Shown here piece after piece: positions 1 through 64,000 of a stretch of 64,000 nucleotides of DNA; the stretch's first letter is position 1, and each line of letters starts with the position of its first letter. Source of the DNA: Rhizomicrobium sp. (GTDB taxonomy: Bacteria; Pseudomonadota; Alphaproteobacteria; Micropepsales; Micropepsaceae); the NCBI GenBank assembly GCA_037200045.1, contig JBBCHM010000001.1, forward strand, positions 372,001 through 436,000, in the 5' to 3' direction. The position numbers were made by a program, and so were the translations under genes. The notes under the pieces were generated by a model that was given only the letters and a program-made list of their open reading frames with translations, made no database searches and had not been told where the DNA came from.

Positions 1-904
1 CCGGCATCTGATGGCGCAGATAGGCCGCGTCGAATTCCTGCGGCGTGCCCTTGGGCAGACCCTCGGCGTCCGCCAGCCGCGTGAAATAGCTTTCGACCAG
101 GCCCAGCGAGCGGTCGTCGATGTCCACGCTGTGGCCCATCTCGCGCAGATTGCTCACCATGCGCGACGCCGACGGCAGCGAGGTGCCGTTCGCCAGCGCG
201 CCGGCGCCGGTGTGCACCGCATCGACGCCCAGTTCGGCGGCCACCATATAGGCGAGCGGCGCCAGCCCGATCGTGCAGTGGGCGTGGATTTCGAGCGGCT
301 TGTCGCCCATGACGGCCTTGACCGCCGGCACCAGCGTCCGCGCGCGATCCGGCAGCAGGATGCCGGCGGGGTCCTTTATATAGACACGGTCGATATAGGG
401 GCACTGCGCGGCCGCGCGCGCGATGCCGGCATAGAACGCGTCGTCATGCACCGCGCTTACCGTATAGGTCAGCGCCGCCATGACATCGGCAACGCCTTCC
501 TCCTTCGCCATCCGCGCCGAGGTCAGCAGCCCGTCGAGATCGTGCATCGGATCGAGCACGATGACGCGTCCGATCCCGGCCCGGGCGATGGAGCGGTAGA
601 CCAGCCGCATGAAATCCGGATCGGCGGTCTCCCAGGAGATGAAGCGGAATCCCGTGGTGATGTATTGCAGCGGCGTGTTGGGCGCCGCCGCATGGGTGAG
701 GCGGATGAGGTCCCAGGGATTCTCCTGCTTGTAGCGCACCGCCATCGCCATATGCGTCGAGGAATTGAAATCGAGCGCTCGGAATCCCACGCGGTCCATG
801 ACTGGCGCGATCTGCACGATCTGCGCGGTGTTCAGCCCGGTGGCGCCCCACAGGCTTTGATTGCCGTCGCGGATCGAGATATCGACAAGATCGATCTTCG
901 CCAT
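1..904 (-). CDS. HMGL-like carboxyltransferase domain protein (3' end cut by window edge)
   Basis: An open frame starts at the ATG whose complement lies at 902-904 and runs off the left edge, giving at least 301 residues. It is a TIM-barrel of the HMG-CoA lyase/pyruvate carboxyltransferase type. The N-terminal metal-binding motif DISIRDGNQS (residues 8-17), a lysine in YIKDPAG (K177) at the place of the carbamylated lysine of biotin-dependent carboxyltransferases, and the H-x-H pair in IHAHCT (H204, H206) are visible. These features favour a carboxyltransferase subunit (pyruvate or oxaloacetate type, or an aryl-ketone carboxylase) over a simple lyase. It sits downstream of a PpsA-like phosphotransferase on the same strand, a pairing that recalls the phosphorylation-then-carboxylation of acetovanillone. 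Biotin carboxylase and biotin carrier genes are not in the window. The substrate is inferred only. Confidence 0.8.
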   Translation of the reverse strand, partial: MAKIDLVDISIRDGNQSLWGATGLNTAQIVQIAPVMDRVGFRALDFNSSTHMAMAVRYKQENPWDLIRLTHAAAPNTPLQYITTGFRFISWETADPDFMRLVYRSIARAGIGRVIVLDPMHDLDGLLTSARMAKEEGVADVMAALTYTVSAVHDDAFYAGIARAAAQCPYIDRVYIKDPAGILLPDRARTLVPAVKAVMGDKPLEIHAHCTIGLAPLAYMVAAELGVDAVHTGAGALANGTSLPSASRMVSNLREMGHSVDIDDRSLGLVESYFTRLADAEGLPKGTPQEFDAAYLRHQMP

Positions 905-929
905 GTCTCTATTCCACCACCAAAAACCG

Positions 930-1033
930 TGTCATGGCCCGCGAAGGCGGGCCACCCAGGTGACGTCTTGTAGTGCAGATGTCACCTGGGTCCGCCGTTC
1001 GCACGCTGTCGCTACGAACCGCGGCGGATGACA
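930..1033. repeat. TGTCAT...ATGACA intergenic palindromic repeat, copy 1
   Basis: The element begins with TGTCATGGCCCGCGAAGGCG and ends with GCGGCGGATGACA, so its tips are inverted copies of TGTCAT. The inner CACCCAGGTGA...TCACCTGGGT arms also pair. An internal hairpin at 997-1019 (GTTCGCA / loop CGCTGTCGC / TACGAAC) is shared with the copies at 4863 and 43151. It lies between two minus-strand genes. No open frame of interest is inside. Confidence 0.85.
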
Positions 1034-1058
1034 TATTTGGATCAGTCCAGCGCATCGT

Positions 1059-2882
1059 CTACTCCAATATCGTCACGATGCCGCGATTGCCGTCGACGCG
1101 CAGCCGCTGTCCGGTCACGATCCGCTTGGTGGCCTGGCCCGTCCCCACCACCGCGGGCATGCCGTATTCCCGCGCCACGATGGCGGCATGGCTCATCGTG
1201 CCGCCGATATCGGACACCGCCGCCTTGATCTTGCCGAACACCGGTCCCCAGCTCGGGCTGGTGACCGGACAGACCAGGATGTCGCCCTCGCGCACCTGGC
1301 CGATCTCGCCGGCGGTCTTCAGCACGCGCGCGATCCCTTCGACCACGCCCGGCGAGGCCGCGAAGCCGGCGATCTCGTTCTTGCGATCCTCGTCCACCGG
1401 CATGGACCAGCGCTCCAGGCTCTCGCTGGTGATGCCCCACAGCATCTGCACCGCCGGGTCCTCGACCGAATCGGGCAGGGGGCCCAGCGCCATCGGCGCG
1501 TTCCAGTCCTTGAGCTTTTCGTGGATCGCGCGGCGCCGCTCCACCAGCGGCTTGAAGTGCCGCCCGCCCTGGCATTCGACGCCAGCCGCCCAGGCCAGCA
1601 TGGCGTCGACCAGCGCCTGATCCACTTCGGTGTGCTGCAGGTGGAAGATGTCTTCCGCCTTCTCCAGCACGTTGGAGCGCACCAGCAGATCGCCGAATTC
1701 GCGCACCTTGTTGTAGAAGGTGACGACGAACCAGTGCTCGCAGAAGAATTTGTGATCCTCGACATAGGGGAACACGAGGTGGCACAGGCCGAGCATCTGG
1801 TCGAACGCCGCCCGGTCGTCGTCGGTCGCCAGCAGGTCGCGGTAGTCGGCGATGAAACGCTCGCGCTCCTTCTTGAGCTTCTCGATCGGCCGTTCGAGCG
1901 ACTCGCCGCGCTTGACCATGTCGATATAGCGCGGCAGCGCCGAGAACGGGATCGTCAGGTCGTCGTTCCAGCTTCGCTGATGGTGATAGAAGCCGTCGCC
2001 GCTCGAAATGTTGAACCAGGGCTCGCGCGCCCGCGCGAACGCGTCGAGCCATTGCCGTCCCGCGTCGCCCATCTGCTCCAGGGAGGCCAGGATATCGTTG
2101 TGGTCGGCGCCCTCGACGAACTTGCCGTCGACGCCGAACGCCACCGCCGCCTTCGCGAGGCCCTTGAGCTCGTCGTCGGGGCGGAACATCAGCACGTCGA
2201 TGCCGGCCACCATGCGCGCCACGGTCTGGTCGGCGATCTCGGGAAACGCCTGCTTGCAGTATTGGAAGAACACCAGATAGGCGCCGTAGCCGAGCATCAG
2301 GAACTCGAAATGGTAGTTCCACATCTTCGAATAGGCTTCGATGGTGCGATGCCACGCCTCGCGCACATAGTGGTTCTCCGCGACGCCGTGCGCCGCCATC
2401 ACCGTCTCGCGCTTCTCCAATTCGCCGAGCGCCGGCACCTCGATCGCCTTGCACTGAGCGATGAGCCCCTGGATGCGCGCCTTCCACTCCTCGAACAGCC
2501 GCGGCCAGTTCTGGTAATAATGGCCGGCGCGCTGCTGAAACTCCAAGAGGCGCGCCTGGATCTGCTCCGGATCGGTGACGGCGTGCGAGGTGATGTAGAC
2601 CCGCCCGTTCAGGATGCGGTATTCGATCCCCAGCACCGTCGGGAAGGCGAACATCCGCGCCGTCATCGCGCCCAGCGCGGTATACGGCACCTCGGCTCCG
2701 ATGCCATCGAAGGCGGACAGCGGCTCGGGAAAATGCATCGAGTTGTAGAACCAGAAGCGCTGATCGTCCTCCGGCCGAAAGCGGGTGTAATAGGGATAGA
2801 GTTCCTGCCAGTCCGGCGATCCGTCGAGGTCCGCGGTCTGCGACGGCAAGGGGAACGGATTTTTCGCGCCCTCGATACCCAT
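1059..2882 (-). CDS. PEP-utilizing phosphotransferase, phenylphosphate synthase PpsA-like (acetovanillone kinase subunit candidate)
   Basis: 607 residues. The last ~85 residues form the swivelling PEP-utilizers mobile domain with the signature GGTMSHAAIVAREYGMP, in which H565 is the expected phospho-histidine. There is no ATP-grasp (PEP/pyruvate-binding) domain, so a separate ATP-binding subunit is required. Phenylphosphate synthase PpsA is known as a ~70 kDa protein resembling the central, histidine-bearing part of PEP synthase, working with an ATP-binding PpsB; this protein has the same size and layout. Related pairs phosphorylate the phenol group of acetovanillone-type ketones before carboxylation. 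A GGGAGAAAG ribosome-binding site precedes the ATG. The partner ATP-binding gene is not in the window and may lie beyond the left edge. The domain call is strong; the substrate is inferred from the neighbouring aromatic genes. Confidence 0.82.
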   Translation of the reverse strand: MGIEGAKNPFPLPSQTADLDGSPDWQELYPYYTRFRPEDDQRFWFYNSMHFPEPLSAFDGIGAEVPYTALGAMTARMFAFPTVLGIEYRILNGRVYITSHAVTDPEQIQARLLEFQQRAGHYYQNWPRLFEEWKARIQGLIAQCKAIEVPALGELEKRETVMAAHGVAENHYVREAWHRTIEAYSKMWNYHFEFLMLGYGAYLVFFQYCKQAFPEIADQTVARMVAGIDVLMFRPDDELKGLAKAAVAFGVDGKFVEGADHNDILASLEQMGDAGRQWLDAFARAREPWFNISSGDGFYHHQRSWNDDLTIPFSALPRYIDMVKRGESLERPIEKLKKERERFIADYRDLLATDDDRAAFDQMLGLCHLVFPYVEDHKFFCEHWFVVTFYNKVREFGDLLVRSNVLEKAEDIFHLQHTEVDQALVDAMLAWAAGVECQGGRHFKPLVERRRAIHEKLKDWNAPMALGPLPDSVEDPAVQMLWGITSESLERWSMPVDEDRKNEIAGFAASPGVVEGIARVLKTAGEIGQVREGDILVCPVTSPSWGPVFGKIKAAVSDIGGTMSHAAIVAREYGMPAVVGTGQATKRIVTGQRLRVDGNRGIVTILE

Positions 2883-2931
2883 GCGTCTTTCTCCCAGCCT
2901 GTTGTTTGGATTAGCTGAGCACAGCCCGCGC

Positions 2932-2956
2932 CGCGGAAGAACGCAATTTTTCCGCG
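2932..2956. promoter_or_regulatory. Inverted repeat in divergent intergenic region (operator candidate)
   Basis: CGCGGAA (2932-2938) and TTCCGCG (2950-2956) form a perfect inverted repeat with an 11-base, A/T-richer spacer. It lies between the divergent PpsA-like gene and the XRE regulator gene, a natural place for a shared operator. No binding data can be read from the sequence, so the role is inference. Confidence 0.4.
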
Positions 2957-3042
2957 CTTTGCGGCGACTTCCCGCTCAAGCCGGTCTAAATTCGCTGCCG
3001 GTGGAGTAGTTCGGCTTCAGGCGGATTCAGGATGCTTGGAAG

Positions 3043-3933
3043 ATGACCGGTCCCACACAGCGTACGCAGTTGGCGGAGTTCCTGCGCAGTTGCCGCGCGC
3101 GGCTTTCGCCGAGCGCCGTCGGCCTGCCCGCGGCCGGACGGCGGCGCACGCCCGGCCTGCGACGGGAAGACGTCGCCGCCTTGGCCGGCCTCTCGGCCAC
3201 CTGGTACACTTGGCTTGAACAGGGCCGCGACGTGCGCGCGTCGGATCGCGTGCTCGAAAGTCTCAGCCGCTCGCTCCGCCTGTCGCCGGAGGAGCGCGAC
3301 TATCTTTTTCTCTTGGCGCAGCACCGGCCCGCGCCGATCCGTCTGGCGTCGGAACAGCTTGTGCCCGACACGGTCAAGCGCACGCTGGACGCGCTGAACG
3401 TTCCCGCCGAAGTCATCACGCCGCGCTGGGATGTTCTCTACTGGAACGCGATGTATGCGCGCTGCATTCGCGATTATGGCCTTTTGCCGCCGGAACGGCG
3501 CAACCTGATGCGCATCCTGATCACCAGTCCCGAATATCAGGAAGACCCGGAAGAGTACGAGACGCTGGCCCGCCGCATCACCGCCAAGCTCAAGGTCGAC
3601 TACAGCCAGTCGGACGGCGATCCGGCGTTCGACGCGCTGATCGAGGAGATGTCGGAAGCCTCGCCGGTGTTCCGCGAATTGTGGCGCAGCTCCGAAGTGC
3701 GCGGCCGCTCCGAGGGCGTGCATCTGCTGAAGCATCCCCAGCTCGGCGGCATCACCTTCGAGCACACGTCTTACGTGGTGGAGGGCGCGCCGTCGCTCCG
3801 GGTCGTGATCTTCGCGCCGCACGACGCGGAGAGCGCCCGCAAGATCGCCGAACTCGCGAAAGAGGTCGGCACGCCGGGCCGGCGCGAGCCGGTCGACGCG
3901 CTGCCCGAACCGGCGGTCATGGGGCGGCGATAG
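3043..3933 (+). CDS. XRE-family transcriptional regulator with MmyB-like ligand-binding domain
   Basis: 296 residues. The first ~75 residues are a helix-turn-helix of the XRE type, with the characteristic RRTPGLRREDVAALAGLSATWYTWLEQGRD segment in which GLRREDVA and WYTWLEQGRD are diagnostic. Residues ~110-270 match the MmyB-like transcription regulator ligand-binding domain (WDVLYWNAMYA, NLMRILITSPEYQ, LKHPQLGGITFEHTSYVVEG). Such proteins regulate a neighbouring oxidoreductase in response to a small ligand, possibly a fatty acid or aromatic. The stop codon directly abuts the ATG of the following dioxygenase-like gene, so the two are co-transcribed. It probably controls that gene, the divergent PpsA-like gene, or both. 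Confidence 0.88.
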   Translation: MTGPTQRTQLAEFLRSCRARLSPSAVGLPAAGRRRTPGLRREDVAALAGLSATWYTWLEQGRDVRASDRVLESLSRSLRLSPEERDYLFLLAQHRPAPIRLASEQLVPDTVKRTLDALNVPAEVITPRWDVLYWNAMYARCIRDYGLLPPERRNLMRILITSPEYQEDPEEYETLARRITAKLKVDYSQSDGDPAFDALIEEMSEASPVFRELWRSSEVRGRSEGVHLLKHPQLGGITFEHTSYVVEGAPSLRVVIFAPHDAESARKIAELAKEVGTPGRREPVDALPEPAVMGRR

Positions 3934-4851
3934 ATGTCCGATGGGGCTTTGAAGATGTCCGGCGACGATATCGAGGATCGGGTTCGCAGCGTCGAGACGC
4001 GGATCACCTATGTCGCGCCGGGCTCCTTCGTGAACCGCCGCTTCGTGGCGCCGGGCGTCGAGCACAATACCGGCCGCTACGAGCCGCATACGGTGCGCGT
4101 GCGCGACGGCCGGTCCATCGCCGGCCATTTCACGCTGGACAGGAACGGCTTTCAGCTTTTTCCGCACCGAAGCGCGGTGAAGGATTTCTTCGACAAGGAC
4201 GAGGTCGACCGCGTCTATCCGGACGAAGTGGCGGCGGCGGTGAAGGCGTTCACCGGCGCCAGTTGCGTCGCCACCATGGGCTGGATGGTCCGCACCTCCG
4301 GCGACATGTCCAAATACAAGCGCGAGACCGTCGGCTATGCGCATCGCGGCGGCGTGCAGCCGCCGGCCGGCGAGGCGCATGTCGATACCGCGCCCGACCG
4401 CGCCGATCGCGTCGCCCGGATGAACTACGAGCGCCATTTTCCGAACGGCAAGGGTTATTCGCGCTATATCTATGGCAGCTATTGGCGCGCCTTTTCGGAG
4501 CCGCCGCAGGACGTGCCGCTCGCGGTGTGCGATGCGCGCAGCGTGCGCGCCGACGAAGGCACGACCAACACGCTTTTCATCGTCGACAAGATTCCCGACG
4601 AGGCCACCATGCTGGGGCCGATGGCGGACGAGGACATCGTGCCGGGCGCCGCGATCTTCACCTACAACCCGGCGCATCGCTGGTGGTATTTCTCGAACAT
4701 GACCCGCGACGAGGCGCTGCTGATCAAGTTCCACGATTCCGACCGCAACCGCGCCTGGCGCACGCCGCACACGGCGTTCCGCGATCCGAGCTTTCCGGAT
4801 GCCAAGCCGCGCGCCAGCATCGAGTTCAGGATCGTCGCCTATTTCGAGTGA
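3934..4851 (+). CDS. CmcJ/NvfI-family oxidoreductase (Fe(II)/2-oxoglutarate-like)
   Basis: 305 residues from the ATG that immediately follows the regulator stop codon; a second in-frame ATG eight codons in is an alternative. The protein looks like the CmcJ/NvfI family (cephamycin CmcJ, fungal AsqJ-neighbour and GA4-desaturase-like proteins): FVNRRFVAPGVEHNTGRYEP near the N-terminus, HVDTAPDRADRV with an H-x-D pair for a metal centre, NVWR-like SYWRAFSEPPQDVPLAVCDARSV, and the C-terminal HRWWYFSNMTRDEALLIKFHD. The family carries out hydroxylation or desaturation. The substrate here is unknown; location next to aromatic genes suggests a lignin or plant metabolite. Confidence 0.72.
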   Translation: MSDGALKMSGDDIEDRVRSVETRITYVAPGSFVNRRFVAPGVEHNTGRYEPHTVRVRDGRSIAGHFTLDRNGFQLFPHRSAVKDFFDKDEVDRVYPDEVAAAVKAFTGASCVATMGWMVRTSGDMSKYKRETVGYAHRGGVQPPAGEAHVDTAPDRADRVARMNYERHFPNGKGYSRYIYGSYWRAFSEPPQDVPLAVCDARSVRADEGTTNTLFIVDKIPDEATMLGPMADEDIVPGAAIFTYNPAHRWWYFSNMTRDEALLIKFHDSDRNRAWRTPHTAFRDPSFPDAKPRASIEFRIVAYFE

Positions 4852-4862
4852 CAACAAAAAAT

Positions 4863-4967
4863 TGTCATGGCCCGCGAATGCGGGCCACCCAGGTGACGCC
4901 GTACGGTGCTGATGTCACCTGGGTCCGCCGTTCGTACGCTGTCGCTACGAACTCGCGGCGGATGACA
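4863..4967. repeat. TGTCAT...ATGACA intergenic palindromic repeat, copy 2
   Basis: Nearly the same as copy 1, with tips TGTCAT and ATGACA, arms CACCCAGGTGA/TCACCTGGGT and the inner hairpin at 4930-4952 (GTTCGTA, loop CGCTGTCGC, TACGAAC). Compared with copy 1 the stem here is fully paired. It separates the convergent dioxygenase-like and ligA genes and may serve as a bidirectional terminator. Confidence 0.87.
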
Positions 4968-4986
4968 TCAATGGAAAATCGGTATC

Positions 4987-5346
4987 TCACCGCGCGTCCG
5001 GCACGCGGCGCGTCTTGAGGAAATCCTCGAAGCTCTCGCCGCGCATGATGGCGTAGATCTCCAGATTGGTGATCTTGACCACGCGCGCGATCTTCTCGAT
5101 CAAGAACAGCGGCACGCCGTATTTGATCATGCCCAGCCAGTCGCGGTTGCGCACCAGCTCCCATTCCGGCTGCGACAGCCCCGCCTCGCGGCAGGCGCCG
5201 GCCTCGTCGGCGGTGAACCGCGCGCGGTAATCGGCGAGCCGCAGGTTCCACAGGAAGCGGTTCAGCTTGCGCGCGCGGTAGCTGCCGCGGATATCGAACG
5301 GATAGGTGCCTTCGAGCTTCTCGATGCCTTCGAGTTGCGGGTTCAT
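4987..5346 (-). CDS. ligA: Extradiol ring-cleavage dioxygenase, LigA-type alpha (small) subunit
   Basis: 119 residues, the usual length of protocatechuate 4,5-dioxygenase alpha subunit. The sequence GTYPFDIRGSYRARKLNRFLWNL, then LGMIKYGVPLFLIEKIARV and the closing IMRGESFEDFLKTRRVPDAR are typical of LigA. It forms part of the active-site lid over the LigB subunit. Its ATG overlaps the ligB stop codon (ATGA, 5343-5346), which indicates translational coupling and a stoichiometric complex. The order is ligB then ligA, the reverse of the Sphingobium SYK-6 ligAB operon and the same as the domain order in fused gallate dioxygenases of the DesB/DesZ kind. Confidence 0.88.
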   Translation of the reverse strand: MNPQLEGIEKLEGTYPFDIRGSYRARKLNRFLWNLRLADYRARFTADEAGACREAGLSQPEWELVRNRDWLGMIKYGVPLFLIEKIARVVKITNLEIYAIMRGESFEDFLKTRRVPDAR

Positions 5347-6218
5347 CGGCCGGCCACCTTCTGGCGCTGGGCACCGGCGGCGCTCGCCTGCTCGTACAGT
5401 CCCACCGCCATCGCGGTGGAGGTCGCGAGATAATAGCTCTCGTGCAGGACGCGCAGCGGGCCGGGCAGGGCGCCGCGCATCGCGAGCCACATGATGACCT
5501 CGACGCTTTCGGCGCCGCCCAGCCGAACGAAATCGGCATGCGTCATGTCGAGCAGCTTCTCGGGCGCGCGCACGAACATCTCCATGAATTCGAGGTCCCA
5601 GGACTCGTTGTTGAAGCCGGCGCGCTCGCCATGCACCTGGTGCGACAGCCCGCCCGTGCCCACGATCACGACCTTCAGGTCCTGCGGAAAGGATTCGATG
5701 GCGCGGCGCACCGCCTGGCCGAGCTTGTAGCAGCGCCGCGCGGTCGGCAGCGGATACTGCACCACGTTCACCGACACCGGCACCAGCGCCGCCGGCCACG
5801 CCGGATCGTGCGGCAACAGCAGCGGCAGCGGCGAGAACACGCCGTGATCCAGCGGCCGGTCGAAGAAGGTCGCGATGTCGAACTCCTCGTTGACCAGCTG
5901 CTCGGCCAGATGGATCGAAAGCTCGAGATTGCCCTTGATCGGCGGCAGCGGCCGCTTGCCGCCGCCTTCGTCGGCGACTTCGAACTGCTCGCCGATGCCG
6001 ATCGCGAAGGTCGGGTACAGGTCGAAGAAAAAGCTGCTCGCATGGTCGTTGAAGAACGTCACCAGCACGTCGGGCTTGTTCTCCGCCAGCCATTCGGCCA
6101 CCGGCCGATAGCCCTCGAACATCGGTGCCCAGGCGGGCTCGTTCTGCTTCTTCTTGTCGTAGGCCATGGCGATGGTCGGTACGTGCGAGGTTCCGATGCC
6201 TCCGATGATGCGTGCCAT
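5343..6218 (-). CDS. ligB: Extradiol ring-cleavage dioxygenase, LigB-type beta (catalytic) subunit
   Basis: 291 residues. The non-haem iron ligands of LigB can be placed: H12 in GIGTSHVP, H59 in FFNDHAS and E240 in GAESVEVIMW; the catalytic acid/base histidine is H193 in GLSHQVHG. The offsets match SYK-6 LigB (H12, H61, E242, H195) after a two-residue shift. The enzyme cleaves a catecholic acid such as protocatechuate, gallate or 3-O-methylgallate next to the hydroxyls, in the cytoplasm. A GGAGAG ribosome-binding site precedes the ATG. The exact substrate cannot be chosen from sequence; protocatechuate is the default given the LigM-like demethylase nearby. Confidence 0.9.
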   Translation of the reverse strand: MARIIGGIGTSHVPTIAMAYDKKKQNEPAWAPMFEGYRPVAEWLAENKPDVLVTFFNDHASSFFFDLYPTFAIGIGEQFEVADEGGGKRPLPPIKGNLELSIHLAEQLVNEEFDIATFFDRPLDHGVFSPLPLLLPHDPAWPAALVPVSVNVVQYPLPTARRCYKLGQAVRRAIESFPQDLKVVIVGTGGLSHQVHGERAGFNNESWDLEFMEMFVRAPEKLLDMTHADFVRLGGAESVEVIMWLAMRGALPGPLRVLHESYYLATSTAMAVGLYEQASAAGAQRQKVAGR

Positions 6219-6337
6219 GCTGTTCTCTCCGGGCGGTCGTCAGTAACACAAACTATCAAGCCGGGCATTGCAACGCACGCGGCAAAGCGTGGACACTTCC
6301 GCCGCACCGGCGGTGCGGATAAGGCGCGGGTTCGAGA

Positions 6338-7027
6338 ATGAAGCAGGTGGTGTTTCTGCTACCAGGATTGCTGTGCGACGCCGCGGTCTGGCGTTCGCAG
6401 GTGCGAACGCTGTCGGACGGCCACGACGTCCGCGTGCCGCATTTCTTCGGCTACGATTCCATTCCCGCGATGGCCCGGTCCGTCCTCGCCATGGCGCCGG
6501 AGCGCTTCTCCCTGGCCGGGCATTCCATGGGCGCCCGCGTCGCCATCGAAATCGCCGGCCAGGCGCCGGAGCGCGTCGAACGGCTCGCTTTGTTCGACAC
6601 CGGTGTGCACGACGTGCGGCCCGGCGAGCGGGAGGGCCGGCAGGAACTCGTCGATCTCGCTTATGCGCAGGGGATGGAGGCGCTGGCCGCGCGCTGGATC
6701 CCGCCCATGCTGGCGCCCGCGGCCGACCCCGCCCTGATGGCGGAAATCGCCGCCATGGTGTGCCGCGCCACGCCGCTGATCTTCGCGCGGCAGATCCGTG
6801 CTTTGCTGGAGCGTCCGTCGGCGCGGGCGGTGCTGCCCGCCATCGCCTGCCCGGTCCAGATCGCGGTCGGCCGGCAGGACGGCTGGAGCCCGGTGTCCCA
6901 GCATGAAGAGATCGCCGCGCTGGTGCCCGGCGCCAAGCTGACGGTGATCGAGGATTGCGGCCACATGGCGCCGCTGGAACAACCGCGCGCGGTCGGCGAT
7001 ATTCTCGCGAACTGGCTCACCTCCTGA
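6338..7027 (+). CDS. Alpha/beta hydrolase
   Basis: 229 residues, compact and without a signal peptide. The nucleophile elbow is AGHSMGA (S63), the acid is probably the aspartate in GRQDGWSP and the histidine is in DCGHMAPLEQP, giving a full catalytic triad. The family includes esterases, C-C hydrolases and lactonases; nothing in the sequence settles which. It is divergent from ligBA and followed ten bases later by a SnoaL-like gene, so the two form a small operon inside the aromatic island. A role on an ester, lactone or ring-cleavage product is plausible. Confidence 0.85.
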   Translation: MKQVVFLLPGLLCDAAVWRSQVRTLSDGHDVRVPHFFGYDSIPAMARSVLAMAPERFSLAGHSMGARVAIEIAGQAPERVERLALFDTGVHDVRPGEREGRQELVDLAYAQGMEALAARWIPPMLAPAADPALMAEIAAMVCRATPLIFARQIRALLERPSARAVLPAIACPVQIAVGRQDGWSPVSQHEEIAALVPGAKLTVIEDCGHMAPLEQPRAVGDILANWLTS

Positions 7028-7037
7028 GGAAACGAAC

Positions 7038-7493
7038 ATGACGGACGCACTCTCGCCGCTCGACCGCCTGGCGATCACCCAGACCTGCATCGATCTCCTC
7101 TACCGTTTCGCGAAGCTGAACGACGACCGCGAGGCGGATGCGCTGGCGGAGCTGTTCGTGGCCGACGGCGTGTTTCGCCGTCCGACGCTGCCCGACCAGC
7201 CTTATGAAGGCCGCGAGGCGATCCGCGCGGGCTTTCGCGCCAAGCCGGCGAACCTGCTCACCCGCCATGTCATCTGCAATCCGGTCATCACCGTCTTGAG
7301 CGCGAACGCGGCGCGGGCCGACAGCTACATCCTGCTCTACACGGCGGCGATCGAGCCGGGCGCCAAGCTTCCCGTTCCGGCGAACCCCAAGCAGCTTCTG
7401 GGCGCGTTCGAAGACGTCATCGTGCGGGACACGGATGGCGTTTGGAAGTTCAAGACGCGCAACGGCAGCCTCGCGATGACCATCGGCGGGTGA
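7038..7493 (+). CDS. SnoaL-like (NTF2 fold) protein
   Basis: 151 residues. The pattern LDRLAITQTCIDLLYRFAKLNDDREADALAELFVADGVF at the N-terminus and the following YEGREAIRAGFRAK are characteristic of the SnoaL-like/NTF2-fold superfamily, which contains cyclases, isomerases, dehydratases and small ligand binders. The ATG follows the hydrolase stop by ten bases with a GAGGAAACGAAC ribosome-binding site. Function unknown; co-transcription with the hydrolase suggests joint work on an aromatic intermediate. Confidence 0.78.
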   Translation: MTDALSPLDRLAITQTCIDLLYRFAKLNDDREADALAELFVADGVFRRPTLPDQPYEGREAIRAGFRAKPANLLTRHVICNPVITVLSANAARADSYILLYTAAIEPGAKLPVPANPKQLLGAFEDVIVRDTDGVWKFKTRNGSLAMTIGG

Positions 7494-7520
7494 GTCCGTA
7501 GTTCATTCGCCAAAAAAAAC

Positions 7521-7611
7521 TGTCATGGCCCGCGAATGCGGGCCACCCAGTTGACGCCCGCGCGATAGGTGCGGATTTCAACTGGGTCCGCCGCATTCGC
7601 GGCGGATGACA
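7521..7611. repeat. TGTCAT...ATGACA intergenic palindromic repeat, copy 3
   Basis: Tips TGTCAT and ATGACA, followed inward by GGCCCGCGAATGCGGGCC and GGGTCCGCCGCATTCGCGGCGG. Inner arms CACCCAGTTGA and TCAACTGGGT pair. This copy lacks the CGCTGTCGC hairpin. It sits between the convergent SnoaL-like and MetE-like genes. Confidence 0.85.
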
Positions 7612-7638
7612 GCTGGGTGAGTAAGCGCATTAAACGCT

Positions 7639-8784
7639 TTAAGCTGCCTTGCGCAGCCGCGTCGACGCGATCCGCGCGCCTTCGCTCAAGGCGTGCAGCT
7701 TCTTGTACGCGATCGCCGGATCGAGCTTGCCGTAGCCGGCGAAGGTCCCGAAGCCGCAATCGGTGCCCGCGATCACGCGTTCGCGCCCCACGATGTCGAC
7801 CCAGCGCTCGATGCGCTGCGCCACCAGCTCGGGATGCTCGACGTAATTGCTGCAGGTGTCGATCATGCCGGGCACGAGGATCTTGTCGTCCGGGATCGGC
7901 GCGCTCCGCCACGCGGCCCATTCGTGCTCGTGCCGCACATTGGCGCCCTCGAACAGGATGGCCTGCGGCTTCGCCTTGGCGATCGCGCCGAACAGCTTGT
8001 CGACCGCGATGTCGTGGTCGTGCGGCCCTTCGTAATTGCCCCAGCAGATATGCATGCGCACCCGCGACGCATCGATGCCTTCGAGCGCATGGTTCATCGC
8101 CTCGACATGCAGCGCCGCGCGCTTCAGGAACTCGGCCTCGCTCAAATCCTGGAAGGCGATATGGGCCGCCATGGCGAGGTCGGGGCAGTCGAGTTGCAGC
8201 AGCAGGCCCGAATCCACGATGGCGTGATATTCCGCCTTCATCGCTTCCGCGATCGCCGCCAGATACGCCTCGTGCGTCGGATAGAATTTGTTCGGCTGGA
8301 ACGCCGTGACCAGACCCGGCGAGGCGGAGTTCATGAACGCCTCGGCGACGCCGTTCTTCCGCGCCGCGGCTTTGAGGTTCTCGATGTCGATGTGCAGCGG
8401 GCCGAGGTCCTTCACCGCGACCGGCCCGATGCAGGACGAGCGGCGGAATTCCTGCGACCCCGTCATCCGCGCCATCTTCTGGCGGAATTCCGGATAGTCC
8501 TTGAGGTCGAGCGCGATGCGCCGCTCATTGTCGCCGCCGAACCCGGTCAGGCGATCCATCATGTAGGTCGAATAGCTGACCTTGCTCTGCTCGCCGTCGC
8601 TCGGGATATCGACGCCCGCTTCCTTCTGTCGCGCCACGGCATCGAATACCGCCGCGCGCACCACGCCGTCGAACGCGGCGTCCGCTTCGCCGCGATCCTT
8701 GCGCAAGAGCGCATCCACCAGCGTCTGCGAACGCGGCAGGCTGCCGACATGGGTCGTTAGAATCTGATCGCCGCTATGACGCAT
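7639..8784 (-). CDS. Core-MetE-like zinc methyltransferase (cobalamin-independent methionine synthase C-terminal family)
   Basis: 381 residues, equal to the C-terminal barrel of MetE without its N-terminal half. The zinc ligands are recognisable: H245 and C247 (MHICWGN), E279 (ILFEGAN) and C343 (GTDCGFG), matching H641/C643/E665/C726 of E. coli MetE. It begins with TTHVGSLPR, as in this family. A GAGGAG site precedes the ATG. Members move methyl or alkyl groups to or from a zinc-bound thiol (homocysteine, coenzyme M). Being in the same island as the LigM-like tetrahydrofolate O-demethylase, it may dispose of the methyl group, or it may act on an aromatic methyl ether or thioether. That assignment is inference. 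Confidence 0.8.
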   Translation of the reverse strand: MRHSGDQILTTHVGSLPRSQTLVDALLRKDRGEADAAFDGVVRAAVFDAVARQKEAGVDIPSDGEQSKVSYSTYMMDRLTGFGGDNERRIALDLKDYPEFRQKMARMTGSQEFRRSSCIGPVAVKDLGPLHIDIENLKAAARKNGVAEAFMNSASPGLVTAFQPNKFYPTHEAYLAAIAEAMKAEYHAIVDSGLLLQLDCPDLAMAAHIAFQDLSEAEFLKRAALHVEAMNHALEGIDASRVRMHICWGNYEGPHDHDIAVDKLFGAIAKAKPQAILFEGANVRHEHEWAAWRSAPIPDDKILVPGMIDTCSNYVEHPELVAQRIERWVDIVGRERVIAGTDCGFGTFAGYGKLDPAIAYKKLHALSEGARIASTRLRKAA

Positions 8785-8873
8785 CCTGGTCTCCTCATGG
8801 CGCGAATTTCGTCTTCGCGCGCTGTCAGCAATGGTTCAGTTCACAATTGGCGCATTCACCGGCCGGGGCAAAG

Positions 8874-8890
8874 TGGTAAGATTTATACCA
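8874..8890. promoter_or_regulatory. Inverted repeat upstream of the BKACE-ligE-ligM genes (operator candidate)
   Basis: TGGTA (8874-8878) and TACCA (8886-8890) form a perfect inverted repeat with a seven-base A/T-rich centre, 76 bases before the GTG start of the BKACE gene and inside a locally AT-rich stretch. The position suits an operator for the catabolic operon. No regulator is identified with confidence. Confidence 0.38.
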
Positions 8891-8966
8891 GCATACATCT
8901 GCTTCTGGATGTGCTTGATCCTGCTGCTCTAAAGCTATTCCAGAGCCATCCTCGCGAGGACATTTC

Positions 8967-9839
8967 GTGGCCGACAAAGTCATCATCACCTGCGCCGTGA
9001 CGGGATCGTCTCCCGTACCCGATCATCCGGATTTCCCCAAGTCCAACGAGCAGGTCGCCAACGCGGCGCTCGAAGCGGGCGAGGCGGGAGCATCGATCAT
9101 CCATGTCCATGTCCGCAAGCCGGACGGTTCGCAGTCGGTGGATTTCGAGGACTACGAAGAGGTCTACAACCGCATCCGGCAGAAGAACAACGAGCTCATC
9201 ATCAACCTCACGACCGGTCCGGGCTGCAACTGGATCCAGTCGGACGAGGACCCGATGATGCCCGGCCCCGGCGCCCAGGTGTTCACCGCGGAAAAGCGGC
9301 TGGAGCATATCGACAAGCTTCGCCCGGAAATGTGCACGCTCGACATCTGCACCATGCAGATCTTCGGCACCGTGGCGATCAACACCAAGAAGATGATGAC
9401 CAAGATGGGTCACATGATCCGCGACATGGGCGTCAAGCCGGAGATCGAGGTGTTCGACACCGGCGATCTCGTCTTCGCCGACGATCTGATCGCCGAGGGC
9501 GTGCTCGACGGCCCCGGCGTCTATTCGGTCGTGATGGGCACGAAATACGGCATCCCGGCCGATCCGGAAGCGATGATCTACTGCAAGAACCGCCTGCCGA
9601 AGGGCGCGATCTGGCAGGGTTTCGGCATCTCCAAGCACACCTGGGCGATGGCCGCGCAATCGGTGATCCTGGGCGGCAATGTGCGCACGGGCTTCGAGGA
9701 CTCGACCTATCTCGGACCGGGCCGGCAGGCGCGCTCCAACGGCACCATGGTGATGCAGGCCGCCGAACTGGTGGAGCGTCTGGGCCGCGAGGTCGCGACG
9801 CCCGGCGAGGCGCGCAAGCAATTGGGACTGCCTCACTAG
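8967..9839 (+). CDS. Beta-keto acid cleavage enzyme (BKACE, DUF849)
   Basis: 290 residues from a GTG start with a GAGGA site six bases upstream. The fold is the BKACE TIM-barrel. Zinc ligands H46 and H48 (IIHVHVR) and E244 (GGNVRTGFED) are conserved, as in the lysine-fermentation enzyme Kce. BKACEs condense a beta-keto acid with acetyl-CoA and release acetoacetate plus the CoA ester of the shortened acid. In front of ligE- and ligM-like genes and a GMC oxidoreductase, a natural substrate would be vanilloylacetate, Ar-CO-CH2-COOH, giving vanilloyl-CoA and acetoacetate. It could correspond to VceA of Sphingobium SYK-6; I cannot confirm orthology without an alignment. Confidence 0.9.
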   Translation: MADKVIITCAVTGSSPVPDHPDFPKSNEQVANAALEAGEAGASIIHVHVRKPDGSQSVDFEDYEEVYNRIRQKNNELIINLTTGPGCNWIQSDEDPMMPGPGAQVFTAEKRLEHIDKLRPEMCTLDICTMQIFGTVAINTKKMMTKMGHMIRDMGVKPEIEVFDTGDLVFADDLIAEGVLDGPGVYSVVMGTKYGIPADPEAMIYCKNRLPKGAIWQGFGISKHTWAMAAQSVILGGNVRTGFEDSTYLGPGRQARSNGTMVMQAAELVERLGREVATPGEARKQLGLPH

Positions 9840-9894
9840 AAGGCGGCCCGCAGGAGGGGACGACGGCATGCGCCGCGTCCAAGAAGGACGGAAC

Positions 9895-10638
9895 ATGGCC
9901 AAGGACAACACGATCACGCTGTTCGATCTTCAGCTCGCGAGCGGTTGCACCATCAGCCCGTTCGTCTGGGCGACGAAATACGCGCTGAAGCACAAGGGCT
10001 TCGACATCGACATCGTGCCCGGCGGCTTCACCGGCATCCAGGAGCGCACCAAGGGCTTCGCCGACCGCGTGCCGGTCATCATCGACGACGGCCACTGGGT
10101 GAAGGACAGTTGGGAGATCGCCGAATATCTCGACAAGACCTATCCCGACCGCCCGATGCTGATCGAAGGCGACAGCATGAAGGTGCTGACCAAGTTCATC
10201 GACGCCTGGCTGTGGGCCACCGCGATCCGCCCGTGGTTCTCCTGTTACATCCTCGATTACCACGACCTCTCGCTGCCGCAGGACCATGCCTATGTCCGCG
10301 AGAGCCGGGAAAATCTCTTCCTCCAGGGCCGCAAGCTCGAAGACGTCCAGGCGGGCAGGGAAGAGCGCCTGCCGCTGGTGCCGCCGGAGCTCGAACCGTT
10401 CCGCGTCCTTCTGAAGGACACCAAATGGCTCGGCGGCGACAAGCCGAACTATGCCGACTACCGCGCGCTCGCCGTGTTCCTGTGGACCGCGTCGGTCGCA
10501 AAGATCCCGCCGCTTTACGCCGACGATCCGCTCAAGGACTGGATCGACCGCGGTTTCGATCTTTACGGCGGCCTCGGCCGTCATCCCGGGATGCACAACC
10601 TCTTCGGCCTGCCCAAGCCCACGGCCAAGGCCGCCTGA
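9895..10638 (+). CDS. ligE: LigE-type beta-etherase, glutathione S-transferase family
   Basis: 247 residues from the second ATG; the upstream ATG at 9868 is rejected because the ribosome-binding site AAGGACGGA precedes 9895 and the protein then starts like LigE (MA-DNTITLFDLQLASGCTISP). The match to SYK-6 LigE is strong from memory over the N-terminal thioredoxin-like domain (KYALKHKGFDIDIVPGGFTG, RVPVIIDDG) and the helical domain (CYILDYHDLSLPQD, KLEDVQAGREERLPLVPP, FLWTASVAKIPPL, GRHPGMHNLFGL). LigE cleaves the beta-aryl ether of Calpha-ketone lignin dimers with glutathione, giving a phenol and a glutathione adduct. It is ~30 residues shorter at the C-terminus than SYK-6 LigE. No ligF, ligG or Calpha-dehydrogenase gene is in the window. 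Confidence 0.88.
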   Translation: MAKDNTITLFDLQLASGCTISPFVWATKYALKHKGFDIDIVPGGFTGIQERTKGFADRVPVIIDDGHWVKDSWEIAEYLDKTYPDRPMLIEGDSMKVLTKFIDAWLWATAIRPWFSCYILDYHDLSLPQDHAYVRESRENLFLQGRKLEDVQAGREERLPLVPPELEPFRVLLKDTKWLGGDKPNYADYRALAVFLWTASVAKIPPLYADDPLKDWIDRGFDLYGGLGRHPGMHNLFGLPKPTAKAA

Positions 10639-10663
10639 CAGATTTATTGGAGAACAAAGCCCT

Positions 10664-12061
10664 ATGAGTGAGAAAAGCGTCGAAGACCTGATCCAGGCAT
10701 CCGGCAATGTCGTCGAGATGCTGCGCAATTCGCAGTCCGGCCCGAACGTCTATCCCGGCGTGAAGCCGGAATACACCAACTGGCGCGACGAGCAGAACGC
10801 CTGGCAGAAGACCGCCGTGCTGTTCAACCAGTCCTATCACATGGCCGATCTCGCGGTCGAAGGGCCCGACGCGTTCAAGCTGCTGAACTATCTGGCGCCG
10901 AACAGCTTCAAGGGCTTCGTGCCGGGCCGCGCCAAGCAGTTCGCGCCCGTCAGCCATGACGGCTACCTGATCGGCGACGTGATCATGTTCTATCTCGCCG
11001 AGAACAAGTTCAACCTGGTCGGCCGCGCGCCGGCGCTGGAATGGGTCCAGTTCCACGCCGCCACCGGCAAGTGGGACGTGAAAGCCGAACTCGACCAGCG
11101 CACCGCGCTGCGCGCCGACGGCAAGCGCAAAGTGTGGCGCTATCAGATCCAGGGCCCCAACGCGATGAAGGTGCTGGAGAAGGCGCTGGGCAAAAAGCCG
11201 GAGGAGCTGAAGTTCTTCCACATGCGCGACATCGAGATCGCCGGCAAGCCGGTCACCGCGCTGCGCCACGGCATGTCCGGCCAGCCGGGCTGGGAATTGT
11301 TCGGCCCCTGGGAAGACGCCGAGGCCGTGCACGCGGCCCTGGTCAAGGCGGGCGAGGAATTCGGCCTGCGCCTCGTCGGCGGCCGCGCCTATTCGACCAA
11401 CGCGCTGGAGTCCGGCTGGATTCCCTCGCCGCTGCCGGCGGTCTATTCCGGCGAGAAGATGAAGCCCTACCGCCAATGGCTGACGGCCAAGAGTTACGAG
11501 GCCGCGGCCTCGCTCGGCGGCAGCTTCATCTCCAGCCGGATCGAGGACTATTACCTGACGCCGTGGGACATCGGCTATGGCGGCTTCGTCAAGTTCGACC
11601 ACGACTTCATCGGCCGCGAGGCGCTGGAGAAGATCGCGCCCGGCCCGCACCGCAAGAAGGTGACGCTGGCGCTGAACAATGACGACGTGACCCGCACCTT
11701 CTCGACGATGTTCAACAAGCAGGTGCGCGCGAAATATTTCGACTCGCCGTCGGCGGTCTACTGCATGCACCTTTACGACCGCGTGCTGTCGGGCTCGAAG
11801 GCCGCCGGCATCTCGACCTGGATCGGCTACAGCTCCAACGAAGGCAAGATGTTGACCCTCGCGATCCTCGACGCCGAATTCGCCGAGCCGGGCAACGAGG
11901 TCACGCTGATCTGGGGCGAGCCGAACGGCGGCACCAGCAAGCCGACCGTCGAGCCGCATGTGCAGACCGAAATCCGCGCGGTGGTCAGCCCGTCGCCTTA
12001 CACGGAGGTCGTTCGCCAAGGCTACGCGCCCGGCGGCTGGCGCGCGGCGGCGCAGGGCTAG
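10664..12061 (+). CDS. ligM: LigM-type tetrahydrofolate-dependent aromatic O-demethylase
   Basis: 465 residues from the ATG preceded by TTGGAGAACA. It belongs to the GcvT (aminomethyltransferase) fold and resembles vanillate/3-O-methylgallate demethylase LigM and syringate demethylase DesA: GNVVEMLRNSQSGPNVYPGV, IGDVIMFYLAENKFNLVGRAPA, LRHGMSGQPGWELFGP, NALESGWIPSPLPAVYSGEK, IEDYYLTPWDIGYGGFVKFDHDFIGR and the closing PTVEPHVQTEIRAVVSPSPY segment are all LigM-like. It transfers the methoxyl methyl group of vanillate or a relative to tetrahydrofolate, giving a catechol and 5-methyl-THF. It follows ligE by 25 bases, so the two are likely one operon with BKACE. LigM versus DesA specificity is not settled. 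Confidence 0.88.
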   Translation: MSEKSVEDLIQASGNVVEMLRNSQSGPNVYPGVKPEYTNWRDEQNAWQKTAVLFNQSYHMADLAVEGPDAFKLLNYLAPNSFKGFVPGRAKQFAPVSHDGYLIGDVIMFYLAENKFNLVGRAPALEWVQFHAATGKWDVKAELDQRTALRADGKRKVWRYQIQGPNAMKVLEKALGKKPEELKFFHMRDIEIAGKPVTALRHGMSGQPGWELFGPWEDAEAVHAALVKAGEEFGLRLVGGRAYSTNALESGWIPSPLPAVYSGEKMKPYRQWLTAKSYEAAASLGGSFISSRIEDYYLTPWDIGYGGFVKFDHDFIGREALEKIAPGPHRKKVTLALNNDDVTRTFSTMFNKQVRAKYFDSPSAVYCMHLYDRVLSGSKAAGISTWIGYSSNEGKMLTLAILDAEFAEPGNEVTLIWGEPNGGTSKPTVEPHVQTEIRAVVSPSPYTEVVRQGYAPGGWRAAAQG

Positions 12062-12077
12062 TTCGTCGTACTCAGAC

Positions 12078-12201
12078 TGTCATGGCCCGCGAATGCGGGC
12101 CACCCAGTTGAGTTCTGTGGAACGGTGCAGGATTTGTGGAAGCCCATACTTCCACATGGAGCAGATATTACCTGGGTGGCCCGCATTCGCGGGCCATGAC
12201 A
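12078..12201. repeat. TGTCAT...ATGACA intergenic palindromic repeat, copy 4
   Basis: The largest copy. The outer arms (TGTCATGGCCCGCGAATGCG and its inverted partner ending GGGCCATGACA) pair perfectly over more than 25 bases. The interior holds a smaller hairpin around TGTGGAAG...CTTCCACA at 12135-12157. It lies between the ligM-like gene and the GMC gene, on the same strand, so it may attenuate read-through. Confidence 0.85.
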
Positions 12202-12278
12202 ACGCGGGATTTGATCAGCTAAAATCAAAATCATTCTAATGGCATAAAAGAAGAAAAAGGCGCTGGGAGGCGACGCAC

Positions 12279-13934
12279 ATGGCTGCGGATACGTTCGATT
12301 TCATCGTGGTCGGCGCGGGCAGCGCCGGCTGCGTGCTGGCCAACCGGCTGTCCGCCGATCCGAAGAACACGGTTCTGCTTCTGGAAGCGGGCGGCGACGA
12401 CCGGCCGCTGCACAATCTGAAGCAGTTCTGGTCGAACCTGATGATCCAGACGCCGATCGGGTTCGGCAAGACGCTGAACGATCCGAAGGTGAACTGGCTT
12501 TACGAGACCGAGATCGACGAAGGCTCGGGCGGGCGCCGGCACAAATGGCCCAAGGGCAAGGTGCTGGGCGGCTCGTCCTCGATCAACGGCCTGCTTTATA
12601 TCCGCGGCCAGTCGGCGGATTACGACGGCTGGCGCCAGATGGGCTGCGAGGGCTGGTCGGCGCAGGACGTGCTGCCCTATTTCCGCCGCGCCGAGCATCA
12701 GGAGCGCGGCGCCGACGACTTCCACGGCACCGGCGGCCCGCTCAACGTCTCCGACATCACCGAGAAGAACGAGATCTCGCAGGCGCTGCTCGAAGCCGCC
12801 GTCGAGGCCGGCATCCCGCGCAACGACGACATCAATGGCGGCGACCAGGAAGGCGCGACCTGGTTCCAGCTCACGGTCAAGAACGGCCGCCGCCACTCCA
12901 CCGCCGTCGGCTACCTGCATCCCGTGATGGGCCGCAAGAATTTGCGCGTCGAGACCGAGGCGCAGACCACGCGTGTGCTGTTCGAAGGCAAGCGCGCCGT
13001 CGGCGTCGAATACATCCAGCACGGCAGCAAGAAGACCGCGCGCGTCCGCCGCGAGGTGATCCTCGCCGCCGGCGCCGTGGCTTCGCCGCAGCTTCTCGAA
13101 GTCTCCGGCATCGGCAACGGCGAGGTGCTGCAAAAGGCCGGCGTGAAGGTGCTGCACGAATTGAAGGGCGTCGGCGAGAACCTCCAGGATCACTACATGA
13201 TCGGCTGCCAGTGGCGGCTGAAGCCGGAATGCGCCACGGTCAACGAGCTGTCGCGCGGCCTGCCGCTGCTGAAGGAGATTTTGAAATACGGCTTCCTGCG
13301 CAAGGGCCTGCTGACCTTCGCCGTCGCCCATGTCGTGGCGTTCCTGAAGTCGCGCGCCGAGCTGGCGCATCCCGACCTGCAATTCCACATGATGGCGGCG
13401 TCGATGGACCTCGAAATCCTCGGCAAGACCCAGGCGCTGGTGCTGGAGAAGGAGCCGGGCCTGACCTGCACGCCGTGCCAGATCCGCCCCGAATCGCGCG
13501 GTACCGTCCATATCAAATCGCCGGACGCGACGGTCTATCCGTCGATCGTGCCCAACTATCTCGCCGATCCGGCCGACAAGCAGGCGGCGATCGCCGGCCT
13601 CGACTGGGCGCGCAAGATCATGAACCAGCCTTCCATTGTGAAATATCTCGCCGCCCCCGGCGATCCGTTCGGCGACACCGACGAGAGCAAGATCGCCTAT
13701 GCCAAGCTCGCCGGCGCGACGCTCTATCACGCGGTCGGCACGGCGAAGATGGGCCACGATCCGATGGCGGTGGTCGATCCGCAATTGCGCGTCCACGGGA
13801 TCGAGGGCCTGCGCGTGGTCGACGCCTCGATCATGCCGCGCATCGCGTCGGGCAACACCAACGCGCCGACCATCATGATCGCGGAAAAGGCGGCCGACAT
13901 GATCCTGGGAAAGAGCGTCGCGGTCGCGGCTTAA
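12279..13934 (+). CDS. GMC-family FAD-dependent alcohol oxidoreductase (HpvZ-like candidate)
   Basis: 551 residues. The N-terminal FAD-binding motif is FIVVGAGSAGCVLANRLS, followed by LLEAGG, the GMC signature GKVLGGSSSINGLLYIRG, and near the C-terminus LYHAVGTAKMG with the catalytic histidine and GNTNAPTIMIAEKAAD. There is no signal peptide. GMC enzymes oxidise primary alcohols such as choline or aryl-propane alcohols. In SYK-6 a GMC enzyme (HpvZ) oxidises the gamma-alcohol of beta-hydroxypropiovanillone, the product of beta-ether cleavage. Position directly after ligE/ligM-like genes makes that role attractive here. A GGGAGGCGAC site precedes the ATG. Confidence 0.87.
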   Translation: MAADTFDFIVVGAGSAGCVLANRLSADPKNTVLLLEAGGDDRPLHNLKQFWSNLMIQTPIGFGKTLNDPKVNWLYETEIDEGSGGRRHKWPKGKVLGGSSSINGLLYIRGQSADYDGWRQMGCEGWSAQDVLPYFRRAEHQERGADDFHGTGGPLNVSDITEKNEISQALLEAAVEAGIPRNDDINGGDQEGATWFQLTVKNGRRHSTAVGYLHPVMGRKNLRVETEAQTTRVLFEGKRAVGVEYIQHGSKKTARVRREVILAAGAVASPQLLEVSGIGNGEVLQKAGVKVLHELKGVGENLQDHYMIGCQWRLKPECATVNELSRGLPLLKEILKYGFLRKGLLTFAVAHVVAFLKSRAELAHPDLQFHMMAASMDLEILGKTQALVLEKEPGLTCTPCQIRPESRGTVHIKSPDATVYPSIVPNYLADPADKQAAIAGLDWARKIMNQPSIVKYLAAPGDPFGDTDESKIAYAKLAGATLYHAVGTAKMGHDPMAVVDPQLRVHGIEGLRVVDASIMPRIASGNTNAPTIMIAEKAADMILGKSVAVAA

Positions 13935-13943
13935 AACAAAAAC

Positions 13944-14020
13944 TGTCATGCCCGCGAAGGCGGGCATCCAGCGACTAGGCGATCCGCAAAGACTGGATGC
14001 CCGCCTTCGCGGGCATGACA
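13944..14020. repeat. TGTCAT...ATGACA palindrome, copy 5, between convergent genes
   Basis: A perfect inverted repeat: the 28 bases at 13944-13971 and the 28 bases at 13993-14020 are exact reverse complements, with a 21-base centre. Each arm also folds on itself (GCCCGCGAAGGCGGGC). It lies exactly between the stop codons of the convergent GMC and MFS genes, so a bidirectional terminator function is plausible. Confidence 0.88.
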
Positions 14021-14051
14021 ATCTTGAATGGATCCCAAGCGCGGACCGATT

Positions 14052-15410
14052 CTATGCCGCCCTTTTCACCGGCGCCGCCGCCTGGCCGATGTTCGCCGCG
14101 TAGCGGTATCTCGGCATGATGAGCCAGATCAGCGCCACCACCAGGTTCAGCACCGTCGTGATCAGGAACACGATGTTGTACGAATGCGTGGTGTCGAAGA
14201 TCCAGCCGAACAAGGGCGCGCTGAACCCGGCGAACAGATTGGTCACCATGAACTGCACCGCCACGATCTCGGTCAGCGAGCCCAGCCCGAAGAACCGCGT
14301 CGCGAAATACTGGCCCATCGGGAACAGCGCGTTGAACGACAGCGAGCCCAGGATCAGGATCGCCGCCAGGAGCGGCACGCCGCCCACGCTCGGCGACACG
14401 ATGATCGTCAGGAACGCGCCTACCGACGCGACCAGGCAGATCGGCACCGCGATCTTCGGCGTCTGGAAGCGGTCCACCGCCCAGCCGCCGACCAGCGCGC
14501 CGGCGAACGCGATCAGGATCGAGCTCGACTGAAGCTCGACCACGGTGGTCTGCGAGAACCCCTTGCCGACCAGCGCCGGCACGATATGCGGGAACATGCC
14601 GTTGAAGATGAAGAGGCCGATGAACGCCGCCAGCGTCGACAGCCAGAACACCGGATCGCGCAGCGCGTCCTTGATGGTCATGCCCGGCAGATCGGGTTTC
14701 GGCATCGGCGGCGCATCCGTCGCGGCCGTCTTGCTCCTGTGCCACGAGAACCTTCCGGCGGTGCCGTGCTCGCCCGGCTCCTCGATGGTGAAGAACAGCA
14801 CCGGCACGCAGAGCAGGATCACGACGCCGAACACCAGGTACATCACGTGCCAGCCCTGATGCAGCAGCAGCCAGTTCACCACCAGCGGCACGCCGGCGCG
14901 CGCCAGGGTGGTTTCCGCCGTGAGGATCGCCATCGCCTTGCCGCGATGCTGGGTGAACAGCGCGGCGACGACTTTCGTATAGGTCACGCCCGTCGAACCG
15001 AACACGCCGAGCAGCGCGTAATAGGCGTAGAACTGCCACAGGCTCGCGGTCTGGAACGCCATGCCGAGCGTGACCAGCCCGACCATCAGCGTACCGCCGA
15101 GCAGCACGGGGCGGATCCCGAGCCGGTCGGCCAGCCGCCCGATCGGCCACAGGCTCAGCGCGCCGGCGATGAACAGGAACGTCACCGCGACGGAGAACTG
15201 CGCCGCCGTCCAGCCGAACTGGTGCGTCAGCGGCGTCAGCATCAGCATCAGCGCGCTGTAGGGCAGGATCGACGTGCCGAAGCTCTGCCCGACGATGATG
15301 CCGGCCACGATCTTCAGCTTGCGCGGCGAGAAATCGCCTTCCATCTCCGGCGGCGCGGTTTGGATCTCGAGCGGGCCTTCGACGAGTTCGGCGTTGGCGA
15401 CGTTGACCAT
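14052..15410 (-). CDS. MFS transporter (aromatic-acid or related uptake candidate)
   Basis: 452 residues from the ATG at 15410. About twelve hydrophobic segments, a soluble N-terminal tail of ~35 residues, and the loop motif GRLADRLGIRPVLLGG between helices 2 and 3 identify the major facilitator superfamily. A central hydrophilic loop (GEHGTAGRFSWHRSKTAATD...) separates the two halves. The start is chosen because the protein then has a normal MFS length; the frame itself stays open far upstream but without homology. Position at the edge of the aromatic island suggests uptake of a lignin-derived acid. Substrate not determined. Confidence 0.85.
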   Translation of the reverse strand: MVNVANAELVEGPLEIQTAPPEMEGDFSPRKLKIVAGIIVGQSFGTSILPYSALMLMLTPLTHQFGWTAAQFSVAVTFLFIAGALSLWPIGRLADRLGIRPVLLGGTLMVGLVTLGMAFQTASLWQFYAYYALLGVFGSTGVTYTKVVAALFTQHRGKAMAILTAETTLARAGVPLVVNWLLLHQGWHVMYLVFGVVILLCVPVLFFTIEEPGEHGTAGRFSWHRSKTAATDAPPMPKPDLPGMTIKDALRDPVFWLSTLAAFIGLFIFNGMFPHIVPALVGKGFSQTTVVELQSSSILIAFAGALVGGWAVDRFQTPKIAVPICLVASVGAFLTIIVSPSVGGVPLLAAILILGSLSFNALFPMGQYFATRFFGLGSLTEIVAVQFMVTNLFAGFSAPLFGWIFDTTHSYNIVFLITTVLNLVVALIWLIMPRYRYAANIGQAAAPVKRAA

Positions 15411-15599
15411 TGCGTTTCCCTTCCCTGCGCGGATCTTCGAGTCCGTCGCGCGATAGTTTAGCGCCGAACGCGAAATTCTCCAGCAATTCGAACAGCTTCT
15501 CCAACGCGCGCCTTCCGGTTCGCGCAGAGTGGAGTAGTCGCGGCGCGCGCAAATCCAAGATGCCGCCAAGCCGCATAAGAAAAACACCGGGATGGAACG

Positions 15600-16991
15600 A
15601 TGACCCTCGAGCCGATCGCCGAAGCCTCGCTTCAACTGGTGCCGGAGGCCGCGCCGTCGAGCCTGCCCTGGCCGAGCCCGCGCGTCGCCTGGTACGCGGT
15701 GTTCGTGTTCTCGCTCACGCTGATGATCAACTTCCTCGATCGCGGGATCATCACGCTCCTGGTGCCGAGCATTAAGGCCGACCTGCATCTGACCGATTTC
15801 CAGATGAGCCTGCTGATGGGCTTCGCCTTCATCATGTTCTACGTGTTCCTCGGCCTGCCGGTGGCGCGCTATGCCGATATCGGCGTGCGGCGCACGATCA
15901 TCGGCGTCGGCATCGGGCTGTGGAGTCTCGCCACGGCGCTGTGCGGCCTCACCCACACCTTCTGGCAGTTCTTCGCGGCGCGCGTCGGCACCGGCGTCGG
16001 CGAATCCTGCAGCGGCCCGGCGACCTATTCGATGCTGTCGGACCTGTTTCCGCCGCAAAAGCTGCCGCGCGCCATCGCCGTGATGAGCTTCGGCTTCATG
16101 GCGGGCACCGGCCTGTCGCTCATCATCGGCGGCGCGATCGTGCATTTTCTCGAAAGCATGCCGCCGGTCACGCTGCCCGTCGTCGGAACGTTGAAGAGCT
16201 GGCAGATGGCGTTCCTGCTGGTCGGCCTGCCCGGCCTCGTCGTCTCGGCGCTTCTGTGGACCATTCCCGAGCCGGTGCGCCGCGGCCGCGCCATGAGCCA
16301 CGCCAAGCAGAGCCGACCCGCCTCCGTGCCGCTGACGACCGTCGCGAAATTCCTCTACGCCAATCGCTCCGTCTACGGAACGATGCTGCTGGGCCTCGCC
16401 TTCTCGACCACGCTCTCGATCGGCACGCTGAGCTGGGGGCCGGCGTTCTACGGCCGCACCTATGGCTGGTCGATGGGGCAGGTCGGCCTCATCACCGGTT
16501 TCGTGATCCTCTTGGTGTGGCCGCCGGGCGCGATGTTCGGAAGCTGGCTGGCCGAGCGCTGGGCGCGGCAGGGCCGGCACGACGCCAATCTGCGGGTCGC
16601 GCTGCTCACCATCTGCCTGCTCATTCCCGGACAGATCGCCTTTCCGCTCATGCCGCGGCCGGAATATGCCGTGGCGATCAGCGTGGTGAACGGCTTCATC
16701 GCGGCCTGGGTGCTCGGGCCGCAAAACGCCGCCATCCAGGTCGTGACGCCCAACGAGATGCGCAGCCAGTTCAGCGCGCTCGGCATTTTCATCATCAACG
16801 TGCTGGGCTATGGGCTCGGCCCCACCTTGATCGCCGTCCTGACCGAGCATGTCTTCGGCCACGAAGCCGATCTGCGCTATGCCATGTCGCTCGCCGCCGT
16901 GGTGTTGGGCCCGCTGGCCGCCTTCACGATCTGGCGCGGCCTCAAGCCCTATGGCGAGATGGTGGAGCGCGTGAGCAAGGACTGGGGCTGA
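15600..16991 (+). CDS. MFS transporter, Spinster-like
   Basis: 463 residues with twelve predicted membrane helices. The segment LTLMINFLDRGIITLLVPSI in helix 1, with its N-x-x-D-R core, followed by LPVARYADIGVRRTIIGVGI and ARVGTGVGESCSGPATYSM, is the pattern of the Spinster-like MFS group that is common in aromatic-degrading alphaproteobacteria. It is divergent from the other MFS gene and followed by a short-chain NAD(P)-binding gene. Two unlike MFS carriers side by side suggest uptake of two aromatic substrates, or uptake and export. Substrate is unknown. Confidence 0.85.
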   Translation: MTLEPIAEASLQLVPEAAPSSLPWPSPRVAWYAVFVFSLTLMINFLDRGIITLLVPSIKADLHLTDFQMSLLMGFAFIMFYVFLGLPVARYADIGVRRTIIGVGIGLWSLATALCGLTHTFWQFFAARVGTGVGESCSGPATYSMLSDLFPPQKLPRAIAVMSFGFMAGTGLSLIIGGAIVHFLESMPPVTLPVVGTLKSWQMAFLLVGLPGLVVSALLWTIPEPVRRGRAMSHAKQSRPASVPLTTVAKFLYANRSVYGTMLLGLAFSTTLSIGTLSWGPAFYGRTYGWSMGQVGLITGFVILLVWPPGAMFGSWLAERWARQGRHDANLRVALLTICLLIPGQIAFPLMPRPEYAVAISVVNGFIAAWVLGPQNAAIQVVTPNEMRSQFSALGIFIINVLGYGLGPTLIAVLTEHVFGHEADLRYAMSLAAVVLGPLAAFTIWRGLKPYGEMVERVSKDWG

Positions 16992-17095
16992 CCGATGGAA
17001 CAGCTTGCAGGAAAGACGGTCGCCGGCGGCGGTTCCCCTTGCGCCGCGCAATCCGGTATTCTCCAAAAAACGCAAACCCTGAAGGACGCTCGCAC

Positions 17096-17701
17096 ATGAA
17101 AGTCGCGCTCATCGGCGCCACCGGCAATATCGGCAGCAAGATCGCCGCCGAACTGCTTTCGCGTGGCCATTCCGTCACCGCCATCGCGCGCAACACCGAC
17201 AAGGCGCCGCCGGGCACGCAGGCGGTCCGCGCCGATGCCGCCGATCCGGCCGCCCTGGCCGCCGTGCTCAAGGGCCACGACGCCGTGGTCAGCTCCGCCC
17301 CCTTCGCGCCCGGCCTGTCGCCGGCGATCATCGAGGGCGTCAAGCGCTCCGGCGTGAAGCGCTACATCATGGTGGGCGGCGCCGGTTCGCTCGAAGTCGC
17401 GCCCGGCAAGCTGCTGAAGGATACGCTGACGCTCCCCGACGCGGTCCGGGCGATCCTCGACGAGGCGGCCCTGAACCTGAAGCGCCTGCGCGGCGAGACC
17501 GGCCTGGACTGGACGTTCTTCTCTCCGGCGGCCGAGATCGGCCCGGGCGAGCGGACCGGGAAGTTCCGCCTCGGCGGCGACCAGCTCATCACCGACGCGG
17601 CCGGCAAGAGCCGCATCTCCTATGACGACTACGCCATCGCGCTGGTCGACGAGCTGGAGCACCCGCGCCACATCCAGAAGCGCTTCACCATCGGCTACTA
17701 G
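17096..17701 (+). CDS. NAD(P)H-binding short-chain reductase-like protein
   Basis: 201 residues from the ATG preceded by GAAGGACG; the frame is open much further upstream but only inside the MFS gene on another frame. The Rossmann motif VALIGATGNIGSKIAAELL opens the protein, followed by ARNTDKAPP, an RADAADPAAL acid turn and RYIMVGGAGSLEVAPGKLL. This is the NAD(P)-binding atypical SDR family (PF13460-like, NmrA/YwnB-type). Such proteins are quinone or flavin reductases or stress proteins. Function here is not known. Confidence 0.8.
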   Translation: MKVALIGATGNIGSKIAAELLSRGHSVTAIARNTDKAPPGTQAVRADAADPAALAAVLKGHDAVVSSAPFAPGLSPAIIEGVKRSGVKRYIMVGGAGSLEVAPGKLLKDTLTLPDAVRAILDEAALNLKRLRGETGLDWTFFSPAAEIGPGERTGKFRLGGDQLITDAAGKSRISYDDYAIALVDELEHPRHIQKRFTIGY

Positions 17702-17733
17702 CCGGCTGGTCGGATTCGGCGACGCAAAAAAGG

Positions 17734-17814
17734 TGTCATGCCCCGCGAATGCGGGGCACCCAGTTGACGCCTGCGAGGTTTCACCTGGGTCCGCCGCATT
17801 CGCGGCGGATGACA
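17734..17814. repeat. TGTCAT...ATGACA intergenic palindromic repeat, copy 6
   Basis: Tips TGTCAT and ATGACA with the inner arms GCCCCGCGAATGCGGGGC and CCGCCGCATTCGCGGCGG. The element closes the aromatic island before the hopanoid locus. The ~165 bases that follow up to 17982 are C-rich and hold no gene I can support; the promoter of the hopanoid operon should be here. Confidence 0.85.
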
Positions 17815-17982
17815 CCGGGGGCGGAGCATTCCCCCATCCCCTTGCGGCAGGGTTTTGCGAATCCCGTCCCTTTCTGCTAACCCCGCCCCGTTCAACCCCC
17901 TCTTATTGCTGGACATTCTTCCGGGGTCTTGGCGGGAGGACCGCCTGCCTCCAAGATCGCCGGCCTTTGACGGATTGCGACG

Positions 17983-18879
17983 ATGACGGCACTCACATTC
18001 CCCGAGATCACTCCCACCGGCCCGGCCGTGGGCACCGGCCCGATCCGCTACGGCTCGGACGAGCATAAGCGCCTCTTCTGCAAGACGCTGCTCGATACCT
18101 TCAATCCCTACCGCCCCGCCGTGATCGACTGGCCGAAGCTCGACGACGCCGCGAAGAACCGCATCATCGCCCTGCCGATCTGGGACATCGCGGTGCAGAC
18201 CGAGAACCGCGCCGGCCTCAATGTCTGCACCTATGCGGAAGGCATCCCCGATCCGCTGCTGCGCAAGGCCGTGGAGCTGAACGGCTTCGAGGAGCGCCGC
18301 CACCGCTACGTCCTGTCGAACCTGGTCGAGGCCTATGGCATCAAGCTGGCGCCGGAGCCGGCCTATCCGCGCCCGAAGGATCCCGAATGGGCCTTCCTCG
18401 TCACCGGCTACAGCGAGTGCATCGACAGCTTCTTCGCCTTCGGGCTGTTCGAAACCGCCAAGTCGTCCGGCTTCTTCCCCGCCGAACTGGTCGACACCTT
18501 CGAGCCCGTGATCCAGGAAGAGGGCCGCCACATCCTGTTCTTCGTCAACTGGATGGCCTGGCACCGCCGCAACATGCCGCTTTGGCGCCGGCCCTGGTTC
18601 GAGCTCAGGGTGCTCGCGGTCTGGATCTTCCTCGTCTATGAGCGCATCGGCATCGCGTCGGACGTCTCCAACGGCCAGCAGGACAACAACTTCACCGTCA
18701 ACGGCGCCAGCCAGCTCGGCGGCGACGACATCGACGTGTTCAAGCTGATGGACACCTGCCTCGCCGAGAACGACCGCCGCCTCGGCGGCTACGACCAGCG
18801 CCTGAAGCGCCCGCGCTTCGTGCCCTTCATGATCCGCACCTTCCGCCGTTTCGTCGGACCCAAGCGCGCCGCAGCCTGA
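17983..18879 (+). CDS. Ferritin-like di-iron protein of the hopanoid operon
   Basis: 298 residues. A complete set of carboxylate-bridged di-iron ligands is visible in two helix pairs: E74 (VQTENRAG), E104 and H107 (GFEERRHRY), E145 (YSECID), E180 and H183 (QEEGRHILF). The second ExxH lies in a hydrophobic helix, and a long hydrophobic stretch (LRVLAVWIFLVYERIGIA) suggests membrane association. It is followed eight bases later by hpnL, so it is the first gene of the hopanoid operon. Family proteins are oxidases, desaturases or hydroxylases. A lipid-modifying oxygenase acting on hopanoids or their precursors is a fair hypothesis, not a known function. Confidence 0.78.
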   Translation: MTALTFPEITPTGPAVGTGPIRYGSDEHKRLFCKTLLDTFNPYRPAVIDWPKLDDAAKNRIIALPIWDIAVQTENRAGLNVCTYAEGIPDPLLRKAVELNGFEERRHRYVLSNLVEAYGIKLAPEPAYPRPKDPEWAFLVTGYSECIDSFFAFGLFETAKSSGFFPAELVDTFEPVIQEEGRHILFFVNWMAWHRRNMPLWRRPWFELRVLAVWIFLVYERIGIASDVSNGQQDNNFTVNGASQLGGDDIDVFKLMDTCLAENDRRLGGYDQRLKRPRFVPFMIRTFRRFVGPKRAAA

Positions 18880-18887
18880 AAGAGCCC

Positions 18888-19859
18888 ATGAAAATCGGTG
18901 TCATCCTCGCCGCGCTGGTCGGGCTCGCGCTGTTCGTCTGGCTCCTGCTCCATATCGGCGTGGCGGAGGTGTTCCACACCGTCATGGCCATCGGCCTTGG
19001 CGGCTTCGTGCTGTACTGCGCCGCCGGAACGGTGGTCGTGGCGCTGCTCGGCACCGCCTGGGCCGCGCTGATCCCGCACGGGCATCCGCGCGACGCGCTC
19101 ACCTACATCCTCGCCCGCCAGACCCGCGACAGCGCCGGCGACATCCTGCCGTTCTCGCAGCTCGGCGGCATCGTGATCGGCGCCCGCGCCGTGATCCTGC
19201 GCGGCGTGGCGCCCTCGCTGGCCTTCGCCTCCGCCATCACCGACGTCACCACCGAACTCATGGCGCAGATCGTCTTCGTGCTGATCGGCATCGCGCTGTG
19301 CATCGAACAATTGCGCGGCTCCGCGACCACGGCGCCCTATGTCGACGGCCTGATCCTCGGCACGCTGCTGCTCGTTCCCGGCATCGTCGCCTTCGTCGTG
19401 CTGCAGCAGCGCGGCAGCCAGCTCGCCCGCACCCTCGCCGGCCGCTTCCTCCCCGCCGCCATCGAGCACACCGCCGCCTTCTCCGACCAGATGCGCGCGA
19501 TGTACGATTCCAAGACGCGGCTGGCCGCCTCTTCCACCATCCATCTGCTCTCCTGGGTGGCCAGCGCCGGGCTGGTCTGGCTGAGCGTGCGGCTGATCGG
19601 CGCCCGCATCGATTTCTTCTCCTGCATCGCCATCGAGGCGCTGCTCGCCGCGCTGCGCAGCGCCACCGTCTTCATCCCCGCCGCCATCGGCGTGCAGGAG
19701 GCCGGCTATGCCGCGCTGATGCCGCTGTTCGGCCTCGGCCCCGAGATCGGCCTCGCCGTCTCGCTCTTGAAGCGCGCCCGCGACATCGTGATCGGCGTGC
19801 CGGTGCTGCTCGCCTGGCAGGCCTTCGAGGGCCGCCGCGCGCTGGCGAGCGAGGGCTGA
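18888..19859 (+). CDS. hpnL: HpnL-like integral membrane protein (LPG synthase/flippase-related)
   Basis: 323 residues with about eight hydrophobic segments. The pattern of the lysylphosphatidylglycerol synthase transmembrane family is present: QTRDSAGDILPFSQLGGIVIGARAV and the late RSATVFIPAAIGVQEAGYAALM. This is the HpnL type found in hopanoid loci, believed to move or sort hopanoids or lipids across the inner membrane. Its TGA overlaps the ATG of hpnA (ATGA type), so the two genes are translationally coupled. Confidence 0.83.
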   Translation: MKIGVILAALVGLALFVWLLLHIGVAEVFHTVMAIGLGGFVLYCAAGTVVVALLGTAWAALIPHGHPRDALTYILARQTRDSAGDILPFSQLGGIVIGARAVILRGVAPSLAFASAITDVTTELMAQIVFVLIGIALCIEQLRGSATTAPYVDGLILGTLLLVPGIVAFVVLQQRGSQLARTLAGRFLPAAIEHTAAFSDQMRAMYDSKTRLAASSTIHLLSWVASAGLVWLSVRLIGARIDFFSCIAIEALLAALRSATVFIPAAIGVQEAGYAALMPLFGLGPEIGLAVSLLKRARDIVIGVPVLLAWQAFEGRRALASEG

Positions 19860-20848
19860 TGGGCGACAAGGTCCTCGTCACCGGCGCTTCCGGTTTCGTC
19901 GGCTCGGCGATCGCGCGGGCGCTCGGCCGGCGCGGCGACGACGTGCGCGTGCTGATGCGCGCGACCAGCGTGCGCACCAATATCGAAGGCGAGGAATTCG
20001 AGGTCGCCGAGGGCGATATGCTCGACCGCCGCTCGATGATCGAGGCGATGGACGGCGTGCGCCACGTCTTCCACGTCGCCGCCGATTACCGGCTCTGGGC
20101 GCCCGATCCGGAGGAGATCGTGCGCAACAATCTCGAAGGCACCCGCGTGGTGATGGACGCGGCCCGCGCCACCGGCGTCGAGCGCATCGTCTACACCTCG
20201 TCGGTCGCGGCGCTGAAGCCGGTGGCCGGCATCGCGGTCGACGAGACCTCGCGCCACAGCGAACGGACCGTCATCGGCGCCTACAAGAAATCCAAGCTCG
20301 TGGCCGAGCGGCTGGTCGAGCGCATGGCCGGCGAGGGGCTTCCCGCCGTGATCGTCAGCCCGTCCACGCCCATCGGTCCGCGCGACGTCAAGCCGACGCC
20401 GACCGGGCGCATCATCGTGCAGGCGGCCAATGGCGGCATGCCGGCCTATGTCGATACCGGGCTCAATCTCGTGCATGTCGACGACGTGGCCGAGGGCCAT
20501 CTGCTCGCGCTGGAAAAGGGTCGCATCGGCGAGAACTACATTTTGGGCGGCGAGGATGTGCGGCTGAGGGACATGCTGCTGGCGATCTGCGAGGCGGTCG
20601 GCCGCAAGCCGCCGCGCATCCGGCTGCCCCGCGCGCCGCTCTATCCGCTGGCCTGGTGCTCGGAGGCCATCGCGCGCACCACCGGCAAGGAGCCGATGCT
20701 CACGGTCGATGCGCTGAACATGTCGAAATATCACATGTTCTTTTCCTCGAAGAAGGCGCGCGACGAGCTCGGTTTCACCGCGCGGCCCTATCGAGGCGCC
20801 ATCGAGGACGCGGTCGCCTGGTTCCGCCAAGCCGGCTATATAAAATGA
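19859..20848 (+). CDS. hpnA: Hopanoid-associated sugar epimerase HpnA
   Basis: 329 residues. An extended short-chain dehydrogenase: VLVTGASGFVGSAIARAL for NAD binding, HVAADYRLWAPDPEEI, and the catalytic Y-x3-K in GAYKKSKLVAE, preceded by YTSSVAALKP. The segment VHVDDVAEGHLLALEKGRIGENYILGG is typical of HpnA. It is thought to act on a nucleotide sugar used for hopanoid head groups. Gene order hpnL-hpnA-hpnB supports the name. The last codons (GGCTATATAAAATGA) are followed at once by a near copy, CCGGCTACATCAAATGA, which also spells GYIK-stop in another frame. Confidence 0.9.
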   Translation: MGDKVLVTGASGFVGSAIARALGRRGDDVRVLMRATSVRTNIEGEEFEVAEGDMLDRRSMIEAMDGVRHVFHVAADYRLWAPDPEEIVRNNLEGTRVVMDAARATGVERIVYTSSVAALKPVAGIAVDETSRHSERTVIGAYKKSKLVAERLVERMAGEGLPAVIVSPSTPIGPRDVKPTPTGRIIVQAANGGMPAYVDTGLNLVHVDDVAEGHLLALEKGRIGENYILGGEDVRLRDMLLAICEAVGRKPPRIRLPRAPLYPLAWCSEAIARTTGKEPMLTVDALNMSKYHMFFSSKKARDELGFTARPYRGAIEDAVAWFRQAGYIK

Positions 20849-20861
20849 CCGGCTACATCAA

Positions 20862-22010
20862 ATGATCGGGCTTCTCGCTCTCGTTCCCGTCGCGGTCTGG
20901 CTCTATCTTCTCGCCGGCCGAGGCATGTTCTGGGTGATGGCCGAGCGCGACGACGTGGGTGAGGATAAGGAAGGGGGCGATCCGCCGCCGCCCGCATCCT
21001 GGCCGTCCGTCGTCGCGGTCGTGCCCGCCCGCAACGAGGCGGATGTGATCGCGCGCAGCATCGGCAGTCTGCTGGCGCAGGATTATGCCGGCGCGTTCCG
21101 CATCGTGCTGATCGACGACCAGAGCGGCGACGGCACCGGCGATGCCGCGCGCAAGCTCGACGCGACCGGCCGGCTCGAAGTCCTCGCCGGCTCGCCGCGG
21201 CCGGCCGGCTGGGCCGGCAAGGTCTGGGCGATGAAGCAGGGCGTCGAACGCGCCGGCGCGCCGGATTACATCTGGTTCACCGATGCCGATATCGATCACC
21301 GGCCGGAGAATCTGCGCAAGCTCGTCGCCCGCGCCGAAGCCGGCACGCTGGTCCTCGCCTCGCTGATGGTGAAACTGCACTGCAAGAGCTGGGTGGAGGC
21401 TTACCTGATCCCCGCCTTCGTGTTCTTCTTCGACATGCTTTATCCGTTCCGCTGGGTGAACGATCCGAGACGCAAGACCGCCGCCGCCGCCGGCGGTTGC
21501 ATGCTCGCCCGCCGCGACGCGCTGGAGCGGGCCGGCGGCATCGCCGCCATTCGCGGCGAGATCATCGACGATTGCGCGCTCGGCCGCGCGATGAAGGCCC
21601 AAGGCCCGATCTGGCTCGGCCTCACCGAGCGCGCCGCTTCGATCCGCCCCTATGCCGGCCTGCCCGAGATCCGCCGCATGGTGGCGCGCTCGGCCTACAC
21701 CCAGCTCGGCTATTCGCCGCTCAACCTCGTCGGCACGCTCTTTGGCATGCTTGTCGTCTACGCCGCGGCGCCCCTGCTTGCCATCTTCGCCGGCGATTCG
21801 GCCCAGTCCTCCGGCATCCTCGCCTGGGCGGCGATGACGCTGTCGTTCCAGCCGATCGCGAAATTCTATCGCGTCTCGCCGCTCTGGGGCCTTGTCCTGC
21901 CGCTGATCGGCTTCGTCTATGCGCTCTTCACGCTCGATTCCGCGGTCCAGCACTGGCGCGGCCGCGGCGGCATGTGGAAGGGCAGGGCGCAAGCCCTGGG
22001 GCAGTCATGA
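20862..22010 (+). CDS. hpnB: Hopanoid-associated glycosyltransferase HpnB (GT2)
   Basis: 382 residues. An N-terminal membrane segment is followed by a GT-A fold: VVAVVPARNEADVIARSIGS, LIDDQSGDGTG, WFTDADIDHRPEN (the metal-binding D-x-D) and EIIDDCALGRAMK with the general base region. C-terminal hydrophobic segments (LFGMLVVYAAAPLLAIFA, LWGLVLPLIGFVYALF) anchor it in the inner membrane. It starts inside the short GYIK duplication after hpnA. Proposed to transfer a sugar in hopanoid head-group assembly. Confidence 0.88.
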   Translation: MIGLLALVPVAVWLYLLAGRGMFWVMAERDDVGEDKEGGDPPPPASWPSVVAVVPARNEADVIARSIGSLLAQDYAGAFRIVLIDDQSGDGTGDAARKLDATGRLEVLAGSPRPAGWAGKVWAMKQGVERAGAPDYIWFTDADIDHRPENLRKLVARAEAGTLVLASLMVKLHCKSWVEAYLIPAFVFFFDMLYPFRWVNDPRRKTAAAAGGCMLARRDALERAGGIAAIRGEIIDDCALGRAMKAQGPIWLGLTERAASIRPYAGLPEIRRMVARSAYTQLGYSPLNLVGTLFGMLVVYAAAPLLAIFAGDSAQSSGILAWAAMTLSFQPIAKFYRVSPLWGLVLPLIGFVYALFTLDSAVQHWRGRGGMWKGRAQALGQS

Positions 22011-22017
22011 AGGGAAC

Positions 22018-22902
22018 ATGGGCGTGAGCGCCGCCGCCGATCTCGCCTCCGGCAAGGGCGACAAGGACGAGAACTTCCCCGTCGCCTCGGTGCTGATCGC
22101 CAAGCAGCATCGCCCCGCGATCCTCGCCTTCTACCGCTTCGCCCGCGCCGGCGACGATGTCGCCGATCACCCGTCCGCCGCCGCCGCCGACAAGCTCGCA
22201 CTGCTCGAGACGATGCGCGCCACGCTCACCGGCGAAAGCGATGCCTCGCCGGAAGGTGTCGCGCTGCGCCGCGTGCTCGCCGAGCGGCGGCTCACCAACC
22301 AGCACGCCCTCGATCTGCTCGAAGCCTTCCGCCGCGACGTCACCAAGCTGCGTTACGCCAATTGGGACGAGCTGATGGACTATTGCCGCTATTCGGCGAT
22401 GCCGGTCGGCCGCTTCGTGCTCGACGTGCATGGCGAAAGCCGCGCCACCTGGCCGGCCAATGACGCGCTGTGCGCCGCGCTCCAGGTGATCAACCACCTC
22501 CAGGACTGCGCCAAGGATTACCGCGAGATCGGCCGCGTCTATCTGCCCCTCGATCTTCTGGAACAGCAAAGCCTTTCCGTCGCCGTCCTGGCCGAGCCCA
22601 AGGCGCCGCCGCCATTGCGCGTCGTCCTGACGGAGCTGGCCCTGCGCACCCAGCGTCTGCTGGGCGCCGCGCGCCCATTCGCCGCCCAGATCGTGGACCG
22701 CCGCCTTTCGCTGGAAGTCAGCGTCATCCAGACCCTGGCGGAGGACCTTACCGCCCGCCTCCGCGTCCGCGATCCCTTGAGCGAGCGCGTCCACCACCGC
22801 CGGGGCGAGATGCCCGGCCTCCTGCTGCGCGCCGTCGCCCGGTTTGCCTCCGCCCGGCTTCGTCCTAAAAGGGGCGGCGTCGAAGCCAAGACCGTTCCAT
22901 GA
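22018..22902 (+). CDS. hpnC: Squalene synthase HpnC (hydroxysqualene synthesis/rearrangement)
   Basis: 294 residues. A trans-isoprenyl diphosphate synthase fold: FYRFARAGDDVADHPS carries the first aspartate-rich motif and VINHLQDCAKDYREIGRVYLP the second. In the HpnCDE pathway, HpnD makes presqualene diphosphate from two farnesyl diphosphates, HpnC converts it to hydroxysqualene and HpnE reduces that to squalene. The ATG at 22018 lies seven bases after hpnB stop with GAAGGGAAC upstream. Its stop overlaps hpnD by four bases (ATGA). Confidence 0.9.
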   Translation: MGVSAAADLASGKGDKDENFPVASVLIAKQHRPAILAFYRFARAGDDVADHPSAAAADKLALLETMRATLTGESDASPEGVALRRVLAERRLTNQHALDLLEAFRRDVTKLRYANWDELMDYCRYSAMPVGRFVLDVHGESRATWPANDALCAALQVINHLQDCAKDYREIGRVYLPLDLLEQQSLSVAVLAEPKAPPPLRVVLTELALRTQRLLGAARPFAAQIVDRRLSLEVSVIQTLAEDLTARLRVRDPLSERVHHRRGEMPGLLLRAVARFASARLRPKRGGVEAKTVP

Positions 22903-23741
22903 GCACCGCAGAACCCGTCATCGCCGCCGCCCAGCAGAAGGCGTCGAACAGCTCCTTCTATTCCGCCATGCGGCTGATGCCGAAGGCCGAGCGCGAGGCG
23001 ATGTTCGCGATCTACGGCTTCTGCCGCATGGTCGACGACATCGCCGATGACGGCGTCGGCACGCGGGCGGAGCGCGCCGAACAGCTCACGCAATGGCGGG
23101 TCGATCTCGACGATCTCTATGCCGGCCATCCGCCCGCGCGCGTCCGGTTCCTCGCCGAGCATGTCGCGCGCTACGGCCTGCGCAAGGCCGATTTCCTCAC
23201 CGTGATCGACGGCATGGACATGGACGTGGCGCAGGACATCGTCGCGCCCGATCTCGCGACCCTCGATCTCTACTGCGAGCGCGTCGCCAGTGCCGTCGGC
23301 CGGCTGTCGATCAAGGTGTTCGGCATGGAAGAGGGCCCCGGCGACGAACTCGCGCATCATCTGGGCCGCGCGCTGCAGCTTACCAACATCCTGCGCGACA
23401 TCGACGAGGATGCCGGCATCGGCCGGCTCTATCTGCCGCGCGAATATCTGGCGGAGGCCGGCATCGCCGCGACCGAGCCGAAGGCGATCATCGCCGATCC
23501 GCGCATCGACACGGTCTGCAAGCTGGTCGCGCGCGACGCGCACAAATTCTACGACGGCTCGGCCGCGGTGCTCGCGAAGAAGCCCAAGGGCCGCATCGGC
23601 ACGCCGCGCCTGATGGGCGCGGTCTACGAAGAGATCCTGCGCCAGACCGAAGCGGTCGGCTGGGCGCCGCCGCGTATCCGTGTGTCTCTCTCCAAGCCGA
23701 AACTGCTCGCCATCGTGTTGCGCCACGGATTGTTCGGATGA
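22899..23741 (+). CDS. hpnD: Presqualene diphosphate synthase HpnD
   Basis: 280 residues, phytoene/squalene synthase family. Motifs include SFYSAMRLMPKAEREAMFAI, the first aspartate-rich site YGFCRMVDDIADD, VASAVGRLSIKVFG and the second site LTNILRDIDEDAGIGRLYLP. It condenses two farnesyl diphosphates to presqualene diphosphate. It overlaps hpnC upstream and hpnE downstream by four bases each, so hpnC-D-E are a tightly coupled unit. Confidence 0.93.
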   Translation: MSTAEPVIAAAQQKASNSSFYSAMRLMPKAEREAMFAIYGFCRMVDDIADDGVGTRAERAEQLTQWRVDLDDLYAGHPPARVRFLAEHVARYGLRKADFLTVIDGMDMDVAQDIVAPDLATLDLYCERVASAVGRLSIKVFGMEEGPGDELAHHLGRALQLTNILRDIDEDAGIGRLYLPREYLAEAGIAATEPKAIIADPRIDTVCKLVARDAHKFYDGSAAVLAKKPKGRIGTPRLMGAVYEEILRQTEAVGWAPPRIRVSLSKPKLLAIVLRHGLFG

Positions 23742-24988
23742 GCACCGCCTATATCGTCGGCGGGGGCCTGGCCGGCCTGTCCGCCGCCGTCGCGCTCGCG
23801 GAGAAGGGCCGCAAGGTCGTGCTGCTCGAAGGCGCGCCGCAGGCCGGCGGCCGCTGCCGTTCCTATTACGATGCCACGCTCGACCAGGTGATCGACAACG
23901 GCAATCACTTCATTCTGTCGGGCAACCGCGCGGTGATGTCGTATCTGACCTCCACGGGCGGCATCGCCGGCCTGATCGGGCCGGAGAAATCCCGGACCTC
24001 TTTCGTCGACATCCATACCGGCAAGCGCTGGACTATCGCGCCGGACGAAGGCCCGATCCCGTTCTGGCTGTTCGACGCAGGGCGGCGCGTGCCCGATACG
24101 ACGCCGTCCGATTATCTGCCGCTCGGCAAGCTCCTTTTCGCCAGGCCCGATCAGCGCATCGGCGACGTGCTGAAGACATCGGGGCCGTTGTGGGATCGGT
24201 TGCTGGAGCCGTTCTTCATCGGCGCGCTGAACACCGATCCGAAGACCGCGTCGGCGCAACTCGCCGGCGCGCTGGTGCGCGAGACCTTCGCCAAGGGCGG
24301 GCGGGCCTATCGCATCCGGGTGGCGCATCCGACGCTGGCGGCCGCCTTCGTCGAGCCGGCCCTGAAATTCCTCGCCGCCAGGGGCGCCGAGATCCGCATC
24401 GGCCAGCGCGTCCGCGCGCTCGGCTTCGACGGCGGCCGCGTCGCGTCGCTCCAGCTTCCGGGCGAGACCGTCGCCATCGGCGCGAGCGATCGCGTCATCC
24501 TCGCCGTGCCGCCCTGGGCCGCCAGCGAACTCCTGCCGGAGATCGTCGCGCCCGACGATTTCCACGCCATCGTCAATGCGCATTTCAAGGTCGCACCGCC
24601 GCCGGGCGTGCCGCCCATGCTCGGCGTCATCGGCGGGCTGGTGCAGTGGATATTCCCCTTCGACGACCGCATCTCGATCACCGTCTCGGGCGCCGACGCC
24701 ATCGTGGACGACGACCGCGAAGTCCTGGCGCGTCGATTCTGGGCCGATGTGGCCAAAGTGCTGCACCTGCCCGGCGACCTGCCGCCCTGGCAGGTTGTGA
24801 AAGAGCGCCGCGCCACCTTCGCCGCCACGCCGCAGCAGGCCGCCTGCCGCCCCGGCCCCGTGACGCGCTGGCCGAACCTGCTCCTGGCCGGTGACTGGAC
24901 CGCCACGGGCCTGCCCGCCACCATCGAAGGCGCCGTCCGCTCGGGGCAGAAGGCGGCGGCGTTGGCACTCTCGCGCTCTGCCGTATAA
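23738..24988 (+). CDS. hpnE: Hydroxysqualene dehydroxylase HpnE (FAD)
   Basis: 416 residues. The N-terminal dinucleotide-binding motif AYIVGGGLAGLSAAVALAEKG and the FAD-family signature GAPQAGGRCRSYYD, then IDNGNHFILSGN, place it among amine oxidase/phytoene desaturase-like flavoproteins; the C-terminus has LLLAGDWTATGLPATIEGAVRSG, the second FAD contact. It reduces hydroxysqualene to squalene at the membrane. Shc follows seven bases after its stop. Confidence 0.92.
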   Translation: MSTAYIVGGGLAGLSAAVALAEKGRKVVLLEGAPQAGGRCRSYYDATLDQVIDNGNHFILSGNRAVMSYLTSTGGIAGLIGPEKSRTSFVDIHTGKRWTIAPDEGPIPFWLFDAGRRVPDTTPSDYLPLGKLLFARPDQRIGDVLKTSGPLWDRLLEPFFIGALNTDPKTASAQLAGALVRETFAKGGRAYRIRVAHPTLAAAFVEPALKFLAARGAEIRIGQRVRALGFDGGRVASLQLPGETVAIGASDRVILAVPPWAASELLPEIVAPDDFHAIVNAHFKVAPPPGVPPMLGVIGGLVQWIFPFDDRISITVSGADAIVDDDREVLARRFWADVAKVLHLPGDLPPWQVVKERRATFAATPQQAACRPGPVTRWPNLLLAGDWTATGLPATIEGAVRSGQKAAALALSRSAV

Positions 24989-24995
24989 TCGCCCC

Positions 24996-26951
24996 ATGAA
25001 CCAGATGATCCTCAACCGCGGGGCGGAAGGCACCATCGCCGTCGACAAGATGCTCGGCGACGCGACGGCGGCGCTGCTGAACTCCCAGCGCGAAGACGGC
25101 CATTGGGTGTTCGAGCTCGAAGCCGACGCGACCATCCCGTCCGAATACCTCCTGCTGGTCCATTACCTGGCGGAAGCGCCGAACCTCGATCTCGAGCGCA
25201 AGATCGGCAACTACCTCCGCCGCATCCAGAGCAGGGAGCATGGCGGCTGGCCGCTCTATCACGCTGGCGCCTTCGACATCTCCGCCACCGTGAAAGCGTA
25301 TTTCGCGCTTAAAATGATCGGCGATGACATCAACGCGCCGCACATGGTGCGCGCCCGCGAGGCGATCCGCGCCAAAGGCGGCGCGATCAAGGCCAACGTC
25401 TTCACCCGCATCCTGCTCGCGCTCTATGGCGAGACCTCGTGGCGGAACGTGCCGACCGTGCCGGTCGAGCTGATTCTGTTGCCGCGCTGGTTCCCGATCC
25501 ATCTCTCCAAGATGAGCTATTGGGCGCGCACCGTGATCGTGCCGCTCTTGGTGCTCGCCGCGAAGCAGCCCGTCGCGCGCAATCCGCGCGGCATCCATGT
25601 GCCCGAGCTGTTCGTCGAAGGCGTGCCGGTGGTCAGCCCGCGCGCGCCGCACCAGTCCGCCGGCTGGTCGTTCTTCTTCAACACGCTCGACAAGGTCCTG
25701 AAGATCGTGCCGTGGCCCAGGGGCCTGCGCCGGCGCGCGATCGACGCCTGCGTGGCGTGGACCACCGAGCGTCTCAACGGCGAGGATGGTCTCGGCGCGA
25801 TCTATCCCGCCATGGCCAATTCCGTGATGATGTACGACGTGATGGGCGTGCCACCCTCCGATCCGCGCCGCGCCATCGCGCGCAAATCGGTCGATCTGCT
25901 GCTCGTGGTCAAGGACGACGAGGCCTATTGCCAGCCCTGCGTCTCGCCGGTGTGGGACACGGCGCTCGCCGCGCACGCACTGATGGAAGCCAAGACCGAC
26001 GCGGCCGACGCCGCCGTGGCCAAGAGCCTCGACTGGCTCAAGCACCGCCAGGTGCTCGACGTCGCCGGCGACTGGGCGGAGGAGCGTCCCGATGTCCGCC
26101 CCGGCGGCTGGGCCTTCCAGTACAACAACGCGCATTATCCCGATCTCGACGACACCGCCGTGGTGGTGATGGCGCTCGACCGCGCCCGCGAGCGCGCCGC
26201 GCCGGCGGCCGACTATCGCGACGCCATCGCGCGGGGCCGTGAATGGGTCGAGGGCCTGCAATCGAAGAACGGCGGCTGGGGCGCCTTCGACGCGGACAAT
26301 GCGTATTACTACCTGAACAACATCCCCTTCGCCGATCACGGCGCGCTGCTCGATCCGCCCACGGACGATGTCTCCGGCCGGTGCATCGGCATGCTGATGC
26401 AGCTCGGCGCCACGCCGGACGATCCTTATGTGAAGGCCGGCGTCGAATTCCTGCGCAAGTCGCAGCTCGCCGACGGTTCCTGGTTCGGCCGCTGGGGCGT
26501 CAACTACATCTACGGCACCTGGTCGGCGCTGGCCGGCCTCAATGCCGCTTCTGTGATGCCCGACGATCCGATGATGACCAAGGCGGCCGACTGGCTGATC
26601 GCGATCCAGAACGCGGACGGCGGCTGGGGCGAGGACTGCAATTCCTACAAGCTCGATTATGAGGGCTACGAGCCCGCGCCCTCGACCGCGTCGCAGACCG
26701 CCTGGGCGCTGCTCGGCCTGATGGCGGCGGGGCAGGTCGATCATCCCGCCGTGGCGCGCGGCATCCGCCATCTCGAAGCGACGCAGCAGCCGGACGGCCT
26801 GTGGGGCCAGGAGCACTACACCGGCGGTGGGTTCCCGCGGGTGTTCTATCTGCGCTATCACGGTTACCCGAAATTCTTCCCGCTCTGGGCCGTGGCGCGC
26901 TATCGCAATCTGAAAGCGGGTAATTCAAGACACGTTGCGTATGGGCTTTGA
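24996..26951 (+). CDS. shc: Squalene-hopene cyclase
   Basis: 651 residues, the normal size. The catalytic D-x-D-D motif is at 383-386 (YPDLDDTAVV). Several QW repeats are visible (QREDGHW, QSKNGGWGAF, QNADGGWGED, QQPDGLWG) together with the aromatic-rich C-terminal half. The enzyme cyclises squalene to hopene and hopanol on the cytoplasmic membrane. It is preceded by hpnE and followed 36 bases later by hpnG. The start chosen is the ATG at 24996, giving MNQMILNRGAEG; the upstream frame overlaps hpnE and is not needed. Confidence 0.97.
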   Translation: MNQMILNRGAEGTIAVDKMLGDATAALLNSQREDGHWVFELEADATIPSEYLLLVHYLAEAPNLDLERKIGNYLRRIQSREHGGWPLYHAGAFDISATVKAYFALKMIGDDINAPHMVRAREAIRAKGGAIKANVFTRILLALYGETSWRNVPTVPVELILLPRWFPIHLSKMSYWARTVIVPLLVLAAKQPVARNPRGIHVPELFVEGVPVVSPRAPHQSAGWSFFFNTLDKVLKIVPWPRGLRRRAIDACVAWTTERLNGEDGLGAIYPAMANSVMMYDVMGVPPSDPRRAIARKSVDLLLVVKDDEAYCQPCVSPVWDTALAAHALMEAKTDAADAAVAKSLDWLKHRQVLDVAGDWAEERPDVRPGGWAFQYNNAHYPDLDDTAVVVMALDRARERAAPAADYRDAIARGREWVEGLQSKNGGWGAFDADNAYYYLNNIPFADHGALLDPPTDDVSGRCIGMLMQLGATPDDPYVKAGVEFLRKSQLADGSWFGRWGVNYIYGTWSALAGLNAASVMPDDPMMTKAADWLIAIQNADGGWGEDCNSYKLDYEGYEPAPSTASQTAWALLGLMAAGQVDHPAVARGIRHLEATQQPDGLWGQEHYTGGGFPRVFYLRYHGYPKFFPLWAVARYRNLKAGNSRHVAYGL

Positions 26952-26987
26952 ACACCGCCGTGCTCTCCCGCACAGCGGGAGAAGACA

Positions 26988-27659
26988 ATGACCACCGTCC
27001 TCGCCGCCGTCGGCCTTGCGCGCGAGGCCAAGATCGCCGCCCGCGCCAGGCTCACGCCCATCATCGGCGCCGGCAACGGCCAGCAGCTGGAAAAGCGCCT
27101 CGGCTGGGCCATCGCCAAGGGCGCCAAGGGCATCGTCAGCTTCGGCATTGCCGGCGCGCTGGCGCCGCTGCTCAGGATCGGCGATGTCGTGATCGCCACC
27201 CATGTCGTGCACGGCGACGAGCACTACGCCACCGATCCCACCTGGAGCGGCATCCTGCGCGAGCGCCTGCCCCAGGCGCATTCCGTCGTGCTTGCCGGCC
27301 ATGACAGGATCGTCAACCATATCGACGGCAAGCGCCGGCTTTTCGCGCTTACCGGCGCGCATGCGGTGGACATGGAAAGCCACATCGCCGCCCGGCTCGC
27401 GGCGCGCCACGCCATCCCCTTCGTCGCGCTGCGCACGATTTCGGATGTCGCGACCAAGGGACTGCCGCCGGCCGCGCTGGAGCCGCTCAAGGACAGCGGC
27501 AAGCCGCGCCTGACGCGCATTCTCGCCTCGGTCGCCGCCGATCCGTCTCAGATTCCGGATTTGCTCGCCACCGGCCGCCAGGCCGGCAAGGCGTTCCGCG
27601 CGCTACTCCGCAGCCGCAACGCTCTCGGGCTTTTTCTTGGCTGCCCGTACCTCGGCTAG
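26988..27659 (+). CDS. hpnG: HpnG, adenosylhopane nucleosidase (phosphorylase family)
   Basis: 223 residues of the purine nucleoside phosphorylase/MTA-nucleosidase fold: GIVSFGIAGALAPLLRIGDVV, and the nucleobase site AVDMESHIAARLA. HpnG removes adenine from adenosylhopane to give ribosylhopane, the step after HpnH. The last 57 bases overlap the 3' end of hpnH on the other strand, an unusual convergent overlap of functionally adjacent genes. Confidence 0.9.
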   Translation: MTTVLAAVGLAREAKIAARARLTPIIGAGNGQQLEKRLGWAIAKGAKGIVSFGIAGALAPLLRIGDVVIATHVVHGDEHYATDPTWSGILRERLPQAHSVVLAGHDRIVNHIDGKRRLFALTGAHAVDMESHIAARLAARHAIPFVALRTISDVATKGLPPAALEPLKDSGKPRLTRILASVAADPSQIPDLLATGRQAGKAFRALLRSRNALGLFLGCPYLG

Positions 27660-28751
27660 CTTGTTCTCCACATGGCGGGAGAACACGAACTCCGCCGGCC
27701 GCTGGTGCGAGGTGTCGATGTCCGGCTTGAACGGGCCTTCGGTCTTCACGCCGCGCACCGCGAGCGGAATCAGCTTGTAGGGATGCTGGATCGAGTCGAT
27801 CACCGCCGTGCCCTCGAAGCCGCAATGGACCATGCAGTCCTGGCACTTCTCGTACTTGCCGACGCCGTACTTGTCCCAGTCGGTGCCGTCGATCAGCTCC
27901 TTGAAGGTCTTCACATAGCCTTCGCCGAGCAGATAGCAGGGCTTCTGCCAGCCGAACACGCAACGCAGCGGCATCGACCACGGCGTGCATTCATAGGTCT
28001 GGTTGCCGGCGAGGAAATCGAGGAACAGCGGCGACTGGGTGAACTCCCAGGCCTTACCGCCCTTGCCGCGCGAAAGGATGTCGCGGAACAGCTTCTTGGT
28101 GCGCTCGCGGTTGAGGAAGCTGTCCTGGTCCGGCGCCCGCTCATAGGCATAGCCCGGCGAGATCGTGATCCCGTCCAGCCCCATCTCCATCATCGTGTCG
28201 AAGAATTTCGCGACGCGCTCGGGGATCGCGTTGGAGAACAGCGTGCAATTGATCTGGGTGCGGAAGCCCTTGGACTTCGCCAGCTTGATCGCGTCGATCG
28301 CCTTGTCATAGACGCCGTCGAGGCACACCGAATGGTCGTGCATCGCCTTGTCGCCGTCCAGATGGATCGACCAGGTGAAATTGGCGTGTGGCTTGTACTG
28401 GTCGATCTTCTTGGAGAGCAGCAGCGCGTTGGTGCACAGGATCACGAACTTGCCGCGGTCCAGATAGCCCTGCACGATCTGCGGCATCTCGCGATGGAGC
28501 AAGGGCTCGCCACCCGCGATCGAAACCGCCGGCGCGCCGCATTCGTCGATCGCCTCCATGCAGTCCTGATAGGACAGGCGCTGGTTCAGGATATCGTCGG
28601 GATAATCGATCTTGCCGCAGCCGGCGCAGGCCAGGTTGCAGCGGAACAGAGGCTCCAGCATGAGCACGAGCGGATAGCGCTTCTTGCCCGTCAGATGCTG
28701 CTTCATCACATAGGCGCCGATGCGCGCCGCCTGCTGAACCGGAATACCCAC
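27603..28751 (-). CDS. hpnH: HpnH, radical SAM adenosylhopane synthase
   Basis: 382 residues. The radical-SAM cluster motif is C38-x3-C42-x2-C45 in FRCNLACAGCGKIDYP; VSIAGGEPLLH follows and a C-terminal cysteine cluster (KYEKCQDCMVHCGFEG) suggests a SPASM-like extension. HpnH attaches the 5'-deoxyadenosyl radical to diploptene to give adenosylhopane, the first extended hopanoid. It is co-directional with and 18 bases after ispH, so they form an operon opposite to the main hopanoid operon. Confidence 0.95.
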   Translation of the reverse strand: MGIPVQQAARIGAYVMKQHLTGKKRYPLVLMLEPLFRCNLACAGCGKIDYPDDILNQRLSYQDCMEAIDECGAPAVSIAGGEPLLHREMPQIVQGYLDRGKFVILCTNALLLSKKIDQYKPHANFTWSIHLDGDKAMHDHSVCLDGVYDKAIDAIKLAKSKGFRTQINCTLFSNAIPERVAKFFDTMMEMGLDGITISPGYAYERAPDQDSFLNRERTKKLFRDILSRGKGGKAWEFTQSPLFLDFLAGNQTYECTPWSMPLRCVFGWQKPCYLLGEGYVKTFKELIDGTDWDKYGVGKYEKCQDCMVHCGFEGTAVIDSIQHPYKLIPLAVRGVKTEGPFKPDIDTSHQRPAEFVFSRHVENKLAEVRAAKKKPESVAAAE

Positions 28752-28769
28752 TTTTTGTTCTCCTAGACT

Positions 28770-29711
28770 CTATGCCGCCGGTGCGCGGTCGTTGCGCAGC
28801 TCCGCCGGCAGGCGGAATTCGATATGTTCTTTCTTGCCGTCCATGGTCTCGACGCTGACCGGCGCGATGCGGCCGAGCGCGGCGATCACGTCCTCGACCA
28901 GCCGCTCGGGCGCGGACGCGCCGGCGGTCAAGCCGACCCGCGCCTTGCCCCGCACCCATTCGGGCTTGAGCTCGCTGCCGTCGGCCAGGAGATAGCTCGG
29001 AAGACCCTCTTCCTTGCCGATCTCGACCAGCCGGTTGGAGTTCGAAGAGTTCTTCGCGCCGACCACCAGGATCACGTCGGCGACCTTGGCGAGCTGGCGC
29101 ACCGCCGTCTGGCGGTTCTGCGTCGCGTAGCAGATGTCGGTGGTCTCCGGCCCGACGATGTCGGTGAACCGGCGCTTCAGCGCCAGGATGATGGTCTTGG
29201 TGTCGTCGATGGAGAGCGTGGTCTGGGTGATATAGGCGACCGGCATTTCGGTCGGCAGCGTCAGCGCCGCGACGTCCGATTCGGACTGCACCAGAGTCAC
29301 CGGCGCGCCGACCTGGCCCATCGTGCCTTCGACTTCGGGATGTCCGGCATGGCCGATCAGGATCAGGTGCCGCCCGTGGGCGACATAGCGCTTGCCCTGG
29401 TTGTGCACCTTCGAAACCAGCGGGCAGGTGGCATCGAGCACCGGCAACCCGCGTGACTGCGCGTCCTTCACCACCGCCTGCGGCACGCCATGGGCGCTGA
29501 ACACGGTGACGGCGCCGTCGGGCACCTCGGTCAGCTCTTCCACGAAGCGCGCGCCCTTGTTCTTCAGCGTGTCGACGACGTGTTTGTTGTGGACGATTTC
29601 GTGGCGCACATAGACCGGCTCGCCATATTTCTCGAGCGCGCGCTCGACGATGTCGATGGCACGCACCACACCGGCGCAGAACCCACGGGGCTGGGCGAGA
29701 ATGACTCGCAT
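28770..29711 (-). CDS. ispH: 4-hydroxy-3-methylbut-2-enyl diphosphate reductase
   Basis: 313 residues. Three iron-sulfur cysteines are in place: C12 (QPRGFCAGV), the one in [13 protein letters not shown], and the one in [11 protein letters not shown]-x motifs [13 protein letters not shown] and FSAHGVP are conserved. It makes isopentenyl and dimethylallyl diphosphates, the last step of the MEP pathway. Pairing with hpnH, and with ispA-dxs across the intergenic region, ties precursor supply to hopanoid synthesis. Confidence 0.97.
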
Positions 29712-29909
29712 CGGAACTCCTGTACCGGGCCGGATGTTGACCTGAATTCGTGCCTATAGCTACCGGAATGATGCAGTGCAACCACAGGGGCTGGCATTTA
29801 CCACGCCCGACATGTAGGTCTGCCTTTTGTGTCGTTCAATTGTGCTAGGCTGTCTTGTTATGTCCCTGCCGCTTTTGGGGAAATTGCGGGCAGGTCGCAC
29901 GGGGTGTTC

Positions 29910-30845
29910 ATGGAGAGTTCGTCACGCGGGGCGCCGTCCGCGCCGGCCCGGCCCATCGCTGCCGGCTTACCGCAGGCCTTGGCCGCGGCGGCCCGCACGG
30001 TGGACGAGACGCTGGAGCGCGTCCTGCCCAAGCCGCACGGCCTGCACGCGCGCGTGCACGAGGCCATGCGCTACGCCACCTTCGCCGGCGGCAAGCGGCT
30101 GCGCCCGTTCCTGGTGCTGAATTCCGCCAAGCTGTTCGGCGTCGATCCGGCGCGCGCGGCGCGCGTCGGCGCGGCGATCGAAGTTCTCCACACCTATTCG
30201 CTGGTGCATGACGACCTGCCCTGCATGGACGACGACGATCTGCGCCGCGGCCGGCCCACGACTCACATAGCCTATGACGAGATGACGGCGGTATTGGCCG
30301 GTGATGCACTTTTGACACTCGCCTTCGAAATCCTCGCCCACCCGGACACGCACGACTCCGGCGAGGTGCGCAGCGCGCTGGTGCTGAGGCTCGCCGAGGC
30401 GTCCGGCTCCAACGGCATGATCGGCGGCCAGATGATCGACATGCAGGCGGCGCAGAGCGCGTTCGGCGCCGACGAGGTGGTCCTGCTGCAGCGCCTGAAG
30501 ACCGGCGCGCTGTTCGAATTCTCCTGCGAGGCCGGCCCGATCCTCGGCCAGGCCGGAACGGAGCATCGCGACCGCCTGAAGTCCTTCGCCCGCGACATGG
30601 GGCTGGTGTTCCAGATCACCGACGATCTGCTCGACGTCACCTCGACCGCGGAGAAGACCGGCAAGGCCGTCGGCAAGGACAGCGAGCAGGGCAAGGCCAC
30701 GCTCGTCTCCCTGATGGGCGTCGACGGTGCCCGCGCCGAGGCCGAACGGCTCGCGCGCCGCGCCGCCGCCACGCTGGCGCCCTACGGCAACGCCGCGCCC
30801 GAACTCCTCGAACTTCCGCTCTTCCTCTTGGACCGAGAGTCCTGA
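29910..30845 (+). CDS. ispA: Farnesyl diphosphate synthase (geranyltranstransferase)
   Basis: 311 residues when started at 29910 ([10 protein letters not shown]); a longer frame from 29829 adds 27 residues without homology and is rejected. Polyprenyl synthase motifs: [11 protein letters not shown], the first aspartate-rich [14 protein letters not shown] and the second [15 protein letters not shown] with [10 protein letters not shown]. It supplies farnesyl diphosphate for hpnD. The stop codon overlaps the dxs ATG by one base (TGATG). Confidence 0.94.
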
Positions 30846-32653
30846 TGCCAGACCAATCCCGGACTCCCCTGCTCGACACCGTCACGGTTCCCGCCGATCT
30901 GCGCCGCCTCGACAAATCGCAATTGCGCCAGCTCGCCGACGAGCTGCGCCTCGAACTGATCGACGCGGTGTCGGTCTCGGGCGGCCATTTCGGCGCCGGC
31001 CTCGGCGTGGTCGAGCTCACCGTCGCGCTGCACTATGTGTTCGACACGCCGGACGACCGCATCGTGTGGGATGTCGGCCACCAGGCCTATCCGCACAAGA
31101 TCCTCACCGGCCGCCGCGACCGCATCCGCTCGATCCGCACGGGCGGCGGGCTTTCCGGCTTCACGCGCCGGAGCGAAAGCGAATACGACCCGTTCGGCGC
31201 GGCGCATTCCTCCACGTCCGTCAGCGCCGGCCTCGGCATGGCGGTCGCCCGCGACCTGCTCGGCAATGACAATCACGTCATCGCCGTGATCGGCGACGGC
31301 GCGATGAGCGCCGGCATGGCCTATGAGGCGATCAACAATGCCGGCCATCTGAAGAGCCGGCTGCTCGTCGTGCTCAACGACAACAACATGTCCATCGCGC
31401 CGGCCACCGGCGCGCTCAACGCGCATCTGAACGAACTGAGCGCGACCGGGTCGGGCGACGACACGCTGTTCGAGAAGCTCGGCATGCGCCATATCGGCCC
31501 CGTCGACGGCCACGATGTCGTCGCGCTGGTCGAGGCGCTGGAGGCGATCCGCGACGGCGCGCCCGAGCCGGTGCTGCTCCACATCGTCACCGCCAAGGGC
31601 AAGGGCTATGCGCCGGCCGAGAACGCGCCCGACCGCGGCCACGCCAACACCGGCTTCGACGTCGCCACCGGCGCGCTGAAGAAGAGCCCGTCCAAGGCGC
31701 CGAGCTACACCTCCGTCTTCGCGAAGGCCTTGATCGCGGAAGCGCAGGCCGATCCCAGGATCGTCGCCATCACCGCCGCGATGCCGTCCGGCACCGGGCT
31801 GGATGTCTTCGGCAAGGCGTTCCCCGACCGCACCTTCGATGTCGGCATCGCCGAACAGCACGCGGTGACCTTCGCCGCCGGCCTCGCCACCGAGGGGCTG
31901 AAGCCCTTCGCCGTGATCTATTCGACCTTCCTGCAGCGCGCCTATGACCAGGTGGTGCACGATGTCGCGATCCAGAATCTTCCCGTGCGCTTCGCGATGG
32001 ACCGCGCCGGACTGGTCGGCGCCGACGGCGCGACCCATGCCGGCTCGTTCGATCTCGCCTATCTGTGCTGCCTGCCGAACTTCACCGTGATGGCGGCGGC
32101 CGACGAGGCCGAGCTGATGCACATGGTGGCGACCGCCGCGGCGCACGATGCCGGCCCGATCGCGCTGCGCTATCCGCGCGGCGAGGGCACCGGCGTGGCG
32201 CTGCCGGCGCGCGGCGAGGTCCTGCCCATCGGCAAGGGCCGCATCGTGCGCGAGGGCAAGGAGGTCGCGATCCTGACGCTGGGCACGCGGCTCGGCGCCG
32301 CGCTTGAGGCCGCCGACAGCCTGAAGGCGAAGGGCATTTCCTGCACCGTCGCCGACGCCCGCTTCGCCAAGCCGCTGGACGAGGATCTGGTGCGCCGCCT
32401 CGTGCGCCATCACGGCATGCTGGTGACGGTGGAGGAAGGCTCGACCGGCGGTTTCGGCGCCCAGGTCCTGCACTTCATCGCCAATGAGGGCCTGCTGCGC
32501 CCCGGCTTCGACATCCGCACCATGACCCTGCCCGACCTTTTCCAGGAGCATGACAGCCCCGAAAAGCAATACGAGGCCGCCGGCCTGGCCGCGTCCGACA
32601 TCGCTCGCGTGGTGTCGACCCATTTCGTGGCCAAGGCCCAGGCGCGGGGGTAG
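30845..32653 (+). CDS. dxs: 1-deoxy-D-xylulose-5-phosphate synthase
   Basis: 602 residues. Thiamine diphosphate and catalytic motifs: [34 protein letters not shown] with metal-binding [26 protein letters not shown] and the C-terminal transketolase domain [13 protein letters not shown]. It is ~35 residues shorter than usual; the missing part is the long loop between [12 protein letters not shown] and the GPVDGHD segment, here only ~35 residues. It catalyses the entry step of the MEP pathway from pyruvate and glyceraldehyde-3-phosphate. Coupled with ispA. Confidence 0.95.
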
Positions 32654-32666
32654 GGGTTCTCAACCC

Positions 32667-32768
32667 TGTCATCCCGGCCAAGCGATGCGATAGCATCGCG
32701 CGAGCCGGGACCCATCGTGCCACCTTCGGGATGGGTCCCGGGTCTCGCTTCGCTCGCCCGGGATGACA
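32667..32768. repeat. TGTCAT...ATGACA palindrome, CCCGG subfamily, terminator-like
   Basis: Same TGTCAT/ATGACA tips but a different body: CCCGGCCAAGCGATGCGATAG and its partner GCGAGCCGGG, then GGGACCCATC/GATGGGTCCC arms (32706-32743), then TCGCTTCGCTCGCCCGGG. It is followed by CTTTTTGC, so it may terminate dxs. The next ~140 bases up to the hpnM start hold no gene I can support. Confidence 0.8.
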
Positions 32769-32912
32769 CTTTTTGCTTAGCGTGCGTGCGAACCTGATCT
32801 AATTTTCGCCGGATTGTTCGCCTATCCGCCGTCGGCGGCCGGCGACGGGAACGAATCTGGATTGCACCGGTTGAGAGGATACTTCTCCCGAGCCGCGTTT
32901 ATGGAGATCGTC

Positions 32913-33533
32913 ATGAGATTCGCCTTCGCCCGCCTGTCCGCCGCTCTCGCGATTTTTCTCGCGCTCGCCTTGCCGCTCGCCTCGGCGGCGCGCGCCGCCG
33001 ACGATCCGGCGATCGCCGCCGTGCAGACCTTCTACGACACGCTGCTCGACTCCATGAAGGCCGGCAAGGCGCTCGGCGCGCAGGGCCGCTACGCCAAGCT
33101 GAAGCCCGTCATCGAGCAGACCTTCGACCTCGGCACCATGATCAAATACGCCGTCGGCCCCGGCTGGGACACCGCCTCGCCGGCCGACCAGAAGGCGCTG
33201 ACCGACGCATTCGAGCGCATGACGGTGGCGCAATATGCCGGCAATTTCGACAGCTATAGCGGCGAGAAATTCGTCGTCGATCCGAACGTGATCGTGCGCG
33301 GCGCCGACCGCTACGTCTCGAGCAAGCTCGTCGCCAAGGACCAGACGGTGACGTTCATCTATCGCGTGCGGCAATTCGGTTCGAGCTGGAAGATCATCGA
33401 CGTGCTGCTGGAAGGCTCGATCAGCCAGCTCGCGGTCTACCGCTCCGACTACGCCGCGACGATCAAGGCCGGCGGCGCGGCCGCCTTGGTCAAGAAGATC
33501 GATTCCGTCGCCGACAAGGCGCTGAGGGGATAG
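32913..33533 (+). CDS. hpnM: HpnM, MlaC/Ttg2D-like periplasmic lipid-binding protein
   Basis: 206 residues from the ATG at 32913; the GGAG at 32903 inside ATGGAGATCGTC serves as its ribosome-binding site, so the upstream ATG at 32901 is not chosen. A signal peptide (RFAFARLSAALAIFLALALP, cleavage near SAARA-ADD) sends it to the periplasm. The body shows the MlaC features AVQTFYDTLL, FDLGTMIKYAVG and FIYRVRQFGSSWKIIDVLLEGSIS. It should carry hopanoids or phospholipids between the membranes together with HpnN and MlaA, whose genes face it. Confidence 0.88.
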   Translation: MRFAFARLSAALAIFLALALPLASAARAADDPAIAAVQTFYDTLLDSMKAGKALGAQGRYAKLKPVIEQTFDLGTMIKYAVGPGWDTASPADQKALTDAFERMTVAQYAGNFDSYSGEKFVVDPNVIVRGADRYVSSKLVAKDQTVTFIYRVRQFGSSWKIIDVLLEGSISQLAVYRSDYAATIKAGGAAALVKKIDSVADKALRG

Positions 33534-33537
33534 ATCC

Positions 33538-33564
33538 AACCTCTCCCGCTTCGCGGGAGAGGTT
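33538..33564. terminator. Bidirectional intrinsic terminator between hpnM and hpnN
   Basis: Perfect 12-base arms (AACCTCTCCCGC at 33538-33549 and GCGGGAGAGGTT at 33553-33564) with a TTC loop. It lies five bases after the hpnM stop and overlaps the hpnN stop codon. The T/A-flanked ends (TTATTT on one side, GTTGGATC on the other) are short U runs, so termination may be moderate. Confidence 0.75.
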
Positions 33565-36142
33565 ATTTCACCGGCGGCCTCCCCATCAGCGCCGGCTGGA
33601 AGAACAGCATCGTCGCCAGCGTCCAGCCCAACGAGATCATCAGAAGCTCGCCCATGCTCGCGGTGCCCGGATGGCTCGACAGCCACAGGCTGCCGAAGCC
33701 GCTGGCCGTCGTCGCCGCGCTGAAGATCACCGCCCGCGTCAGGCTCGACTCGAGAAGATTGGTCTGGCCGGACCGCCACGCCATGACGAAATAGATGTTG
33801 AACGCCACCCCGATCCCGAACAGCAGCGGCAGCGCGATGACGTTGGCGAAGTTGAGCTGAAGCCCGATCGCCACCGCCGTCCCGATCGTCAAAAGTCCCG
33901 TCAGCACCAGCGGGATGATGGTGTACAGCACGTCGCGCAGGCGCCGCAGCACCAGCAGGAGAAGCGCGGTGATCACCGCGAAGGACAGGAGGCCCGCCTC
34001 GATGAAGGCGTTCACGATGGTGGTGCCCGACTGGCGGATGGAGATCGGCGCCCCGGTCGCGTCGGGCGCCACCTGCATCACCGCCTTGGAGAAGGCGTTG
34101 AGCGACTGGTTGCTGCCGCTGGTGTCGGCGGGGAACACCTGGATGCGCGCCGTGCCGTCCTTCGCCACCCAGTCGCGCACCATGTCCGGCGGCAGCGTGT
34201 CGAGCGTGATCTCGCTCGCCTGCAGCGACGCGCTCATCTGCGCCAGCAGCGTCTTCAGCCCCGGCACCAGCGCGTCGGCGGCGCGGGCGCGCAGCTCAGG
34301 GCCGCCGGCGGCGAGCTTGTCCAGCGTCGCGGCGAGCGCCGCGGCGTCCTTGGCCGCCGGGGTGGCGTCGCGCGCCGCGGCCTCGCGCAGCGCGCTCGCG
34401 GTGTCGCGCAGGCTCTCCACCACCTCCGCGTCGCTCGGCTCGGGCTTCACGGCGAACGGGTTGATCGTCGAATCCAGCAGCAGGTTGGCGTCGCCGATCA
34501 GCTTCAGCTTGGCCGGCTGGTCGTCCGGCACGAAGTCCGCCAGCGTGATGGCTTCGGCCACCATCTTCAATTCCGCCATCTTGCGCGCCCGCGCCTTGGC
34601 CGCGTCGAGGCTGGGCGCCAGCAGGTCGATCGTGTTTGGCGAGGTCTGCGGATCCTTGGTCAGGTCCAGGATCGTCGACACCGATTCGGTCTTGGCGCTG
34701 CGCAGGTCGAGCGGATTGAAATCGAATTTGATGAACGAGGTCAGGACCAGCGCCGCGATGCCGAGGAGCAGCGCCCCGCCCAGCACCTGGCGGCGGCGCG
34801 TGAGCATGAACCGGTCGACGGGCGCGAAGAAGCTGTAGCCGACGTCCTCGCTCTCGCCTACCGGCTTGGTCAGGACCAGGAGCGCCGGCAGGAAGCTCAC
34901 GGTCAGCGCGAAGGCCACGATCATGCCGATGCCGGCGACCATGCCGAGCTGCGCCACGCCGGCATATTCGGTCGGCACGAAGGAGAAGAACCCCGCCGCC
35001 GTCGCCGCCGCCGCCAGCGCCAGCGGCTTTCCGACGCTGCGCCCGGCGCAGCGCAGCGACTGCACCAGATCGTGCACCACGAAGCGCTCATGGCGGTAGC
35101 GCACGCAGAACTGGATGCCGAAATCGACGCCGAGCCCGACGAACAGCGCCACGAAGGCGATCGAGATGATGTTGAAGACATGGGCGAAATAGAGCCCCGC
35201 CGCCATGGTGAGCGAAAGCCCGACCGCGATGGTCAGGAGGATGCAGAAGATGATCTTGAACGAGCGCACCGCCAGCCACAGCGTCGCCGTCACCGCCGCC
35301 AGCATGGCAAGGCCCATCAGCAGGGCGCGGTCGGCCAGGGTGGCGAACTCCTCGTCCGACAGCGGCACCGGGCCGGTCAGCCGCACGCGCACGCCGTTGT
35401 CCGGCGTCAGCCCCAGCCGGCGCGCCGTGGCGCGGATCGCGTCGCTCGCCGTCGCGCCCGGCTCCAGCGCGGCGAAATCGAGCTTGGGCTGCACCTCGAT
35501 GAAGTGCCGCGTCTCGCGCGTCGCCGCCTTCTGGCCGCTCACCAGCTCGCGCCAGGAGAGCCAGGTCTTCCGGCCGTCCGCGATCTTGGCCAGCGTCGCG
35601 CCGAAGCCGTGGATCGGGCGCTGCAGGTCGGAGAGTTTTGCCTGGCCCTGCGCCACGCCGTCCAGCGCCGTGCGAAGGCTCGCCATGATCCCGCGCAGGG
35701 AGGGATCGGCCGCCATCGGTCCCAGGAACGGGGCGGCGGCGATCATCTGCTCGGTGTTGGATTTGACGTCCGCCAGGGGCAGGAACAGCAATCCGTTCTT
35801 GTCGAAGAAGTCGCCGCCGTCGGGCCGGCGCACGCTGTTGAACAGTTTGGTCTGGCCGGCCAGCGCGTCATTCAGCGCCTTGGTACCGGCCTCGGCCAGT
35901 TCCGGCGTCTGGCCGTCCACCACCACGGCGATGAGGTTGACCTGCTGGGGAAACAGCGAATCGAAATGCATTTCGCGCTGGCGCCACTCGACCTTGGGCG
36001 AGATCAGCTTGCTCGCATCGGTGTCGATGTTGAAATTCGCCGCCGTATAGGCCGCGCCCGCCGCACCAAGCGCCAGGAACAGGGCGACGACCAGTCCGGG
36101 GGCGCGGCAGCACGCCGCCACGAGGCGCTCGGTGAATGACAT
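33563..36142 (-). CDS. hpnN: HpnN, RND-family hopanoid transporter
   Basis: 859 residues with two copies of the RND/MMPL membrane unit: an N-terminal helix (GLVVALFLALGAAGAAYTAA), a large periplasmic loop, five to six helices around LMGLAMLAAVTATLWLAVRS and IAFVALFVGLGVDFGIQFCVRYRHER, a second periplasmic domain, and a final helix group ending ISLGWTLATMLFFQPALMG. G-x-x-x-D motifs in the helix 4 equivalent (VGLGVDFGIQF) are typical. HpnN shuttles hopanoids to the outer membrane. It is 21 bases downstream of mlaA on the same strand. Confidence 0.93.
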   Translation of the reverse strand: MSFTERLVAACCRAPGLVVALFLALGAAGAAYTAANFNIDTDASKLISPKVEWRQREMHFDSLFPQQVNLIAVVVDGQTPELAEAGTKALNDALAGQTKLFNSVRRPDGGDFFDKNGLLFLPLADVKSNTEQMIAAAPFLGPMAADPSLRGIMASLRTALDGVAQGQAKLSDLQRPIHGFGATLAKIADGRKTWLSWRELVSGQKAATRETRHFIEVQPKLDFAALEPGATASDAIRATARRLGLTPDNGVRVRLTGPVPLSDEEFATLADRALLMGLAMLAAVTATLWLAVRSFKIIFCILLTIAVGLSLTMAAGLYFAHVFNIISIAFVALFVGLGVDFGIQFCVRYRHERFVVHDLVQSLRCAGRSVGKPLALAAAATAAGFFSFVPTEYAGVAQLGMVAGIGMIVAFALTVSFLPALLVLTKPVGESEDVGYSFFAPVDRFMLTRRRQVLGGALLLGIAALVLTSFIKFDFNPLDLRSAKTESVSTILDLTKDPQTSPNTIDLLAPSLDAAKARARKMAELKMVAEAITLADFVPDDQPAKLKLIGDANLLLDSTINPFAVKPEPSDAEVVESLRDTASALREAAARDATPAAKDAAALAATLDKLAAGGPELRARAADALVPGLKTLLAQMSASLQASEITLDTLPPDMVRDWVAKDGTARIQVFPADTSGSNQSLNAFSKAVMQVAPDATGAPISIRQSGTTIVNAFIEAGLLSFAVITALLLLVLRRLRDVLYTIIPLVLTGLLTIGTAVAIGLQLNFANVIALPLLFGIGVAFNIYFVMAWRSGQTNLLESSLTRAVIFSAATTASGFGSLWLSSHPGTASMGELLMISLGWTLATMLFFQPALMGRPPVK

Positions 36143-36163
36143 GCCAAGGCTTGTAGCGGAGGC

Positions 36164-36886
36164 CTAGAAGTCCGGCAAACCCTGGACGTCGGGCACGCCG
36201 TTGTGGATTTCGGCGTTGCGCGACTGGCGGAACAGGCTGCGGGTCGTGGCGTAGAGGTCGATGGAGTTGCGCTGGATCTCGCGCAATTCGTCGATGCCGA
36301 TCGAGCGCGAATCCATCAGCGAAACGACCCGGATCGGCCAGGACCAGTAATAGTTCTTGTGCCGCCACTGCACATAGCCGAGCGGGTTGATGAAGCCGTC
36401 GATATAGGCCCCGGCCAAATCGCGCGGATCGGCCGGCCCGGCCAGCGGGATCACCATGTAGGGCCCCTCGCCGACGCCGTACCAGCCCATGGTCTGGCCG
36501 AAATCCTCCTGGTGATAGGGCAGGCCCCACCCCGTCGCCACGTCGAACACCCCGGCGACGCCGAGCGTGGAATTGACCGCGAACCGCTCGATCGCCTCGC
36601 CGCCGCGGCTCACATTGCCCTGCAGCACGTCGTTGGCGAGGGTGACGGGCAGGCGCAGATTGGTCAGGAAATAATGCAGGTGCTCGCGCAGCGGCGCGGG
36701 GGCGGCGCTCTTGTAGAAGGTCGCGATCGGCAGGGCGACGCGGTCGTCCAGGCTATGGTTAAAATCGAACACCTGGCGGTTCACCGGCTCGAACGGATCG
36801 TTCTGCTCGATGGATTCCTGGCTCGTCGAACAGGCCCCCAGGCCCGCGCACAACGCTGCGACAGCCGTCAATCCCCAATATCGCAC
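36164..36886 (-). CDS. mlaA: MlaA/VacJ-family outer-membrane lipoprotein
   Basis: 240 residues from a GTG at 36886 that follows a GGGGGG run; an ATG four bases upstream is out of frame. The lipobox LCAGLGAC gives a mature N-terminal cysteine. MlaA features follow: NDPFEPVNRQVFDFNHSLDDRVALPIATFYK, LREHLHYFLTNLRLPVTLANDVLQG, RFAVNSTLGVAGVFDVATGWGL and GEGPYMVIPLAGPADPRD. It removes misplaced lipids from the outer leaflet; in hopanoid loci it works with HpnM and HpnN. Confidence 0.9.
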   Translation of the reverse strand: MRYWGLTAVAALCAGLGACSTSQESIEQNDPFEPVNRQVFDFNHSLDDRVALPIATFYKSAAPAPLREHLHYFLTNLRLPVTLANDVLQGNVSRGGEAIERFAVNSTLGVAGVFDVATGWGLPYHQEDFGQTMGWYGVGEGPYMVIPLAGPADPRDLAGAYIDGFINPLGYVQWRHKNYYWSWPIRVVSLMDSRSIGIDELREIQRNSIDLYATTRSLFRQSRNAEIHNGVPDVQGLPDF

Positions 36887-36996
36887 GCATCCCCCCGAAT
36901 GACATTCGGCCCTCGACCGCGGCGCCACGTTACCGCCAATTTTCCCCGTGCGTCTACGCTCCCCGCGCCTCCCCGTCGTCGCAAGGTTGGAGTCGC

Positions 36997-38523
36997 CTAC
37001 ATCACCGCGCCGATCTGCCAGGGAACGAATTCCGCACCGCCATAGCCCAGTTCCTCGCTCTTGCTCTTGGTTCCCGACGCGACCGCCAGCAGGAGGTCGA
37101 GGATCTCCGCGCCCTTCTCCTCCACCGTGGCGGCGCCGCGCGCGATGGCGCCGCAATCGATGTCGATGTCCTCTTTCATGCGCTCATAGATCGCGCTGTT
37201 GGAGGAAAGCTTGATCGAGGGCGAGGGCTTGCAGCCATAGGCCGAGCCGCGCCCCGTGGTGAACGCGATCAGGGTGGCGCCCGACGCGACCTGGCCGGTC
37301 GCGCTGCACGGATCGAAGCCCGGCGAGTCCATGAACACCAGGCCGTGTTCATGGATCGGCGCGGCATATTCCACCACCTCGTTCAGCGGCGAGGTTCCCG
37401 ATTTCGCCACCGCGCCCAGCGACTTCTCCAGGATGGTCGTCAGCCCGCCCGCCTTGTTGCCCGGCGAGGGATTGTTGTTCATCTCCATGTCGTGGATTTT
37501 CGTGTAGCGCTCCCACCAGTCGAGCCGCGCGCGCAGCTTCGCCGAAACCTCCGGCGCCCTGGCGCGGGCATAGAGCAGGTGCTCGGCGCCGTAGATCTCC
37601 GGCGTCTCCGACAGGATCACCGTGCCGCCCAGCGCCGCCAGCCGGTCGCTGGCATTGCCGAGCGCCGGATTGGAGGTCACGCCCGACCACGCATCCGATC
37701 CGCCGCATTGCAGGCCCAGCACCAATTCGCTCGCCGGCACCTGCGTGCGCCGCGCCGCGTCGATCTTCGGCAGGATCGCCTTCAGCCGCTCCAGCCCCTC
37801 TTCGATGGCGCGCCGCGTGCCGCCGACCTCCTGAATGGTGAAGGCGTGGAACGCATCGCTCTCGGCAAGGCCGTAATCGGTCTTCAGCCGGTCGATCTGG
37901 ATCACCTCGCAGCCAAGGCCCACCAGCAGGATCGCGCCGAAATTCGGATTGGCCGCGGTGCCCCACAGCGTGCGGCGCAGGATGTCGAAACCCTCGCCCG
38001 ATCCGGCCATGCCGCAGCCGCCGGCATGGGTGATCGGCACGATGCCGTCGACATGCTCGAACCCCTGCAGCAGGCCGCTGCGCTCGGCCGCTTCGGCGAT
38101 GTGCCGCGCCACGGTGGCCGAGCAGTTCACGCTCGTCAGCACGCCGATATAGTTCCGCACGCCGACGCGCCCGTCCTGCCGGCGATAGCCCATGAAACCG
38201 CGGGGCGGTTCGCCGCGCTGCCAGGCCGGCGCCGTCTGGGCGGCCGCGCGCAGGCCGGACATTGCGAGATTGTGCACATGCGCATGCGCCCCCGCCGCGA
38301 TGTCCGCCGTAGCGACACCGATCACCTGGCCGTATTTGCGCACCGCCGCGCCGGCGGGGATCGCGCGCGTCGCGATCTTGTGGCCCGACGGGATCGCCTC
38401 GCGCGCGGTGACGTTCTCCGAGGCGATCCGCGTGCCCGCCGCGATGCGGCCGGCCGCGACGACGACGTTGTCACTCGGGTGCAGGCGTACCGTTACGGCA
38501 TCCTTGGTGAGAAGGTCGGACAA
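36997..38523 (-). CDS. UxaA-family dehydratase (altronate/galactarate dehydratase type)
   Basis: 508 residues. The N-terminal ~95 residues are a SAF domain (VRLHPSDNVVVAAGRIAAGTRI...AGAHAHVHNLA); the rest is the UxaA catalytic part with GYRRQDGRVGVRNYIGVLTSVNCSA, ITHAGGCGMAGSG, LGLQCGGSDAWSGVTSNPALG, MEMNNNPSPGNKAGGLTTI and VIAFTTGRGSAYGC. These iron-dependent enzymes dehydrate sugar acids. Divergent lactonase-like and symporter genes support a sugar-acid pathway. Exact substrate is unknown. Confidence 0.88.
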   Translation of the reverse strand: MSDLLTKDAVTVRLHPSDNVVVAAGRIAAGTRIASENVTAREAIPSGHKIATRAIPAGAAVRKYGQVIGVATADIAAGAHAHVHNLAMSGLRAAAQTAPAWQRGEPPRGFMGYRRQDGRVGVRNYIGVLTSVNCSATVARHIAEAAERSGLLQGFEHVDGIVPITHAGGCGMAGSGEGFDILRRTLWGTAANPNFGAILLVGLGCEVIQIDRLKTDYGLAESDAFHAFTIQEVGGTRRAIEEGLERLKAILPKIDAARRTQVPASELVLGLQCGGSDAWSGVTSNPALGNASDRLAALGGTVILSETPEIYGAEHLLYARARAPEVSAKLRARLDWWERYTKIHDMEMNNNPSPGNKAGGLTTILEKSLGAVAKSGTSPLNEVVEYAAPIHEHGLVFMDSPGFDPCSATGQVASGATLIAFTTGRGSAYGCKPSPSIKLSSNSAIYERMKEDIDIDCGAIARGAATVEEKGAEILDLLLAVASGTKSKSEELGYGGAEFVPWQIGAVM

Positions 38524-38713
38524 GTCGGTTCCTTCGCGCTTGCGGCCCGCGGCGTCCGATACTTACTATCCCCACAGGCGTCAGGCCAGACTGCCGGCAA
38601 ACGGCGGCTTTTTCGGGAACCAAGCGGGCATGTTGAAAGCTATCGACCCGCTTTCGGGACCGGAACTGCTCTGTATCCTGACGAAGGGCGCGATCGGCCC
38701 TGAAAGCGCCTAG

Positions 38714-39538
38714 ATGCGGATCGACGCCCACCAGCATTTCTGGCGCCTCGACCGCGGCGACTATGGCTGGCTCACGGCGAAGGATCATCCCCGGATCGCG
38801 CGCGACTTCCTGCCCGCCGATCTGGCGCCGCTGCTGAGCGCCGCGAAGATCGACAAGACCATCCTCGTCCAGGCCGCGCCCAGCGAAACGGAGACGCATT
38901 ACCTCCTTGAACTGGCGCGCGCCGCGCCCTTCGTCGCCGCCGTGGTCGGCTGGATCGATTTCGAGGCCGCCGATGCGCCGACGCGTATTGCCCGTCTCTG
39001 TGCCAACCCAAAGCTCATGGGCCTGCGCCCCATGCTGCAGGACATCGCCGACGAGGAGTGGATCCTCAATCCCGCCTTCGCCCGCGTGTTCGACGCCATG
39101 CAGCGCGGCAAGCTGCGCTTCGACGCGCTGGTGACGCCGCGCCATCTGCCGGCGCTGGCGGAGCTGATCGACCGCTATCCCGACCTCGCCGTCGTGATCG
39201 ATCACGGCGCCAGGCCGGACATCGCCAAGGGCGAGCTTGAAGTGTGGAAGCCCTATATCCGCCACATCGCGGCGGAGACCAACGCCTATTGCAAGCTTTC
39301 GGGCCTCGCCAGCGAAGCCGGTCCCGGCTGGACGGCCGAGACGCTCAAACCCTATGTCGACGTGCTTCTCGACTCGTTCGGTCCCGAGCGGCTGATGTGG
39401 GGCAGCGACTGGCCGATGCTGAACGAGACCGGCGATTACGCCTCCTGGCTCGGCGCCTGTATCGCGCTCACCGCGGCGCCCGACCGCGAAGCGATCTTCG
39501 GCGGCACGGCGGCGAAGTTCTACGGAGTCGAGGGATGA
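38714..39538 (+). CDS. Amidohydrolase family 2, L-fuconolactonase-like
   Basis: 274 residues of the COG3618 TIM-barrel: DAHQHFWRLDRGDYGWL with the H-x-H metal motif, ILVQAAPSETETHYLLELA, VVIDHGARPD, CKLSGLASEA and RLMWGSDWPMLN with the catalytic aspartate. Known members hydrolyse sugar lactones (fuconolactone, rhamnonolactone). It faces away from the UxaA gene across 190 bases and leads to a GPH symporter, consistent with uptake, lactone opening and dehydration of a sugar acid. The substrate is inferred. Confidence 0.85.
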   Translation: MRIDAHQHFWRLDRGDYGWLTAKDHPRIARDFLPADLAPLLSAAKIDKTILVQAAPSETETHYLLELARAAPFVAAVVGWIDFEAADAPTRIARLCANPKLMGLRPMLQDIADEEWILNPAFARVFDAMQRGKLRFDALVTPRHLPALAELIDRYPDLAVVIDHGARPDIAKGELEVWKPYIRHIAAETNAYCKLSGLASEAGPGWTAETLKPYVDVLLDSFGPERLMWGSDWPMLNETGDYASWLGACIALTAAPDREAIFGGTAAKFYGVEG

Positions 39539-39556
39539 GGCCCGCCAACAAATCGG

Positions 39557-39602
39557 TGTCATGGTCCGCGAATGCGGGCCACCGCATTCGCGGGCCATGA
39601 CA
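39557..39602. repeat. TGTCAT...ATGACA palindrome, short copy
   Basis: A minimal version: tips TGTCAT/ATGACA with only the GG-CCGCGAATGCGGGCC and GCATTCGCGGGCC arms, and no middle section. It looks like a copy that has lost its interior. It lies between the lactonase-like gene and the symporter gene. Confidence 0.8.
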
Positions 39603-39684
39603 GCGGAGAGTGGCAATGCCGCCCTTCGACGGCTGCCTCTCGGCAATCTCTCCTGGCCATCCCATCTGGAAATGACCTGAACGC

Positions 39685-41163
39685 ATGTCCGAACGCGATT
39701 CCTCCAAGCTCCCGCTCGTCACCAAGGCCGTCTACGGCACCGGCCAGTTCGCCGACAGCATCAGCTCGACGGCGATCAACACCTTCCTGCTGTTCTATCT
39801 GAACGAGGTGTGCGGCCTGTCCGGCGTCCTCGCCGGCGCCTCGCTCGGCATCGCGCTCGTGGTCGATGCCTGCGTCGATCCCCTGATGGGCTCGATCTCC
39901 GACAACACGAATTCGCGCTGGGGCCGGCGCCATCCCTACATGATCTTCTCGCTGGTGCTGATCGCGCTGGGCCTCGGCCTGCTGTTCTCGATCCCGCGCG
40001 GGCTCACCACCTGGCCGCTGTTCGGCTACGCGACGCTGATCGCGCTGGTGCTGCGCATCGGCCTGTCCGGCTATGTCGTGCCCTATATCGCGCTCGGGGC
40101 CGAGCTGACCGACGATTATGTCGACCGCTCCGCCATCGTCGCCTGGCGTACCTTCTTCAGCGTCTTCGCCACGCTGGCCCCGCTGATCCTCGGATACATG
40201 ATCTTCCTCGCCGGCGCGAAGATCTACGACCGCGCCGCCTATATCCCCTTCGCCTGGAGCTGCGCGGCGCTGATGACCGTGTTCGGGGCGCTCGCCGCCT
40301 TCGGCACGCTCGGCACGCGCGGCCGCCTGCACAAGGCCGTGCCGGGCGAGGGCCATCCGCTGCCGCGCCTCTTGCGCGAAGTGGCCGAGGTGTTCCGCAA
40401 CCCGTCCTTCCGCCTCCTGTTCTCCAGCGTGCTGATCTTCTTCGTGGCGCAAGGCACCGCCGCCGCCCTCAACCTGCACGGCAACAAATTCTTCTGGCGC
40501 CTCGACACCCAGCAGATCCTGTTCGTCGCGGTGCTGCTCTTGGTCGGCGTGATGGCCGGCCTGCCGGCCGTGTGGCTGACCGGCGCGCGCGTCGAAAAGC
40601 GCGCCATGGTGATCTGGAGCCTCGCCTATATCGTGGTGACGCAGGCCGGCCTGCCGGTCGCGCGCATCGTGGGCCTGTTGCCGTCCGATCCGAATCTGAC
40701 CGTGCTGGCGCTGTCGATCAACTCGGTGATCGCCGGCGTCGCCATCACCTTCCTCACGGTCGGCTTCCAGTCGATGATGGCCGACGCGGCGGACGAGCAC
40801 GAATTGCTGTTCGGGGCGCGGCGCGAAGGCGTCTATTTCGCGGGCCTGTCCTTCTCGACCAAGGCGGCGAGCGGCCTTGGCGGGCTGATCTCGGGCCTGG
40901 TGCTCAGCCTGATCGGCTTTCCCGCCGATCTCGCGTCGAAGGGCGGCGATGCCGCGCACATCCCGCTCGCCACGGTGAACGCGCTCGGCCTCGCCTATGG
41001 CATCGTGCCGGGCGCGATGACCTTCGCCTGCATCATCTTCACGCTTTACTACCGCCTCGACCGCGCCGCGCATGCCCGCATCCAGCAGGCGCTGGTCGAG
41101 CGCCGCGCCTTGGCCCCGGCGCAGCTCTCGGACACGCTTCCCATCCCGGAGAATTCGCCATGA
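39685..41163 (+). CDS. GPH-family cation:sugar symporter (MelB-like MFS)
   Basis: 492 residues with twelve hydrophobic segments. The signature LVVDACVDPLMGSISDNTNSRWGRRHPYMIFS contains the MelB cation-site aspartates and the R-x-G-R-R-x-P loop that define the glycoside-pentoside-hexuronide family. It probably takes up the sugar acid or glycoside processed by the two preceding genes. Its TGA overlaps the ATG of the next gene (ATGA). Confidence 0.88.
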   Translation: MSERDSSKLPLVTKAVYGTGQFADSISSTAINTFLLFYLNEVCGLSGVLAGASLGIALVVDACVDPLMGSISDNTNSRWGRRHPYMIFSLVLIALGLGLLFSIPRGLTTWPLFGYATLIALVLRIGLSGYVVPYIALGAELTDDYVDRSAIVAWRTFFSVFATLAPLILGYMIFLAGAKIYDRAAYIPFAWSCAALMTVFGALAAFGTLGTRGRLHKAVPGEGHPLPRLLREVAEVFRNPSFRLLFSSVLIFFVAQGTAAALNLHGNKFFWRLDTQQILFVAVLLLVGVMAGLPAVWLTGARVEKRAMVIWSLAYIVVTQAGLPVARIVGLLPSDPNLTVLALSINSVIAGVAITFLTVGFQSMMADAADEHELLFGARREGVYFAGLSFSTKAASGLGGLISGLVLSLIGFPADLASKGGDAAHIPLATVNALGLAYGIVPGAMTFACIIFTLYYRLDRAAHARIQQALVERRALAPAQLSDTLPIPENSP

Positions 41164-42098
41164 CCATCCGCAACCGCATCACCGAGCTGCTCGGCGTCGA
41201 ATATCCCGTCGTGCAGGCGCCGATGGGCTGGATCGCGCGCTCCCAGCTCGCCTCCGCCGTCTCGAATGCCGGCGGCATGGGCATCATCGAGACCTCCTCC
41301 GGCGAGCTCGACGCGGTCAAGGGCGAGATCGCCAGGATGCGCACGCTCACGACGAAACCCTTCGGCGTGAACGTCGCGCTCGCCTTCGTACGCGATCCGG
41401 GCATCGTGAACTTCATCATCGACCAGGGCGTGAAATTCGTCACCACCTCGGCCGGCGATCCGCAGAAGATCGTGGCGCCGCTGAAGGCCGCCGGCCTCAC
41501 CGTCTTCCACGTCGTGCCCTCGCTGAAGGCCGCGCTGCGCGCCGTGGATTGCGGCGTCGACGGCCTGGTGGTCGAGGGCGGCGAGGGCGGAGGGTTCAAA
41601 AATCCGAAGGAAGTCGCCCTGATGGTCCTGCTGCCGCTGGTCTGCGAAAGCGTGAACGTCCCCGTCGTCGCGGCCGGCGGGATGGTGGACGGCCGCACCA
41701 TGGCGGCGGCCTTCCTGCTGGGCGCCGAAGGCATCCAGATGGGCACCCGCATGGTGTCGGCGGCGGAATCGCCGGTGCATGCGAACTGGAAGAACGCCAT
41801 CCTCGCGGCGGCGGAGACCGACACGGTGTTCCTCAACCGCTTTGGCCCCGGCCCGGCGCTGCGGGCGCTCCGCACCGAGAAGACCACCCGGATCGAAAAG
41901 GAGCCGCCGCCGAACATCATGGCCGAGTTCGGCAAGGCGACCGACCTCTATTTCGGCGGCGACATGGAGGCGTCCATCGCCCTCTCCGGCCAGGTCGCCG
42001 GCCGCATCCACGACATCAAGCCGGTCAAGCAGGTGATCGACGAGACCGTCGCCGAATTCTACGCCGTCATCGCCCAGGCGGCGAAGAAGTATGCATAG
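41160..42098 (+). CDS. Nitronate monooxygenase-like FMN enzyme
   Basis: 312 residues. The 2-nitropropane dioxygenase barrel is indicated by YPVVQAPMGWIARSQLASAVSNAGGMGII, VVEGGEGGGFKNP, VPVVAAGGMVDGRTMAAAFLLGAEGIQMGTRM (the FMN phosphate loop). Members oxidise nitroalkanes or reduce enoyl-type substrates. The start is the ATG that overlaps the symporter stop. Physiological substrate unknown; the operon link to the symporter is not explained. Confidence 0.87.
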   Translation: MTIRNRITELLGVEYPVVQAPMGWIARSQLASAVSNAGGMGIIETSSGELDAVKGEIARMRTLTTKPFGVNVALAFVRDPGIVNFIIDQGVKFVTTSAGDPQKIVAPLKAAGLTVFHVVPSLKAALRAVDCGVDGLVVEGGEGGGFKNPKEVALMVLLPLVCESVNVPVVAAGGMVDGRTMAAAFLLGAEGIQMGTRMVSAAESPVHANWKNAILAAAETDTVFLNRFGPGPALRALRTEKTTRIEKEPPPNIMAEFGKATDLYFGGDMEASIALSGQVAGRIHDIKPVKQVIDETVAEFYAVIAQAAKKYA

Positions 42099-42099
42099 C

Positions 42100-42123
42100 T
42101 TTCCTCCCCCGCGTTTGCGGGGG
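42100..42123. terminator. GC-rich hairpin after the nitronate monooxygenase gene
   Basis: CCCCCGC (42106-42112), loop GTTT, GCGGGGG (42117-42123), two bases after the stop codon. The leading TTTCCTCCCCCGCGTTTG is identical to the end of the element at 43151. The stem can terminate transcription; there is no following U run, so it may be a repeat relic instead. The next ~135 bases before ku hold no supported gene. Confidence 0.55.
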
Positions 42124-42259
42124 CTTCATAGCGACAGTGTATGAAGGCCGGGTGAGCAACAGCGAACCCGGCAGGGTGCCGAGCGTAGCGAGGCGGAGGG
42201 GGCCCGGATACAATCTCCGCGCCCCACGTTTCCGACTCCGGCGGGCGAAAGGAACTCCC

Positions 42260-43144
42260 ATGGCAGCGCGCAAGAAGGCCAAAGCGAAAGCGCACGAGGC
42301 TCCCGCCCACACCGCGCACGCCCGCCGCGGCGGTGGGCGTCCGGCCTGGCAGGGGCATCTGCGCCTGTCGCTGGTGTCCTGTCCCGTGGCGCTCTACGGC
42401 GCCACCACGCGCAGCAACGACATCTCCTTCCACATGCTCAATCCCAAGACCAACAACCGCATCCGCATGATCCCGACCGATCCCGATACCGGCCCGGTCG
42501 AGCGCAAGGACCTGGTGAAGGGCTACGAGATCGAGAAGAATAAATACGTCGTCGTCACCAATGAGGAGCTTTCGGACGTCCGGCTCGAAACCACCAAGAC
42601 CATCGACATCGAACGCTTCGTCGACGCGGCCGAGATCGACCGGCTCTACTGGAACGATCCCTATTACCTGGTGCCCGACGGCAAGACCGGGACCGAGGCC
42701 TACACCGTGATCCGCGACGCACTGGTGCAGGCCGGCCGCATCGCCATCGGCCGCGTCGTGATGCACACTCGCGAGCGCATGGTGGCGCTGGAGCCGCGCG
42801 ACAAGGGCATCGTTGCCTACACGCTGCGCACCGCCGAGGAGGTGATCGATCCCAGGACCGTGTTCGCCGACATCCCCACCGCGCGCTCCGACAAGAAGAT
42901 GGTCGAGATCGCGGAGCGGATCATCGAGCAGCAGGAAGGCGCGTTCGATCCGTCGATGTTCGAGGACCGCTACGAAAAGGCTCTGCGCGATTTGATCCGC
43001 CGCAAGCAGAAGGGCCAGAAGCCGGTCAAGGCCGAGCCGGTTGAAGACACCAACGTGATCGACCTGATGGAAGCGCTGCGCAAGAGCCTGAAGCACAAGG
43101 CCGCGCCGGCCAACACCAACACGAAGAAGCGGGCGCGCGGTTAA
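42260..43144 (+). CDS. ku: Ku DNA end-binding protein (bacterial NHEJ)
   Basis: 294 residues. After a lysine/alanine-rich N-terminal tail the Ku core begins with RPAWQGHLRLSLVSCPVALYGAT, followed by FHMLNPKTNNRIRM, VVVTNEELSDVRLETTKTIDIERFV, YYLVPDGKTGTEAYTVIRDAL, AIGRVVMHTRERMVALEPRDKGIVAYTLR and the C-terminal DLMEALRKSLKHKA tail. Ku binds double-strand ends and recruits LigD. RBS GGAACTCCC precedes the ATG. It converges on the ligD genes, separated by a GC-rich repeat. Confidence 0.96.
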   Translation: MAARKKAKAKAHEAPAHTAHARRGGGRPAWQGHLRLSLVSCPVALYGATTRSNDISFHMLNPKTNNRIRMIPTDPDTGPVERKDLVKGYEIEKNKYVVVTNEELSDVRLETTKTIDIERFVDAAEIDRLYWNDPYYLVPDGKTGTEAYTVIRDALVQAGRIAIGRVVMHTRERMVALEPRDKGIVAYTLRTAEEVIDPRTVFADIPTARSDKKMVEIAERIIEQQEGAFDPSMFEDRYEKALRDLIRRKQKGQKPVKAEPVEDTNVIDLMEALRKSLKHKAAPANTNTKKRARG

Positions 43145-43150
43145 CCCGCG

Positions 43151-43300
43151 TTTCCTCCCCCGCGTTTGCGGGGGAGGGGGACCGCGAAGCGGTGGAGGGG
43201 GCAGAAACGCGCTTCGGCGCCAGCGCTGGCCCCCTCGTCCGTACGCTGTCGCTACGGACCGCTGCGCTCGGCACCTCCCCCGCAAACGCGGGGGAGGAAA
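43151..43300. repeat. 150-base GC-rich inverted-repeat element between ku and ligD
   Basis: Its 27-base ends (43151-43177 and 43274-43300) are exact reverse complements, and each end folds into a hairpin CCTCCCCCGC/GCGGGGGAGG. The interior has the GTCCGTA, loop CGCTGTCGC, TACGGAC hairpin (43237-43259), the same invariant loop seen in copies 1 and 2 of the TGTCAT family but with a compensating stem change. It is a bidirectional terminator candidate between convergent genes. Confidence 0.85.
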
Positions 43301-45172
43301 CTACATTCCCATCTTCTTCATCGCCGGCCCGAGCGCCTTGGCGCTCCTCGCCAGCCCGGCCCACGGGTCCGCCTTCTTCAGCACCGGCCCGATGGTTCGG
43401 ATATCGTACGCCTTCGGATCCAGCCCCCTCTTCACCTGGCTCCACGCCAGCGGCACCGCGATGGGGCAGCCCTCGCGCGCCCGCGTGCTCCAGGGCGCGA
43501 CGCCGGTCGAGGTGCGGTCGTTGCGCAGATAGTCGACGAAGATCTTCCCGGCCCGCGCCTTCTTGGCCAGCGTCGTGGTGTAGCGCTCCGGCATGTCGGC
43601 TTCGAGCTTCACCGCCACCGCCTTGGCGAACGCCTTCGCCTCCGGCCAGGTCGCGCCCTTGATCGCGATCACGACATGCAGCCCCTTGCCGCCGGTCGTT
43701 TTCACGAACGGCTCGAAGCCGAGCGCCGCCAGCCGCTTGCGCAATTCCTGCGCGCCCTCCACCACGCGGTCGAAGTCCACGTCCGGCGCCGGATCGAGAT
43801 CGAAGATCACCCGCTCCGGCGTTTGCGGATCGCCCGGCTTCGAACCCCAGGGATGGATTTCGGTCACCGCCTGCTGCGCCAGCGCGACCAGCGCCGCGGC
43901 GCTGTCGACGCCGAGAAAGGGCTCCTTCTCGCCCGCGACCTTGATCGCCAGCATCGGCACCTGCGTGCCTTTCAGCGCATGGCGCTGGAAGAAGGTCTCG
44001 CCTTCGATCCCGTCGGGCGTGCGCACGATGGAGATCGGCCGCTCCGCGATATGCGGCAGCATCCGCTCCGCCGCCGCCGCCATGTAGGTCGCCAGGTCGA
44101 GTTTGGTCACCGCCGGTCCCGCCTTCGACTTCGGCCACAGCGCCTTGTCGGGATGGCTGATCGTCACGCCGAGCACGACATTGTCCTTCGCGGGCCTGGT
44201 CGCCGCGCGCGCCGATTTCGCCGCCATCGTCTTCTTCTCCTTCGCGTCCGCCGGCAGTTCGATCGTCACCGCGCTCGCCGGCTTGTCGGCGCGCAGGCCC
44301 TTGAACGCCGCCTGGCGGAACAGCCCGTCCGATGTGACGTTCTCGTATGCGATCTCGGCGACGAGTTTCGGCTCGACCCAGTTGAGATCGCCGCCGCGCG
44401 GCGCGTCGGCGAAGGCCGGCCTGTCGCGCCTGAGCGGCTTCAGCTTCTTCAGGAGGTCGGCCGCGACCGCCGCCGTATAGCCTGTGCCGACCCGGCCCAT
44501 ATAGACGAACTTGCCGTCGCGATGCGTGCCGACCAGTAGCGAGCGCAGCGTGCCCGCGTCGCCGCGCCAGCCGCCGATCACCACTTCCTGCCCGCCGCGG
44601 CATTTCGATTTGGTCCACGACCCCGTGCGGCCCGACACATAGGGCGCGTCCAGCCGCTTGGAGACGATGCCCTCCATGTCCATCTTGCAAGCGGCTTCCA
44701 GCATCGCGTCGCCATGCGAGGTGAAATGCGGCACGAAGCGCAGCCGCTTGCTGTTCTTCGCGTGTTTCAAGACCTCCTGAAGCGCGTCCTTGCGCGCCGA
44801 CAGCGGCAGCTTGCGCAGATCGCGCCCGCCGGCGAACAGGCAATCGAACAGGAAGAACACCAGTCCGCCGGTCTTGCCGTCCGACAGCGCGAGCTGCAGC
44901 GCCCCGAAATCCGCCGCGCCCTCCGCGTTCAGGGCGCAGATCTCGCCATCGATCAGGCAATCGGGCAGCTTGCCGCCATCCGCCGCGATCTCGGGAAACT
45001 TCTGGGTCCAGTCCAGCCCCTTGCGGGTGCGCAGCACGGCGCGGCCATTCTCGACCCGCATCTGCAGGCGATAGCCGTCGAACTTGACCTCATGCACCCA
45101 GCCGTCCGTCGACGGCGGCGTCTGGACCAGTTGCGCCAGTTGCGGCGCCACGAAATCGGGCATCCGCGTCAC
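43301..45172 (-). CDS. ligD: LigD ligase-polymerase subunit (ATP-dependent DNA ligase plus primase-like polymerase)
   Basis: 623 residues from a GTG that overlaps the previous stop (GTGA). The first ~300 residues are the ATP-dependent ligase: nucleotidyl lysine K30 in VHEVKFDGYR, LIDGEICALN, DMEGIVSKRLDAPY, WTKSKCRGGQE. Residues ~330-620 are the archaeo-eukaryotic primase-like polymerase with VIFDLDPAPDVDFDRV (D-x-D metal site) and KTTGGKGLHVV. The phosphoesterase domain that many LigD proteins carry at the N-terminus is encoded by the separate upstream gene, so this is a split LigD. It works with Ku in end joining. Confidence 0.94.
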   Translation of the reverse strand: MTRMPDFVAPQLAQLVQTPPSTDGWVHEVKFDGYRLQMRVENGRAVLRTRKGLDWTQKFPEIAADGGKLPDCLIDGEICALNAEGAADFGALQLALSDGKTGGLVFFLFDCLFAGGRDLRKLPLSARKDALQEVLKHAKNSKRLRFVPHFTSHGDAMLEAACKMDMEGIVSKRLDAPYVSGRTGSWTKSKCRGGQEVVIGGWRGDAGTLRSLLVGTHRDGKFVYMGRVGTGYTAAVAADLLKKLKPLRRDRPAFADAPRGGDLNWVEPKLVAEIAYENVTSDGLFRQAAFKGLRADKPASAVTIELPADAKEKKTMAAKSARAATRPAKDNVVLGVTISHPDKALWPKSKAGPAVTKLDLATYMAAAAERMLPHIAERPISIVRTPDGIEGETFFQRHALKGTQVPMLAIKVAGEKEPFLGVDSAAALVALAQQAVTEIHPWGSKPGDPQTPERVIFDLDPAPDVDFDRVVEGAQELRKRLAALGFEPFVKTTGGKGLHVVIAIKGATWPEAKAFAKAVAVKLEADMPERYTTTLAKKARAGKIFVDYLRNDRTSTGVAPWSTRAREGCPIAVPLAWSQVKRGLDPKAYDIRTIGPVLKKADPWAGLARSAKALGPAMKKMGM

Positions 45173-45861
45173 GCGCGGCGCTTCACGGTCTTGCGACTCT
45201 TTTTTTTAACGGCGGTCTTCTTCAGCGCCTTCACGTTCTCGGCGACCGGGCGGTTGGAATTCCACACCTTGCCCGATTTCGCCGCGATCTCGTCCAGCGT
45301 GCGGCCGGTCGCCACCGAGGTCACGTCCTTCGCCAGCGCGTCGCCCGCCTTGCCGCGCCTGGCCTCGTCGTCGATCTCCTTGATCAGCAGCCAGTTGTGG
45401 CGGAGCTTGCGGCCGGGCCGCGCCGGGTCGTCGCGCATGCGCACCAGCGCCCATTTGCCCTTCATCCGCTCGCCGTCGAGCACGAATTTCAGGTGGCCGG
45501 CGCGCAGCTCGCCCTCCGGATCGTCGCCTTGCGGGCTCCATGTCCCGCGATCCCAGAGCTGCACCGTGCCGCCGCCATATTGCCCTTCCGGGATCGTGCC
45601 CTCGAAGGTGCCGTATTCGATCGGATGATCCTCGACCTCGACCGCCAGCCGCTTCACCGCCGGATCGAGCGACGGCGTCTTGGTCACCGCCCAGGATTTA
45701 TAGACCCCGTCCAGCTCCAGGCGCAGGTCGTAATGCAGCCGCGTCGCGGCATGGCGCTGGATGACGAAGCGCGACTTGCCCTTGCCCTTGGCGACCTTGC
45801 CGCGCGGCTCCCGCGTGACGCCGAAATCGCGCTTGGACTGATAGGTGGAAAGACCGGCCAT
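45169..45861 (-). CDS. LigD 3'-phosphoesterase domain protein (stand-alone)
   Basis: 230 residues if started at MAGLSTYQSKRDFGVTREP, which is how LigD phosphoesterase domains begin; a longer frame to 45957 includes 32 poorly conserved residues and two more ATGs, so the start is uncertain. Catalytic features are RHAATRLHYDLRLELDG, EVEDHPIEYGTFEGTIPEGQYGGGTVQLWD and the C-terminal KWALVRMRD. It trims 3'-phosphates and ribonucleotides at breaks. It is translated just ahead of the ligase-polymerase gene, with a four-base overlap. The lysine-rich C-terminus (KKTAVKKKSRKTVKRRA) could bind DNA. Confidence 0.88.
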   Translation of the reverse strand: MAGLSTYQSKRDFGVTREPRGKVAKGKGKSRFVIQRHAATRLHYDLRLELDGVYKSWAVTKTPSLDPAVKRLAVEVEDHPIEYGTFEGTIPEGQYGGGTVQLWDRGTWSPQGDDPEGELRAGHLKFVLDGERMKGKWALVRMRDDPARPGRKLRHNWLLIKEIDDEARRGKAGDALAKDVTSVATGRTLDEIAAKSGKVWNSNRPVAENVKALKKTAVKKKSRKTVKRRA

Positions 45862-45937
45862 GAAGCGGAAACTGCCATGAACCGTCGAAAGTTCCGAGAG
45901 GCAGGCGCTCCGGGGCGCCTGCTTGATGGCCATATCC

Positions 45938-45950
45938 TTATAGTCTATAA
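45938..45950. promoter_or_regulatory. TTATAGTCTATAA palindrome, copy A
   Basis: A perfect 13-base palindrome (TTATAG T CTATAA) in an AT-rich intergenic stretch upstream of the LigD phosphoesterase gene. The same palindrome with a G centre lies 113 bases away just before the fic ATG. Such a pair flanking a divergent promoter region suggests binding sites for one dimeric regulator. Confidence 0.5.
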
Positions 45951-46050
45951 AAAACAAAAGCGGTTGGAAGAATGCATCGTATTCCTCTGCGGGATAAAAA
46001 GTTCAAGCCATTGATATTAAAAGAAGAAGCGCGGTCTTCGATCCCAATTC

Positions 46051-46063
46051 TTATAGGCTATAA
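46051..46063. promoter_or_regulatory. TTATAGGCTATAA palindrome, copy B, abutting the fic start codon
   Basis: A perfect 13-base palindrome (TTATAG G CTATAA) whose last base precedes the ATG of the Fic gene at 46064. It would cover the ribosome-binding region or overlap a -10-like TATAAA. A repressor bound here would block fic expression. No Shine-Dalgarno is visible between, so the true start could be further downstream or the mRNA may be leaderless. Confidence 0.5.
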
Positions 46064-47434
46064 ATGAAAATTCCCGCCACGCCGCCAGACTTCCAGGCGA
46101 CCCTTGCAAAAATCGGAAAGGACCCGAAAAAGGCCCCTCTTTTGTTTTCGTCCCAGATCGATGGTGTGTCCGTCGGACCCTATGAGCACTGGGAAAAGGT
46201 TCGATTCAAGCCTGCCCCCGAACCTCTGGCTCCCGACGAAGCTTGGGTAGTGATGAAGATGAAAAGGTTGGTGGCCCGGCGCCCCCTGCCGTTTTCGGAT
46301 ACGAAGTCGCAAAAGTTCTTCTACACGCAGATCGGCGACTTTCAACGGGCATTGCATGAGATCGATAGCAACGCGCGCGGGCTCGTCGGCATGCCGGGCG
46401 CCGCCGCTACGTCCGAAAATCGGGATGTCTATCTTCAGAAATCGCTGCTCGAGGAGCCTTTCTCCAGTTCCGTCTTGGAAGGGGCCGCGACCACGCGCGA
46501 AGTCGCTCGGAAGATGATCGAGGAGGGGCGCAAGCCTAAGACGGTTGGCGAACGAATGGTTCTCAACAACTATCGTGCGATGAGCTTCATTCGGGAGCAC
46601 CGGCACGAGGGACTGACGCCGGCTCGGGTCCTAGAACTCCATCGCATCCTAACTTTAGACACTCTGGAGAAGCCGGAAAAGGTGGGAGTATTCCGTACGG
46701 CTGCCGACGACGTTCGCGTTGTTGAATCGTTGTCGGGCGAAACACTCCATATGCCGCCACCCGCCGGCGAGTTGCCGGCGAGATTGCAGGCACTCTGCGA
46801 CTTCGCCAACGAATCGGACATGGGAAAGGCGGGATTTCTCCACCCCGTCATTCGCGCCATCGTCCTGCACTTCATGCTTGCTTACGATCATCCGTTTTGG
46901 GACGGCAATGGGCGTTGCGCAAGGGCGCTGTTCTATTGGTGTGTCTTGAAACATGGCTATTGGCTGCTCGAATATGTTTCGATATCCGCGGTGATTATGC
47001 GTGCTCCGACGAAGTATGGGATGGCATTTCTCTACAGCGAAACCGACGAAGGCGATCTCACATATTTTATCGATCATCAATTGGGCGTTATCGAACAATC
47101 TCTCGCCGATTTGCAAAAATATCTTGTCGAGAAAACCAAGGAACTCGGCGATTTGGGAAAGGCGCTTGGTCGCCTTGAAAGCCAACTGAATCGGCGCCAA
47201 TTGGGCATCGTGCAGCTCGCCTTGAAGAGTGCATCCGCGCGCTTCGAAATCCAGCAGCACGCCGATTCTCACCACGTCAGCTATCTCACCGCGCGCGCCG
47301 ATCTGGAGTCGCTTGCGAAGCGTCGTCTTCTCCGCAAGACCAAGGAAGGCGTGAAGTCGGTATTTCTCGTTCCGCCGGATCTGCGCGAGCGGCTGGGCCT
47401 GACGGCCAAGCCCGTCAAGCGCCCGCCGACTTAG
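46064..47434 (+). CDS. Fic-domain AMP-transferase with N-terminal inhibitory motif and C-terminal winged helix
   Basis: 456 residues. The Fic core motif is HPFWDGNGRCAR (H276 catalytic, G281-N282-G283-R284 anion hole, R287). The inhibitory helix motif [S/T]xxxE[G/N] is at S135-E139-G140 (SSVLEG), so it is a class II Fic with an N-terminal inhibitor. The C-terminus (SHHVSYLTARADLESLAKRRLLRK) looks like a winged helix of the kind that recognises DNA or targets. Fic proteins attach AMP to a protein hydroxyl. GC content and codon use are visibly lower than in neighbours, a sign of transfer. Its end overlaps the tetR gene by 20 bases on the other strand. Target unknown. Confidence 0.9.
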   Translation: MKIPATPPDFQATLAKIGKDPKKAPLLFSSQIDGVSVGPYEHWEKVRFKPAPEPLAPDEAWVVMKMKRLVARRPLPFSDTKSQKFFYTQIGDFQRALHEIDSNARGLVGMPGAAATSENRDVYLQKSLLEEPFSSSVLEGAATTREVARKMIEEGRKPKTVGERMVLNNYRAMSFIREHRHEGLTPARVLELHRILTLDTLEKPEKVGVFRTAADDVRVVESLSGETLHMPPPAGELPARLQALCDFANESDMGKAGFLHPVIRAIVLHFMLAYDHPFWDGNGRCARALFYWCVLKHGYWLLEYVSISAVIMRAPTKYGMAFLYSETDEGDLTYFIDHQLGVIEQSLADLQKYLVEKTKELGDLGKALGRLESQLNRRQLGIVQLALKSASARFEIQQHADSHHVSYLTARADLESLAKRRLLRKTKEGVKSVFLVPPDLRERLGLTAKPVKRPPT

Positions 47435-48002
47435 CCGCCGCCTGCGCGAAGGGCAGGGCGGTGGCCACGACCTCCTCGACCGGCTCGGCGAAGCCGCGCT
47501 CGATCCAGGCCCGCGCGATGTCGATCACCGCGCCCAGCACCCCGGCCGCCGCCAGCACCGTGCGCGTCCGGGGCGCGAAGAGCTGCACCAGCCGTGTCGC
47601 GGTCTCCCGCCCCGCCGCCTGCATGGCCGGCTCGCGGCCATGGGCGTCGAGCAGGAAGACCCGCGCCGGCCCGGGATGCTCGGCCAGGGCGGCGAAGAAA
47701 CCGGTCAGGGCGCTCTTCACCGGATCGGCCGGATCGACGGCCTGCGTCAGCCGCGCCAGCAATTCGCGCTGCACCGCCCCATAGGCCTCCAGGAACAGCG
47801 CGTCCCGGCTCGGGAAGGACTCATAGAAATAGCGCGCCGTCAGCCCCGCCTCGGCGCAGATCGCCGCCACCGTCGCGCTGTCGCGCCCGGTCCGGCCGAA
47901 CACGTCGATCGCGGCCCCGATCAGCCGTTCCCGGCGCTCCGCCTGCCGGTCCGCGAAACTGGCCCCGCCATAGCGTCGCCGCTCTTTTTCCAAGGTCGCC
48001 AT
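47415..48002 (-). CDS. TetR-family transcriptional regulator
   Basis: 195 residues. The N-terminal helix-turn-helix is in RRERLIGAAIDVFGRTGRDSATVAAICAEAGLTARYFYESFPSRDALFLEAY. The C-terminal ligand domain is variable. It is divergent from the Coq4-like gene with a perfect 13-base inverted repeat between, so it very likely regulates itself and that gene. The ligand is not known. Confidence 0.9.
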   Translation of the reverse strand: MATLEKERRRYGGASFADRQAERRERLIGAAIDVFGRTGRDSATVAAICAEAGLTARYFYESFPSRDALFLEAYGAVQRELLARLTQAVDPADPVKSALTGFFAALAEHPGPARVFLLDAHGREPAMQAAGRETATRLVQLFAPRTRTVLAAAGVLGAVIDIARAWIERGFAEPVEEVVATALPFAQAAAKSAGA

Positions 48003-48020
48003 CTTGACACGGTGGTGCCA

Positions 48021-48058
48021 TCTGACTATCTGATAATCAAGATTGTCAGATAGTCAGA
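48021..48058. promoter_or_regulatory. Operator-like perfect inverted repeat between tetR and coq4-like genes
   Basis: TCTGACTATCTGA (48021-48033) and TCAGATAGTCAGA (48046-48058) are exact reverse complements with a 12-base centre. The site is 18 bases upstream of the tetR start and 13 bases upstream of the coq4-like start, so it covers the promoters of both. This is the expected arrangement for TetR autoregulation; the binding itself is inferred. Confidence 0.7.
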
Positions 48059-48071
48059 TTGAGGTCGCGCC

Positions 48072-48827
48072 ATGGCAACCGCTCCCGCACTGGACTTCAA
48101 CCGCCGCCGCGACTGGAAAGCCGCCTTCCGCGCCATGCGGCTGCTGATCGCCGATCCCAACGACACCGCCCAGGTCTTCAAGATCATGCAGGCGCTGAAC
48201 GCCGGCGTGACCGCCCGGAACTACAACCGCCTGCTGCAGACCGCCGAAGGCGGCCGCATCGCCTATGCCCGGGTCGAGCTGGTCGACACGTTCATGGACC
48301 CGAATTTCCTGCGCCGCTTCGCGCCCGGCACGGTCGGCGCCGCCTATCGCGCCTTCCTGGAGAAGACCGGCTTCTCCGCCGCCGGCCTGAAAGAGGTCGG
48401 CGAGCAGGTTCACGGCGCGGTCTTCCTGGAACATCCCTATGCCTGGTTCGGCCGGCGCGAGCGCGATATCCACGACATCTGGCACGTGCTGACCGGCTAT
48501 CAGGCCGACGATCCGCTCGGGGAGTTGTGCCTCGTCGCGTTCTCCTATGCGCAGACCAGGGGCCTCGGCTGGGGCTTCATCGCGGCGATGGGCGCGCTCA
48601 AGAATTTGCGCGAGCCGCACGGCCGCCTCGTCGCGCGCGCCGTGTGGGAGGGCTACACCCACGGCAAGCAGGCCGCCTGGCTGCACGGCGAGGACATCGA
48701 GACACTGTTCGCCGAACCGCTCGACGCCGCCCGTGCCCGCCTGAACATCGCAGAGCCGGTGCATTACCGGCGCCTCAAGCAGATGGACACCGCGCCGTCG
48801 GCGCTGACGGCGACCGCCTCGGTTTAG
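48072..48827 (+). CDS. Coq4-family protein
   Basis: 251 residues. The Coq4 metal motif HDxxH...E is present in RDIHDIWHVLTGYQADDPLGE, followed by LCLVAFSYAQTRGLGWGFIAA. Eukaryotic COQ4 acts in ubiquinone synthesis (C1 decarboxylation and hydroxylation); bacterial members are found near lipid and quinone genes and their role is less clear. The TetR-type control suggests that it is an inducible version, not the housekeeping one. A repeat of the TGTCAT family follows. Confidence 0.83.
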   Translation: MATAPALDFNRRRDWKAAFRAMRLLIADPNDTAQVFKIMQALNAGVTARNYNRLLQTAEGGRIAYARVELVDTFMDPNFLRRFAPGTVGAAYRAFLEKTGFSAAGLKEVGEQVHGAVFLEHPYAWFGRRERDIHDIWHVLTGYQADDPLGELCLVAFSYAQTRGLGWGFIAAMGALKNLREPHGRLVARAVWEGYTHGKQAAWLHGEDIETLFAEPLDAARARLNIAEPVHYRRLKQMDTAPSALTATASV

Positions 48828-48842
48828 ACACCAGTTTCACGG

Positions 48843-48933
48843 TGTCATCCGCCGCGAATGCGGCGGACCCAGGTGAAATGCGCACCGCCGGAGCAGGCGT
48901 CAACTGGGTACCCCGCATTCGCGGGGTATGACA
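48843..48933. repeat. TGTCAT...ATGACA intergenic palindromic repeat, mixed copy
   Basis: Tips TGTCAT/ATGACA; the left half carries CCGCCGCGAATGCGGCGG and the right half CCCCGCATTCGCGGGG, the two half-types that occur on opposite sides in copy 6. It has CACCCAGG-like ACCCAGGTGA and TCAACTGGGT inner arms. It separates the convergent coq4-like and acyl-CoA synthetase genes. Confidence 0.83.
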
Positions 48934-48970
48934 CCTTTTGTCGAATGCAGTGAACCCCAGTCGCGCGGCC

Positions 48971-50446
48971 CTACGCCTTCTTCACCCGCGCATCGCGCAG
49001 CGCGGTGCGCCGCACCTTTCCCGCGTCGTCGCGGACGTTCTCGTCCACCAGCTCGAAGCTCCGCGGCTGCTTGTAGATCACCAGCCGCTCCGCCAGATGC
49101 CGCTTCAGCTCGTCCAGATCGAGCCCAGGCCTGGGCTGCACGATCGCATGCACCTGGTTGCCCAGTTCCTCATGCGGCAGGCCGATCACCGCGCTCGACG
49201 CCACGAGCGGATGCTCGTCCAGCGCCGCCTCGATCTCGGCCGGATAGACGTTGGCGCCGCCGACCAGGATCATGTCGGTGCGCCGGTCGGCGAGATAGAG
49301 ATAGCCGTCTTCGTCGAACCAGCCGATGTCGCCGATGCTCTCCCAGCCGCCGGGCAGGCTGCGCGCCTCGGCGCCGACATAGCGATAGGTCGGCGGCAGG
49401 CCGGCCGCGTGCCGCATGAAGATCTCGCCGGTCTCGCCCGGCGGCAGGGGATGGCCGTGCGCGTCGAACGCCTTCATCTCGCCGCCCGGCATCACCCGCC
49501 CGACCGAGCCGCGGTGGGTGAGCCACTCCGGACCCGAGATCGTCGTCGCGGCCTGCGCCTCGGTGCCGCCATAGAGCTCCCAGATCGCATCGGCGCCGAG
49601 CCAGTCGATCCAGTGCTGCTTGAGCTGCGGCGGGCAGGGCGCCGCGAGGTGCCACACGGTCTTGAGGCTCGACACGTCGTAATCCGCGCGGGTCGGCAGC
49701 CGCCAGATCCGGCTCATCATCGTCGGCACCAGATAGATCCAGTTCGCGCGATAGCGCTCGATGTCGCGCAGCGTCTGCTCGGCGTCGAACTTCGTCATCA
49801 CGATGACATGCGCGCCGGCGTTCAGCGCGGTGAAGACGTTGGCGAACGGCCCATTGTGGTAAAGCGGCCCGGGCATCAGCGCCACCGTATCGGCGGTGTG
49901 GCGCCAGAAGCTCGCCAGCGCGCCGCCCTTGGAGGTCAGCCCCGCCGCGCCGGAGACGATCAGCTTGGGCCGTCCCGTCGATCCGCCGCTGGTCGGCGCC
50001 TTCCAGGACGGCGAGACCGCGTCGGGCAGGTCGCTTTCGTCGGCGGAGGCCGCGAGCAATTCGCCGCTCGACACCACCGGCGCCGGTGAGGCCATCGGCG
50101 TGTCGCTGACCACGATGGGCGAATGGGCCAGCTCGATGATCGCCGCCAATTCGCTGGCCGGCAGGCGCGACGACACCGGCTGCGGCACCGCGCCGATCTT
50201 CCAGCAGGCGTAACAGACCTCGACGAACGGCACGCCGTTGGGCAAGGCGATGGTGACGAAATCGCCGAATTTCACGCCTTTGGCGAGAAGCCCGCGCGCC
50301 ATCCGGTTGCTGCGCTTGTGCAGCTCGGCCCAGCTCAGCGTCGCGTCCTGCGCGGTGACCGCCGGCGCGTTGGGCTTTTGCGCCACGATCTCCTGCAACC
50401 GCGCGCCGATGGAGATATATTCCAGGCCTTCGCCCTCTGCCGACAT
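48971..50446 (-). CDS. Acyl-CoA synthetase (AMP-forming, ANL superfamily)
   Basis: 491 residues. The P-loop-like motif APTSGGSTGRPKLIVSG, the adenylate-binding WELYGGTEAQ, the SIGDIGWFDEDGYLYLADRRTDMILVGGANVYPAEIE hinge region and the terminal lysine motif RDDAGKVRRTAL mark a complete ANL ligase. It activates a carboxylic acid to its CoA thioester. The closest groups are medium-chain, aryl or bile-acid-like CoA ligases (BaiB-type). The substrate is not known; a role in fatty acid or aromatic acid use is possible given the fused beta-oxidation enzyme nearby. Confidence 0.9.
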   Translation of the reverse strand: MSAEGEGLEYISIGARLQEIVAQKPNAPAVTAQDATLSWAELHKRSNRMARGLLAKGVKFGDFVTIALPNGVPFVEVCYACWKIGAVPQPVSSRLPASELAAIIELAHSPIVVSDTPMASPAPVVSSGELLAASADESDLPDAVSPSWKAPTSGGSTGRPKLIVSGAAGLTSKGGALASFWRHTADTVALMPGPLYHNGPFANVFTALNAGAHVIVMTKFDAEQTLRDIERYRANWIYLVPTMMSRIWRLPTRADYDVSSLKTVWHLAAPCPPQLKQHWIDWLGADAIWELYGGTEAQAATTISGPEWLTHRGSVGRVMPGGEMKAFDAHGHPLPPGETGEIFMRHAAGLPPTYRYVGAEARSLPGGWESIGDIGWFDEDGYLYLADRRTDMILVGGANVYPAEIEAALDEHPLVASSAVIGLPHEELGNQVHAIVQPRPGLDLDELKRHLAERLVIYKQPRSFELVDENVRDDAGKVRRTALRDARVKKA

Positions 50447-50560
50447 GGTGTTCCGTCCCGGGATGGTCTTTGCCGCATCGTTACGATGCGCGCCGCGCGA
50501 GTCAAACCCGCTGCGGCAACGCGGCCCACGGTTCGTCGGCGCGAAGCGCCAACGAAGATT

Positions 50561-50617
50561 TCACGCGGAGCCGCGGAGAACGCGGAGGTTCACATCGAAC
50601 TCCGCGTCTCCGCGTGA
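50561..50617. repeat. Imperfect palindrome (CACGCGGAG-type repeat)
   Basis: TCACGCGGAGCCGCGGAG (50561-50578) and CTCCGCGTCTCCGCGTGA (50600-50617) are reverse complements apart from one position. It lies directly downstream of the marC stop on the minus strand and upstream of the acyl-CoA synthetase gene region, and looks unrelated to the TGTCAT family. It could act as a terminator for marC. Confidence 0.65.
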
Positions 50618-50624
50618 GTCCCAA

Positions 50625-51254
50625 TTACCGGAACAGCCCGCTATCGGCGAGCCCGTCGAAGATGAACTGCATCGCCAGCGCCGCCAGCAGCACGCCGGAG
50701 ACGCGCGCGATGACGTTGGCGCCGGTCTTGCGCAAGAGCTTCATCAGCCGGTCCGACGCCAGCATCGCGCCGAAGGTCGAAAGCACGATCAGCCCCAGCG
50801 CCGCCAGCACCGCCGCCATGTCCAACGGCCCATGCGCCTTGCCCATCAAGAGGACGACCGCCGTCATGCTGCCCGGCCCCGCGGTCAGCGGGATCGCCAG
50901 GGGGAACACCGCGACGTCGGTCTCGTGGCTTTGCGCCTCGTTCGCTTCGGTGGGCGTGATCGAGGAGATCGCCGAATGCTTCGCCAGCAGGAGGTCGGCC
51001 GCCACCATCAGCAGCAGCACGCCGCCGGCGGTGCGGAAAGCCGGCAGGCCGACGCCGATCAGGCCCAGGAGTTGGATGCCGCCGAGCGCGAAGGCGGCGA
51101 GCACCACCGCCGACACGGCGGCCGAGACGATGGCGGTGTTGCGCCGCTCGGCCTTGTCCATGCCGGCGGTCAGCGCCAGGAACATCGACCCGACCTCGAC
51201 CGGCCCGACGGCGACGAACAATGTGGCAAGCGCGGTGGGAAAGAGATGGAACAT
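50625..51254 (-). CDS. MarC-family integral membrane protein
   Basis: 209 residues with six hydrophobic segments. The conserved parts FPTALATLFVAVGPVEVGSMFLALTAG, and VAVFPLAIPLTAGPGSMTAVVLLM, are the doublets typical of MarC/UPF0056. The start at 51254 gives MFHLFPTA; the frame extends upstream without homology. The function of MarC proteins is unknown. Confidence 0.9.
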   Translation of the reverse strand: MFHLFPTALATLFVAVGPVEVGSMFLALTAGMDKAERRNTAIVSAAVSAVVLAAFALGGIQLLGLIGVGLPAFRTAGGVLLLMVAADLLLAKHSAISSITPTEANEAQSHETDVAVFPLAIPLTAGPGSMTAVVLLMGKAHGPLDMAAVLAALGLIVLSTFGAMLASDRLMKLLRKTGANVIARVSGVLLAALAMQFIFDGLADSGLFR

Positions 51255-51306
51255 GGCGAGCCCATATCCGTCGTCGGGGCGCCGGGCAAGGGCCCGCAGC
51301 ACTTGC

Positions 51307-51321
51307 ACGGACAGCGTCCGT
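51307..51321. promoter_or_regulatory. Palindrome upstream of the DUF1778-GNAT operon (autoregulatory operator candidate)
   Basis: ACGGAC AGC GTCCGT is a perfect inverted repeat 29 bases upstream of the antitoxin ATG. Ribbon-helix-helix antitoxins of this type bind short palindromes at their own promoter. The role is inferred from position. Confidence 0.5.
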
Positions 51322-51350
51322 ACGATAGGTTGCTGCTCTGGAGACACGAC

Positions 51351-51623
51351 ATGGCCACCGCCATCCGCGACGATCGCATCGAACTGCGCGCCAGCAAGGA
51401 AGAAAAGCGCCTGTTGGTTTCGGCGGCCGCCGAGGAGCGTCTGGACGTGACGAGCTTCATCATGCGCCGCGTGATGCCCGCCGCGCGCGAAGTCGTGGAG
51501 CGGTCGGAGCGGGTAGAACTGTCGGAACGCGACACCGCGCGGGTCCTGAAGCTTCTCGAGAATCCGCCCAAGCCCACTCCGGCGCTTCTGGCGGCCGCTC
51601 GCAGGCGCGCGCTGCGCAAGTGA
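51351..51623 (+). CDS. DUF1778 antitoxin (ribbon-helix-helix)
   Basis: 90 residues. RIELRASKEEKRLLVSAAAEERLDVTSFIMRRVMPAAREVVE is the DUF1778 fold, an N-terminal beta strand and two helices that bind DNA as a dimer, and the proline- and leucine-rich tail (LLENPPKPTPALLAAARRRALRK) wraps the toxin. It pairs with the GNAT gene whose GTG start overlaps its TGA. This is the TacA/AtaR/KacA type of antitoxin. Confidence 0.9.
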   Translation: MATAIRDDRIELRASKEEKRLLVSAAAEERLDVTSFIMRRVMPAAREVVERSERVELSERDTARVLKLLENPPKPTPALLAAARRRALRK

Positions 51624-52147
51624 GCCTTGCCTGGCGCGAAACGGCCATCGGCAAGCAGCATGATCGCAAGCGGTTCGATTGCGGCGTCCAGGCGCTGAAC
51701 GACTATCTCGTGCGCTTCGCGCGCCAGAACCATGAGAGCGGCGGCGCCAAGACGTTCCTGGCAACCGCCGCCGAAGAGCCGAACCGCGTGCTCGGCTATT
51801 ACACGGTCAGCCCCGGAGCCGTCGCCTTTTCCAGCGTTCCGCCCAGCCTGGCGCGCGGTCTCGGCCGTTATGACGTGCCGGTCTTCCGGCTCGGGCGCTT
51901 GGCGGTCGACCGTTCGGCGCAAGGCCGGGGCCTGGGCGCCGATCTGCTTCTCGCGGCCGGCGAGCGATGCCTGGCGGTCGCGGCCGAGGTGGGCGGCGTC
52001 GCGATGGCGATCGACGCCAAGGACGACGCGGCCGCCCGCTGGTATCTGCGTTTCGGCGCGCTGAGATTGCTCGACGAACCCCTCCGTCTGGTTCTCCCCC
52101 TCGACACCATCGCGCAGGCGCTGGCGCGGGCGACGCCGGGCCGATGA
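51620..52147 (+). CDS. GNAT acetyltransferase toxin (TacT/AtaT/KacT type)
   Basis: 175 residues from a GTG that overlaps the antitoxin stop. The N-terminal motif KRFDCGVQALNDYLVRFARQNHESGGAKTFLA and the acetyl-CoA loop RLAVDRSAQGRGLGADLL (Q/R-x-x-G-x-G) are those of the tRNA-acetylating GNAT toxins, and the conserved tyrosine region ARWYLRFGALRL is near the C-terminus. Such toxins acetylate the amino group of charged tRNAs and stop translation. Together with the DUF1778 gene it forms a type II toxin-antitoxin pair. Confidence 0.9.
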   Translation: MSLAWRETAIGKQHDRKRFDCGVQALNDYLVRFARQNHESGGAKTFLATAAEEPNRVLGYYTVSPGAVAFSSVPPSLARGLGRYDVPVFRLGRLAVDRSAQGRGLGADLLLAAGERCLAVAAEVGGVAMAIDAKDDAAARWYLRFGALRLLDEPLRLVLPLDTIAQALARATPGR

Positions 52148-52150
52148 CCT

Positions 52151-52948
52151 TCACCCCTTGAGGAATTCCACCATCTGCGGCACCGCGGCGCGATCCTGCA
52201 GCATGAACATATGGCCGCCCTCGTAGAAGCGCAGCACCGATCCCGCGATTCGCGCCGCCATCTTCTCCTGCGTTTGCGGCAGCGCGATGCCGTCATAGCG
52301 GCCGGCCGCGATCATCGTCGGACATTTGATTTGCGGCAGCCGGTCATAGGTGTCGTGATGCGCCCGCGCCTCGACCTGGCGGCGATAGCCTTGGGCGTGG
52401 CCCGGCTCGTCGGCGTAAGGATCGGCCGCCGCGAAGGCGACGAGCTGCTCATATAGCTGCGGATTGGCCGCCTGCCACGCCGCGTCGCGCCGCGTGTCGC
52501 CGATCGGGATCATGTGCCGCGCGCGTTCGGCGGCGCTCATATGCTCGAACTCGTGGAGCGGGAACGACGCGCCGCCCGCCCCGCCCGGCGAGGTGCAGCC
52601 GAGCACCAGCCGCTCGACCTTGCCCGGATGCCGGAGCACGAATTCCTGCGCCACCATCCCGCCGAACGACAAGCCGATCACCGCCGCGCTCGCCCAGCCG
52701 ATGGCATCCATCAGCGCCGCCGCGTCGTCGGCGTATTGCGCCATGGTGTAGGGCACGTCCGGCTTGGAGGTCTGCCCGAGGCCGCGCTGATCGTAGGACA
52801 GGATGTCGAAGGCCTTGGGAAACGGCCCGTCCATCTGGCTGGGCTTCATCCGAAGATCGGAGCCCGATCCGGAAATGAACAGCAGCCGCGGCCCGATGCC
52901 GGCGCGCTCATAATAGATGTCGATATCGCCGGCAGTCACGAAGGTCAT
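52151..52948 (-). CDS. Alpha/beta hydrolase
   Basis: 265 residues. The nucleophile elbow is VIGLSFGGMVAQEF (S94), the oxyanion region LLFISGSGSD, the acid is probably D in AAGRYDGIALP and the histidine is in YEGGHMFMLQD. YDQRGLGQTSKPD is typical of the 3-oxoadipate enol-lactonase/epoxide hydrolase-like group. Substrate unknown. Its ATG overlaps the stop of the small membrane protein gene upstream (ATGA). Confidence 0.85.
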   Translation of the reverse strand: MTFVTAGDIDIYYERAGIGPRLLFISGSGSDLRMKPSQMDGPFPKAFDILSYDQRGLGQTSKPDVPYTMAQYADDAAALMDAIGWASAAVIGLSFGGMVAQEFVLRHPGKVERLVLGCTSPGGAGGASFPLHEFEHMSAAERARHMIPIGDTRRDAAWQAANPQLYEQLVAFAAADPYADEPGHAQGYRRQVEARAHHDTYDRLPQIKCPTMIAAGRYDGIALPQTQEKMAARIAGSVLRFYEGGHMFMLQDRAAVPQMVEFLKG

Positions 52949-53238
52949 ACGTCCGTCCGATCGTCGTCCAGGTCAGGCGTTTCGACAACCCGTCTGTTTT
53001 GCGGCATCGCGGGACGAAGGCCCCAGATGCGCGAATCCGAAGATCTCAACAACTCGCGCCAGGCACCGGGCGAGCCTAGAACGCGAAGCGCGACCAATAG
53101 ATCGGCAGACAGCAGCACGACGCCGCCCAGGCCCAAGACGCCGCCCGCATGCGCGACATGGTCCGCCAGAAACAGCAGCAGGATCGCCAGCCCGAAGACC
53201 GGCAGCACAACGCCCAGGATCGCACCTCGCTTGGTCAT
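52945..53238 (-). CDS. Small two-helix membrane protein of unknown function
   Basis: 97 residues from an ATG at 53238. Two hydrophobic segments (AILGVVLPVFGLAILLLFLA and VLGLGGVVLLSADLLVALRVL) and a charged C-terminal tail. I recognise no family. It overlaps the alpha/beta hydrolase gene by four bases, so the two are co-translated; it may be a membrane partner of the hydrolase. The frame is open further upstream but without homology, so the start is the first ATG that gives a normal membrane protein. Confidence 0.6.
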   Translation of the reverse strand: MTKRGAILGVVLPVFGLAILLLFLADHVAHAGGVLGLGGVVLLSADLLVALRVLGSPGAWRELLRSSDSRIWGLRPAMPQNRRVVETPDLDDDRTDV

Positions 53239-53379
53239 GCTTCTCCCCTCGGCCGATGCTGTCGTTTTGCCGGCCATCTGACAAGCGGTCGGTGAATTCA
53301 TGCTCTCGCCACATCCTGCGCCTCCTTCCGCCACACTCCACGCCCAGCCTTCCCCAGCCTGCTCGAGGGGAGACCTGCC

Positions 53380-53781
53380 ATGGCCATGACGACGAACACC
53401 GCCGACGGCGAAGCCATCGCCGACATGAACACCACGCCCTTGATCGACGTGATGCTGGTGCTGCTCACGCTCCTGATCATCACGCTGCCGCTGCAGACCA
53501 ACGCGGTGAAGATCGACCTGCCGCACGGTTCCCCGCCGAGGACGCCCCTGGTGGTGACTCTCGGAATCGATTTCGACGGCACCGCGCTCTGGAACGGCGT
53601 GCGCGTCGACCGCGCGACGCTCGATGCCGACCTCGCCTTCGCCGCGCGCCAGGACCCGCAGCCCGACATCCATGTGACCGCCAACCGGCTGGCGCGCTAC
53701 GACGCGGTCGCCCGCGTGCTGGCCGACGCCGCCCGCGCCGGCGCCACGCATATCGGGTTTACCGATACGCGGGGCTATTGA
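53380..53781 (+). CDS. exbD: ExbD/TolR-family protein (solo)
   Basis: 133 residues. A single membrane helix with the proton-channel aspartate, ADMNTTPLIDVMLVLLTLLIITLPLQ, and a periplasmic C-terminal domain (DIHVTANRLARYDAVARVLADAARAGATHIGFTDT). ExbD normally functions with ExbB, which is not encoded nearby. It may serve with an ExbB elsewhere, for instance for the TonB-dependent receptor at 61318. Confidence 0.86.
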   Translation: MAMTTNTADGEAIADMNTTPLIDVMLVLLTLLIITLPLQTNAVKIDLPHGSPPRTPLVVTLGIDFDGTALWNGVRVDRATLDADLAFAARQDPQPDIHVTANRLARYDAVARVLADAARAGATHIGFTDTRGY

Positions 53782-53800
53782 GCGCCGGCCGCACAACGCT

Positions 53801-55885
53801 TCACCGCAGATCGGCGAACTTCTTGCCTTCCGCCGCCAGCTTCTCCAGCAGCGCCGCGGGCTTGAACGCGTCGCCCATCGTGGCCTGGAACGCCTTCAGC
53901 TTCGCCAGCACCTTGTCGAGGCCGATGGTGTCCGCGTAGTGCATCGGGCCGCCGCGATAGACCGGCCAGCCATAGCCGTTCACCCACACCACATCGATGT
54001 CGGAGGGCCTTATTGCTTTCTTCTCTTCCAGAATCTTCGCGCCCTCGTTGATCATCGGATAGAGGCAGCGTTCGAGAATCTCGTCGTCGCCGATCTGCCT
54101 CGGATTGCGCCCCGACTTGGCGACGAAATCGTGGATGATCTTCTCGGTCACCGGCGACGGCTTGGCGGCGCGCGTCTCCGGGTCATAGTCGTAATAGCCG
54201 GCGCCGGTCTTCTGCCCGCGCCGGTCCGCCTCGCACAACACGTCGCGGATGGTCTCGCCGTGCGATTTCTCCTTCACCCAGCCGATGTCGAGGCCGGCGA
54301 GGTCGCTCATCGCGAACGGCCCCATCGGAAAGCCGAAATCGTAGAGCACGCGGTCGACATCCCACGGCATGGCGCCTTCCAGCACCATCTTCTGCGCCTC
54401 GCGACCGCGCGCGCCCAGGATGCGGTTGCCGACGAAGCCCGGGCACACGCCGACCAGAACCGCGATCTTGCCGATGGTCTTGGCCAGCTTCATCGAGGTC
54501 GCGATCACCTCTTTGGAGGTGTGGTCCGCGCGCACGATCTCCAGCAGCTTCATCACATTGGCCGGCGAGAAGAAGTGCAGGCCGATGACGAATTCCGGCC
54601 GCTTGGTCACGCCGGCGATCTCGTCGATGTCGAGGCCGCTGGTGTTGGTCGCCAGGATCGCGCCCGGCTTCACGATGGCGTCCAGCTTGGTGAAGATGTC
54701 CTTCTTGATGTCCATGCGCTCGAACACCGCCTCGATCACGAGGTCGCAATCGGCCAGCGACGCCATGTCGAGCGAGCCGGTGAACATCGCCATGCGCTTG
54801 TCGACGTCCGACAGCGGGAAGCGGCCGTTCTTGGCGCTGCGCTCGTAATTGCCGCGCACCACCTTCAGCCCGCGGTCCAGCGCGTCCTGCTTGACCTCCA
54901 CGATGGTCACCGGGATGCCGGCATTGACGAAGTTCATCGCGATGCCGCCGCCCATCGTGCCGGCGCCGATGATGCCGACCTTCTTGATCGGGATCAGCTT
55001 GGTGTCGTCCGGCACGTCGGGGATCTTGTTCGCCTGGCGCTCGGCGAAGAAGTAATAGCGCTGCGCCGCCGATTGCGCCCCCGTCATCAGTTCGATGAAC
55101 AGCTTGCGCTCGACTTTCAGCCCGTCCTCGAAGGGCAGGTTCACCGCCGCCTCGATGCACTGGATGTTGGCTTCCGGCGCCTTGAAGCCGCGGAACTTGC
55201 GTGCGTTGGCCTTGCGGAAATTCGCGAAGATCTCCGGATGGCCCTTGGCCGCGTCGGTCTTGGCGTTATTGTCGCGCACCTTCACCAGCGGCTTGTTCTC
55301 GGCCAGCACCTTCTTCGCGAAGGCGATGGCGCCGTCCTTCAGCCTGCCTTCCTCGGCGAGCGCGTCGACCAGCCCCATGGCGAGGCATTCCTTGGCCGGC
55401 ACGTGCTGGCCGCTGGTCACCATCTCCAACGCCTTCTCGACGCCGGCGATGCGCGGCAGCCGCTGCGTCCCGCCCGCGCCCGGCAGCAGGCCGAGATTCA
55501 CCTCCGGCAGGCCGCATTTCGCGCTCGGCACCGCGACGCGGTAATGCGCGCACAGCGCGACTTCGAGGCCGCCGCCCAGCGCCGTGCCGTGGATCGCCGC
55601 GATCACCGGCTTGGGGCTGTCCTCCATCATGGCCTGCACGTCGAACAGCGAGGCACCCTTCATCGCGCCGCCGAATTCGGAGATGTCGGCGCCGGCGATG
55701 AAGGTGCGCCCGTCGCAGATCAGCACGATGGCCTTGACGTCGGGATCCGCGATGGCCGCCTTGAAGCCGCCGTACAATCCGTCGCGCACATTCGCCGACA
55801 GCGCGTTGACCGGCGGGGAGTTCAGCGTGATCACGCCGATCTCGCCGTCCTTGGAAAAGTCGGTCACGGAATTGATGATGGTCAT
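53801..55885 (-). CDS. fadJ: Fused enoyl-CoA hydratase/3-hydroxyacyl-CoA dehydrogenase (FadJ-like)
   Basis: 694 residues. The crotonase half has [31 protein letters not shown] and the catalytic glutamates near [18 protein letters not shown]. The dehydrogenase half starts at ~300 with [22 protein letters not shown] and has [15 protein letters not shown] and PGFVGNRI. It performs two steps of beta-oxidation in the cytoplasm. It is followed by a TetR gene on the same strand, 92 bases upstream of it in transcription, which may control it. Confidence 0.93.
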
Positions 55886-55976
55886 GGACGTCCCTCGCGG
55901 TTTGTTCTGGGCGACAAAAAATCAGGCCAAGGGCGCGAAGTCGAGTCACATATCGAACGTCCGCTATGCCGCAGCG

Positions 55977-56564
55977 TCAGCCGGGGAGCGCCTTGAGCAC
56001 CTTGCGCGCGAACGTCGCCATGTCTTCCTTGCCGCCGCTCTCGTACCAGGCCTGTGACGAGACCCTGAGCGCGCCGGCCGCCGTCATCGCCGCCAGCCGC
56101 GCCTTGAGGTCGCCCGGCTTCAGCCCCTTGCGCGCGGCCAGCGCCGCGGCCAGCGCTGTCTCCAGCCGGCCGTACTTCATCTGGCTGCGGTCGCGCAGCG
56201 CCGGCGTCTCCTGAACCAGTCGCATCAGCGCCCAGGCTTCCTCGCGCGGAAAAGGCTGGGCGCAGGCAACCATGGCGTTCAGCGCGATGGTCAGCATCGG
56301 CAGCGATTTCGGCTCGCGCCCCACCGCCGCCGCGATGTCGTCCATCGAGGAATCCATCCAGTCGAACGCCAGGTCCTCCTTGGACTCGAAATAGTGGAAG
56401 AACGTCCGCCGCGATATCCCGGCCGCGGCCGCGATATCGTCGAGCGTCACCGCGTCGAAGCCGCGCGCCACGAAGAGCTTGAGCGCGCCTTCGATGATCC
56501 GCGCCCGCGTCTCGGCGCGCTTGCGCTCGCGCAGGCCGGGGGTGGTTTTGCTCGTCTTCGCCAT
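55977..56564 (-). CDS. TetR-family transcriptional regulator
   Basis: 195 residues from the ATG at 56564. The helix-turn-helix is in [48 protein letters not shown], a FabR/AcrR-like pattern. It lies between the FadJ-like gene and a divergent SDR gene, with a palindromic operator candidate in the gap. Acyl-CoA is a plausible ligand in that setting, but this is a guess. Confidence 0.9.
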
Positions 56565-56595
56565 GGCCGCCAATTTGGGGCGAATTTGCCCTCCT

Positions 56596-56616
56596 TGCAA
56601 ATTTGCACTAAGTGCA
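56596..56616. promoter_or_regulatory. Overlapping palindromes between tetR and SDR genes (operator candidate)
   Basis: TGCAAATTTGCA (56596-56607) and TGCACTAAGTGCA (56604-56616) are perfect palindromes that overlap by four bases (TGCA). The second has the TGCACT-A-AGTGCA form common for TetR regulators. The position, 32 bases from each divergent start codon, fits a shared operator. Confidence 0.62.
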
Positions 56617-56648
56617 CATATCATCCTGGCAACGCCGAGGACACGCGC

Positions 56649-57569
56649 ATGGCCGACTGGACCGCGAAAGACATTCCCGACCTCGCCGGCATATATGCCG
56701 TCGTCACCGGCACGGGCGGGCTCGGCTACGAGACCGCGCTCCAGCTCGCCCGCCACGGCGCCGAGATCGTGCTCGCCGGGCGCAATCCCGAGAAGGGGGC
56801 CCAATCGCTCGCGAAGATCCGGGGCCTGGCGCCTTCCGCGAAGATCGTGTTCGAAGCGCTCGATCTCGCCGATCTCAAATCCGTCGCCGCGTTCGCCGCG
56901 CGGATGAACGCGCAGGGCCGGCCCATCGACCGCCTCGTCAACAATGCCGGCGTGATGGCGTTCCCGACGCGGCGCACCACCGTCGACGGCTTCGAGGCGC
57001 AGTTCGCCACCAACCATCTCGGCCATTTCGCGCTCACCGCGGGGCTCCTGCCGCTGCTGCGCGCCGCCAAGGCGCCGCGGGTCACGACCGTGTCGAGCCA
57101 CGCGCATCACATCGGCAAGATCCGCTTCGGCGATCTGCAGGCCGCGCGCCGCTACCGCCCCAGCCGCGCCTATGCGCAGTCCAAGCTCGCGAACCTGCTG
57201 TTCATGCTGGAATTGCAGCGCCGCTCCGACGCGAAGGGCTGGGGTCTGATGTCGAATGCCGCCCATCCCGGCGGCTCGATGACCGATCTATTCGCCAACG
57301 GTCCGGGCTATCGCGCCGGGCTGATGGGCAGGATCGAATGGCGCTTCATGAACTTCATCGCGCAATCGCCCGCCGACGGCGCGCTGCCGCAGCTCTTCGC
57401 CGCCACTTCGCCGGATGCCGGGCCCGCGGCCTATTACGGCCCGCAAAAATTCTTCGGCCTCGGCGGCCCGCCCGGCCCGGCGCGCATGTCGAAGCGCGCC
57501 CGCGATCCCAAGGTCGCGGCGCGTCTGTGGGAGGTTTCGCAGAAGCTGACCGGCGCGACGTTCGCTTAG
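56649..57569 (+). CDS. Short-chain dehydrogenase/reductase
   Basis: 306 residues. NAD(P) site [32 protein letters not shown] with the SDR structural NNAG, and the active-site tyrosine and lysine in [17 protein letters not shown], preceded by the serine in [10 protein letters not shown]. It looks like the retinol dehydrogenase/WW-domain-oxidoreductase-like group. Divergent from tetR. Its stop codon overlaps the metallo-hydrolase stop on the other strand by four bases. Substrate unknown. Confidence 0.88.
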
Positions 57570-58246
57570 CGCCCCAGCTCCCGCACGATCCCCAGCGCCT
57601 CGTCGGCGACGTAGGGATTGGTCTTGCGCTCGCGCCCGAAGGTCGAGATCGGCCCGTGCCCGGGCACGAAATGCATGTCGTCGCCCAGCGGCCAGAGCCG
57701 CCCGGTGATCGAGTCCACGAGCTGCTGGTGATTGCCGCGCGGAAAATCCGTCCGCCCGACCGAGCCCGCGAACAGCACGTCGCCGACGAACGCCACCTTG
57801 GCGCCCGTATGGAAGAACACGACATGTCCCGGCGTGTGCCCCGGGCAGTGCCGCACGCCGAGCACCGCCTCGCCGACGCTCACCGTGTCGCCGTCCTCGA
57901 GCCAGCGCGTCGGGGTGCAGTTCTCGGCTTCCGCGAAACCGGGCCGCTTGGCGTTGCGCCCCAATTCGTCGAGCAGGAACTGGTCGTCGCGATGCGGTCC
58001 CTCGACCGGAACGCCGAACTCGCGCGCCAGCTTCGCGGCCCCGCTCGCATGGTCGAGATGGCCGTGCGTCAGCAGAACCTTCTCCAGCGTGATGCCTTCC
58101 CGGGCGAGCGCGGCCTTGATCCGGTCGAGTTCCCCGCCGGGATCGATCACCGCCCCGCGCCTGGTGCGCGTACACCACACCACCGAGCAATTCTGCTGGT
58201 AGGGGGTCACGGGCAGGATCGCGGCCTTGATCGGGGTCTGTTCCAT
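57566..58246 (-). CDS. Metallo-beta-lactamase-fold hydrolase (glyoxalase II-like)
   Basis: 226 residues. The zinc motif [10 protein letters not shown], the later [11 protein letters not shown] histidine, [16 protein letters not shown] with the bridging aspartate, and [10 protein letters not shown] define the family. Close to the YcbL/glyoxalase II branch, it probably hydrolyses a thioester such as S-lactoylglutathione. It starts with [13 protein letters not shown]; a ribosome-binding site is not strong. The ~260 bases that follow on its upstream side carry an AT-rich promoter region and the structured leader described separately. Confidence 0.88.
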
Positions 58247-58388
58247 GCCATTTGAGATAAGGCGTCGGCTCGGCTAGGTCCATGGCGTCCCGGGGGAGAC
58301 CCCCTCGGCAAAGCGTTCAAACAATTAGCAAACCGAGCAGGTAGCAGATTTGTAACTTTATTACGCTATTTTCACGGAAGATGGCGTA

Positions 58389-58450
58389 GCCGGTGTGCAA
58401 CAACCGGCGGAAAAGCCGGGGAAGTCCTCGGCTTTGCTGGAAAAGCAAAG
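58389..58450 (+). promoter_or_regulatory. Structured leader with mutually exclusive hairpins ahead of the outer-membrane barrel gene
   Basis: Three stems can form in the leader: GCCGGT/ACCGGC (58389-58408), AAAGCCG/CGGCTTT (58412-58435) and CTTTGCT/AGCAAAG (58432-58450). The last two share bases 58432-58435, so only one can form at a time, as in riboswitches and attenuators. I do not recognise the family. The next gene starts 54 bases downstream. Confidence 0.5.
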
Positions 58451-58504
58451 TCTACGCTGTTAAGTTGGTCGGGACCGGAAGGTCAGAGTGGGATCGAAGG
58501 TGTC

Positions 58505-59578
58505 ATGAACGGATCGCTGCGCCGCGCACTTTGCGCTGCCGCGGGAGCGCTTGCGCTCACCGCCGGCGCCGCGCATGCGTCCGCGCCGGTGTTCGAGCCG
58601 ATCGCCACGTCCCTCCCCGAATTGTCCTACGGCCCGGTGCCCGATGCGCGTCCGGCGCCGGCGGACGGCGCGACCAGCGTGGCGCTGCTCGACGGCATCG
58701 CGCTCGAAGTCGGCGGCAAGGTCGATCTCGGCGGCCGCATCGCCCCCGTCGACATGTCGAACGCCCACGCCTTCGACGGTCTCTTCATCTCCGCCTCGGC
58801 CTTCGGCGCGCCCTATGCGGCGCTTGCCAGCGGCGGCGGTTTCATCGGCGCCGCCGCCACGCTTTCGAAGAATCTGCGCATCAGCGCCGGCCTGCAAAGC
58901 GTCGTCGCCGGCGCCTCGACCTACGCGCCCGATGCCGCGACCGCGCTGGTCCGGCTCGGCGAGCCGGCGCCCTTCGCGCAGCGCAGCGCCGACGCGCTGG
59001 TCGCCGGCGTGTCCTGGGACGCGGCCAGATGGGCGAGCTTCGGACTCACCGCCTCCAACGTGATGGAGCGCGACGCCATCCTCGGCAATGCCGCGCCGGG
59101 CGCCAATGCCAACACCACCGCGCTCGGCCTTTCGGCGCGCGTGCGGCTCGGCGGCGGCTGGAGCACCACGGCGTCGTTCAGCGAAGGCATCAGCCAGCTC
59201 GACGTGAAGTCGGGCGTCGCGCCCGCCTTCGGGCCGGCGGATTCGCTGCGCACCCGCTCCTACGGCATCGCCATCGCCAAGAACGGATTGTTCGGCGACG
59301 ACACGCTGGGCGTCGCGGTCAGCCGTCCGGCGCTGGGCGAGGGCGAGTTCGTGGTCATGCCGGGCAATGCGAGCGCCGCGCCGTCCTTCTTCGCGCGCAA
59401 CCACCTGCTCGACCAGATCGGCGCCGCGCAGGAGACCGATGTCGAGATCGGCTATGTCACGAGCTTCCTGGACGGTTCGCTGGCCTTGCAGACCAACGCG
59501 TCGTTCCAGATGAACTATGCCGGCCAGAACGGCCAGAACGCGGTGTCGCTGCTGAGCCGGGCGCGGATCAAGTTCTGA
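58505..59578 (+). CDS. Outer-membrane beta-barrel protein, autotransporter-like
   Basis: 357 residues. A signal peptide (LRRALCAAAGALALTAGAAHA) is followed by a disordered stretch and then a repeating alternation of hydrophobic and polar residues typical of beta strands (GAAATLSKNLRISAGLQSV, LGGGWSTTASFSEGISQL, SYGIAIAKNGLFGD). It ends in F (RARIKF), the usual barrel terminal residue. The pattern resembles the C-terminal part of serine-protease autotransporters, but no protease or passenger domain is present. The function is unknown. Confidence 0.65.
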   Translation: MNGSLRRALCAAAGALALTAGAAHASAPVFEPIATSLPELSYGPVPDARPAPADGATSVALLDGIALEVGGKVDLGGRIAPVDMSNAHAFDGLFISASAFGAPYAALASGGGFIGAAATLSKNLRISAGLQSVVAGASTYAPDAATALVRLGEPAPFAQRSADALVAGVSWDAARWASFGLTASNVMERDAILGNAAPGANANTTALGLSARVRLGGGWSTTASFSEGISQLDVKSGVAPAFGPADSLRTRSYGIAIAKNGLFGDDTLGVAVSRPALGEGEFVVMPGNASAAPSFFARNHLLDQIGAAQETDVEIGYVTSFLDGSLALQTNASFQMNYAGQNGQNAVSLLSRARIKF

Positions 59579-59649
59579 AGAATTCCCGCGCCGTCTGGCG
59601 CACCGCGTAGCACATGCGTTCCCCCCATCGAATTCGAAAGGGATGAGCC

Positions 59650-60054
59650 GTGGCAGTCAGGAAAACCAGGAAAGCCAAGTCTCCGAAGACGACCGCCCGT
59701 CCGCGCGCGGCGAAGAAGCTCGCGAAACAGGCCGGCAAGAAGAACCTCGCGCCCAAGACGGCCGCCAAGCGCGAACGCGCCAAGCCGGCGCGCAAGCAAA
59801 CGCCGGCGATCGCCAAGACCCGAACCGCGACGACCGCCAGGGACACAGTCGCGAAGGGCTTCGACGTTGTCACCCATGCGGGACGATCGGTGGTTGCCGG
59901 CGCCGTGCTGTCGGGCCGGTCGAGTTTGCCGCGCCCTGGTAAGGAACAGCAGAAAGAACGGCGGACGCGGTCGGCCGCGGTCGGGTTCGTGCTCGCCGGC
60001 CAGCCGGTTTTTCCCAGGCCGGGTCAGGAGACCGACGACCAGGACGCGGAGTAG
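59650..60054 (+). CDS. Lysine/alanine-rich basic protein with a duplicated motif
   Basis: 134 residues from a GTG with a GGGATGAG site upstream. The first ~60 residues are rich in lysine, alanine and arginine, like histone H1-like or DNA-binding tails. The second half contains a motif repeated at a 28-residue offset: VLSGRSSLPRPGKE (86-99) and VLAGQPVFPRPGQE (114-127). I do not recognise the family. It precedes, by 21 bases, the membrane protein gene and may be its operon partner. Confidence 0.6.
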   Translation: MAVRKTRKAKSPKTTARPRAAKKLAKQAGKKNLAPKTAAKRERAKPARKQTPAIAKTRTATTARDTVAKGFDVVTHAGRSVVAGAVLSGRSSLPRPGKEQQKERRTRSAAVGFVLAGQPVFPRPGQETDDQDAE

Positions 60055-60075
60055 GCGGATCGCGGGAGACGGCGC

Positions 60076-61077
60076 GTGATCAGCGAACTGCCGCAACTGT
60101 TCGGAAAGAACTTCCTGATCGGCTTCGTCCTGCCCGCCATGCTCCTGCTGCTGACGCTCGCCTTCATCGGCGACCTGCACGGGCTCACGCATTTCCGGGC
60201 GACGACCGAGGGACTGCTCGCCGCCGACGGAAAAAAGGATTTCGGCCTTCCGGTGCTTCATCTGGGCCTGCTCGTGGTCGCGGGCTGGATCGCGGCCACG
60301 CTGCTTCTCGGCGTGAACTATCAGATCACCCAGGCGCTGGAAGGCTATGGCGCGTTCAATCCCATCGGGCTCCTCGTCCATTATCGGCGCTGGCACTATC
60401 GCCGCCTCGTGGCGAGCAGCGACGGCAAGCCCAAGACCGACAAGGAGAAGGCCGCGCAGGACGCGGCGTTCATCACGCTGGCGCAGGACTATCCCGAGGA
60501 CGAAGCGCTGGTGCTCGCCACGCGTTTCGGCAATGCGCTGCGTGCCTCGGAGCGCTATCCGCAGGTGATCTACTACATGGAACCGATGCAGATCTGGACG
60601 CGGCTGCAGAGCATCGCGCCGCAGTCGCACCTCGATTTCCTGGCCGACCAGAAGGCCTCGATGGATTTCTTCGTCAATCTCTGGTTCCTCAGCTTGATAG
60701 CGGCGGCCGCCGAGCTCGCCGCCGGCTATTGGGTCGACCATCGCGTCGTCTGGCCCTTGGTCGCGGCCGCGCTGGTCGCGGCGTTCGCGGCGGCGAACGG
60801 CGCGCGCACCCAGGCGATGCAATATGGCGAACTCGTCAAGACCACCTTCGATCTGTATCGCGGCGCGTTGGCCGAGCAGCTCGGCGTCGTGTTGCCGGCG
60901 ACCTTGAAGGAGGAACGCGCTCTGTGGCTGTCGGTCTCCCAGGGCATGCTGTTCCGCGATCGCAAGGCGGCCGCCAAATGGGATGCGTTCCGTAAGAAGC
61001 CGGATGCGAAGCGCGAGCCGTTCGCGCCGGCCGGCCGTGTCGCGAACGCCAGACCGGTCAAGCGCTGGACCTTGTAA
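60076..61077 (+). CDS. Inner-membrane protein of unknown function
   Basis: 333 residues from a GTG start. Four hydrophobic segments: NFLIGFVLPAMLLLLTLAFIG, VLHLGLLVVAGWIAATLLLG, LWFLSLIAAAAELAAGYW and VVWPLVAAALVAAFAAANGA, arranged as two pairs around a soluble middle of ~110 residues (RRWHYRRLVASSDGKPK...). The C-terminal ~90 residues are soluble and basic. No known domain is recognised. Confidence 0.65.
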   Translation: MISELPQLFGKNFLIGFVLPAMLLLLTLAFIGDLHGLTHFRATTEGLLAADGKKDFGLPVLHLGLLVVAGWIAATLLLGVNYQITQALEGYGAFNPIGLLVHYRRWHYRRLVASSDGKPKTDKEKAAQDAAFITLAQDYPEDEALVLATRFGNALRASERYPQVIYYMEPMQIWTRLQSIAPQSHLDFLADQKASMDFFVNLWFLSLIAAAAELAAGYWVDHRVVWPLVAAALVAAFAAANGARTQAMQYGELVKTTFDLYRGALAEQLGVVLPATLKEERALWLSVSQGMLFRDRKAAAKWDAFRKKPDAKREPFAPAGRVANARPVKRWTL

Positions 61078-61317
61078 TCGCGATTTGCCGTTATTGCGGG
61101 CATCGCCCGGCTCCGCCGCGCCCGCGCGCATCGCCAGCGAAACCTGCTTGCCCGTCGTGCGATCCGCACGGATATCGAGCATTCGGCGCCCTGTCGCACG
61201 GCAAGATGCCGCTGTTTACAAAACCTTGGTGGAAATGTTGTCGGTCCTTCGCCGCCGACGCTTACGACCCAAATCGAACGCGCGCATTTCGCACGCAAGC
61301 GTCATCGAGTGGGGCAC

Positions 61318-63771
61318 ATGATGAATTCGTCCAAGCGCAGCGCGCTGAAATGCGCGCTGTATCTCAGCACGACCCTGGGTATCGCGTACGTCGCCGTCGC
61401 GCCGGCCATCGCCGCCGACGCGGACAATGCGACGCCGATCGAGACCGTGATCGTCACCGCGGAGCGGACGACGCATTCCGCGGTCCAGATCGGCGGCCTG
61501 CAGGCCCAGCGCCTTCTGCCCGGCATCAGCCCGCTCAAGGCCATCGAGACGCTGCCCGGCGTCGTCTACGAGACCTCCGATCCCTGGGGCAACAACGAGC
61601 AGAACGAGTCGCTTCTCGTCCACGGCTTCACCCAGCAGCAGCTCGGCTTCACCCTGGATGGCGTGCCGCTCGGCGACCAGCAATACGGCAACTATAACGG
61701 CCTCTCGCCCAGCCGCGCGGTGACCAGCGAGAACGTCGATCATGTCACGCTGGAATCCGGCGCCGGCTCGCTGGGCGTCGCCTCGACCAGCAATCTCGGC
61801 GGCGCGATCGAGACCTTCTCGAGCGATCCGTCGCAGGACTTCGGCGTCGACCTGCGCCAGACGCTGGGCAGCTACTACACCTCGCGCACCTTCGCGCGCC
61901 TCGACACCGGCGATCTGGGCGACGGCAATTCGGCCTATGTCTCCTATCTCCACCACGACGCCCGCGCCTGGGACTTCGACGGCCATCAGAAGGACGACCA
62001 GGCCAACCTGAAATTCGTCCACCAGGACACCAACGGCAAGCTCACCGTCTTCGCCGACTACGGCTACAAGGTCGAGCCGAACGAAGACGCCACCGGCTAC
62101 GGCAACCAGCAGACCGCCGCCGCCGCCGGCTTCACGCCTTATATCCGCCCGTTCCTGTTCCCCAACCTCGCCGCCGCCATCGCCAGCCTCAGCCACGGCA
62201 CGCCGCCGGCGGCGCAGGGCAACAATTTCTCCAACTACGACAGCGCCGCCCAGCGCGAGGACGCGCTCGCCTATGTGCAATATGACTGGAACATCACGAA
62301 CGACATGACCTGGTCGAACCAGGCCTATTTCCACCACGACACCGGCCGCGGCATCGTCGCCGGCCCGATCAACCAGGCGGGGCTGCCGGGCCTCTTCGGC
62401 ATCTATTTCCCCAGCCTGGTGGTCGGCGGCAGCCCGACCACGACGGCCTCGCTCGACAACATCGTCACGAAGTTCGGCGGCACCGGCTATGAGGTGCGCA
62501 CGACCGAATACCGCATCAACCGCACCGGCGAGCGCTCGACCTTCAACTGGCAGCTCGGCGACCATCAGATCGAGGCCGGCGTCTGGTACGAGCGCAACGC
62601 CTCGGCCACCGGCCGCCGCTGGTATCCGTTCGGCGGGGCCAATAACGACCTGACGCCCTATGACGTGCCGCGCAATCCGGCCTTCACGCAGTACGACGTG
62701 CGGATGAAGACCGACGACGTGCAGATCCACGTCCAGGACCAGTGGCGCATCCTGCCGACCCTGCTGCTCCAGGCCGGCGTCAAGGCCAGCCTGCAGACCG
62801 CGAGCAACGTCGTGCTCACGCAGCAGCAGAACCTCGCGGCCGGCAATGCCTTCGGCCTGCCCGCGACCAATCCGCCGGTGGTGTTCCCGACCGGTTCGAT
62901 CACCTCGGACAACTGGTTCCTGCCGCAGGTCGGCGCGATCTGGGACGCGACCGACAACGAGCAGGTGTTCGTCAACGTCCAGAAGAACATGCGCCAGTAC
63001 ATTCCCTATGCCGCGGGCAGCAATTTCTACGGCGCCTCGCCGTGGAGCCTGGGCAGCCAGCAGGCCTTCGACAACTTCAAGGCGACGGCGCATCCGGAGA
63101 CGTCATGGACCTATGAAGCGGGCGTGCGTTCGCATCGCGACATCGACTTCGGGCCGCTCACCGCCGTCGAGGGGCAGCTCAGCTATTACCATGTGAACTT
63201 CTCGAACCGGCTGTTCAACGTGGCGACCTACAACTTCATCAACCCGAACCCGTCGATCCTGGTCAATGTCGGCGGCGTGACGACGGACGGCGCGGATCTC
63301 GCGACCACGCTGCATTTCGGCGATCATTTCCAGTTCTACAACGGCCTGTCCTACAATTTGTCGACCTACGACACGAACTACTCGACCGTCTCGGGCGGCG
63401 TGTCGACGGTCGTGCCGATCGCCGGCAAGCAGGTGCCGCTGACGCCCAACTGGCTGGAGAAGTTCGTGGCCAGCACCAATTGGGACTCGTTCGAGGCCCA
63501 GGTCACGGGCGATCTCGTCGGCCGCCGCTTCGCCTCCTATCTCAACGACCAGAAGGTCGCCAGCACCTTCCTGGTCGGCCTGGAGGCGAGCTACACCGTC
63601 GATCTGCCGCTGAACGAATACCTCCACCGCCTGAAGATCAGCGTGAACGCCACCAATCTGGGCGACGTCCAGGGCGTTTCCACCGCGGTGGTGACGGGCG
63701 CCTCGGGCGGCTATCAGGCCTACCCGCTGGCCCCGCGCATGGGCTTCGTGACCCTGGGCGTGAACTACTAG
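61318..63771 (+). CDS. TonB-dependent outer-membrane receptor
   Basis: 817 residues from the ATG at 61318; a GTG three codons earlier is possible. A signal peptide (CALYLSTTLGIAYVAVAPAIA) precedes the TonB box-like ETVIVTAERT, a plug domain (GVVYETSDPWGNNEQNESLLVHGFTQQQLGFTLDGVPLGDQQYGN, VTLESGAGSLGVASTSNLGGAIETFS) and a long barrel ending in TLGVNY with a terminal aromatic. It imports a ligand, possibly an iron complex, a cofactor or a carbohydrate; the ligand is not evident. ~240 bases without a gene precede it. Confidence 0.92.
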   Translation: MMNSSKRSALKCALYLSTTLGIAYVAVAPAIAADADNATPIETVIVTAERTTHSAVQIGGLQAQRLLPGISPLKAIETLPGVVYETSDPWGNNEQNESLLVHGFTQQQLGFTLDGVPLGDQQYGNYNGLSPSRAVTSENVDHVTLESGAGSLGVASTSNLGGAIETFSSDPSQDFGVDLRQTLGSYYTSRTFARLDTGDLGDGNSAYVSYLHHDARAWDFDGHQKDDQANLKFVHQDTNGKLTVFADYGYKVEPNEDATGYGNQQTAAAAGFTPYIRPFLFPNLAAAIASLSHGTPPAAQGNNFSNYDSAAQREDALAYVQYDWNITNDMTWSNQAYFHHDTGRGIVAGPINQAGLPGLFGIYFPSLVVGGSPTTTASLDNIVTKFGGTGYEVRTTEYRINRTGERSTFNWQLGDHQIEAGVWYERNASATGRRWYPFGGANNDLTPYDVPRNPAFTQYDVRMKTDDVQIHVQDQWRILPTLLLQAGVKASLQTASNVVLTQQQNLAAGNAFGLPATNPPVVFPTGSITSDNWFLPQVGAIWDATDNEQVFVNVQKNMRQYIPYAAGSNFYGASPWSLGSQQAFDNFKATAHPETSWTYEAGVRSHRDIDFGPLTAVEGQLSYYHVNFSNRLFNVATYNFINPNPSILVNVGGVTTDGADLATTLHFGDHFQFYNGLSYNLSTYDTNYSTVSGGVSTVVPIAGKQVPLTPNWLEKFVASTNWDSFEAQVTGDLVGRRFASYLNDQKVASTFLVGLEASYTVDLPLNEYLHRLKISVNATNLGDVQGVSTAVVTGASGGYQAYPLAPRMGFVTLGVNY

Positions 63772-63810
63772 AGGAGCGTCCGGGCCTCGGCGGGCCGGCG
63801 GACTTTATCG

Positions 63811-63852
63811 GGGCCGTGCAAGCAGAGATTGCTTGCGCGGCCCTGCTTCTTT
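63811..63852 (+). terminator. Intrinsic terminator after the TonB-dependent receptor gene
   Basis: A 14-base stem (GGGCCGTGCAAGCA at 63811-63824 and TGCTTGCGCGGCCC at 63830-63843, one G-U wobble) with a GAGAT loop, followed by TGCTTCTTT. It separates the receptor gene from ettA. Confidence 0.82.
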
Positions 63853-63891
63853 AAAAGCGCCCTCTCGCCCACGCACCCAAGGAACAAGCCG

Positions 63892-64000
63892 ATGGCCGGC
63901 CCCGAATTCGTCTATGTGATGAAAGGTCTTTCCAAGACCTATCCCGGCGGCAAGCAGGTCCTGAAGGACATCTGGCTCAGCTTCTATCCCGGCGCCAAGA
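63892..64000 (+). CDS. ettA: EttA, energy-dependent translational throttle ABC-F protein (5' part, cut by window edge)
   Basis: The first 36 residues are visible: MAGPEFVYVMKGLSKTYPGG followed by KQVLKDIWLSFYPGAK, which matches the start of EttA (FVY-M--L-K---...VLK-I-LSFFPGAKIGVLG). EttA is a cytoplasmic ABC-F ATPase that binds the ribosomal E site and couples initiation to the ATP/ADP ratio. A GGAACAAGCCG site precedes the ATG. Confidence 0.85.
   Translation, partial: MAGPEFVYVMKGLSKTYPGGKQVLKDIWLSFYPGAK

Follow-up and report, generated by a model that had tools for sequence, protein, structure and literature searches.

The window, a stretch of 64,000 nucleotides from Rhizomicrobium sp., carries a BKACE gene among genes for lignin breakdown, which raises the question of what substrate this enzyme cleaves. 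The initial annotation had proposed vanilloylacetate. From sequence comparisons, we consider it quite probable that the BKACE belongs to the VceA type, depends on Zn, uses acetyl-CoA, and joins two lignin routes. Most likely, its side-chain cleavage is a job already known from another lignin-degrading bacterium; here it would take place in a different lineage, with the gene in an operon of lignin genes and the usual follow-up enzyme not found in the genome.

The BKACE gene and its neighborhood

The features of the region are as follows (window coordinates):

1..904, minus strand: Acv/Hpe-type carboxyltransferase, running 580 bp past the left edge of the window, then a NagD-like phosphatase
1059..2882, minus strand: Acv/Hpe-type kinase subunit (PEP-utilizer domain), the start of a split acetovanillone operon; 55% identity to the SYK-6 acv-type operon
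3043..3933, plus strand: MmyB-type HTH regulator; on two sphingomonad plasmids, relatives of 46-47% identity are encoded next to BKACE in divergent orientation
3934..4851, plus strand: CmcJ/NvfI-family oxidoreductase; a 58% relative lies near the SYK-6 acv-type operon
5343..6218, minus strand: class III extradiol dioxygenase, gallate/3-O-methylgallate type (PF02900, 239.8 bits; PRK13365, 503 versus 299; gallate dioxygenase, 433 versus 412)
6338..7027, plus strand: alpha/beta hydrolase, possibly an ester or thioester hydrolase; a 49% relative adjoins desA in SYK-6
7038..7493, plus strand: SnoaL-like protein (PF13577, 71.9 bits)
7639..8784, minus strand: MetE-like (Meth_synt_2) protein, divergent from BKACE (PF01717)
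8967..9839, plus strand: BKACE (VceA type), 290 aa, predicted vanilloyl-/syringoylacetate:acetyl-CoA cleavage enzyme (PF05853, clade, Zn ligands, W89/C128/F243)
9895..10638, plus strand: LigE-type glutathione beta-etherase, 247 aa (NCBIfam beta-etherase; 77% identity to SYK-6 LigE)
10664..12061, plus strand: DesA-type tetrahydrofolate-dependent O-demethylase, 465 aa (NCBIfam DesA and LigM models; SYK-6 identities)
12279..13934, plus strand: HpvZ-type GMC oxidoreductase, 551 aa (65-67% identity to the gene occupying the hpvZ position in SYK-6)

The BKACE call of the initial annotation was borne out, as were the Zn ligands it had named. In a profile search the protein scored 296 bits against PF05853 (cut-off, 24.8), the single match to this family in its genome. 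It has H46, H48, and E244, and an alignment of 11 sequences shows no variation at these positions. Four named NCBIfam models also match, all far under their cut-offs (382, 430, 350, and 725). We rejected Kce and 3-oxoadipate BKACE as names because the curated cut-offs were not reached: the KCE model (NF052387) gave 228.6 bits against 382, and the 3-oxoadipate BKACE model (NF053568) gave 166.5 bits against 350. "Kce" is the name given in many records to other BKACEs.

The LigE gene, whose start is better set at 9895, scored 442.5 bits against the NCBIfam beta-etherase model (cut-off, 440) and is the only one of 4 beta-etherase matches in its genome to exceed that cut-off. The demethylase, starting at 10664, clears both the DesA model (822 versus 800) and the LigM model (607 versus 580) of NCBIfam. 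However, it is 65% identical to SYK-6 DesA and 54% identical to SYK-6 LigM, and we therefore rejected the name LigM and call the enzyme DesA type (syringate). Syringoylacetate is thus at least as likely a substrate of the BKACE as vanilloylacetate.

An operon of BKACE, ligE, and ligM had been suggested. The gene order and the spacing (55 bp from BKACE to LigE and 25 bp from LigE to the demethylase) agree with this, but the third gene is the DesA-type one. The BKACE gene likely heads an operon with ligE and desA, and the three genes would be cotranscribed. The GMC gene, placed about 200 bases beyond, was confirmed and starts after a measured gap of 217 bp. A dispersed palindromic repeat occurs twice in this gap, so the GMC gene need not share a transcript with the other three. 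The one promoter-like site in 7000-14100 falls inside the same gap, with a mean of 1.0 expected by chance.

The GMC protein is 66% identical to the protein encoded at the SLG_12830 position of SYK-6, versus 46% for the runner-up GMC of SYK-6. In the reverse comparison, the SYK-6 protein at the hpvZ position is 65% identical to the window GMC and 43% identical to the second-ranked GMC of the same genome. The two are mutual best matches among those compared, which on the window's side were this GMC and the second-ranked one; a third GMC of the genome shares 42% identity with the window gene. The Acv genes lie at two loci: those for kinase-beta, carboxyltransferase, and phosphatase at the window edge, and those for kinase-alpha, BCCP, and biotin carboxylase at C1:963-966 kb. 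These split-locus acetovanillone genes could also feed the BKACE.

Relatives of the BKACE and their neighbors

VceA acts on vanilloyl acetic acid in a step leading to vanillate, and in SYK-6 an additional, not yet identified, enzyme is said to participate too (PMC11837543). From the chemistry and the linkage of BKACE and thioesterase genes, we infer that the BKACE of SYK-6 (G559:C1:2690059-2690937) is VceA; by counting, this gene near desA would have a locus tag of about SLG_24970-24980. The available text of the literature on VceA does not assign it to the BKACE family. The alignment with VceA called for earlier, made with the SYK-6 BKACE, gave 54% identity over 288 aa. Both proteins fall in one clade of 13 (SH-aLRT, 99) in a quick tree of 51 rows, for which duplicate proteins were removed (65 to 51) and the window took the place of its L020 copy. 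Trp89, Cys128, and Phe243 occur in 13/13 clade rows, and each is absent from all 38 other rows.

At 12 of the 13 clade loci and at 0 of 40 other BKACE loci, BKACE has, no more than about 10 kb away, one or more genes for LigE, LigF, LigG, HpvZ, DesA, or a thioesterase of the hotdog type, with linkage score limits set by the analyst. The 40 controls (36 + 3 + 1 fetched stretches) were drawn from a larger set of nonclade places, and stretches under 13 kb make up 8/40 controls and 3/13 clade loci. DesA matches account for 3 of the 12 linked loci. For the sole clade locus with no marker (L004), a contig end lies 1.4 kb from the start. Because the clade loci share kinship, the 12 are not independent cases. 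Together with the SYK-6 BKACE clade and the HpvZ-like GMC, this linkage supports vanilloylacetate as a predicted substrate. Among genes not counted as markers, a Nu-type GST relative occurs at one control locus and a MetE-like relative at one. The clade with its three diagnostic residues and its lignin neighborhood separates such enzymes from other BKACEs, and the VceA-type step would extend beyond the sphingomonads.

A thioesterase gene lies near BKACE at 5 of the 13 clade loci, all among the 8 loci of a sister sub-clade, which fits expectation if the product is an aroyl-CoA. In a genome of the same genus (G029), the BKACE gene is 41 bp from a thioesterase gene on one strand, and its surroundings include genes for a LigF-like GST, a Nu-type (YfcG-like) GST, an SDR, and a GMC of 84% identity. 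On the RL4 plasmid, BKACE is found alongside LigE (80%), LigF (64%), LigG (68%), and a thioesterase. In a class-wide search, LigE exceeded the cut-off in 3/385 genomes, the window's own among them; in the stretches from the other two (L024 and L025, 3.8 kb each), no BKACE adjoins LigE, and neither yielded one at E <= 1e-60. LigE does not require BKACE, since G278 and G359 have LigE over the cut-off yet no BKACE at E <= 1e-60.

The thioesterase and alternative explanations

The window BKACE resembles that of SYK-6 in identity, clade, and diagnostic residues, and desA is nearby in both genomes. However, in SYK-6 the BKACE gene is remote from both ligE and hpvZ, and the genome encodes a VceB-type thioesterase, whereas the window BKACE gene heads the likely ligE-desA operon. 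VceB is a vanilloyl-CoA/syringoyl-CoA thioesterase (PMC11837543). The suggested search for a thioesterase gene beyond the window gave no VceB-type one: single-sequence searches found none in the genome, and a profile search found none in three genomes (its own and two close relatives), with the SYK-6 positive control at 1.7e-73. The locus offers a test case for apparent replacement of the thioesterase.

Could the BKACE instead act on an aliphatic product of ring cleavage or of amino acids (3-oxoadipate or 3-keto-5-aminohexanoate), lying near lignin genes through lower aromatic catabolism? The KCE and 3-oxoadipate BKACE models do match it, and beta-ketoadipate has been proposed as the substrate of a BKACE encoded within Methylobacterium pca clusters (PMC8963497). 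However, none of the four matching models comes close to its cut-off, genes for HpvZ, LigE/F/G, and thioesterases accompany the clade, and the nearby ring-cleavage gene is of the extradiol gallate type. By established pathways, this type of cleavage does not yield 3-oxoadipate. Kce itself (PdKce, 8RIP) has the family and the Zn ligands in common with the window BKACE, which differs in its KCE model score and in having Phe163 at the position of the canonical Tyr (Tyr145 in CcaKce and Tyr173 in PdKce). That Tyr is described as probably catalytic (PMC12871164). It is not general among the PF05853 members of the set: Phe occupies the position in 13/13 clade rows and 30/38 others, and Tyr in 8/38. 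We regard an aliphatic substrate as improbable.

The closest solved sequence to the window BKACE is BsfD of the flavophos cluster (9ZSC; 262 bits), which transfers acetyl without cleavage. By such chemistry, acetyl would pass to the alpha carbon and decarboxylation would give an aryl 1,3-diketone (vanilloylacetone), to be split by the neighboring alpha/beta hydrolase with no thioesterase needed; the pathway would then be a variant without aroyl-CoA. Phe163 matches the Phe of BsfD, the alignment of the two proteins stays ungapped through the loop that follows strand beta-3 (longer in the window BKACE than in 8RIO), and no VceB-type gene was found in the window's lineage. However, Phe is no marker of BsfD chemistry, because those 30 of 38 nonclade BKACEs carry it as well. 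The phosphonate Arg91 of BsfD corresponds to Asn88 in the window BKACE, clade members have N, G, T, or M at this position, and the sister sub-clade has the same Phe and the thioesterase genes noted above (5/8 loci). The neighbors of BsfD concern phosphonates, whereas those of the window BKACE concern lignin. BsfD-like chemistry seems very unlikely here. We see equally little chance that the neighborhood says nothing of function, with vanilloylacetate handled by an acyl-CoA synthetase and a beta-ketoacyl-CoA hydrolase and the BKACE serving an unrelated substrate. Such a route has been proposed in Rhodococcus rhodochrous GD02, where HpeE/HpeF, of enzyme families unrelated to BKACE, would act on the same beta-keto acids; this synthetase/hydrolase pair is not homologous to VceA/VceB (PMC9618137). 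Against it stand the conservation of the linkage over several lineages and the close spacing of BKACE with LigE and DesA.

Points against a VceA-type enzyme are the failure to find a VceB-type gene in the three genomes, Phe163 instead of Tyr, and the indirect equation of the SYK-6 BKACE with VceA. In strain F199, VceA and VceB homologues are said not to be found, and the way in which vanilloyl acetic acid is processed further is described as unsettled (PMC11837543). The available text of PMC11961710, on other BKACEs, contains nothing bearing on aryl substrates.

Predicted pathway

The most likely reaction of the BKACE, as for VceA, would convert vanilloyl- or syringoylacetate and acetyl-CoA to vanilloyl- or syringoyl-CoA and acetoacetate. 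The analysis establishes the identities and order of the genes, the clade, the linkage, and the residues; from these, each reaction, the substrate, and cotranscription are inferred. Two routes would supply the substrate. In one, Calpha-dehydrogenases and LigE/LigF-type etherases would open beta-aryl ethers and release hydroxypropiovanillone or -syringone, whose gamma-alcohol would be oxidized by the HpvZ-type GMC and an aldehyde dehydrogenase. In the other, the Acv-type system would phosphorylate, carboxylate, and dephosphorylate acetovanillone or acetosyringone. The aroyl-CoA would be hydrolyzed by a further enzyme, and the freed aromatic acid would proceed through DesA demethylation to ring opening. 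More tentatively, the BKACE may be the common exit of the beta-aryl-ether and acetophenone routes in a nonsphingomonad lineage where the aroyl-CoA is released not by VceB but by an enzyme of a new kind, perhaps the neighboring alpha/beta hydrolase; we think this possible but doubtful. The BKACE would funnel S- and G-lignin monomers and acetophenones together, which would be useful for lignin upgrading. The MetE-like protein divergent from BKACE has a 70% relative next to a VceB-type thioesterase gene in another genome (G812) and a 60% relative near such a gene in SYK-6.

The BKACE gene and its neighborhood

The window spans C1:372001-436000 of a genome of 4.73 Mb in three contigs, whose nearest named relatives are Alphaproteobacteria. 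This genome contains a single match to PF05853, the beta-keto acid cleavage enzyme (BKACE) family, and that match is the window BKACE. The Zn ligands named in the initial annotation (H46, H48, and E244) are all present in its sequence.

Genes at and around the BKACE gene
Just beyond the left edge of the window, minus strand: NagD-like phosphatase
1-2882, minus strand: Acv/Hpe-type kinase subunit (kinase-beta) and carboxyltransferase
3934-4851: CmcJ/NvfI-family oxidoreductase, upstream of BKACE
7038-7493: SnoaL-like protein, upstream of BKACE
7639-8784: MetE-like protein, upstream of BKACE
Also upstream of BKACE: gallate-type extradiol dioxygenase; alpha/beta hydrolase; regulator
8967-9839, plus strand: BKACE, 290 residues (PF05853, 296 bits)
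Best start 9895: LigE, 55 bp past the BKACE gene (beta-etherase model, 442.5 versus 440)
Start 10664: DesA-type demethylase, 25 bp past the LigE gene (DesA model, 822 versus 800 bits)

An operon of the order BKACE-ligE-ligM had been proposed, with a GMC oxidase gene about 200 bases beyond it. The BKACE and LigE assignments were borne out, and LigE is 77% identical to that of the lignin-degrading reference strain SYK-6. The demethylase scores above the cut-off in the DesA and LigM models alike. However, it shares 65% identity with SYK-6 DesA and only 54% with LigM, and we therefore dropped the LigM name. The gap between the demethylase and GMC genes measured 217 bp.

We then compared the GMC oxidase with SYK-6, where hpvZ is SLG_12830, three tags past ferD (SLG_12800), according to PMC12997858. 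The gene orders of G559, the genome taken to be SYK-6 (desA-hydrolase-ferA-ferB, ligD-ligF-ligE-ligG, and ligM-metF-ligH-...-ferD-ligW2-MFS-GMC), agree with the locus tags tabulated there, several of our gene names resting on size, place, and order rather than family search. Among SYK-6 GMC proteins, the one at the hpvZ position shares 66% identity with the window GMC, against 46% for the runner-up. In the opposite comparison, SYK-6 HpvZ matches the window GMC at 65% and the GMC ranked second in the window genome at 43%. By sequence, the window GMC is thus an HpvZ ortholog.

An 18-base palindromic repeat core was also observed in eight copies at up to two mismatches (0.03 expected), at positions including 4872, 7530, 12087, 12175, and 39566. 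Several copies are intergenic within the lignin cluster, and two lie in the gap preceding the GMC gene.

A BKACE clade linked to lignin genes

SYK-6 carries one BKACE match at E <= 1e-60, and alignment of the window BKACE with this protein gave 54% identity over 288 residues. When 51 BKACEs were placed in a quick maximum-likelihood tree, 13 of them, including those of the window and SYK-6, were separated from the rest by a branch supported at SH-aLRT 99. One subgroup holds three genomes of the window genus and a Caulobacteraceae MAG; the other holds G029, also of the window genus, and sphingomonads. Members (at least 54% match) are rare, occurring in 4 of 37 genomes of the window genus and 5 of 397 in the family searched around G278. 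Trp89, Cys128, and Phe243, which directly precedes Zn ligand Glu244, occur in all 13 clade rows and in 0 of the 38 others. Aromatic residues close to the metal would suit an aryl substrate.

Of the 13 clade loci, 12 have one or more of LigE, LigF, LigG, HpvZ-type GMC, DesA, or thioesterase within about 10 kb. Many of the 13 are closely related, and by our grouping they represent about seven lineages. The same markers were found at none of 40 other BKACE loci. The strongest cases are G029, two plasmids, and the MAG. In G029 the BKACE and thioesterase genes share a strand with 41 bp between them, and the region also has two GSTs, one LigF-like and one of the Nu type (YfcG-like), along with an SDR and an 84% GMC. 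Novosphingobium sp. RL4 and Sphingobium sp. V4 have their BKACE loci on plasmids, where SDRs and aldehyde dehydrogenases are encoded in addition to LigF, LigG, and thioesterase; RL4 adds LigE at 80%. The MAG has the run BKACE-desA-GMC, and in SYK-6 desA is 1.4 kb from the BKACE gene. LigE is not dependent on a clade-type BKACE: genomes G278 and G359 have LigE above the cut-off and no BKACE at E <= 1e-60, and strain F199 has ligE while VceA and VceB are said to be missing (PMC11837543).

Relatives of other window genes recur in similar settings. In the window genus, the Caulobacteraceae MAG (70%), SYK-6 (60%), and genome G492 (59%), a gene for a MetE-like protein lies close to that for BKACE or thioesterase; the protein may take the DesA/LigM methyl group or act on a glutathione thioether. 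SnoaL-like relatives lie near thioesterase and MetE-like genes in two stretches of DNA (45% in L111, 44% in L112). In RL4, V4, SYK-6, and genome G451, relatives of the CmcJ/NvfI-family protein have BKACE, acv, or thioesterase genes close by.

Predicted reaction and the fate of the aroyl-CoA

BKACEs convert a beta-keto acid and acetyl-CoA to an acyl-CoA and acetoacetate (PMC12871164). For SYK-6, VceA is described as converting vanilloyl acetic acid, and VceB as a thioesterase for vanilloyl-CoA and syringoyl-CoA; in the same account one further enzyme, yet to be identified, takes part (PMC11837543). VceA and VceB are described as unrelated to HpeEF, the Rhodococcus acyl-CoA synthetase/hydrolase pair (PMC9618137). 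Turning a free beta-keto acid into an aroyl-CoA with no synthetase involved is what BKACE chemistry would allow. This fit and the BKACE-thioesterase linkage suggest that the SYK-6 BKACE is likely VceA; the literature searched, with the 2019 VceA paper outside it, contained no statement naming the vceA gene. VceA function is already published for SYK-6, and what is new here is the lineage and gene arrangement.

The proposal that the window BKACE cleaves vanilloylacetate thus gained good support, with the demethylase renamed and a thioesterase missing: it is quite probably a vanilloyl-/syringoylacetate cleavage enzyme. Because DesA is adjacent here and 1.4 kb away in SYK-6, syringoylacetate would be no less likely than vanilloylacetate to be a natural substrate. 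A Tyr at the position of Phe163 is described as common to all BKACEs (PMC12871164). The window BKACE has Phe there, as do 30 of the 38 nonclade rows. Thus, the description as common to all goes too far, and having Phe at this position is not enough to predict the reaction of BsfD, the closest solved family member, which transfers acetyl without cleavage.

The initial annotation had suggested looking for a thioesterase gene beyond the window. Profile and single-sequence searches found none of the VceB type in the window genome, and profile searches found none in its relatives G028 and G011, with SYK-6 positive at 1.7e-73. Completeness is 96.4% for the window genome, 100% for G028 (single contig), and 75% for G011, making an overlooked gene unlikely in the first two. 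Either an unrelated hydrolase takes over or the chemistry differs.

Possible supply of the beta-keto acid

The beta-ether route and the Acv/Hpe acetovanillone route would both lead to vanilloyl- or syringoylacetate; carboxylation of acetovanillone to vanilloylacetate by the Hpe system has been demonstrated (PMC9618137). SYK-6 relatives of the kinase subunit, carboxyltransferase, and phosphatase (55%, 55%, and 42%) sit in a six-gene run whose other three genes fit kinase-alpha, BCCP, and biotin carboxylase. Relatives of those three (54%, 48%, and 64%) lie together at C1:963-966 kb (962961-965774) of the window genome. Thus, the system appears to be split over two loci here, in contrast to the single run in SYK-6.

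LigF-like GSTs are also encoded on contig C2 of the window genome, as are an SDR and an aldehyde dehydrogenase. There, the stretch 592001-612000 is a second lignin-type locus, with genes for a LigW2-like decarboxylase, a FerD-like aldehyde dehydrogenase, LigF-like GSTs, and an SDR, along with a large protein akin to one adjoining the G029 BKACE.
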